Source: Kordia algicida OT-1 (lineage in GTDB: Bacteria > Bacteroidota > Bacteroidia > Flavobacteriales > Flavobacteriaceae). From it: a stretch of DNA of 34,465 bases. Every line of letters starts with the position of its first letter. The first letter of the stretch is position 1. The notes beneath the pieces were generated by a model. The model saw only the letters and a program-made list of their open reading frames with translations, was not told the DNA's origin and searched no databases. Location: positions 2,520,691-2,555,155 of the forward strand of contig NZ_DS544873.1 of NCBI RefSeq assembly GCF_000154725.1, given 5' to 3'. Shown here piece after piece: positions 1 through 34,465 of the stretch. The translations under genes were made by a program, and so were the position numbers.

Positions 1-2045
1 ACGAAGACGTGGAAGCAATGATAACGCTTCCTCCAACATGCAATGGTAAAAATAATTCTACTACTGACATATCAAATGCATACGTGGTAACTGCCAGTAA
101 GGAATCGTCGGCTGTGGCTGAAACTTCACTTTCCATAGCATACATTAAGTTGGTAACAGATCGGTGACGAATTTTAACTCCTTTTGGAGTTCCCGTTGAT
201 CCTGAGGTGTAAATCATATACGCCAAGTCTGTGCCATTGACAGAGACTCTTTCTAGTTCGTTGCTACAGTTTGAAACGGCTTCTAGTTTTTCTGAGAGTA
301 ACAACGTCTGAATCTCAGAGGAATCTTCAAAAGCAACATCAGAAATAAGTAAGTCTGCATGACTATCTTCCAAAATATAACTTATTCTTGAGTTTGGATA
401 GCTTTTGTCTATTGGAACATATACACAACCAAGTTTCAGTACGCTCAACATTGCCGTGAGCATCCATTCGCTTCTATCCAGCAGTAAACCTATACGAGCA
501 CCTTGTGTGATGCCATAATTTTCTCTTAGGTAGTTTGCTAATTGATTTACCGAAGCATCTAGATCACCATAATTTACAGCTCGATCTGCAAAATAAATCG
601 CAGTTGCTTCTGGAGTTGTGGCAACATTTTCCATGTAACTCGCTAAGAAACTTCCCGACAGCGGATAGTCTTTAGCAGTTGCGTTGAATCCGTCTAAAAT
701 TTGTGTGCGTTCTGCAGTTGACAGATAATCAAACGCTCCGATCTTTTTCTCTGGAGAAGCAGCTACAAGTTGCATTAATTCTTCCAAGTGAACTCCCATT
801 CGCTCCATGCGAGATTCCGAGAATAAAGAGGTATTGTATTCGATTGTTAAATGTAATTCGTCGCCACGCTTGCTGAAATAGAACGTGATGTCAAATTTGC
901 TTGTTTCTTCATCTACATATTCGCCTGTAACTATTAGATTTGAGAAAGAAGATTGGTGATCTTCGCGATCCATATCTTCTAGTACAATCATCACATCAAA
1001 TAATGGTGAACGTGTTAAATTTCGTGGAATGTCTAGTTCTTCTATTAGTAAATCGAAAGGATATTGTTGATGTTCGTACGCTTCTAAACAGGTTTGTTTT
1101 ACTTGTGCCAACAGGTTTTCATAACTCATATCTGAACTGAGTTGATCTCGAAGCGCAAGTGTATTTAGATAAAAACCAACTTGATTTTCTAAATCTGGAT
1201 GCAAACGCCCTGAAATTGGCGTTCCAATTACAATATCTTTTGTTCCCGTATAACGGTATAACAACATTTTGATTAACGATACGGCACCCATAAATAGTGA
1301 CGAATCATGCTGCCCAATTAGTGTCTGAAATTTTTCACTTATTTCTTTACCAAAAGAATATTTTGTACGTTTTCCGCTAAATGTTTGTTGTGTTGTTCTT
1401 GGGAAACATGTTGGCAAGTCTAATGGCGTTATTTCTCCTGATAGTTTTTCTGTCCAATAGGATTTTTCGACTGAATTTTTAGATATTTCTAGAGCCTGTT
1501 GCCAAACAGCATAATCTTTGTATTGAATTCGCAATGGAGCTAAAGCAACTTCATTTCCATTAACTTTTGCATTGTAAATTTGTTGTAGTTCTGCAATGAT
1601 AATTTGAACAGAAGTTTCATCAGCAATGATATGATGTATGTTGATAAAAAGAAAATGTCTATCATCGGTTAATCGAATCGCATATACTTTTAGCAAAGGA
1701 CCTTCTTCCAAATTAAAAGGAGTATTGTAAGTCTTGAAAATATGATCTACAACTGTTTCATCGGTATCAGCATTGTTGTCGTATTGAATATATTCTACTG
1801 CAAAATCAACTGTTTCTGGTGCTTTTACCTGTTGTTTTACTTCTTCATCTTGCCAAAGAAAAATAGTACGTAAACTTTCGTGTCTCTTTAATATTTGTGA
1901 AAAAGCGTATGACAATGCTTCCAAATCTAATGTTCCTTCTAACCAATGTCCAAAAGTGATGTTGTAAGCAATAGTGTCGTCATTTAACTGATCTAAAAAC
2001 CACAATCTGCGTTGTGAATATGATAGTGGATAGTTTTCTTGTACT
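1..2045 (-). other. NRPS-B module 3: C domain and start of A domain (cut by window edge)
   Basis: The C domain begins ENYPLSYSQRRLWFLDQL and has HHIIADETS (about 1618-1642), with Thr in place of the usual aromatic. The A domain shows YTSGSTGTPKG and FDMSVVELF before the edge, giving only the first three pocket residues, D-M-V. That is too little to predict the amino acid. It is unlike the lysine modules, so a third, different residue is added here. Confidence 0.85.
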
Positions 2046-3766
2046 GTTGACACAGGAATTGCCTCGTATTGCGATACTTCCATAGTTGCCAATACGTCTG
2101 ATTGCTCTTGCAATACAGGATACATGAAGATTTCTTTTAAACCTATAGCTACTGAGAATTCCTCTTGAATTCTACTAGCTATTTGAACTCCTTTTAACGA
2201 ATGCCCGCCTAGTTCAAAGAAATTGTCTGTGATACCAATTACATCTACTTTTAAGACCGTTTTCCAAATCTGAATTAGTTTCTGATCTCTTTTATTTCTA
2301 GCTTTTTGATATATTTTTTCTGATGCCTGAATTGGATCTGGTAGTTTGTCGAATGCTATTTTTCCATTTGCCGTCATCGGAAACGTTTCCAAATTCACCA
2401 AATACGTTGGAATCATATAATCGGGCAATTCGTTACGCAATGCAGTACGCAAAGCAACTTCCAAACAGTCTCCTGTAAAGTATCCTACCAAATGTTGGAT
2501 GCCGTGTGATTTGTAACCTAGCACATAACTATCATTAACTCCTTGTACTTGTAGCATGGCATTGGATACTTCCATCGTTTCTACACGATATCCTCGTATT
2601 TTTAATTGATGATCTTTTCTGCCTATAAAGTGTATATTTCCTTCATCGTCCCAATAACCAAGATCTCCTGTTTTGTATAATTTACCTTCACCAAATGGAT
2701 TGTCAATAAAACGCTCCTTTGTAAGTTCCAGTTGGTTGTGATAACCAACTGCGATTCCTTTCCCACCTAAGTATAATTCGCCTATTACATGTGTTGGTTG
2801 TAATGCTAAATCGTCAGTACAGATATAAATACTTCGGTTTGCTATTGGCGAACCAATACAGTTGGAAACACTGTTTTTGTTTAATTTATAGAAACTTGTA
2901 CAAACCGTTCCTTCTGTGGGTCCGTAAGTGTTGTATACGCCAACTTTTGATGAGAAGTTTGAAACATAGTCAACTTGTAATGCATCGCCACCACTGATTA
3001 AAATTCTGAGTGATGGAAGGCTTGTCGTTTCTAGCAGTTCATTAATACTTTGTATCACTAGCGGCGTACTACTGAGCAACGTTGCCTTGTGTGTTTGGAT
3101 CAGTGTGAGCAATTTTTCAACGTCTTTCCCGCCAGAAGGCGTTAAGATTAATGTTCCACCAATACTTAAAATCGGATAGATTTCTTCTACACTGGTGTCA
3201 AACGAGAAAGATGATTGTTGTATGACAATGTCTTCTTGTGTGAGCTGAAAATATGTTGTAAATGTTTCTACATAGTCTAACAATGAATCGTGACTAATAC
3301 TTACTCCTTTTGGATTTCCTGTCGTTCCTGAGGTGTACATGATGTAAGCAACATCATTCGCTTTCGGTATGACGGCTTTAAAGTCTGTAGCGTATCCAGA
3401 TAAATTATCTTCACTAAGCGTTATTGTTGAAACGCTTGTTGCGGTTTCTATTGCTTCACTTTGGATAAGGACTTCCAATCCGCTGTCTGTGATGAGATAG
3501 TTTTTTCGTGCCTCAGGATATTCACTGTCTATCGGCACATAGGTTCCACCTGTTTTTAATACACCCAACATGCTTATAATCATGTCAAATCCTCGGTTTG
3601 TCATTAAACCAACTATACTTCCCCTTTTTATATTGTATTCTTTGGTAAGTTGATTCGCCAATTGATTGGAAAGCGTTTCTAAGGCTTCATAGCTGAGTTC
3701 TTTGCCCTCATAAAGCAATGCTCTTGCCGTTGGTGTTGCTACTGCTTGTGTTTTGAATAGTGATAC
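1..3766 (-). CDS. NRPS-B continuation in the shifted frame (3' end outside window)
   Basis: After the deletion cluster the NRPS reading frame stays open from about 3766 to the left edge (codon first bases at positions 1 modulo 3, against 2 modulo 3 upstream). It encodes the module 2 A domain and carrier, then module 3: a C domain (about 2045-740, motif HHIIADETS) and the first part of an A domain. There is no start codon of its own with a credible context, so it is the continuation of the gene starting at 10277, not a separate gene. If the deletions are real, this half would probably not be translated. Confidence 0.88.
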
Positions 3767-5045
3767 ACTGAATAGCTGTATAGTTTTGTGTTTGCCTTGG
3801 CTGTATGATTGATCGTTTCTTTTCTGATGCTGATAGTAAGCTGTAGTTTCTATCGATTTTGTCGGAGTTCACTACCACTTCTAATATATTGTCTAGTGCT
3901 TTTATAAAAGTTTCTAGTTGTGACTTGTTATAAATTGCTGTGTTGTAACGAATCATCAGGGATAACTCATCCCCTTTTTCGCTGAATTCCAAAAGTAAAT
4001 CGTTGAGACTTGTTGGTGTTTCAATTGTTTCACTTTCAATACTCACATCTTCAATTAAATCATGAAAACCAAGCGCATTTTCAAAGTTTTGGAATAAAAC
4101 CAAGACATCTAGCAATGGTAGTTTTCCCATGTTGCGTTCCAAACCTAATTCTGAAATTAACCTATCAAAAGCATACGATTGATGATTGTATCCTGACAAT
4201 AGTTCCCTATGCACTGTTTCAAGCAATGCCGTAAAATTGTCTTCCTTTGAAAAGTTAATTCTGATTGGCAAGAGGTTTAAGTAGTATCCTACTTGATTTT
4301 CTAGGTCTTGGTGAATTCTGCCTGCTGTATCAGTTCCTATGATAAGATCTGTTTTACCAGTGAGTTTATGGAACAAACCACTTAATACACTCATGATTCC
4401 CGTGAAGGTTGTTACTTTATTTGCCGCACATAATGCTTTTAAATTTTTACTGATTTTAGAATCAAAAGTATGATATAAATACCCACCTGAAAAGGATAAT
4501 ACATCGCCACCATTGTTGGCAAATGGCAATTCTAAACTTGGTAATTCGCCTGAAAAACGTTGCAACCAATAGTTACGAGATGTTTCATACGATTCGCTTT
4601 CTTCATAGGTTTTATACCAAGAGATATAGTCTTTGTATTGCAATCGAAGTGGCGAAAGTGGCGACTGCTTTCCTAAACTGTAGGTTTTGTATAACGATTG
4701 TAATTCTTTGCTAATTATGTCAATAGACCAACCATCACTGATAATATGGTGAATGACAAATATGAAATAGTACCGAGATGAAGCTATTTTTATAAGCTCC
4801 ACTCGAAGCAAAGGACCTTCTGATAAGTCAAAACTACTGTTGGCAACATCATAAGCGCGTGCTTTTGCCAATGCCTCCGGAGTTTTTTGACTGCTAAAAT
4901 CTAACATGCCTACTTCAAATTCGAAAGCACTTGATGGAATGACCTGTTGATATACTTCTTCATTTACAGTATTGAAAACTGTACGCAAACTATCGTGTCG
5001 ATTGACAATCGTTTTAAATGCATTTGTGAAGGCTATTGGGTTGAA
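1985..5045 (-). repeat. Tandem module repeat, promoter-distal copy (3061 bp)
   Basis: Near-identical partner of 5109-8177, shorter by exactly the eight bases missing at 3765-3873; no other net indel was found at the anchor points checked. The 63 bp between the copies (5046-5108) are not part of the repeat. Confidence 0.93.
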
Positions 5046-5169
5046 AGCTTTTTCTCCTAATTCAATATCACACAACCAACATAAGTTGAATGATTGCTTT
5101 GCAATTCCTAACTGATCTAAAAACCACAATCTGCGTTGTGAATATGATAATGGATAGTTTTCTTGTACT
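2046..5169 (-). other. NRPS-B module 2: C-A-T, lysine-like, near-copy of module 1 and frameshifted
   Basis: From 5045 to 1985 this module is about 98% identical to module 1 by eye, with the same pocket residues and the same carrier motif, so a second lysine-like residue is predicted. The C domain has HHIISDGWS (around 4728-4751). Only its first 40 or so residues differ from the module 1 C domain. The C-A linker carries the eight one-base deletions. The A and T parts (about 3760-2090) match the sister copy with no indel. Confidence 0.82.
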
Positions 5170-8100
5170 GTTGACACAGGAATTGCCTCGTATTGCGATA
5201 CTTCCATAGTTGCCAATACGTCTGATTGCTCTTGCAATACAGGATACATGAAGATTTCTTTTAAACCTATAGCTACTGAGAATTCCTCTTGAATTCTACT
5301 GGCTATTTGAACTCCTTTTAACGAATGCCCGCCTAGTTCAAAGAAATTGTCTGTGATACCAATTACATCTACTTTTAAGACCGTTTTCCAAATCTGAATT
5401 AGTTTCTGATCTCTTTTATTTCTAGCTTTTTGATATACTTTTTCTGATGCCTGAATTGGATCTGGTAGTTTGTCGAATGCTATTTTTCCATTTGCCGTCA
5501 TCGGAAACGTTTCCAAATTCACCAAATACGTTGGAATCATATAATCAGGCAATTCGTTACGCAATGCAGTACGCAAAGCAACTTCCAAACAGTCTCCCGT
5601 AAAGTATCCTACCAAATGTTGGATGCCGTGTGATCTGTAACCTATCACATAACTATCATTAACTCCTTTTACTTGTAGCATGGCATTGGATACTTCCATC
5701 GTTTCTACACGATATCCTCGTATTTTTAATTGATGATCTTTTCTGCCTATAAAGTGTATGTTTCCTTCATCATCCCAATAACCAAGATCTCCTGTTTTGT
5801 AGAGTTTCCCTTCTCCAAATGGATTGTCAATAAAACACTCCTTGGTAAGTTCTGGTTGGTTGTGATAACCAACTGCGATTCCTTTCCCACCTAAGTATAA
5901 TTCGCCTATTACATGTGTTGGTTGTAATGCTAAATCGTCAGTACAGATATAAATACTTCGGTTTGCTATTGGCGAACCAATACAGTTGGAAACACTGTTT
6001 TTGTTTAATTTATAGAAACTTGTACAAACCGTTCCTTCTGTGGGTCCGTAAGTGTTGTATACACCAACTTTTGATGAGAAGTTTGAAACATAGTCAACTT
6101 GTAATGCATCGCCACCACTGATTAAAATTCTGAGTGATGGAAGGCTTGTCGTTTCTAGCAGTTCATTAATACTTTGTATCACTAGCGGCGTACTACTGAG
6201 CAACGTTGCCTTGTGTGTTTGGATCAGTGTGAGCAATTTTTCAACGTCTTTCCCGCCAGAAGGCGTTAAGATTAATGTTCCACCAATACTTAAGATCGGA
6301 TAGATTTCTTCTACACTGGTGTCAAACGAGAAAGATGATTGTTGTATGACAATGTCTTTTTGTGTGAGCTGAAAATATGTCGTAAATGTTTCTATATAGT
6401 CTAACAATGAATCGTAACTAATACTTACTCCTTTTGGATTTCCTGTCGTTCCTGAGGTGTACATGATGTAAGCAACATCATTCGCTTTCGGTATGACGGC
6501 TTTAAAGTCTGTAGCGTATCCAGATAAATTATCTTCACTAAGCGTTATTGTTGAAACGCTTGTTGCAGTTTCTATTGCTTCACTTTGGATAAGGACTTCC
6601 AATCCGCTGTCTGTGATGAGATAGTTTTTTCGTGCCTCAGGATATTCACTGTCTATCGGCACATAGGTTCCACCTGTTTTTAATACACCCAACATGCTTA
6701 TAATCATGTCAAATCCTCGGTTTGTCATTAAACCAACTATACTTCCCCTTTTTATATTGTATTCTTTGGTAAGTTGATTTGCCAATTGATTGGAAAGCAT
6801 TTCTAAGGCTTCATAGCTGAGTTCTTTGCCCTCATAAAGCAATGCTGTTGCCGTTGGTGTTGCTACTGCTTGTGTTTTGAATAGTGATACAACTGAATTA
6901 GCTGTATAGTTTTGTGTTTTGCCTTGGCTGTATGATTGAATCGTTTCTATTTCTAATGCTGATAGTAGGCTGTAGTTTTCTATCGATTTTGTCGGAGTTT
7001 CAACTACCGCTTCTAATATGTTGTCTAGTGCTTTTATAAAAGTTTCTAGTTGTGACTTGTTATAAATTGCTGTGTTGTAACGAATCATCAGGGATAACTC
7101 ATCCCCTTTTTCGCTGAATTCCAAAAGTAAATCGTTGAGACTTGTTGGTGTTTCAATTGTTTCACTTTCAATACTCACATCTTCAATTAAATCATGAAAA
7201 CCAAGCGCATTTTCAAAGTTTTGGAATAAAACCAAGACATCTAACAATGGTAGTTTTCCCATGTTGCGTTCCAAACCTAATTCTGAAATTAACCTATCAA
7301 AAGCATACGATTGATGATTGTATCCTGACAATAGTTCCCCATGCACTGTTTCAAGCAATGTCGTAAAATTGTCTTCCCTTGAAAAGTTAATTCTGATTGG
7401 CAAGAGGTTTAAGTAGTATCCTACTTGATTTTCTAGGTCTTGGTGAATTCTGCCTGCTGTATCAGTTCCTATGATAAGATCTGTTTTACCAGTGAGTTTA
7501 TGGAACAAACCACTTAATACACTCATGATTCCCGTGAAGGTTGTCACTTTATTTGCCGCACATAATGCTTTTAGATTTTTACTGATGTTAGAATCAAAAG
7601 TATGATATAAATACCCTCCTGAAAAGGATAATATATCGCCACCATTGTTGGCAAATGGCAATTCTAAACTTGGTAGTTCGCCTGAAAAACGTTGCAACCA
7701 ATAGTTACGAGATGCTTCATACGATTCGCTTTCTTCATGGGTTTTATACCAAGAGATATAGTCTTTGTATTGCAATCGAAGTGGCGAAAGTGGCGACTGC
7801 TTTCCTAAACTGTAGGTTTTGTATAACGATTGTAATTCTTTGCTAATTATGTCAATAGACCAACCATCACTGATAATATGGTGAATGACAAATATGAAAT
7901 AGTACCGAGATGAAGCTATTTTTATAAGCTCCACTCGAAGCAAAGGTCCTTCTGATAAGTCAAAACTGCTGTTGGCAACATCATAAGCGCGTGCTTTTGC
8001 CAATGCCTCCGGAGTTTTTTGACTGCTAAAATCTAACATGCCTACTTCAAATTCGAAAGCACTTGATGGAATGACTTGTTGATATACTTCTTCATTTACA

Positions 8101-10277
8101 GTATTGAAAACTGTACGCAAACTATCGTGTCGATTGACAATCGTTTTAAATGCACTTGTGAAGGCTATTGGGTTGAATTCTCCTTCAATTTTTGAAATAT
8201 TAGTAATATGAGCTGCCGTACTTTGATTGAATTGATGCAGCATCCAAAATCGCTTCTGCCCTTCCGTAAGCGGATATTTTTCTTTTGCTTGAGTTGCTTT
8301 TATTTGTGCTACATATTCAAGCTTTTCGTTTTTAAGATATTCACTTAATGCAGCTACACTTGCATTTTTGAACAGTGTTTCTATTGATATTTGATATCCA
8401 AGTTGATGAATTCTTGATAATAATGCAGTCGCTTTTAGACTGTTAAATCCATCTGTAAAGAAATTTTGAGAGACTTTTAAGTCATCATTTTTAAGAATGT
8501 TTTTTGCAATGGACCAAAGGTTATCTTCTAACGTAGTTCCTTGTTTATTTTCCTTTCTAATTAGTTCCTGTTCTAGTTGTGCAACAGTTTGAATTTGTTC
8601 TTGATAATCCCCGTTAAGATATTGTTGTACAAGTTGATAGTGCTGTACTTTTCCGCTAGTTGTTTTAGGAATACTTCTTACTGCAATTACATGTGCAACA
8701 GCAATATTGAGTTCGTTAAGCACTTCTCGTTTTATGTCCCAAATTGTAGGGATAAATTGTTCTGTTACGCGTCGTTGCTGTACAAAAATCAGTAGTTCTT
8801 CAGAATGATTGACGTCTTTTCGAGCGCTACATGCTACAATAACTCCTGGTTTTAGCTGAAGTTTTTCAGAGACAACTTCTTCTATATCTTGCGGATAAAT
8901 GTTTTGTCCGTTGATAATGATTAGGTTTTTAGCGCGTCCGGTAATCACTAAAGCGCCATCATATAGAAATCCTAAATCACCTGTTCTGTGCCAACGATCT
9001 TCGGTTTTGCAGTCTGCGCTTATTTCGGGATCATTATAATATCCTTCCGTAACATTTGCTCCTTTTATTTGAATGTGCCCAATATGCTTATCGTCGAGAA
9101 CTTCGTCAAAATCATTGGCTATTCGAAGGTAACTTTGTGCTATTGGTCTACCAACTTCTACGAAAGAAGTACTATTTGATGCTTCTGAGTTTTCAACTTC
9201 TACTATTTTATCTCCGATTTTTAGATAATCTCGATTTACAAAGTAACATTTAAAAGGATGTCCAACTATTGGAAGTGTGACTGCCACACAAGCTTCTGCC
9301 AATCCATATCCAGGATATAATACTGTTGGAGGCAATTGAAATTGGCTCATTTCTTCTAGAAACTGATTGCATAGTTTCCATGAGATTGGTTCTGCGCCAT
9401 TATAAATTATTCGTACATTCGATAGATTCCATTCGATAGGACTTTTTGCCGTAGCAATTGCCGATAGAATGTATTGAAAACCAAAATTTGGTGAGTAAAG
9501 TAAGCTTGCACGGTGTTCGCTTGCTTTTTCCATCCACAGTAATGGTCGTCTAATAAAAAGTGTCGTTGGTAAGAGAAATTGTTCAATTTTTCTTAGTGTA
9601 CATGATAAGTGAAAACATATCAGTCCCATGTCATGTGTTAGTGGCAACCAACTAAGTGAACGATCTGATTCAGTAATTTCAGAACGCTCAGCAATGTCCA
9701 TTATATTAGCAACTAAATTTGCATGTGTAAGTACTACTCCTTTTGGATTTCCTGTTGAACCAGATGAGAATTGTATGTACGCAATGTCTTCTGCAACAAT
9801 GTTAGCATGAGTGGTTCCAAATGACTTTTCTGCTACGGCAGCTTCCGTTACTAAAGTTGCTTTGGTTATTTCTTCATATCTAGTTTCGGCAGTTTCATCA
9901 TTTTCATACGAGAACATCTTATCTAGTAAGTCTTCATCACATACTAGAAAAGGATTGTTCAATTTTTTCCAAATATTGTATAGCTTATGCTTGTGTCCCG
10001 CTTGTCTTCCTATGGCAACAGGAACAGGGATCATTTTCCCCAAGATACATGCCCAGAAAACTTGTAAAAAGTCTGCATTATCATTGATTTGAATTACAAC
10101 TTCATCACCCGATTGCACTCCAAAATCTTGTAAATTTTGTAGTGTATAGAGTGCTTTGTTCTTCAATTCTTGATACGAATACGTCAATTCGTTACTTGAT
10201 GAACGAATGAATGTAACCCCAGTTTTTGCTAATGTAGCATTTTCTAGGACATCTACTAAAGTAGTATTACTGTGCAT
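3708..10277 (-). CDS. NRPS-B, acyl-initiating NRPS, truncated by frameshifts
   Basis: 2189 codons from the ATG at 10277, 120 bp after the PPTase. Order: fatty acyl-AMP ligase (1-575), carrier (Ser613), C (about 665-1090, HH at 799-800), A (about 1110-1600), carrier (Ser1652), C (HH at 1843-1844), then out-of-frame residues from about 2135 to the stop. Reading resumes in another frame from about 3766 and continues to the left edge. The break is caused by eight one-base deletions (3765-3873) relative to the sister module at about 6890-7005. The family assignment is certain. Whether the break exists in the cell is doubtful; a sequencing or assembly error in a repeat is at least as likely. Confidence 0.93.
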   Translation of the reverse strand: MHSNTTLVDVLENATLAKTGVTFIRSSSNELTYSYQELKNKALYTLQNLQDFGVQSGDEVVIQINDNADFLQVFWACILGKMIPVPVAIGRQAGHKHKLYNIWKKLNNPFLVCDEDLLDKMFSYENDETAETRYEEITKATLVTEAAVAEKSFGTTHANIVAEDIAYIQFSSGSTGNPKGVVLTHANLVANIMDIAERSEITESDRSLSWLPLTHDMGLICFHLSCTLRKIEQFLLPTTLFIRRPLLWMEKASEHRASLLYSPNFGFQYILSAIATAKSPIEWNLSNVRIIYNGAEPISWKLCNQFLEEMSQFQLPPTVLYPGYGLAEACVAVTLPIVGHPFKCYFVNRDYLKIGDKIVEVENSEASNSTSFVEVGRPIAQSYLRIANDFDEVLDDKHIGHIQIKGANVTEGYYNDPEISADCKTEDRWHRTGDLGFLYDGALVITGRAKNLIIINGQNIYPQDIEEVVSEKLQLKPGVIVACSARKDVNHSEELLIFVQQRRVTEQFIPTIWDIKREVLNELNIAVAHVIAVRSIPKTTSGKVQHYQLVQQYLNGDYQEQIQTVAQLEQELIRKENKQGTTLEDNLWSIAKNILKNDDLKVSQNFFTDGFNSLKATALLSRIHQLGYQISIETLFKNASVAALSEYLKNEKLEYVAQIKATQAKEKYPLTEGQKRFWMLHQFNQSTAAHITNISKIEGEFNPIAFTSAFKTIVNRHDSLRTVFNTVNEEVYQQVIPSSAFEFEVGMLDFSSQKTPEALAKARAYDVANSSFDLSEGPLLRVELIKIASSRYYFIFVIHHIISDGWSIDIISKELQSLYKTYSLGKQSPLSPLRLQYKDYISWYKTHEESESYEASRNYWLQRFSGELPSLELPFANNGGDILSFSGGYLYHTFDSNISKNLKALCAANKVTTFTGIMSVLSGLFHKLTGKTDLIIGTDTAGRIHQDLENQVGYYLNLLPIRINFSREDNFTTLLETVHGELLSGYNHQSYAFDRLISELGLERNMGKLPLLDVLVLFQNFENALGFHDLIEDVSIESETIETPTSLNDLLLEFSEKGDELSLMIRYNTAIYNKSQLETFIKALDNILEAVVETPTKSIENYSLLSALEIETIQSYSQGKTQNYTANSVVSLFKTQAVATPTATALLYEGKELSYEALEMLSNQLANQLTKEYNIKRGSIVGLMTNRGFDMIISMLGVLKTGGTYVPIDSEYPEARKNYLITDSGLEVLIQSEAIETATSVSTITLSEDNLSGYATDFKAVIPKANDVAYIMYTSGTTGNPKGVSISYDSLLDYIETFTTYFQLTQKDIVIQQSSFSFDTSVEEIYPILSIGGTLILTPSGGKDVEKLLTLIQTHKATLLSSTPLVIQSINELLETTSLPSLRILISGGDALQVDYVSNFSSKVGVYNTYGPTEGTVCTSFYKLNKNSVSNCIGSPIANRSIYICTDDLALQPTHVIGELYLGGKGIAVGYHNQPELTKECFIDNPFGEGKLYKTGDLGYWDDEGNIHFIGRKDHQLKIRGYRVETMEVSNAMLQVKGVNDSYVIGYRSHGIQHLVGYFTGDCLEVALRTALRNELPDYMIPTYLVNLETFPMTANGKIAFDKLPDPIQASEKVYQKARNKRDQKLIQIWKTVLKVDVIGITDNFFELGGHSLKGVQIASRIQEEFSVAIGLKEIFMYPVLQEQSDVLATMEVSQYEAIPVSTVQENYPLSYSQRRLWFLDQLGIAKQSFNLCWLCDIELGEKAFNPIAFTNAFKTIVNRHDSLRTVFNTVNEEVYQQVIPSSAFEFEVGMLDFSSQKTPEALAKARAYDVANSSFDLSEGPLLRVELIKIASSRYYFIFVIHHIISDGWSIDIISKELQSLYKTYSLGKQSPLSPLRLQYKDYISWYKTYEESESYETSRNYWLQRFSGELPSLELPFANNGGDVLSFSGGYLYHTFDSKISKNLKALCAANKVTTFTGIMSVLSGLFHKLTGKTDLIIGTDTAGRIHQDLENQVGYYLNLLPIRINFSKEDNFTALLETVHRELLSGYNHQSYAFDRLISELGLERNMGKLPLLDVLVLFQNFENALGFHDLIEDVSIESETIETPTSLNDLLLEFSEKGDELSLMIRYNTAIYNKSQLETFIKALDNILEVVVNSDKIDRNYSLLSASEKKRSIIQPRQTQNYTAIQCITIQNTSSSNTNGKSIAL
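3765..3873 (-). other. Cluster of eight single-base deletions that break the NRPS-B frame
   Basis: Compared with the sister copy (about 6887-7006), eight bases are missing one at a time. In plus-strand terms: ACAACT to ACACT, ATTAGC to ATAGC, GTTTTG to GTTTG, TGAATC to TGATC, CTATTT to CTTTT, GTTTTC to GTTTC, and in GAGTTTCAAC both one T and one A. Seven shorten a run of identical bases. The net change of -8 moves the frame. The pattern looks more like poor base calling or assembly than evolution. Confidence 0.85.
5109..8177 (-). repeat. Tandem module repeat, promoter-proximal copy (3069 bp)
   Basis: Covers most of the module 1 C domain, its A and T domains and the first residues of the module 2 C domain. 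It aligns with 1985-5045 at an offset of 3124 bp up to 3705 and 3132 bp beyond 3961. Identity is lost abruptly at both ends (after 8177/5045 and before 5109/1985). By eye there are about 30 substitutions over the 1.7 kb of the A-T part. Confidence 0.93.
5170..8289 (-). other. NRPS-B module 1: C-A-T, lysine-like specificity
   Basis: The C domain has HHIISDGWS (about 7860-7883). The A domain has YTSGTTGNPKG, TYGPTE, TGDLGYW and NGKIAFDK, and the carrier has GGHSLKGVQ. The pocket code by eye is D-T-E-S-I-G-T-V-C-(K), close to the lysine code I remember from bacitracin synthetase (DAESIGSVCK). The acidic third position fits a basic side chain, so Lys (or Orn/Dab) is predicted. As the first C domain after an acyl carrier it should work as a starter C domain that N-acylates the first residue. 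Confidence 0.82.
8290..10277 (-). other. NRPS-B loading module: fatty acyl-AMP ligase plus acyl carrier
   Basis: The adenylate-forming domain has FSSGSTGNPKG (170-180) and SWLPLTHDMGLI (209-220), the latter typical of fatty acyl-AMP ligases rather than amino-acid A domains. Also visible are YGLAEA, LIIINGQNIYPQDIEE and the lysine motif TTSGKVQ. It should activate a fatty acid and load it directly on the fused carrier, whose site reads DGFNSLKA (Ser613) rather than GGHSL. This starter is known from lipopeptide and lipo-PKS assembly lines and predicts an N-acylated product. Confidence 0.9.
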
Positions 10278-10397
10278 AAGATATTATGATATTGTTTTCT
10301 TTTACATGAGTTGTAAAAGGAAAAAATCTTTTTTTAGAGAATTCGACTTGTTTTTGAGAATGTTTGAATCTTTTATAAGCTTTTATGAAAATTAAGC

Positions 10398-11039
10398 TTA
10401 CAAGTAATGTTTTTGTATTAAGACAATAGGAGAATTATATGGTTCTTTAGTAGCTATATGAGCAGTGTATTTTTCAGAAAGAGATATTTCTTTTAGATAC
10501 CATTTTCCATGATTTACTACGGTTGCTTGACTTCCAGATATTTCAATGTTTTTTAACGGAATGTTTAGTCCGTCACCTATCGCTTTTACCAAGGCTTCTT
10601 TTTTTGTCCAGTAGTTGTAAAATGTGTAATAATCTGTTGTGTCTTTGTAGATTACTTCGGTTTCTTTTGGTGTCCAACAATCGTAAAAGTCGGTTTTATC
10701 TATTGGATTTATTTTTTCAACATCTATTCCCACATCACCGTTTGTATTGATAGCACACATAACCAGTGTTTGTGTATGAGAAATATTAAAGTCGATTTTT
10801 TTAGAAATATATGGTCTACCGTATTGATTATATTTTAATATCGAGAGATCAATTGTAGGTAGCCCGATGTCTTTTAATCCTTGTATGAGAAGTAATTTAC
10901 CCACTAAAGAAGTGTGAGCATCTTCCCAATTTTTGTAACGTTGGATTTTTTCTTGAATTGCAATTGGCATCTGGTTAAGATACCTTTTATAGTTTGCGTC
11001 GGTTAGCGGTTGGTCTAATTTCGCATAATAAACTCGCAT
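10398..11039 (-). CDS. 4'-phosphopantetheinyl transferase, Sfp/Gsp type
   Basis: 213 residues, normal for Sfp-type enzymes, which move the phosphopantetheine arm of CoA onto the carrier serine and so activate NRPS carrier domains. Visible motifs: FNISHT (84-89), the Mg2+-binding GIDVEKI (104-110) and WTKKEALVKAIGDGL (144-158). ATG start at 11039. It follows the hairpin at 11056-11095 and is separated from NRPS-B by 120 AT-rich bases in which I find no convincing flavobacterial promoter (no TTTG with a spaced TAnnTTTG). It most likely serves all carriers of this cluster. Confidence 0.95.
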   Translation of the reverse strand: MRVYYAKLDQPLTDANYKRYLNQMPIAIQEKIQRYKNWEDAHTSLVGKLLLIQGLKDIGLPTIDLSILKYNQYGRPYISKKIDFNISHTQTLVMCAINTNGDVGIDVEKINPIDKTDFYDCWTPKETEVIYKDTTDYYTFYNYWTKKEALVKAIGDGLNIPLKNIEISGSQATVVNHGKWYLKEISLSEKYTAHIATKEPYNSPIVLIQKHYL

Positions 11040-11055
11040 GAATTTTTATACTAAT

Positions 11056-11095
11056 GCTAAAATGCATTCGAGATAATTCTCAAATACATTTTAGC
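11056..11095 (-). promoter_or_regulatory. Long RNA hairpin between the secreted-protein and PPTase genes
   Basis: On the minus strand two 18-nt arms (GCTAAAATGTATTTGAGA and TCTCGAATGCATTTTAGC) flank a 4-nt loop ATTA. All 18 positions pair in RNA, two of them as G-U wobbles. On the plus strand those positions would be A-C mismatches, so the structure favours a minus-strand transcript. It ends 16 nt before the PPTase start and is not followed by a clear U-run, so a rho-independent terminator is doubtful. It may be an mRNA-stabilising or processing element, or may limit translation of the PPTase. Confidence 0.7.
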
Positions 11096-11122
11096 TTGAT
11101 TTATTTACTATTTACAGGTGTT

Positions 11123-11722
11123 TTATTTATTTGACGTAACATCAGCAAGAGTAAAAGCTGGTCCTTGTCCACCTTTAGTATTGATAATAAATGGAAGATC
11201 TCTGTTATTTAAAATCCAGTAAGCTAATTCTCCATCTTTTTCAACTACATAAATAGCATCGACAACTTTTTTACCAATTTTGATTTCTTCTCCTTTTGGC
11301 ATGCTTTTTAATTCAAAAACTTTGTCATCATATTTTGCAGTTTTCTTACTTTTAATTTCGTCTAAGAATTTTCTAGATACTGAAAATATTGTTTGATCTT
11401 TTGGAAGGACTCTTTTTTCTGAAGGATTTAAAGGTTGCCAGTTTAGGTATTTACCGTTTTCAAGTCCTGTTCCAGAGATAATCCATTGCCCTGAGATTTT
11501 CTTTTTTCCATTTACCATAGAGTACTCTAATACTACCTGATCTTCACTCATTTCTTTTATTTCTAACGGAAATAATACTTTACTTCCTTTTGGTCCCATT
11601 GCTGAGTATGTTAAAACTAGACTTGGTGCAATCTCTAGTTTTGTTTTCTTTTGAGCAGTCACTGAGGTCATAATAAATAATGCTACCACAGCAGTTAATA
11701 AGTTTTTAATTTTTAAGTTCAT
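11123..11722 (-). CDS. Small secreted protein of unknown function
   Basis: About 199 residues from the ATG at 11722. A longer reading would begin at a TTG at 11731, adding three residues, but the ATG gives a cleaner signal peptide (MNLKIKNLL, then a hydrophobic run ending SVTAQ, cleaved before KK). There is no lipobox cysteine, so it is probably a soluble periplasmic or secreted protein. The mature part looks rich in beta strands and has many Lys and Glu; I recognise no domain. It sits 10 bp after the thioesterase and upstream of the PPTase, inside the operon. Self-protection, product binding or maturation in the periplasm are possible roles, but none is shown by the sequence. Confidence 0.8.
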   Translation of the reverse strand: MNLKIKNLLTAVVALFIMTSVTAQKKTKLEIAPSLVLTYSAMGPKGSKVLFPLEIKEMSEDQVVLEYSMVNGKKKISGQWIISGTGLENGKYLNWQPLNPSEKRVLPKDQTIFSVSRKFLDEIKSKKTAKYDDKVFELKSMPKGEEIKIGKKVVDAIYVVEKDGELAYWILNNRDLPFIINTKGGQGPAFTLADVTSNK

Positions 11723-11732
11723 AGTTATCAAT

Positions 11733-12443
11733 TTAATAATTATTTAATAAGGTTTTTGTTTTAATATAATAGTTAAGTAATGCTGTTACTTCTTTTTTGT
11801 GATCAAAAATGAAAAAATGATTTCCTTCGAATTCTTTGATGTCTATTTTATGTATGGTTTCATCTTGCCATTCTTTTGCTTCATTCCAAGTGACTTTGTC
11901 TTTGTTTCCTATAAAGACTGTCATGGGTGTCTTTAAAGGAGCTTGTTTTTGATATTTATAGGTTTCAATTGCTTTGAAATCTGCTCGTAATGAAGGCTCA
12001 AAAAGCGCCATTAGGTCATCGTTTTGCAAAATTTCTTCTGGGCAACCACCCATTTTTCTGATTTTTTCTACAAATTCATCTTTTGGTAAGTCATTATAAA
12101 ATGGTGGCTTACGCTCAATTTTCGGAGCTCTACAACCAGAAACAAACAAATGAATCGGATTTGGAAAATCACTTTTCGCAATTTTATGTGTCAATAAATA
12201 TGTCAAAACAGCTCCCATGCTATGTCCAAAAATAGCGTATGGTTTATATTCATTTTTCTTTAGTTGTTCATATAAATCATCAACTATGTTATGAATATCT
12301 GTTTGTAAAGGTTCATTAAATCTTTTTCCTCTTCCTGGAAGTTCTAGAGTTATTAAGTTTATACTTTTGTCTAAGTATTCTTCCAAAGGTACGTAGGAAT
12401 ACTTGTTTCCTCCTGCAAAATGCAGACAAAATAAATTCACCAT
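11733..12443 (-). CDS. Type II thioesterase (alpha/beta hydrolase) of the NRPS system
   Basis: 236 residues, the usual size of stand-alone NRPS editing thioesterases. The opening LFCLHFAGGNKYSY and ELPGRGKR (34-41) are typical of the GrsT/RifR family. The catalytic triad is readable: Ser75 in GHSMG (73-77), Asp182 in GNKDKV and His209 in EGNHFF. The family hydrolyses stalled or misprimed groups from carrier phosphopantetheine arms. Because no terminal TE domain is visible in either NRPS, it could also assist product release, but I see no direct sign of that. The next gene begins only 10 bp after its stop. Confidence 0.94.
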   Translation of the reverse strand: MVNLFCLHFAGGNKYSYVPLEEYLDKSINLITLELPGRGKRFNEPLQTDIHNIVDDLYEQLKKNEYKPYAIFGHSMGAVLTYLLTHKIAKSDFPNPIHLFVSGCRAPKIERKPPFYNDLPKDEFVEKIRKMGGCPEEILQNDDLMALFEPSLRADFKAIETYKYQKQAPLKTPMTVFIGNKDKVTWNEAKEWQDETIHKIDIKEFEGNHFFIFDHKKEVTALLNYYIKTKTLLNNY

Positions 12444-12464
12444 GTTTAGTTATTCTTTTCCTAC

Positions 12465-14138
12465 TTAATTTATAGTCCTTTTTACTTTATTAGTCACAAA
12501 CTGTGCCAAGTTTTCTTTATCACTTACAATTTTTCCAAAATTAAATTTGATGACTCTGGTCGCTCTGTCAAAATACTCATCATCATGTGTAATAGCGATG
12601 ATTGTCTTTCCTTGTTCTTGAAGGTGTGGCAGTATTTGTTCGTAGAAATATTTTCTAAATCCAGGATCTTGCTCTGCTGCCCATTCATCTAGTACGATAA
12701 TATCTTTGTCTTCTAGCAAAGCATAGATAAGTGCTAATCTTTTTTGTTGTCCTTTTGATAAGTTTTTATCAAATGTATTTCGCTCTTCGTCAAGATGAAG
12801 TACTTCTTCCATTTTCATCATGTCGATATGCGATTTTAATGTTTCGTTATCTTTTTTTAATTCAAATTCATCGTAGTTTTCACTAAAGATATAATTGGTT
12901 GTAAAGACTGCTGAAATTTTATCACTGTAATACATTAATTGGCTAGAGTCTATTTTTTGGTTGTTGAAATATATTCCTCCTTCATATGGTTCATATAATC
13001 CCGTAAGTAGATTTCCAAATGTACTTTTACCACTTCCGTTACCACCGGTAATAAAAATGATTTCTCCTTTTTTGATAACGAGATTTACTGGTTGTAAGTA
13101 AAACTTTTGATTTTTTTCCTCATCGTTGTAAAAATATGTTACATCTTCAAACCTTATTTCTTCAAATGATTCCATGTTATCAAGTTTACTAGGAGCGATT
13201 CGATCTTGAATTGGATCTAGCATTTGTTCTATAAGATTTAAACGCTGTGCAGAAATTTTCACCATTGTATAGGTTGGAATTAAAGTAATTAATACTGCTA
13301 CAGGTCCAATGAGGTATAGGATCGTAATTAGAAAAGCTGTTGTTTTTTCAGCATTCATGTTAAAATAGCTAGGCAATACAAACATTACTATTCCGAGTAT
13401 AATGTACCAACTGTAGTATCCTGTTAGCTCATTGTCCATATATTTTATAGAAGTATCTATGGCAATGTTTTTTCCTTTAACTCTATTTTTCACTAAGAAT
13501 TTACTAAAGATATTATTGTTACGTAAAACACCCATTTTCAATTCCTTGAAACCGTGTAACATGTCTGCCAAATACTGGTAATATGTGTTTTGTAAATCTC
13601 GACGCTCGTTTAATTCTTTTTCAATCGCATTGTTTCTCACTAAGTAAAAGATGAGCAATATTACCATTGTTACTACTACCAAACCTGCTCCGATTGGAGA
13701 AATGTAAAAGAGATATCCAAAACAACAAAGAATTACTATGAATGAGTTAAAAGCATTCATAAATACTTCTGGCACACTTCCCAATACTTTGGTATCATTG
13801 ATTGCTGTGTATATTTTTTCATTCCCAATTTCCTCAAAGTCTTGATAGGAAGCCATACGCAACTTTTTTAGAATCATGACTTCAAAGTCAAATAATAAAT
13901 TGTTGGTTAACTTTATCATATATGTTTGGAAGAAACGTGAACATACCAAAGATGCTAGAATTATTGCTATAAAGAGCGCCCAATCGTATTCTGGAAAGAA
14001 TGGAATAGGTTCTTTAATGATAGTATTGTTTATGAAAACTAATAATCCTGCATTAAGAATACTATTAAAGATTCCTAATATGAGCATAAAGCCCAAAGCT
14101 TTTTTAGATTTACTTAGTAATGTTTTGACAAAATTCAT
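12465..14138 (-). CDS. Peptide-export ABC transporter, SyrD/PvdE-type fused permease-ATPase
   Basis: 557 residues. The N-terminal membrane domain has about six hydrophobic segments (near 15-38, 53-70, 130-148, 150-168, 245-258, 267-290). The ATPase domain follows: Walker A GGNGSGKST (365-373), signature LSKGQQKR (460-467), Walker B IIVLDEWAAEQDP (480-492) and switch His in AITHDD (His518). DEWAAEQDP with Trp after the catalytic Glu is typical of the cyclic-peptide exporter branch (syringomycin SyrD, pyoverdine PvdE). It should work as a homodimer in the inner membrane, moving the NRPS product to the periplasm. The thioesterase gene starts 21 bp downstream. Confidence 0.94.
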   Translation of the reverse strand: MNFVKTLLSKSKKALGFMLILGIFNSILNAGLLVFINNTIIKEPIPFFPEYDWALFIAIILASLVCSRFFQTYMIKLTNNLLFDFEVMILKKLRMASYQDFEEIGNEKIYTAINDTKVLGSVPEVFMNAFNSFIVILCCFGYLFYISPIGAGLVVVTMVILLIFYLVRNNAIEKELNERRDLQNTYYQYLADMLHGFKELKMGVLRNNNIFSKFLVKNRVKGKNIAIDTSIKYMDNELTGYYSWYIILGIVMFVLPSYFNMNAEKTTAFLITILYLIGPVAVLITLIPTYTMVKISAQRLNLIEQMLDPIQDRIAPSKLDNMESFEEIRFEDVTYFYNDEEKNQKFYLQPVNLVIKKGEIIFITGGNGSGKSTFGNLLTGLYEPYEGGIYFNNQKIDSSQLMYYSDKISAVFTTNYIFSENYDEFELKKDNETLKSHIDMMKMEEVLHLDEERNTFDKNLSKGQQKRLALIYALLEDKDIIVLDEWAAEQDPGFRKYFYEQILPHLQEQGKTIIAITHDDEYFDRATRVIKFNFGKIVSDKENLAQFVTNKVKRTIN

Positions 14139-14165
14139 TTGAATATTTTTTTAAGAGAATTAAAT

Positions 14166-16043
14166 TTATGAAGCATTTGGCACATCAAAAACATCGATAA
14201 ACATATTGAATGTAAGCACAATAATTAGTAAATCTAAGTCGTATGGCGGATTTAGAATAAACCCATCTCTACTGTACATTTTTTTGAGACGTTCTACCGT
14301 ATCTGGATTAAAGTAACCTTGCCTTTTGATTCGGTCATAAGACAGTAATTCATTTACCCACTCACTATTGGTTTTTAATAAATGTGGACTTCCTGGCGCT
14401 ACAAATCCAAATTTCTCACGATTGATAATTTCTGAAGGAACATACTTTTGAGCCACTTTTTTAAGTATGTATTTCTCTTGCATATCTTTCACCATTAATG
14501 ATGGTGGTATTGTTTTAGCAAAGTTAATGAGGTCTACATCTAAAAATGGATAACGACCTTCCACATTGTTTGCCAAAGTCATACGATCTCCATGATCTGC
14601 TATGAGATGTCCACCTAAACGTAATTTAAAATCTACGTAAGAACGTTGGTGAAAGTGATGTCTATCCTTTATACGTGAATGATCTATTGCTGGTTCACGC
14701 AAACAATCAAAGTCCTTATATGAATTGTTTAAAAGTGATGAGTATAAAGCTTGTTTGGTTTCTCTAAATTCATTTTCATTTTTTTCATAAATGAAATCAG
14801 GATTTCCCCAAAGTTTTTTTCGAACCTCATCTTCTCTTAGGTGTTCTAAATCTTTGTAGCCAATGTTTCCTTCACGTCTACCATCAAATTTATAGCCTGC
14901 ATATCCACCAAATAATTCGTCTGCACCTTCACCCGAAAGCACTACTTTTATTTTTTCGCTTTTTGCTCTTTCTGATAAAGCGATTGAACAGATATTATAG
15001 GTTTCTTTTAAAGGAGATTCCGAATAGTAAATAACATTTCGAAGTTTATTTTCAAAATCGTCCCAGCGAAATGGTACTTCGTTGTGTTTTGATTTTACTT
15101 TTTCGCTTAGCAAACGCTGAAAACGTTGTTCGTTAATATCTTTGTTTTCTGTATTTGGAAAACATATTGAAAACGAATTGAATTCTTTTGTTTTGTCTAA
15201 ATGACGCATCATTCCGCCAATCATAGACGAGTCGAGTCCACCACTCAAATAAAACCCAACAGGAACATCAGCATTTAAACGATAGTTTACAGATTTTAAG
15301 AGTAAATCATTTAGATTTTCTATATAATATTCTTCAGATTTTTGACCGTAATCGTAGTCTTTCGTCGGATAATCAAGATTCCAATATTCTTTGGTTTCTA
15401 GCTTATTGTTTTTCAGAATAGCATAGTGTCCAGGCTCTAAACTTTTTACATCATCAAAAAATGTTATTGGCGCAATATTTGCCGGAAACGTAAAGATTTG
15501 ATCTAATCCTTTGTGGTCTATTCTTCTTGTAACATCTGGATGCTCTAAGACTGATTTTATTTCTGAACCATACACCAAAGCATCTTCTAATTTTGCATAG
15601 AATAATGGACAAATTCCGAAGTGATCTCTTGCCATTAACAAAATTTCATTTCGTTTATCATATAAACAAAAGGCAAATTGGCCGTTAATCATGTTCAGGA
15701 AATCTGTTCCGTATTCCATGTAAAGGTATACGATGACTTCAATATCACAATTTGTTTTAAAGGAGTATCCTTTTGCCTCCATTTTTTGACGTAATTCCCT
15801 GTAATTAAAGATTTCGCCATTACAAGTCAAAACGATAGATTTATCTGGGCTAAAGAACGGTTGCATTCCATGACTCAAGTCAATAATACTGAGTCGTACA
15901 AAACCAAGACCAACATGACCATCAACGTAGCAGGCTGAATCATCAGGTCCGCGATGTTGAATTTTATTGGTCATTTGAACTATAATTTTTTCGTTAGCAA
16001 TACGTTCTCTATCGAAATTATAAATTCCACTTATTCCACACAT
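14166..16043 (-). CDS. asnB: Glutamine-hydrolysing asparagine synthase-like enzyme (AsnB family)
   Basis: 625 residues, normal for AsnB. Cys2 after the initiator Met is the class II glutaminase nucleophile, and HRGPDDS (30-36) and NGEIFNYREL (75-84) belong to the same domain. The synthetase domain shows the PP-loop SGGLDSS (267-273) and GEGADELFGGY (371-381). Family chemistry: ATP activates a carboxylate, which ammonia from glutamine then converts to an amide. Within an NRPS operon it may make Asn as a building block or amidate a carboxylate of the peptide. The intact Cys2 argues against a beta-lactam synthetase-like cyclase without glutaminase activity. It is followed after 27 bp by the exporter gene. 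Confidence 0.93.
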   Translation of the reverse strand: MCGISGIYNFDRERIANEKIIVQMTNKIQHRGPDDSACYVDGHVGLGFVRLSIIDLSHGMQPFFSPDKSIVLTCNGEIFNYRELRQKMEAKGYSFKTNCDIEVIVYLYMEYGTDFLNMINGQFAFCLYDKRNEILLMARDHFGICPLFYAKLEDALVYGSEIKSVLEHPDVTRRIDHKGLDQIFTFPANIAPITFFDDVKSLEPGHYAILKNNKLETKEYWNLDYPTKDYDYGQKSEEYYIENLNDLLLKSVNYRLNADVPVGFYLSGGLDSSMIGGMMRHLDKTKEFNSFSICFPNTENKDINEQRFQRLLSEKVKSKHNEVPFRWDDFENKLRNVIYYSESPLKETYNICSIALSERAKSEKIKVVLSGEGADELFGGYAGYKFDGRREGNIGYKDLEHLREDEVRKKLWGNPDFIYEKNENEFRETKQALYSSLLNNSYKDFDCLREPAIDHSRIKDRHHFHQRSYVDFKLRLGGHLIADHGDRMTLANNVEGRYPFLDVDLINFAKTIPPSLMVKDMQEKYILKKVAQKYVPSEIINREKFGFVAPGSPHLLKTNSEWVNELLSYDRIKRQGYFNPDTVERLKKMYSRDGFILNPPYDLDLLIIVLTFNMFIDVFDVPNAS

Positions 16044-16101
16044 ATTTTATTGATTGGTATATTTTAAATTGTTGTTCGTTGTTATATTTGACGGATTTTT
16101 T

Positions 16102-17661
16102 TTATTCCGAAATTTTATTAAGATCATTGACTGATTTTATGAACTTTTTTAATGGTTTAATGTGAATTGGTTCTCTCCATATAGCTTCTAAGTCTTCGAT
16201 AATGTGAAATTCGTTTACCATTTTATTATTTGCGTAGTGACGTACGATTGGATGAATAAAAACACTGTCTTTTGCATTTTCATAATCATCTCTGTGTATA
16301 CGCGTATTTGATAAATGATCACTTACCTCTTTCTTTTCACCAAATTCCATTGTAATGATAAAGTACTCACTATCTTCTCCCATCATTTTTTCATTGATAA
16401 AATCTACAGGAAGACTTTCGTAATAGGTTACTTTGTCATAATTAATAACTGCTAAATCACCAAAATATCCATATTGATTCCATAAAGAAGAATTACTATT
16501 AATGCGATCAATAATTTTATCACATAATGTATCTGTATCCCACGCTAGTTCTACTGAAGGCAATTTAATTTGATGGTTTTTATTTGCTAAATTTCTAGCT
16601 AAGAATGAAGCATTGTATCTAAATCCATGTATAAAACCTGATGCTTGTTTTTTATAGTCGCGCATGTGTGTTAGCGTTCCTGCAAAGTATAAATCTTTAA
16701 CATTTACAGATTCATATTCTGGAGTTTGATTTGGAAAACGACCTTTTATGACTACTTCAGGTTTACATTCGTCTTCAAAAATTGAATTATCGAATTTGAA
16801 ACCAGTACATAGAAGGATGTGATCGTAGATTAATTCTTCTTCTTCTCCTGCGAGATTGTTATACGTAACCTTAACTCTGAATTGATTATCTTCTTCTTTT
16901 ATACTATTGATGTCAGCATCTAAAATTGCATTTTGAGACTTCAAGTGATACGTATCTAAAAAGTTATTGTTTACAGCTCTTACGTCTCCTACATAGTGCG
17001 TATTCCATGCCATTTTAATGGTTTGAGAACTACATATATGTGTTATCGCAGTAGTATCTACCAAATCTTCAGCAATTTCAAAAGCAGAGTTTCCTTTCCC
17101 TACGATCAAAACGCGTTTGTTTTGATAAATTTCTTTGTCTAGTTTCATATCCATGTAGTGTACACCATGTTCTATTCCTGAAATGTTAGGAATGTAAGGT
17201 GCAACCCAACCCGTTGCAACTATCAAATAGTTACAAACGTATGTCTCTCCATTTGATGCGCTAAGTACAAACTTTTCGTCTTTGCCAATTTTGGTAACTT
17301 CAACATTATAATTGATTGGCAACTCGTATGCATTTGCAAAATCATTTAGGTAATTTACAAGTGTATCTGCTTTAGGAAAGTACTTTGTGCTGTATTCTTT
17401 GAATTGCAATTCATCTTTGTCGCATAGTAATGAATTCCAATCAAATCTTAGATTGAAGTCTTTATCGTCAAATCCTGTAAATACTTTGTTAATAGAAATT
17501 AGCGATCGATGTCTTGGATTATCTCTAAAAAAAGATCCTGAAATTTTATCTTTTTCAAGAATTAAAAAATCTAAATTATTCTTCTGAAAGAAGTATCCTA
17601 ATTGCAATCCAGCAGGGCCAGCACCTATTATTATATAGTCTTTATGTGATGTTTTGTCCAT
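16102..17661 (-). CDS. FAD/NAD(P)-dependent oxidoreductase, FOXRED2-like
   Basis: 519 residues. The FAD-binding Rossmann motif GAGPAG is at 13-18, and a second dinucleotide site GKGNSA at 188-193 suggests NAD(P)H use. A third motif, FAG (326-328), is the strand that closes the FAD site. The segment GSFFRDNPRHRSLISINK (42-59), with the following FNLRFDWNSLL, strongly recalls the FOXRED2 branch of flavoprotein monooxygenase-like enzymes, better than classical ornithine/lysine N-hydroxylases. It has no signal peptide or membrane segment. It probably oxidises an amino-acid side chain or the peptide; a lysine-derived substrate would fit the predicted NRPS-B modules, but this is a guess. It lies 57 bp after the SGNH gene and 58 bp before the amidotransferase gene. 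Confidence 0.88.
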   Translation of the reverse strand: MDKTSHKDYIIIGAGPAGLQLGYFFQKNNLDFLILEKDKISGSFFRDNPRHRSLISINKVFTGFDDKDFNLRFDWNSLLCDKDELQFKEYSTKYFPKADTLVNYLNDFANAYELPINYNVEVTKIGKDEKFVLSASNGETYVCNYLIVATGWVAPYIPNISGIEHGVHYMDMKLDKEIYQNKRVLIVGKGNSAFEIAEDLVDTTAITHICSSQTIKMAWNTHYVGDVRAVNNNFLDTYHLKSQNAILDADINSIKEEDNQFRVKVTYNNLAGEEEELIYDHILLCTGFKFDNSIFEDECKPEVVIKGRFPNQTPEYESVNVKDLYFAGTLTHMRDYKKQASGFIHGFRYNASFLARNLANKNHQIKLPSVELAWDTDTLCDKIIDRINSNSSLWNQYGYFGDLAVINYDKVTYYESLPVDFINEKMMGEDSEYFIITMEFGEKKEVSDHLSNTRIHRDDYENAKDSVFIHPIVRHYANNKMVNEFHIIEDLEAIWREPIHIKPLKKFIKSVNDLNKISE

Positions 17662-17718
17662 ATTTTATTGTTATTTGATTAATTAAAATAGGAGGATTGT
17701 ATTAGGAAGATTTATTTT

Positions 17719-19788
17719 TTACATTCCTGAAACTGTCATGTTGCAAATTTCTCCGAATACACGGAAAGCCGCATCAAGTATTGCTGTAGAAGAATTATTA
17801 TCTTGGTCTTCTTTGGTTGTAGCAACTAATGGCCATTTTATTTTACATACATTCATTCCATTTTGAAGTGCTTCCGACGGAACCTTTATAGTGTAAGTTT
17901 GCCATTTGCTGTTTACGCCTATTTTGGTTACTTCTGTATCATTTACACAAACCGTTACTTGCTCATCATTTTCATTGATGATTCTTGGAATTCGTAACGA
18001 AATACACAATTCCGCATTACTTTTTGCGTCTGTTACAAAGAAAAAGTCAGAGCTTGTATCTCTTGCTTGCAAGAACGCCGTTTTTTGTCCTTGATATTCA
18101 TCGTAAGATGTTGCATGATAATAATTCTGCAATAAATTGATACGTCTGTTTTTGATGTTATGCTCGTCCAAACGAATTTTTAATAGATAATTTGTAATAT
18201 CTACACCATTCGATTTTAAAACAGTTGTCATTGCATCTACCAATTCAAGTTCCATATTTTTCATGTTTCTTGCTGGTACTAAAGCGTGTACATAGCGATC
18301 TAACTTGGTATTATCTTCAAGAATTTTTTCTAAAGATTTACATACATTATTCGCCGCTCCTCTACTAATCATATCACAGTAATACACCATTGTTTTTGCA
18401 ATGTCTTTCCATTTTGATAATGATTCAGAACAGTGGTGTAAAAGAATATCATAGGATTGTCCCCAGTGTGCGTTGTGTATAGCTGCAAATAAATGTCCTA
18501 ATGCAAGTACTTCATTTGAAGGTACAATAGTAGTGACGTCTTTGTGTAGACTTCTTGTATCATTGAATTGCTCAAGTACAACTTTGTACACTGCATTCAT
18601 GGCTACTTGAATTCCTGTAACACTAAAATGGCAATAATCTAAGAAAAGGTCTCTCCCTGGCACTTTCCCTTCTAGGTGTGCTTTAAAAATTGCAGGCAAG
18701 TCTATTACCTCAATTCCATGATTTCCAGCTTTTGCTAGAATAGTTTCTTGTACTATTTTAAACGTTCTTGGCTTACTGTTTGTTCTACAGAAAAGAGCAG
18801 TATCTCTTGCCATTTCTAAATAATACCTAGCTTCTTTGTATGCTTCTTTTTTAATGCTACAATCTGCTAATAGTTCAAATCCATAAGGATGACTTGGATC
18901 TATTTCGACCATTTTTTTAGCTTCAGAAATACAAATATCAATGTCTCCAGAAGCCAGATGATTCTCAGCACTTTCTTTAGCTTCAATCCATGTTTTTAGT
19001 TTTTCATATGGCAATTCTGAAACAACACGTTCTCCAGGAGTACTTCTACAATCCAAAAGGTTGAATTCTGGAATTGCAAATGCAACAGGAACATTTTTTT
19101 CTTTTGAAATATCTCCTACGTATGCTAAAAAGTCATCTACTATTGAGCTGAAATATGTTTCAATTAATGGTTTTGCAACAGCAATTCCTTCTTCACCTTG
19201 AATACGTTCTTGTAAAGCTTCTTGCTTATCTTGACTTTCACCAATTTCGATAAGCAAATCTTCTCGCCAGTTATTTCCAGCCAAAAAGATAACCATATCT
19301 GGTTCTAAATCCATACACTGTGTGTAACGCTCTTTGATTCCAGCCATACCTAAGTTGGTTTCTGCTAAATCAACAAGTTCGTACCCAAATTTGTCTTTGT
19401 TTGAATTTAGTAATTGATCCAATACAATAGCAGGAGTATATTCTGGATCTAATAAAAACCCTCTGGTAACTGATTCTCCTAATAAGACGATACGTTTTTT
19501 GTCAGATTTTGGTGGAATGCTTTGTACATCGGCAAAATAACTCCATCTGTCTTTTAATAAAATATCTCTGTGATAGTATTTTTTTCCATCTTTTACTTCT
19601 GGCTTGTAGATACCTACATGTGATTTAAAAGGATCATCCGAAGTCGTAGTTGCTTCCTCTTTTTGCTGCTTTGTATATCCAAGCTTTTCCATTAAATCAA
19701 AAGCTTTTTGTTTATTTTCTTCTGTAATAGGTAGCAGTGTTGCTAAATCTGTTGCTGCTGCTTTATGTAATTCTGAAGGTCTTGACAT
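17719..19788 (-). CDS. SGNH/GDSL-type hydrolase-like protein with a helical repeat insert
   Basis: 689 residues, much longer than a simple GDSL esterase. Block I is GESVTRG (Ser106, with Glu replacing the usual Asp of GDS), block III AGNNW (Asn172), and block V DYCHFS (Asp384, His387), so the catalytic triad and oxyanion residues look intact. A stretch of about 265-335 (ASGDIDICISEA, then YKEARYYLEMA) reads like a TPR hairpin pair inserted in the hydrolase domain. The last 130 residues look like an all-beta, carbohydrate-binding-like domain. No signal peptide is visible, so it is probably cytoplasmic. It could be an esterase or acyltransferase acting on the product. It sits 21 bp from the carbamoyltransferase and may be functionally paired with it (inference). 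Confidence 0.8.
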   Translation of the reverse strand: MSRPSELHKAAATDLATLLPITEENKQKAFDLMEKLGYTKQQKEEATTTSDDPFKSHVGIYKPEVKDGKKYYHRDILLKDRWSYFADVQSIPPKSDKKRIVLLGESVTRGFLLDPEYTPAIVLDQLLNSNKDKFGYELVDLAETNLGMAGIKERYTQCMDLEPDMVIFLAGNNWREDLLIEIGESQDKQEALQERIQGEEGIAVAKPLIETYFSSIVDDFLAYVGDISKEKNVPVAFAIPEFNLLDCRSTPGERVVSELPYEKLKTWIEAKESAENHLASGDIDICISEAKKMVEIDPSHPYGFELLADCSIKKEAYKEARYYLEMARDTALFCRTNSKPRTFKIVQETILAKAGNHGIEVIDLPAIFKAHLEGKVPGRDLFLDYCHFSVTGIQVAMNAVYKVVLEQFNDTRSLHKDVTTIVPSNEVLALGHLFAAIHNAHWGQSYDILLHHCSESLSKWKDIAKTMVYYCDMISRGAANNVCKSLEKILEDNTKLDRYVHALVPARNMKNMELELVDAMTTVLKSNGVDITNYLLKIRLDEHNIKNRRINLLQNYYHATSYDEYQGQKTAFLQARDTSSDFFFVTDAKSNAELCISLRIPRIINENDEQVTVCVNDTEVTKIGVNSKWQTYTIKVPSEALQNGMNVCKIKWPLVATTKEDQDNNSSTAILDAAFRVFGEICNMTVSGM

Positions 19789-19809
19789 GATTTTTTTCTT
19801 TTTTTAGGA

Positions 19810-21561
19810 TTAAATAAACGTGTATACATTAGGATTTAACTCAAAACGTCCTCTTTCAGTGAAGTTGTTGTTTATCATTTCTAGCATGGTAATTTCATTT
19901 CCTTCTTTGTCAATAATGAAATCTTCTAAGACTAGACAATCAATATCTGTTGTGATGAAACATACCAAAGCATCTTCTGGTGTGCAGACAATTGGTTCGT
20001 CTTTAATATTGAATGAAGTGTTCAGTAGAATTGGACAATTTGTTAATTTATCAAACTCACGAAGTAATTTTTGAAATCTTGGATTGTGATCGTTTACCGA
20101 TTGAATTCGCGCAGAGTTATCAACGTGTGTAATTGCTGGCATGTCTATTGGCGATTTTACCTGACATGTTTCTAACATAAACGGAGATGGATGATCGATA
20201 TCAAAATGTTCATACATTTTTTCTTCCAATACCGCTGGCGCAAACGGTCTGAATCCTTCTCTTTTCTTTACCATAGCATTGATACGATCTCTCATGTCTA
20301 GCACACGTGGATCTGCTAAGATAGAGCGTGCACCTAATGATCTTGGTCCAAACTCCATACGGCCATTGTACCAACCAATTACTTTTCCTTCGGCGAGCTT
20401 TTTTGCTACTTTTTCAAGAGCGTTTCCTTCAGTTCTACAATCATCATATTCTAATGAAGTAGCGTTTAACAGGTTTTCAATTTCTTTTTCTGTTGCTTTT
20501 GGTCCTAAGTACACATTGTGCATAGGTTCAATTTTGTCTTCAGGGTATAGTTCTGCATATGCTAATGCGGCTGCTCCTAATGCACAACCTGAATCATTAG
20601 CTGCTGGCTGAACGTACATTTTTTTGAATGGAGAGTTTTGTAATATTTTACCATTTGCTACACAGTTTAGTGCAACTCCACCTGCCATACATAAATTGTC
20701 TTCTCCTGTTTTTGCATGCAAGTAGTTTGCAATTTTTATCATAGTTTCTTCTAAGAAACGTTGTAAACTTTTTGCAATATCCATGTGCACTTGCAACATT
20801 TCTGAGTCTTTTTCTCTTACAGGAACTCCAAATAGTTTTGGCAATTCGTCTGAATACATCCGTTTACCACGTAAAAAATCAAAATATTTTAAGTTTAGAC
20901 TGTATTGTCCGTTTTCTTCTAGGTGAAGTAACTCGCGCATTTGCTCAAGATATATGTCTTTTCCGTACGGAGCCAATCCCATTACTTTGTATTCTCCACT
21001 ATTTACTTTAAAACCTAAATAGCTTGTTATTGTACTGTATAATAATCCTAATGAGTCAGGAAATGAAACTTCTTCAAAGATGTCTACCTTGTTGTTTTTT
21101 CCAGTTCCATAGGTTGTTGTAGCCCATTCTCCAACACCATCTACAGTTAAAATTGCCGCAGAGTCAAATCCTGAAAAGTAAAAGCTACTTGCTGCATGCG
21201 ATTGATGGTGTTCGTAAATTTTAATAGGTCCGTCGTATCCCAATTCTTTACGAATTTGTTGTGTTACGTGTTTAGGATCCATTTCGTAGATAGAATCTGC
21301 CGAAATTTGCTGACTTCCACTCCACAACTGACGTTCTGATTTTTTTACAGGGTCTTCGTAGTAAGCAATACAATCTATATCCGCAATACTTATTCCTGCT
21401 TCATTTAAGCAATACATAAATGCATTTACAGGTAAGTCTGGATCATTTTTCTTTCTTGAAAATCGTTCTTCTTGTACTGCAGCTACTAATTTTCCATTTT
21501 GAATAATGCAACAAGCAGAATCGTGGTAAAAAGCAGATATGCCAATAATATTTCTATTCAT
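19810..21561 (-). CDS. Carbamoyltransferase, NodU/CmcH family
   Basis: 583 residues, typical for the family, which transfers a carbamoyl group from carbamoyl phosphate (through carbamoyl-AMP) to a hydroxyl of a sugar or natural product. The N-terminal Kae1/ASKHA-like domain shows FYHDSA (His13), EERFSRKK (31-38), EHHQSHAASS (117-126) and MAGGVALNC (292-300). The C-terminal YrdC-like domain shows RMEFGPRSLGARSILADPR (401-419) and LNTSFNIKDEP. ATG start at 21561. It lies 44 bp after NRPS-A and 21 bp before the SGNH gene, so it probably acts on this cluster's product or an intermediate. The acceptor is unknown; an O-carbamoylated hydroxyl is the simplest inference, but N-carbamoylation cannot be excluded. 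Confidence 0.93.
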   Translation of the reverse strand: MNRNIIGISAFYHDSACCIIQNGKLVAAVQEERFSRKKNDPDLPVNAFMYCLNEAGISIADIDCIAYYEDPVKKSERQLWSGSQQISADSIYEMDPKHVTQQIRKELGYDGPIKIYEHHQSHAASSFYFSGFDSAAILTVDGVGEWATTTYGTGKNNKVDIFEEVSFPDSLGLLYSTITSYLGFKVNSGEYKVMGLAPYGKDIYLEQMRELLHLEENGQYSLNLKYFDFLRGKRMYSDELPKLFGVPVREKDSEMLQVHMDIAKSLQRFLEETMIKIANYLHAKTGEDNLCMAGGVALNCVANGKILQNSPFKKMYVQPAANDSGCALGAAALAYAELYPEDKIEPMHNVYLGPKATEKEIENLLNATSLEYDDCRTEGNALEKVAKKLAEGKVIGWYNGRMEFGPRSLGARSILADPRVLDMRDRINAMVKKREGFRPFAPAVLEEKMYEHFDIDHPSPFMLETCQVKSPIDMPAITHVDNSARIQSVNDHNPRFQKLLREFDKLTNCPILLNTSFNIKDEPIVCTPEDALVCFITTDIDCLVLEDFIIDKEGNEITMLEMINNNFTERGRFELNPNVYTFI

Positions 21562-21605
21562 TAGTTCGTGTTTTTAAATCTTGGTTAATTATAAATTTGA
21601 ATTGG

Positions 21606-23008
21606 TTAGAAATCTTTACTGATGTCAGAACCAAACAAATCGGAAGCTAATTGTTCTTGTTGACGTTCTGTATCAGTTAAAAAATCAAAATCTATGATGG
21701 ATTGTGTAGCATCTGTACTTACAAGCGCAATTAAAGTTTTCATGTGCTCAATAAGTTGTACTATACGTTCTTTTTTAAATAAATCAGTATTATATTCTAG
21801 AGTTCCTCCAATGGTATGACCTAAATCAGCAAATTGAAATCTTAGATCACTTTTGCTAATCTCCATTGGTTCTTTTATAGGTTCAACGGTAACTCCGTTC
21901 ATTTCCAAATCTGATTCTCGGTGAATGTCTACGTTTTGTAAAATCATCACTACATCAAATAAAGGTGATCTGCTAAGGTCTTTTTTCAACTTTAAGTTTT
22001 CAATAAGCATATCAAACGGATATTCTTGATGCTCAAAAGCCTCTAATGCCGTTTGCTTTATTTCTGAAAGGAAATCGACATATTTTGTTGCTGGATCAAA
22101 TTTACTTCGCAATGCCAAAGTATTTAGGTAATACCCTATTTGTCCTTCCAAATCTGGATGTTCTCTACCTGCTATTGGTGTTCCTATAATGATATCTTCT
22201 TGTCCTGAGTAGTGATAAAGAATCGTTTTTACTATAGACAATAATCCCATAAAGAGCGTTGCATTTTGCTCTTGCAATAGCTTTTTGAATGCTGTTGCCG
22301 TTTCTTCTGAAAATTCAAAATTTAATTCTGAACCATTGAAAGTTTGCAATGCTGGACGAGGAAAGTCAGTAGGAATTAATAACACAGGAATTTCCCCTTC
22401 AAATTTTTTCATCCAAAATTCATGATGACTTTCTGTTCCTATATTGGCCAATTCTTGTTCTTTCCAAGCTACGTAGTCTTTGTATTGTATTGCTAGCGGC
22501 GTTAAGTTTGGTGTTTCGTAAGCCAAAAATGCATTGTAAATCGTTAAGATTTCTTTTACAAATATTTGCAATGACCATTCGTCAGAAATGATGTGATGCG
22601 TAGCGAATAATAGCATGTGCTTTTCTGGCGCTAATTTGAGTAGTTTTACTTTCATTAACGGTCCATTTTGAAGATCGAAAGGATAAAATGCTAATTTTTG
22701 TACTTCTGCATCAATGACTTCTTTGCTCTCTTTTACGGCTTGAAGATCGGCAATTTCCAATACAAAAGATTGTTCTTCCATTGATTGAATTTTTTGCCTT
22801 GGTTCTCCATCTTTTAAGATGAATATTGTACGTAAACTTTCGTGACGCTCAATAACATGCATTAGTGCTTTTTGAAGTAGTTCTGTTTGCAATGCACCTT
22901 CCATATGGTAGCGCATGAAAATATTATAGGTATTTTCTCCTTTTTGCTGTTGCGTTTCCTGAACCCACAATCTACGTTGTGCATGGGAAAGTGCGTAATC
23001 GTCCTGTT
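21606..23008 (-). other. NRPS-A: terminal condensation domain without an A or T partner
   Basis: A full C domain starts at DYALSHAQRRLW and carries HHIISDEWS near 22570-22600 and the usual C-terminal EYNTDLF segment. The protein ends about 40 residues later. The next gene is not an NRPS, and the other NRPS in view starts with an acyl ligase, not an A domain. It could pair in trans with an A-first NRPS outside the window, or release the chain by condensation with a free nucleophile. Confidence 0.85.
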
Positions 23009-26000
23009 CCGCTACTTTTTCTATGGCGCTGTAACTTTCTGCTGTTGCCTCTGCTATTAATGCTGATTGTGCTTTGAGTGTTGCATGATTGAAGATTTCT
23101 CCAATGCTTAGTTGTACTTCGTGTTGTTTGTAAACGCGGGAGATTAATTGAATTGCTTTTAATGAAGAACCTCCCAAATCAAAGAACGAATCGTTTCTAC
23201 CAATACTTGTTTGTGGAATACTTAGTAATGCTGCCCAAATTGCGCTTAATGATTCTTCTACCGCTCCTTTTGGCGCTTCGTAGTTGCTTCCTTTGAGTAA
23301 TTCTGATGGCTTTGGTAAAGCGCGCTTGTCTACTTTTCCGTTGAGCGTTAATGGAAATTCTTCTAGATACATGAAGTAATCCGGAATGCTGTTTCTGTCT
23401 AACGTTTTTCCTAAAGTCTCACGTAATTCACTTTTGTCGTATTCCGTTCCGCTGTAATAGCAAAGTAAGGAATCTACCGTGTTGTCATTATGAACAATCA
23501 GTTCTACTTGACCAATGTTTTCTAGATTGAGTAGCGCACTGCGAATACCGTCTAACTCTACTCGAACTCCATGAAGTTTGATTTGATCGTCTATTCTTCC
23601 TAGAATTTCTAGATTTCCTTCCGCATCGTAACGTCCAATGTCGCCTGTTTTGCAAACTAGGTCTTCTCTGTCAGTTACTAATGGGTTTTGAACGAATAGA
23701 TTTTTGGTCAGTTCAGCATCTAAATAGCCTTTAGTTGTGTATGGACTTTTGATGTAGACTTCTCCGATTTCTCCCCACAAGCTCAATCCGCTATCGTTGA
23801 TAACCGCAATCATGCTATTGTCTATGGCTTTTCCTACTGGCAACACTGTTCCTGATTCTAAGTCCGTTTCTGGAATGTGGTAACAACTTTTTAAAACTGT
23901 GGTTTCCGTAAGTCCGTACAGGTTGCTCATTCTTGCGGAGTGTCCTTCAATGGATCGCCATAAGGCTATATCACGACCATATAATTTTTCTCCTGCCAAA
24001 ACAACTTCTTCTATGTCAGTTAGTGCAATGTTTTGTTCTTTTAAATTGTTGGTTAGCAATCTAAAAAGTGATGGAACTGTTTGTAAAACTGTTACTTTTT
24101 CTTCTGCTAGCCAGCTTCCAAGTAATACCATGTTTTGCTTGGTCTTTTCACTTGGAATACATAAACAACTTCCTGAAGTCAGACTCGTAAGAATGTCTTT
24201 TAAACTTGCATCAAACGTGACAGAAGCTATTTGACTCACACGTGTTTCTGTGGTAAAGTTGAACGTATTTCTGTGCCAATTTACATACTGTGCAATACTT
24301 TCTTGATTTCCGACAATTGCTTTGGATTTTCCTGTGGTTCCTGAACTGTAGAAAATGTAACTACTGTTGTCTACAGCGTATTCGATTGAAAGATTTTCTT
24401 TGCTGTAATTACTTAGCGAATATTCTTTTAGTGTTCCACCTTCAGAAAATAATACAATGTTTTCAAGTTTCGTGTCTGAAACATCGATTGTAGCTTTTAG
24501 AATTTCGTACGCTTTTTCAGTTACAATCAATGTCGTCATGTCTGTTTCTGAGAATACTTGTTCAAGTCTACTTTTCGAAAATTCAGAAGCTATAGGAATA
24601 TATGTTGCTCCAGTTTTGAAACATGCTAGTAAACTTCCTACAAGCTCTTTGCCGCTAGGTAACAATACACCAATTGCGCTTTTTGGTTGTGTGTTTAGTT
24701 CAAGTAATAAGTGACCAATTTGATTACTAAACTCATTGATTTCTTTGTATGTGTATGCTTTTCCTTCAAGCTGAACTGCTTTTTTTGTTGGATTGGCAGC
24801 CACAATTGCTTCTACAGTTTTGTGAATGTATTTTGGAGCTTCTTTTTGTATTACTTTTTCAAACCATTGGTTTTTTTCAGCTTCAACGTCATCCAAGTAT
24901 TGCATTTCTTTCAGTGGTACATTTGGCGTTTCTACAATGATGGCAAGTAAATTTTCCATATGCATAACCATACGAGAAATTCGATCTTCATCATATAACT
25001 CTGTACTGTATTCTATAGTTCCGTCAATAGTTTCGCCTTGATCCATGAATTGGAATCGTAAGTCACCCTTACTGATTTCTAAGTCTTCTCCTTCCGCAGA
25101 CACTTCTAAATCTTCCATTTCTACTCCTTCCAAAAGGTTTAGTTGCACGTTTTGTAATATGACTACAACGTCAAATAATGCACTTCTATTTTTTGGCTGA
25201 TAGATCCCTAAGTCTTCAATGAGCATATCTAACGGATATACTTGATGATTGAAACCATCTAGACTAACTTTTTTGACTTCGTTTAGTAATGCCGCAAAAC
25301 CTTCATCACCAGAGAATCGTGATCGCAATGCAAGCGTATTAAGGTATAATCCTATTTGATCTTCTAAATCAGGATGTTGTCTTCCTGCAACTGGCGTTCC
25401 AATAACTATGTCTTGTTGTCCTGTATATTGATATAGTAAAGTTTTTACTAAAGATAGTACGCCCATAAATAAAGTTGCACCTTCTTCTTTTACTAATGCT
25501 TTAAGTTGTAAACTTAATTCTTTATCAAGTTTAAAATAGTATTGCGCACCTGCATGATTCATAATTTCAGGTCGTCTTCTATCGGAAGCAAGTTCTAAGG
25601 TTGGAATGTCTCCTTGAAATTGTGTATTCCAATATGTTTTGTGCGCTGTAAGTTTTTCTCCGCTTAGTTCTGCAAGTTGCCAAGCTGTAAAGTCCTTGTA
25701 TTGAATTGGTAATGGATCTAAAGGATGCATCGTTCCTTTTACTGCAGCATTGTATAGTAATACTAAGTCTCTTACCATTACTTGCATTGACCATTCATCT
25801 GAAATAATGTGATGCATTGCAAATAATAATTCGTGTGTATTTTCTTGATGTTTTAAGATTTCAATATTGAATAATGGTGCTGTGTTTAGGCTGAATGCTT
25901 TACGCGATAGTTCAGATTTGTAGTTTTGTTTTGTTGCTTCATTTTCACCCGAAACATCTAAGTACTTGATTGTAAAATCAATAACTGAAGCATCTATGAT

Positions 26001-29000
26001 TCGTTGTCTTGGTTCTCCATCGATCAACTCAAATACTGTACGCAAGCTTTCATGGCGTGTTACGAGTTGTTGAAAAGCAAATTCGAAAGCTTCTTTATTG
26101 AACAATCCGACAAGATGATAGCTTGTAAAAACATTATGCGTTATTGTATCTTTTGCTTGTTCTACTTGAAGCCAAGTTCGCTGTTGCGTTGCTGACAGTG
26201 GATAGTTTTCTTGTGTTTCAACTTTCGGAATAGAAATATAACTACTTGTATCTGAATTCGTAATTAATAACGCTTGTTCCGCCAATGTTGGACTGTTGAA
26301 AATGTCTCCAATATTGAGTTGAACTTGATGAGTTTTGTAAATTTTTGTTATTAATTGAATTGCCTTTAGCGAATGTCCTCCAGATTCAAAGAAATTATCT
26401 TCCACACCAATACGTTCTTTGTTAAGTATTTCGCTCCAAATTGTTACCAAACTTTCTTCAGTAACGTTTCTTGGTGCTACATAGGTTGTGTCTAATTTTA
26501 TTTCTGGTTCTGGAAGTTTCTTTTTATCGATTTTACCACTTGAGTTCAGCACAAAATCATCTAATTGAATGATGTATGGCGGAATCATATAATCTGGTAA
26601 TGTTTTTCGTAAGTATACTTGAAGGTCTACTGCGTTTATTTTTTCAGTAGCTGTATAATAGGCTACTAAAGCAGTATCATCTTCAGTTGTATATGTTGTT
26701 ACTAAAGTTTCAATTACGGTTGGATACGATTTGACTACTTTATCAATCTCGTTAAGTTCTATACGATATCCTCTAATTTTTACTTGATTGTCAATACGTC
26801 CTAGAAAATCAATGTTTCCATCTGGCAAGCGGATTCCTTTGTCTCCAGATCGGTACAATTTTCCTTCCCCAAACGGATTTTTTACAAATTTTTCATTGGA
26901 GAGTTCTCTCATGTTCAAGTATCCCTTGGCTATCCCGCCACCAGCAATACAAATTTCTCCAGGAATTCCTTCTCCTACTAAATTTAAATGTTCGTCAACG
27001 ATGTAAATTTGAACGTTTCCTATCGCTTTTCCAATAGGCAATCGGACTCGTTTTGTATCTTTTTCAGAAACATTATAAGTTGTAGACCAAATAGAACATT
27101 CTGTTGGACCATAACCATTGTAAGTATTTGTGTAAGCACTACTTTTTATTGCTTGATTTTTGTTTACAACATCTCCAACAGAAATTGCAATTCGTAAAAA
27201 CTCAAGTTCTGCTACGGAAACAGCAGAAAAGTAAGCGGCTGGTAATACTGCAAATGTTACAGCTTTTTCCTTCATGTACTTAATTAACTGTACAGGATCT
27301 TTTATGACGTTATCTTTTGCAACTAATAAACGACCTCCGTTTGCCAAAGCAACAAAGTATTCAAATACAGAACCATCAAAAGCCATTGAAGAAAACTGAA
27401 TAATACAATCGTCTTGTGTTACTTTAAATTCTTTTCGCTGATTATGAATAACATGTACTCCATTGCAATGTTGCAACATAACTCCTTTTGGTTTTCCTGT
27501 AGATCCTGATGTATAATAAATATACGCCAAGTCGGATGCTAGATTAACTTTTGAAGGATTTTCATCTGAGGTTGTAAGCATGTCAAATTCAATGTCGATC
27601 GCAAAGATATTTCCTGTAAAATCACCAATACTAAACATGTTTAATGATTCTGTGATAAGTATTTTAGCTTTTGAATCAGAAAGCATAAAATTGTTGCGCT
27701 CTGTAGAATTGCTTGAATCTATTGGCAAGTACACACCACCAGCTTTTAGTATTGCTAAGAAACTAACAATAAGCCATTCGTTTCTTTCTAGCATTAACGC
27801 TACCGTTTCTCCTTGCCCAACATTGTATTCATTTCGTAAGTGATGCGCTAATTTGTTAGCACGTGTATTAAGTTCTTTATATGTAAGCGTTTTATTTCCA
27901 AATTCTACCGCAATATTTTCAGGTGTTGCTGCAGCTTGATGCTCAAATATATCAACTAATGTTTCATTTTGATCGTAAGTAAGTTCTTTTTGATTGAGTT
28001 CTGAAAGCAACCAATGTTTTTCTTGTGGTGCTAGGTAATTGAGCTCACGTATTGTTGCCGATGGTTTTTCGATTATCGAATTTATTAGCGCTGTTAAATG
28101 CCCTAATAAGTTCTCCATACGATGTTTGCTGTATATATCAGTGTTGTATTCTAGTGTTAACGAAATGTTTGATTCGTTTTCGATAAAGTAAAAACGCAGG
28201 TCTATTTTACTTATTGGAACATCTAATTGATTGTCTGTGATTGACAAACCTTCTAATGCTGGTATTTCATTTTTGTCTAATAGATTTTCTAATACAACAA
28301 CCACGTCAAATAATGGCGAACGACTCATGTCACGTTCAAGTTGTAATTCATTTACTAATAGATCAAAAGGATATACTTGATGTGTAAATGCATTTAAAAC
28401 ATTTTCTTTTACTTTTACTGAGAGTGAATTAAATGTTTCGTCTTCATTAATTTTAGTTCTTAATACTAATGTATTGATAAAAAATCCTATTTGGTTTCTT
28501 AAATCTGGATGTTCTCTCCCTGCTGATGGCGAACCTATGATGATGTCGTTTTGACCTGTGTAACGATGTAATAATGATTTTACAAGTGTTACCAATCCCA
28601 TATAAAGCGTAATTTCTTTTGCTTCTAAGCAAGCTCTAAATGCTTTGCTTGTTGCATCACTTAAGCTCAAGTGTACTTGATCTCCATGGAAGGTCTGTAC
28701 TGGTGGTCTTGGATAATCTGCTGGCAAGTCTAATACTTGTACTTCTTCTTCAAACTGCCCTAACCAATATGCTCTGTGTACTGCTAAACGTTCACTTTGC
28801 AGTTCTTTTTCTTGCCAAGCTGCATAATCTTTGTATTGTATTGGCAGTATTGGTAATTCAGGTGATTTATTTTGTAAAAATGCTTTGTAACTTTCTATGA
28901 TTTCCTTTATGAAAACATGTACTGATCTTTCGTCAAAGATAATATGGTGTACACATAAGTAAAATAAATATTCATTCCCAGCAACTTTAATGATATGTGC

Positions 29001-32000
29001 TTTTATTAAAGGAGCGGTTTCTAAATCGAAAGGAATTAAAGATAATTCTAATGCTTTATTTTGGGCATATTCTTTAGGGTTTGAAGTGTTACTTACATCT
29101 TCTTGAGTAATACTAAATGAGTATTCGCTGGATGTTAGTATTTTTTGATATGCTTCTCCTTCTTTTTGTATGAATAATGTACGTAAACTTTCATGCCTTT
29201 CAATTACATGTAAAAATGCATCATTTAATAATTTGATATTTACATCACCTTCAAGCCAATATGTTACTGGTATATTGTGTACTGCTTCAACTTCGTCTTC
29301 AAATTGTTCTAATAACCACAACCTACGTTGAGCATAGGAAAGTTTGTAAAGTGATTGTGCTTCAACTTTTTCAATTGTTTGATAGCTAGTTTTATTAGAA
29401 ACCTTCAGTAAGTTTACTTGTTCCTCAAAAACTGGATGCATAAAGATATCTTCCAGCTCTAACTTAATTTCTAATTTTTTGAATAACTGAGATATTAATT
29501 GAATTGCCCGTAATGAATGTCCTCCAATAGAGAAGAAATTATCTTTATCTGAAATTTCTTGAATTCCTAAAACATTTTGCCATACTTCTAGCAATCCTGC
29601 TTCTAGTTCATCATTTGGAACTACAAGTTCTTTTGCTTCAATTTCAATGTGCTTTGGCAATGCTTTTTTGTCAATTTTCCCACTGCTGTTTTTAGGTAAT
29701 TCTGGCAAATATATGATGTGTGATGGCACCATGTATTCAGGCAAAAAGTTTTTTAAGTATTCTTCTAAGTCTAAAAGAGCAATTTTTTCTGCTCCTTCGT
29801 AGTAAGCAGCTAAGGTTTTATTGTGTCCTTCGCCAAGTGCGATAGCGGCAGCGTTAGTAATTTCAGGATGATTATTTAATATACTTTCTATTTCTCCAAG
29901 TTCTATTCGGTAACCTCTTATTTTTACTTGCGTGTCTATACGCCCTAAGAAGTCAATGTTTCCATCAGAATACCACGAAGCTAAATCGCCAGTTTTATAC
30001 ATAGTTCCTTCACCAAAAGGATTTTTTATAAAGCTTCTTTTTGTTAATTCTGTTTTGTTAAGATATCCTTTTGTAACACCAACACCTGCAATGTATATTT
30101 CACCAGGCACTCCAATAGGCTGTGGTTGAAGGGATTCGTTTAAAATATAAATTTGAAGGTTTCCTATAGGTTTTCCTATTGGCAATCGTTGGTATTTATT
30201 GTCTGAAGCAGCAACTTCATGCATTGTCGCCCAAACAGCAGATTCTGTAGGACCATAACAGTTCATGTAGGTTAGTTGCTCGCTATAATCGATAGCTAAT
30301 TGCTTGTTTGCAACATCTCCAGCAGTAATAATCAATCGTAAGAAAGAAAGTTCTTTTACAGACATTGCTGCTAAGTATGCTGGCGGAAGAATAACGATTG
30401 ATACGTTTTTTTCTTTTAAATAATTTGTAAGCGCAATGACATCTTTAAGAATTTTATTTCCTGCCAATACTAAGCTGGCGCCAGATGTGATGGCCATAAA
30501 TATTTCTGCAATAGAAGCATCAAAAGAAGGTGAAGCAAATTGCAACACTTTATCTTTTGTTGTAGGCTCAAATATGATATGCTCATTTTTAACCATGTTG
30601 ACACAGTTTTTGTGAGACACCAACACACCTTTCGGTTTCCCTGATGAACCAGATGTATAAATTACATACGCTGCATCTTCTGCTATATAGTTTGGTATTA
30701 GATTTTCTTCTTGCTCAACGAACACATCATAAATTTCATCAATACTAAAAGCATTTAATGCAAAACTTGACGAACGATTTATGATACTACTTTCAGTAAT
30801 TAGAAGTGAGATATTAGCATCAGATACAATGTAATTTATTCGTTCTTTAGGACTAGAAGCATCTATTGGAATGTAAACTGCGCCAGCTTTCATTATTGAA
30901 AGCATTCCTATGATTAACCATTCATTTCTGTCAACCATGACACCAACGTGCATTCCTTTGGTAACCTTAAAATCCTCTTGCAATGATTTTGCGGTTGTGT
31001 TTACAATTGTGTTAAGTTCCTTGTACGTCCAAGAATTAGATGGAGTTTCAAGTGCAGTAGCGTTCGGACTTTTTTCAACTTGATTTTCGAACAACTGAAC
31101 CAAACTGAGTGATTCATCATATTCAAAAGTTTTTTGATTAAAGTCATATAATACTTGTTGACGCTCTTTTGCTGTAATATAGTTGAGTTCGTTTATGCTT
31201 TGAGTTGGCACTTCTACTACAGCTTTCATTAATTCTTCTAAATGCAAACAGAATCGTTGTATTCTTTCTGCTTCAAAGAGATCTGTATTGTATTCAATAT
31301 TTAAATTGATTTCGTTTTCACTTTCCCCGAAAATTAGACGTAAGTCAACTTTACTTTTATCATTAATTAGCAACTGATTTTCAATAGTCACACCATGCAT
31401 TTCTGGTAACTTCTCTATATTTTGCTTGTTTTGAATTCCAACAACAATGTCAAATAAAGGTGATCTACTTAAATCTCTATCTAAGCCTAAATCTTTAACC
31501 AATAAATCAAACGGATAAATTTGATGATCGAATGCTTCAACAACAACTTGCTGAACTTTTCGCAAAGATGCTGCAAATGTATCTTCAGTGTCTAATTCAG
31601 TTCGCAATGGCAATGCATTGATATAAAAACCAATTTGATCTTCTAATTCTGCATGATCTCTACCTACGGCTGGTGTTCCTAAAATGATGTCTTTTTCACC
31701 TGTGTATTTGTAAACCAATACTTTGGTAAGCGCCAAGAGTCCTGCAAATAGTGTTGTTTTCTCTGCAGATATTATGTTTTTAAATTTTGCAACTAGCTGT
31801 GAATCAAAAGTGTATTTATACTGTGTACTGTCAAATGTTTTGATGGAAGGTCTTGCTTTATCCATTGGTAAATCGACCACAGGAATATCTCCTTCAAATT
31901 TTTGCAACCAATAATTTTTATGTTCATTCAAATGTCCACCAGCCAACTCTTGCAATTGCCAAGCTGCATAGTCTTTGTACTGAATTGAAAGTGGTGCTAA

Positions 32001-34465
32001 GTTTGCTACTGTTTGTCCTTGTAATGAATTGTATATACTTAAAAACTCTTTGATTATATTTTTTATTGACCATTCATCAGTGATAATATGGTGCATGCAA
32101 AGCATGAATAAGTATCTTCCATTTTTCACTTTACTCATATGAACGCGAATCAATTGATCGCTAGACAAGTTGAAAGGTGTGAATGCTACTTTTTCCGATA
32201 AGCTTATTGCTGCTGTTTCAGAGTTTTCTTCATTTGAAAAATCATGATAATCAACATTAAAATCTATTGTAGCTACCTCATGTACAAATTGATATGGAAC
32301 TCCGTCAATTTCTTTGAAATTGGTTCTTAGAATTTCGTGACGTTTGATAAGTTGTGTAAAAGCTTCTGTTACGTGTTCAATGTTTACATTTCCATTGAGC
32401 CAATAACTCATTTGAATGTTGTACGCCGTAGAACCTAGACTTTCAAATTGCTCTAAAATCCATAATCGTTTTTGTGCGTGCGATAATTGATATGTATCAC
32501 TAATTTCAACTCTATCGATTGTTTTATAATCTTGTACATTAAGTTGCGCAATGTATGCTGCCAAGTCAATAAGCTTTGGATATTCAAAAATATCTTTGAG
32601 TTGTACTTGTACATTTAATTCTTTGTAAATATTAAGTATCAACTGAATAGCTTTTAACGAATGTCCACCAATTTCAAAGAAATCATCTGTAATGCTAATG
32701 TCTTTTACATCCAGAATAGACTGCCATAATTTCGCCAGTACTTTTTCAGTAATAGTTTCTGGAAGCGTGAGTGTCCTTTCTTTGACTTCAACAGCTCTTT
32801 TCGCCAATTGTTTTCGACTAATTTTGCCATTGTGTGTTAATGGAAACTCTTCTATTTGCATAATATGCGCTGGCACCATATATGCTGGTAATTTGCTACG
32901 AAGTAATGCTTTTAAAACATCTACTTTAATCGTTTCTTTTCCTGTAACATATGCTAAAAGATCATCTCCTTTTACTACAACAACAGCCTGATTTACGGTC
33001 GAATCTGCTTGTAATAACGATTCTATTTCGCCTAATTCAATACGGTATCCTCTAAGTTTTACCTGACTGTCGCCTCTACCAAGGTATATCAATCTCCCAT
33101 TAAAATCCCAATAACATAAATCGCCTGTATCATAGATAATTTCGTCATTATTAAAAGGATTTGCAATGAATTTTTGAGCAGTTAACTCATTATCTGTGTA
33201 TCCTTTGGCAATTCCTGCGCCACCAATAAATAGCTTTCCTGCCACTCCATGCGGCAATAATTCTCCAAATTTATCAAATATATAAAGTGTGGTATTGTAT
33301 AATGGTTTCCCTATAGAATGTAAGTCTGTAGTTTCTTGAATGTGCTGACAAGTTGACCAAATTGTAGTTTCTGTTGGTCCAAACATATTGTATAATTCAC
33401 CAGACATTTTTAATAAACGTGCTCCTAATATAGTTGGCAAATATTCTCCTCCAGATATTTTCTTTAAGTCTGTTTTTGCTGTCCAGTTCGCTTCTAAAAG
33501 TAAATTCCAAACACTTGGTGTAGCCTGTACTATGGTAACTTCGCTTTCGTCGATTATTTCTGCAAGCAAACGCGGATTGGTCACTGTAGCACTTGAAGCA
33601 ATTGTTACTGTACCACCGACACTTAATGTTGTGAAGAATTCTAGAACAGAAATATCAAATGTAAATGTAGTAATTGCTAATAAGTTATCGTTACTAGAAA
33701 CATCAAGAATATTTACTACTGATTTTAGTAGATTCACCACTGAACCATGCTTTATTTGTACTCCTTTTGGTCTTCCTGTAGATCCTGATGTGTAAATTAT
33801 ATAAGCTGTATCTTCTCCATCTATTGAAACATCTAGTTTGTTTGTTGAATAACTCCTTAATTCTTCCTGCAATTCTTTGATGCTGATCTGCGCTACTGTT
33901 TGTGCTGTCTCTGTTGAATCACTAATGATTAAGGAAGCATTTCCATCGGAAAGCATATAAGCAACACGATCTTCTGGATAGTTCTTATCTATCGGTAAGT
34001 ACGCCGCGCCAGCTTTTAAAATTCCTAGTATACTGATAAGCAAGTATTCACTACGATCTTGCATGATCGCTACAACACTTCCCTTTCTAATATTATGTTT
34101 TGCCTGTAAGTAGTGTGCCAATTGATTGGAGCGTGCATCCAATTCTTCATAGCTAAGCTCGTTGTCTTCGTATATAAGTGCAATTGCCTGTGCGCTAGTT
34201 GCTGCTTGCGACTCAAACAAGGAAACTAGCGTTGTCTCTATTGCCTGTGAAACTACTTCTCCTTGATAGTTGTTCAATAAGATTTCTCGTTCCGTACTTG
34301 CGATTAATGGGAGTTTGTCTAACGAAGTTATTTTATGGGTCAGCACACTTTCTAAGAGTGTGTTTAGATGAAGTCCTAAGTTCTGAATACGTTCTTCACT
34401 GTAAATATCTGTGTTGTATTCTATATGAACTGCAATTTCTCCAGATTCACTTTCCTTGAACCAAA
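21606..34465 (-). CDS. NRPS-A, multimodular non-ribosomal peptide synthetase (5' end outside window)
   Basis: Large NRPS, 4285 visible codons, open through the right edge. The first ATG/GTG-type start in view is a GTG at 34346, but 39 upstream in-frame codons encode the end of a condensation domain (HIEYNTDIY, then helix), so the true start lies outside. Domain order: C end, A-T, C-A-T, C-A-T, C-A-T, C, stop. All four carriers have the GG(H/S)SL serine motif and all complete C domains have HHxxxD. There is no epimerisation, methylation or thioesterase domain. The protein stops in the linker after the last C domain with an acidic tail, which may be a docking segment. The carbamoyltransferase gene follows after 44 bp, so the genes are probably co-transcribed. 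The family assignment is certain; amino-acid assignments are predictions from specificity codes. Confidence 0.97.
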   Translation of the reverse strand, partial: WFKESESGEIAVHIEYNTDIYSEERIQNLGLHLNTLLESVLTHKITSLDKLPLIASTEREILLNNYQGEVVSQAIETTLVSLFESQAATSAQAIALIYEDNELSYEELDARSNQLAHYLQAKHNIRKGSVVAIMQDRSEYLLISILGILKAGAAYLPIDKNYPEDRVAYMLSDGNASLIISDSTETAQTVAQISIKELQEELRSYSTNKLDVSIDGEDTAYIIYTSGSTGRPKGVQIKHGSVVNLLKSVVNILDVSSNDNLLAITTFTFDISVLEFFTTLSVGGTVTIASSATVTNPRLLAEIIDESEVTIVQATPSVWNLLLEANWTAKTDLKKISGGEYLPTILGARLLKMSGELYNMFGPTETTIWSTCQHIQETTDLHSIGKPLYNTTLYIFDKFGELLPHGVAGKLFIGGAGIAKGYTDNELTAQKFIANPFNNDEIIYDTGDLCYWDFNGRLIYLGRGDSQVKLRGYRIELGEIESLLQADSTVNQAVVVVKGDDLLAYVTGKETIKVDVLKALLRSKLPAYMVPAHIMQIEEFPLTHNGKISRKQLAKRAVEVKERTLTLPETITEKVLAKLWQSILDVKDISITDDFFEIGGHSLKAIQLILNIYKELNVQVQLKDIFEYPKLIDLAAYIAQLNVQDYKTIDRVEISDTYQLSHAQKRLWILEQFESLGSTAYNIQMSYWLNGNVNIEHVTEAFTQLIKRHEILRTNFKEIDGVPYQFVHEVATIDFNVDYHDFSNEENSETAAISLSEKVAFTPFNLSSDQLIRVHMSKVKNGRYLFMLCMHHIITDEWSIKNIIKEFLSIYNSLQGQTVANLAPLSIQYKDYAAWQLQELAGGHLNEHKNYWLQKFEGDIPVVDLPMDKARPSIKTFDSTQYKYTFDSQLVAKFKNIISAEKTTLFAGLLALTKVLVYKYTGEKDIILGTPAVGRDHAELEDQIGFYINALPLRTELDTEDTFAASLRKVQQVVVEAFDHQIYPFDLLVKDLGLDRDLSRSPLFDIVVGIQNKQNIEKLPEMHGVTIENQLLINDKSKVDLRLIFGESENEINLNIEYNTDLFEAERIQRFCLHLEELMKAVVEVPTQSINELNYITAKERQQVLYDFNQKTFEYDESLSLVQLFENQVEKSPNATALETPSNSWTYKELNTIVNTTAKSLQEDFKVTKGMHVGVMVDRNEWLIIGMLSIMKAGAVYIPIDASSPKERINYIVSDANISLLITESSIINRSSSFALNAFSIDEIYDVFVEQEENLIPNYIAEDAAYVIYTSGSSGKPKGVLVSHKNCVNMVKNEHIIFEPTTKDKVLQFASPSFDASIAEIFMAITSGASLVLAGNKILKDVIALTNYLKEKNVSIVILPPAYLAAMSVKELSFLRLIITAGDVANKQLAIDYSEQLTYMNCYGPTESAVWATMHEVAASDNKYQRLPIGKPIGNLQIYILNESLQPQPIGVPGEIYIAGVGVTKGYLNKTELTKRSFIKNPFGEGTMYKTGDLASWYSDGNIDFLGRIDTQVKIRGYRIELGEIESILNNHPEITNAAAIALGEGHNKTLAAYYEGAEKIALLDLEEYLKNFLPEYMVPSHIIYLPELPKNSSGKIDKKALPKHIEIEAKELVVPNDELEAGLLEVWQNVLGIQEISDKDNFFSIGGHSLRAIQLISQLFKKLEIKLELEDIFMHPVFEEQVNLLKVSNKTSYQTIEKVEAQSLYKLSYAQRRLWLLEQFEDEVEAVHNIPVTYWLEGDVNIKLLNDAFLHVIERHESLRTLFIQKEGEAYQKILTSSEYSFSITQEDVSNTSNPKEYAQNKALELSLIPFDLETAPLIKAHIIKVAGNEYLFYLCVHHIIFDERSVHVFIKEIIESYKAFLQNKSPELPILPIQYKDYAAWQEKELQSERLAVHRAYWLGQFEEEVQVLDLPADYPRPPVQTFHGDQVHLSLSDATSKAFRACLEAKEITLYMGLVTLVKSLLHRYTGQNDIIIGSPSAGREHPDLRNQIGFFINTLVLRTKINEDETFNSLSVKVKENVLNAFTHQVYPFDLLVNELQLERDMSRSPLFDVVVVLENLLDKNEIPALEGLSITDNQLDVPISKIDLRFYFIENESNISLTLEYNTDIYSKHRMENLLGHLTALINSIIEKPSATIRELNYLAPQEKHWLLSELNQKELTYDQNETLVDIFEHQAAATPENIAVEFGNKTLTYKELNTRANKLAHHLRNEYNVGQGETVALMLERNEWLIVSFLAILKAGGVYLPIDSSNSTERNNFMLSDSKAKILITESLNMFSIGDFTGNIFAIDIEFDMLTTSDENPSKVNLASDLAYIYYTSGSTGKPKGVMLQHCNGVHVIHNQRKEFKVTQDDCIIQFSSMAFDGSVFEYFVALANGGRLLVAKDNVIKDPVQLIKYMKEKAVTFAVLPAAYFSAVSVAELEFLRIAISVGDVVNKNQAIKSSAYTNTYNGYGPTECSIWSTTYNVSEKDTKRVRLPIGKAIGNVQIYIVDEHLNLVGEGIPGEICIAGGGIAKGYLNMRELSNEKFVKNPFGEGKLYRSGDKGIRLPDGNIDFLGRIDNQVKIRGYRIELNEIDKVVKSYPTVIETLVTTYTTEDDTALVAYYTATEKINAVDLQVYLRKTLPDYMIPPYIIQLDDFVLNSSGKIDKKKLPEPEIKLDTTYVAPRNVTEESLVTIWSEILNKERIGVEDNFFESGGHSLKAIQLITKIYKTHQVQLNIGDIFNSPTLAEQALLITNSDTSSYISIPKVETQENYPLSATQQRTWLQVEQAKDTITHNVFTSYHLVGLFNKEAFEFAFQQLVTRHESLRTVFELIDGEPRQRIIDASVIDFTIKYLDVSGENEATKQNYKSELSRKAFSLNTAPLFNIEILKHQENTHELLFAMHHIISDEWSMQVMVRDLVLLYNAAVKGTMHPLDPLPIQYKDFTAWQLAELSGEKLTAHKTYWNTQFQGDIPTLELASDRRRPEIMNHAGAQYYFKLDKELSLQLKALVKEEGATLFMGVLSLVKTLLYQYTGQQDIVIGTPVAGRQHPDLEDQIGLYLNTLALRSRFSGDEGFAALLNEVKKVSLDGFNHQVYPLDMLIEDLGIYQPKNRSALFDVVVILQNVQLNLLEGVEMEDLEVSAEGEDLEISKGDLRFQFMDQGETIDGTIEYSTELYDEDRISRMVMHMENLLAIIVETPNVPLKEMQYLDDVEAEKNQWFEKVIQKEAPKYIHKTVEAIVAANPTKKAVQLEGKAYTYKEINEFSNQIGHLLLELNTQPKSAIGVLLPSGKELVGSLLACFKTGATYIPIASEFSKSRLEQVFSETDMTTLIVTEKAYEILKATIDVSDTKLENIVLFSEGGTLKEYSLSNYSKENLSIEYAVDNSSYIFYSSGTTGKSKAIVGNQESIAQYVNWHRNTFNFTTETRVSQIASVTFDASLKDILTSLTSGSCLCIPSEKTKQNMVLLGSWLAEEKVTVLQTVPSLFRLLTNNLKEQNIALTDIEEVVLAGEKLYGRDIALWRSIEGHSARMSNLYGLTETTVLKSCYHIPETDLESGTVLPVGKAIDNSMIAVINDSGLSLWGEIGEVYIKSPYTTKGYLDAELTKNLFVQNPLVTDREDLVCKTGDIGRYDAEGNLEILGRIDDQIKLHGVRVELDGIRSALLNLENIGQVELIVHNDNTVDSLLCYYSGTEYDKSELRETLGKTLDRNSIPDYFMYLEEFPLTLNGKVDKRALPKPSELLKGSNYEAPKGAVEESLSAIWAALLSIPQTSIGRNDSFFDLGGSSLKAIQLISRVYKQHEVQLSIGEIFNHATLKAQSALIAEATAESYSAIEKVAEQDDYALSHAQRRLWVQETQQQKGENTYNIFMRYHMEGALQTELLQKALMHVIERHESLRTIFILKDGEPRQKIQSMEEQSFVLEIADLQAVKESKEVIDAEVQKLAFYPFDLQNGPLMKVKLLKLAPEKHMLLFATHHIISDEWSLQIFVKEILTIYNAFLAYETPNLTPLAIQYKDYVAWKEQELANIGTESHHEFWMKKFEGEIPVLLIPTDFPRPALQTFNGSELNFEFSEETATAFKKLLQEQNATLFMGLLSIVKTILYHYSGQEDIIIGTPIAGREHPDLEGQIGYYLNTLALRSKFDPATKYVDFLSEIKQTALEAFEHQEYPFDMLIENLKLKKDLSRSPLFDVVMILQNVDIHRESDLEMNGVTVEPIKEPMEISKSDLRFQFADLGHTIGGTLEYNTDLFKKERIVQLIEHMKTLIALVSTDATQSIIDFDFLTDTERQQEQLASDLFGSDISKDF
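23009..26215 (-). other. NRPS-A: C-A-T module with a divergent adenylation domain
   Basis: The C domain has HHIISDEWS (about 25788-25815). The A domain (about 24830-23310) departs from the other A domains of this protein: its P-loop reads SSGTTGKSKAIVG instead of ending PKGV, A5 reads YGLTE instead of YGPTE, and A8 reads KLHGVRVE instead of KIRGYRIE. The catalytic lysine motif NGKVDKRAL is intact. The carrier has GGSSLKAIQ. The pocket code by eye is D-A-K-Q-V-A-L-V-L-(K), which I cannot assign. It may come from a different A-domain lineage than its neighbours. Confidence 0.72.
26216..29359 (-). other. NRPS-A: C-A-T module, substrate unassigned
   Basis: The C domain has HHIIFDERS (about 28925-28950), keeping the catalytic second His and the Asp but with Arg where Trp or Phe is usual. 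The A domain (about 27990-26520) has YTSGSTGKPKG, GYGPTE and SSGKIDKK, and the carrier has GGHSLKAIQ. The pocket code by eye is D-G-F-V-I-V-G-I-W-(K). It does not match a code I know, but a small or branched hydrophobic substrate is plausible. This A domain is closer to that of the preceding module (shared LPxAY and GDV segments) than to the glycine module. Confidence 0.72.
29360..32504 (-). other. NRPS-A: C-A-T module, substrate unassigned
   Basis: The C domain carries HHIITDEWS (around 32067-32093). The A domain (about 31020-29690) has YTSGSSGKPKG, CYGPTE and SSGKIDKK, and the carrier has GGHSLRAIQ. The pocket code read by eye is D-A-A-I-I-A-C-V-W-(K), with LPPAY after the fifth-strand position. 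I cannot match this to a known amino acid. The residues are small and hydrophobic with no charged contact, suggesting a neutral side chain. Confidence 0.75.
32505..34463 (-). other. NRPS-A: end of a C domain plus A-T, glycine predicted
   Basis: The last part of a C domain is followed by an adenylation domain (about 34300-32790) with YTSGSTGRPKG, FGPTE and the acyl-lysine motif NGKISRK, then a carrier (serine codon near 32658, GGHSLKAIQ). Aligning by eye to the GrsA pocket positions gives D-I-L-Q-I-G-M-I-W-(K). This is one or two conservative changes from the glycine code I remember (DILQLGLIWK). Glycine is therefore the best prediction, though the alignment was done by hand. Confidence 0.75.

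Follow-up and report, generated by a model that had tools for sequence, protein, structure and literature searches.

Concerted evolution of NRPS modules is a known phenomenon. Domains within one cluster are then closer to each other than to the domains at the same place in related clusters, and concerted evolution has been described for the A domains and most of the C domains of the daptomycin, A54145 and CDA clusters, an extreme and repetitive example being syringopeptin (Medema et al. 2014, PMC4256081). Gene conversion and concerted evolution make NRPS duplications hard to date (Booth et al. 2022, PMC9205934), and A domains shift from one module to another irrespective of their C domains (Baunach et al. 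2021, PMC8097286). In PKS, the assembly-line repeats of more than 80% identity known as GRINS are attributed to gene conversion (Nivina et al. 2021, via PMC9899208), and a tandem module duplication is described from fungi (PMC2644324). The secondary metabolites of Kordia are described as hardly known (PMC10734526); a hybrid NRPS cluster of about 225 kb, with likenesses in Flavobacterium, is reported from K. antarctica (PMC7477175). Here we describe a tandem pair of NRPS modules in Kordia algicida and in three other genomes. Compared with the account of Medema et al. 2014, homogenisation is seen here in the DNA and synonymous positions of co-linear clusters and extends across an entire module, with a sharply bounded position-specific segment; compared with the difficulty noted by Booth et al. 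2022, that segment dates the duplication before the lineages split. The literature accessible to our search, most subscription papers lying outside it, covers the general phenomenon (PMC4256081), and we found neither this cluster nor a protected C-domain front described in it. What may thus be new is the protected front segment and its possible donor role.

The tandem modules and their gene cluster

The window, by which we mean the whole stretch of DNA analysed (34,465 nucleotides), covers bases 2520691-2555155 of the 5.03-Mb genome of K. algicida (G000) in one contig. When the window was compared with itself by BLASTN, positions 1985-5045 matched positions 5109-8177 at 98.14% identity over 3069 columns with 49 mismatches. 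The runner-up self-match by score reached 66.7% over 489 columns, so the near-identity of the two stretches is far beyond chance. A base-by-base alignment placed eight single-base gaps between the copies, all of them in the downstream copy at 3766-3870, and revealed that the match breaks off abruptly at both edges. A previous sequence-only reading of this DNA had proposed such a self-comparison, and its description of two adjacent, almost identical modules proved accurate in the coordinates, the identity of about 98%, the eight deleted bases and the abrupt ends. Its contrast with a diverged NRPS-A holds inside the window; parts of NRPS-A nevertheless have partners of 93-99% identity in cluster regions outside the window. 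A search of the K. algicida genome with 1985-8177 found no third copy, the remaining matches being short and at most 83% identical.

Both modules lie on the minus strand within a synthetase that starts at 10277, and 5109-8177 is therefore the upstream module. This first copy (module 6) has Pfam Condensation, AMP-binding and PP-binding matches and comprises the C domain without its first ~57 residues, the A domain, the carrier and the start of the next C domain as far as the motif RLWFLDQL. The second copy (module 7; 1985-5045, minus strand) has the same layout, with its frame broken near 3708-3718 by the patch of single-base losses. Between the copies lies a 63-base (21-residue) island of C domain 7 (5046-5108, minus strand; GIAKQSFNLCWLCDIELGEKA). 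Its counterparts are the N-terminal position-specific segment of C domain 6 (8178-8240, minus strand; region QFNQSTAAHITNISKIEGE) and the matching 63-base segment of C domain 8 directly after the second copy (1922-1984, minus strand). Residue numbers within modules follow module 6 of Kordia aestuariivivens unless stated otherwise.

The deletion patch (3766-3870, minus strand) is quite probably a sequence error rather than the mark of a truly broken gene, since seven of the eight losses fall in runs of 2-4 equal bases, all eight lie within 105 bases, and neither unit is interrupted or out of frame in the other three genomes described below. Three other breaks of the cluster in K. algicida consist of N runs. 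Two of these border the window directly, at edges 1 and 34465, and fall between cluster stretches of ~99% identity. Codons after the patch are out of frame, so the K. algicida values for modules 6 and 7 in the module and front comparisons (87% and 64%) are too low and were left out.

All of the genes in the window that we describe lie on the minus strand. At the start of the synthetase stands an acid-loading ligase of the fatty acyl-AMP ligase type with a carrier (8283-10277), and C6 is therefore expected to be the first C domain, the one that loads the donor. For the ligase, the best PDB matches are the adenylation-domain protein 6ulw (E 1.8e-93) and McyG (4r0m, 7.5e-92), followed by further proteins headed by the fatty acyl-adenylate ligase 3pbk (1.2e-68) and similar to it in kind; the best NCBIfam match is 'fatty acyl-AMP ligase' (E 8.3e-110, below the model cut-off). 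Most likely, then, C6 joins the acid to the first residue and the acid is a fatty acid, although the starter may be something else, given that neither of the two best PDB matches is named a fatty acyl ligase. Downstream of the pair, C8-A8 of module 8 (1-1921) runs into the scaffold N stretch at the window edge. Upstream of the synthetase are a 4'-phosphopantetheinyl transferase (10398-11039; PF01648), a stand-alone thioesterase (11733-12443; PF00975), an ABC exporter (12465-14138) that falls just under the cut-off of the cyclic peptide export family TIGR01194 (284.9 vs 286.2), an asparagine synthase-like amidotransferase (14166-16043; PF00733, TIGR01536), and a flavin-dependent oxidoreductase with a Lys/Orn N-monooxygenase family match (16102-17661; PF13738, PF13434). 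These are followed by a protein without a Pfam or NCBIfam match, which served as a single-copy marker of the cluster (17719-19788), a carbamoyltransferase (19810-21561; PF02543, PF16861), and NRPS-A, present from inside C domain 1 to C domain 5 (21606-34465), with an N stretch just beyond the window edge.

A-domain codes were extracted for the two Kordia genomes and for the second of the two Flavobacterium genomes described below. The code DTESIGTVCK occurs in both copies in K. algicida and the second Flavobacterium and in module 6 of K. aestuariivivens, and DTESIGTICK in module 7 of the latter. We take DAESIGSVCK to be the code of Lys-activating A domains; DTESIGTVCK shares 8/10 of its letters, with position ten assumed to be K. 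The earlier prediction of two consecutive, identical lysine-like residues is supported in part, by codes that are equal in two genomes and near-equal in the third and that may stand for lysine. Gene C closes with a C domain; gene A has an A domain at its start and a C domain at its end, and gene D runs from an A domain to a terminal thioesterase. Judging by these gene ends, the order would be B, C, A, D, with about 16 residues of which acyl-Lys-Lys come first, where substrate names are those we presume for the codes. From this we infer a product of ~16 residues, probably a lipopeptide, beginning acyl-Lys-Lys.

The same pair in four genomes

We searched for the cluster with the marker gene at 17719-19788. 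Among 11 genomes of the genus it was found in K. aestuariivivens YSTF-M3 (G001) at 82% identity, with matches of only 33% in G003 and G009. Among 398 genomes of Flavobacterium it was found in F. circumlabens P5626 (G405, 79%) and in a second Flavobacterium (G562, 81%). No other strong match, and three weak ones, appeared among 397 genomes of the family, and a further genome (G920, 81%) came up in a draw of 395 genomes from the order and once more in a draw of 395 from the phylum. These draws overlap and each samples part of its group; within the sampled genomes the cluster is rare and scattered. The marker protein of K. algicida is 82% identical to that of the other Kordia, hardly above its 79-81% identity to those of Flavobacterium. 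Such near-equal identities, together with the scattered distribution, hint at transfer between genera. The flavin oxidoreductase (16102-17661) has no match at its place in the cluster of the second Flavobacterium, where its neighbours are matched.

The pair occupies 60453-63517 and 63585-66649 of contig C8 in K. aestuariivivens (94.1% identical) and 6863-9936 and 10001-13074 of locus L034 in F. circumlabens (96.3%); in the second Flavobacterium, whose chromosome is in one contig, the copies are 93.4% identical with 0 gaps. Comparison with orthologous clusters, proposed in the earlier reading as a way to count modules, therefore gave two modules in each of the four readable clusters, and the suggestion that the repeat could expand or contract found no support. 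The fifth cluster cannot be counted: contig C23 (L056) of G920 begins 121 bases inside the tandem unit, and the search of that assembly listed nothing else close to the unit. A contig end inside the unit is what one would expect where short reads fail to span a repeat.

Set side by side, the two copies within a genome are 98.3% (K. algicida), 94.0% (K. aestuariivivens), 96.3% (F. circumlabens) and 93.4% (second Flavobacterium) identical, and units from different genomes are 69-78% identical. The corresponding dS values within genomes are 0.040, 0.192, 0.109 and 0.221; between genomes they range from 1.1 up to saturation, and dN is below dS in every pair. Paralogous modules 6 and 7 are thus closer than orthologues in all four genomes, also at synonymous sites. 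Likewise, a maximum-likelihood tree of the eight units joins the two copies of each genome, with support of 100/100 at all four pairs. With 132 columns of K. algicida masked and gapped columns left out, 456 columns differ between the copies in some genome (407 in one genome, 46 in two and 3 in three), and none of the 456 separates copy 1 from copy 2 in all four. The differences within a pair are clustered in K. aestuariivivens and both Flavobacterium genomes (0/2000 simulations reach the variance) and not in K. algicida (p 0.20). This clustering could come from uneven constraint rather than from conversion. Of the four clusters compared, that of K. algicida contains N stretches and that of F. 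circumlabens is cut by a contig end.

The edges of the unit are equal to within a few bases across four genomes and two genera. The C7 island is 81-87% identical between genomes at the nucleotide level and 17-33% identical to the C6 segment of its own genome. The C6 segment is 65-86% identical between the four genomes, and the C8 segment 68-83% between genomes and 25-32% identical to the C7 island of the same genome. A tree was also built from the 46 codons that precede the unit (for C8, the matching stretch). In it C6 stands apart from C7 plus C8 at 100/100; the C8 rows fall together at 80/100, the C7 rows form no resolved group, nothing pairs by genome, and the bootstrap values were not yet fully stable. 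Within a genome, C7 and C8 share 89-99% identity over the 25 codons that immediately precede the island, a likeness which indicates that homogenisation reaches the motif RLWFLDQL and stops there. A consistent difference between C6 and C7 is limited in all four genomes to the first ~57 residues of the C domain.

The near-identity within genomes, the divergence between genomes and the position-conserved island point to an old duplication that was homogenised in each lineage. We consider it very probable that an old tandem pair has been kept near-identical by repeated copying, separately per lineage, through gene conversion or an equivalent recombination. The earlier reading had offered recent module duplication or ongoing homogenisation as the origin of the pair. 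Of these, homogenisation agrees with dS values of 0.04-0.22 within genomes and 1.1 or more between them and with the pairing of copies by genome; recent duplication conflicts with a two-module state that has the same edges and the same 63-base island in four genomes with far-diverged synonymous sites. New duplication was rejected on the conserved C7 island, since a fresh copy would put C6 or C8 sequence into it. Independent recent duplications of one ancestral module in each lineage would also yield near-identical copies within each genome, but we regard them as very unlikely, for the four clusters share the unit edges, the conserved island matches neither C6 nor C8, and loss and regain of a module would erase it. 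That the strain has only one module, duplicated in assembly, gains some colour from the scaffold N stretches in other repeats of the cluster and from the error-like patch in copy 2; with 49 substitutions between the copies, an island between them and two copies in three other genomes, it is scarcely credible. Purifying selection might alone keep the modules alike without any copying, and dN below dS in all pairs fits this, yet synonymous sites that are near-identical within genomes and strongly diverged between them leave that reading with next to no probability.

Under the favoured account of an old pair homogenised by copying, one duplication would have preceded the split of the compared lineages, and one copy would have overwritten the other repeatedly and independently in each lineage, most likely by gene conversion, presumably of the RecA type. 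We infer this copying indirectly, from the pattern in four clusters.

Signs of homogenisation elsewhere in the assembly line

Sixteen condensation domains, identified by their active-site motif, stand in the same order in K. algicida, K. aestuariivivens and the second Flavobacterium; an HMM search of K. algicida gives 17 C-domain matches, one domain being split by an N stretch. In 400-base windows, non-NRPS windows included in the totals, the best same-genome paralogue exceeded the best orthologue in 133/359, 155/359 and 149/349 cases in these three genomes, respectively. For whole modules, the paralogue is clearly above the orthologue for 6 and 7 in all three genomes and mostly so for 10, 11 and 13. 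For modules 1, 4, 8, 14 and 15 the best paralogue is often equal to or below the orthologue because only part of the module is shared. Modules 2, 3, 5 and 16 behave vertically, their best paralogue reaching 54-61% against 74-81% for the orthologues. The sequences thus suggest that homogenisation, in a weaker form and chiefly in A domains, also touches parts of most other module groups. In K. aestuariivivens and the second Flavobacterium, everything from residue 58 on is shared in group 6/7; group 8/15 has a mostly position-specific C domain with a shared linker and A domain, and groups 1/9/14 and 4/10-13 have a C domain near balance and a shared A domain.

Module 9 groups with module 14 in K. 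aestuariivivens, with module 1 in the second Flavobacterium and with none in K. algicida. Its A code is DVWHISLIDK in K. algicida (genome positions ~2516270-2518009, outside the window), DLTKIGEVGK in K. aestuariivivens and DIFQITLIWK in the second Flavobacterium. The product residue probably differs between the species through A-domain replacement, and these differing codes resemble what Baunach et al. 2021 describe. There, however, recombination makes the products more diverse; in the present clusters it serves mostly to homogenise modules whose codes are equal, and pairs 6/7 and 1/14, unlike the cases described there, share much of the C domain too. Six A domains per line (those of modules 4, 10, 11 and 13 and those with which NRPS-A and NRPS-D open) share the code DAKQVALVLK, with the unusual core-motif form FYSSGTTGKSKA in those whose core motif was read.

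Duplicated regions of at least 500 bp and more than 80% identity, as in GRINS, are present here. Unlike GRINS as summarised in PMC9899208, the line is an NRPS, and at module level GC/AT skew is not visibly stronger in homogenised modules than in vertical ones in K. aestuariivivens and the second Flavobacterium; the GRINS procedure itself uses 150-base windows. With no module-level difference in these two genomes, we consider a GRINS-like skew an unlikely driver. GC at fourfold sites in homogenised vs vertical A domains is 0.262 vs 0.159 in K. algicida, 0.271 vs 0.212 in K. aestuariivivens and 0.278 vs 0.215 in the second Flavobacterium, possibly an effect of GC-biased conversion. GC is also raised in the vertical C bodies of modules 1, 8, 14 and 15 of K. 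aestuariivivens and the second Flavobacterium (0.305 and 0.286), and K. aestuariivivens shows no such rise in its homogenised C bodies of 6/7 (0.239).

The fronts of the C domains and the upstream donor

C6 and C7 have a common acceptor, A domain and carrier, and a different upstream partner. C6 would receive its acyl donor from the ligase and carrier, C7 would receive an acyl-lysyl donor, and all parts downstream of the fronts would do an equal job in modules 6 and 7; on this account the fronts would be held against conversion. Over all within-genome module pairs, residues 24-57 track the donor label by 16-20 points (0/5000 label shuffles as large) and the acceptor label by 12-13 points (p 0.001-0.004). 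For residues 58-415, the acceptor effect is 19-20 points vs 12-14 points for the donor (p 0.001-0.003). A few groups drive these effects and the genomes are not independent; the donor and acceptor labels are those we presume from the codes, with that of C9 taken from the inferred gene order. The fronts (residues 24-57) are unlike in 6/7 and 8/15 (37-58%), and alike in 1/14 (85-95%) and 11/12/13 (78-89%), in places above orthologues. Fronts with the same donor are also often unlike, as in C5 vs C11-C13 (51-54%), C1 or C14 vs C11-C13 (37-49%), C7 vs C8 (51-54%) and C9 vs C16 (37-43%). A pure donor rule was rejected on the misfits of C5 and of C1/C14 against C11-C13.

The closest described case is RzmA-Cs, for which Zhong et al. 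2021 (PMC7804268) name Q36 on strand beta1, Y138 and R148 as acyl-length residues and describe a change of acyl chain upon exchange of the N-lobe. Like RzmA-Cs, C6 follows an acid-loading part and has one of the three acyl-length residues in its front. By the offset of the phmmer match, Q36 corresponds to query residue 41-46, inside the C6 segment (residues 30-50), if the chain numbering is that of the paper. The other two residues map to the homogenised part, where C6 and C7 of K. algicida are the same. The difference from RzmA-Cs, as described there, is that a whole lobe was exchanged in that case and the contrast between C6 and C7 covers only about the first 57 residues. The active-site motif HHxxxDG of starter C domains is found as HHIISDG in both C6 and C7.

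The donor role of the fronts is a matter of correlation, and homogenisation could be right with the fronts merely marking the homology limit of the original duplication, carrying no donor information. Conversion needs homology, and C6, C7 and C8 are unlike in the 63-base stretch; the unlike fronts of same-donor domains fit this reading as well. Nevertheless, the C6 and C7 segments keep 57-90% protein identity by position between genomes that are so diverged, which argues that they are constrained, and in group 8/15 the fronts are alignable yet position-specific next to a homogenised A domain. Weighing these points, we judge the homology-limit reading almost as probable as its opposite. The stronger proposal, that the first ~57 residues, and chiefly the 21-residue segment after the first motif, might alone suffice to set the donor, we put forward as doubtful in view of the same-donor fronts that are unlike and of the ligase's two top PDB matches.

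The four lineages offer a natural experiment at base level, in which two C domains with different inferred donors are alike over most of their length, and a single short exchange could test directly where donor selectivity, a disputed matter, sits in C domains. NRPS modules that are near-identical are not necessarily young, and they can break assemblies, as in the draft genome G920. If the fronts do set the donor, recombination may overwrite all of the assembly line except a short donor-side key, and acyl-accepting and lysyl-accepting C domains would otherwise have been kept interchangeable by gene conversion in four species.
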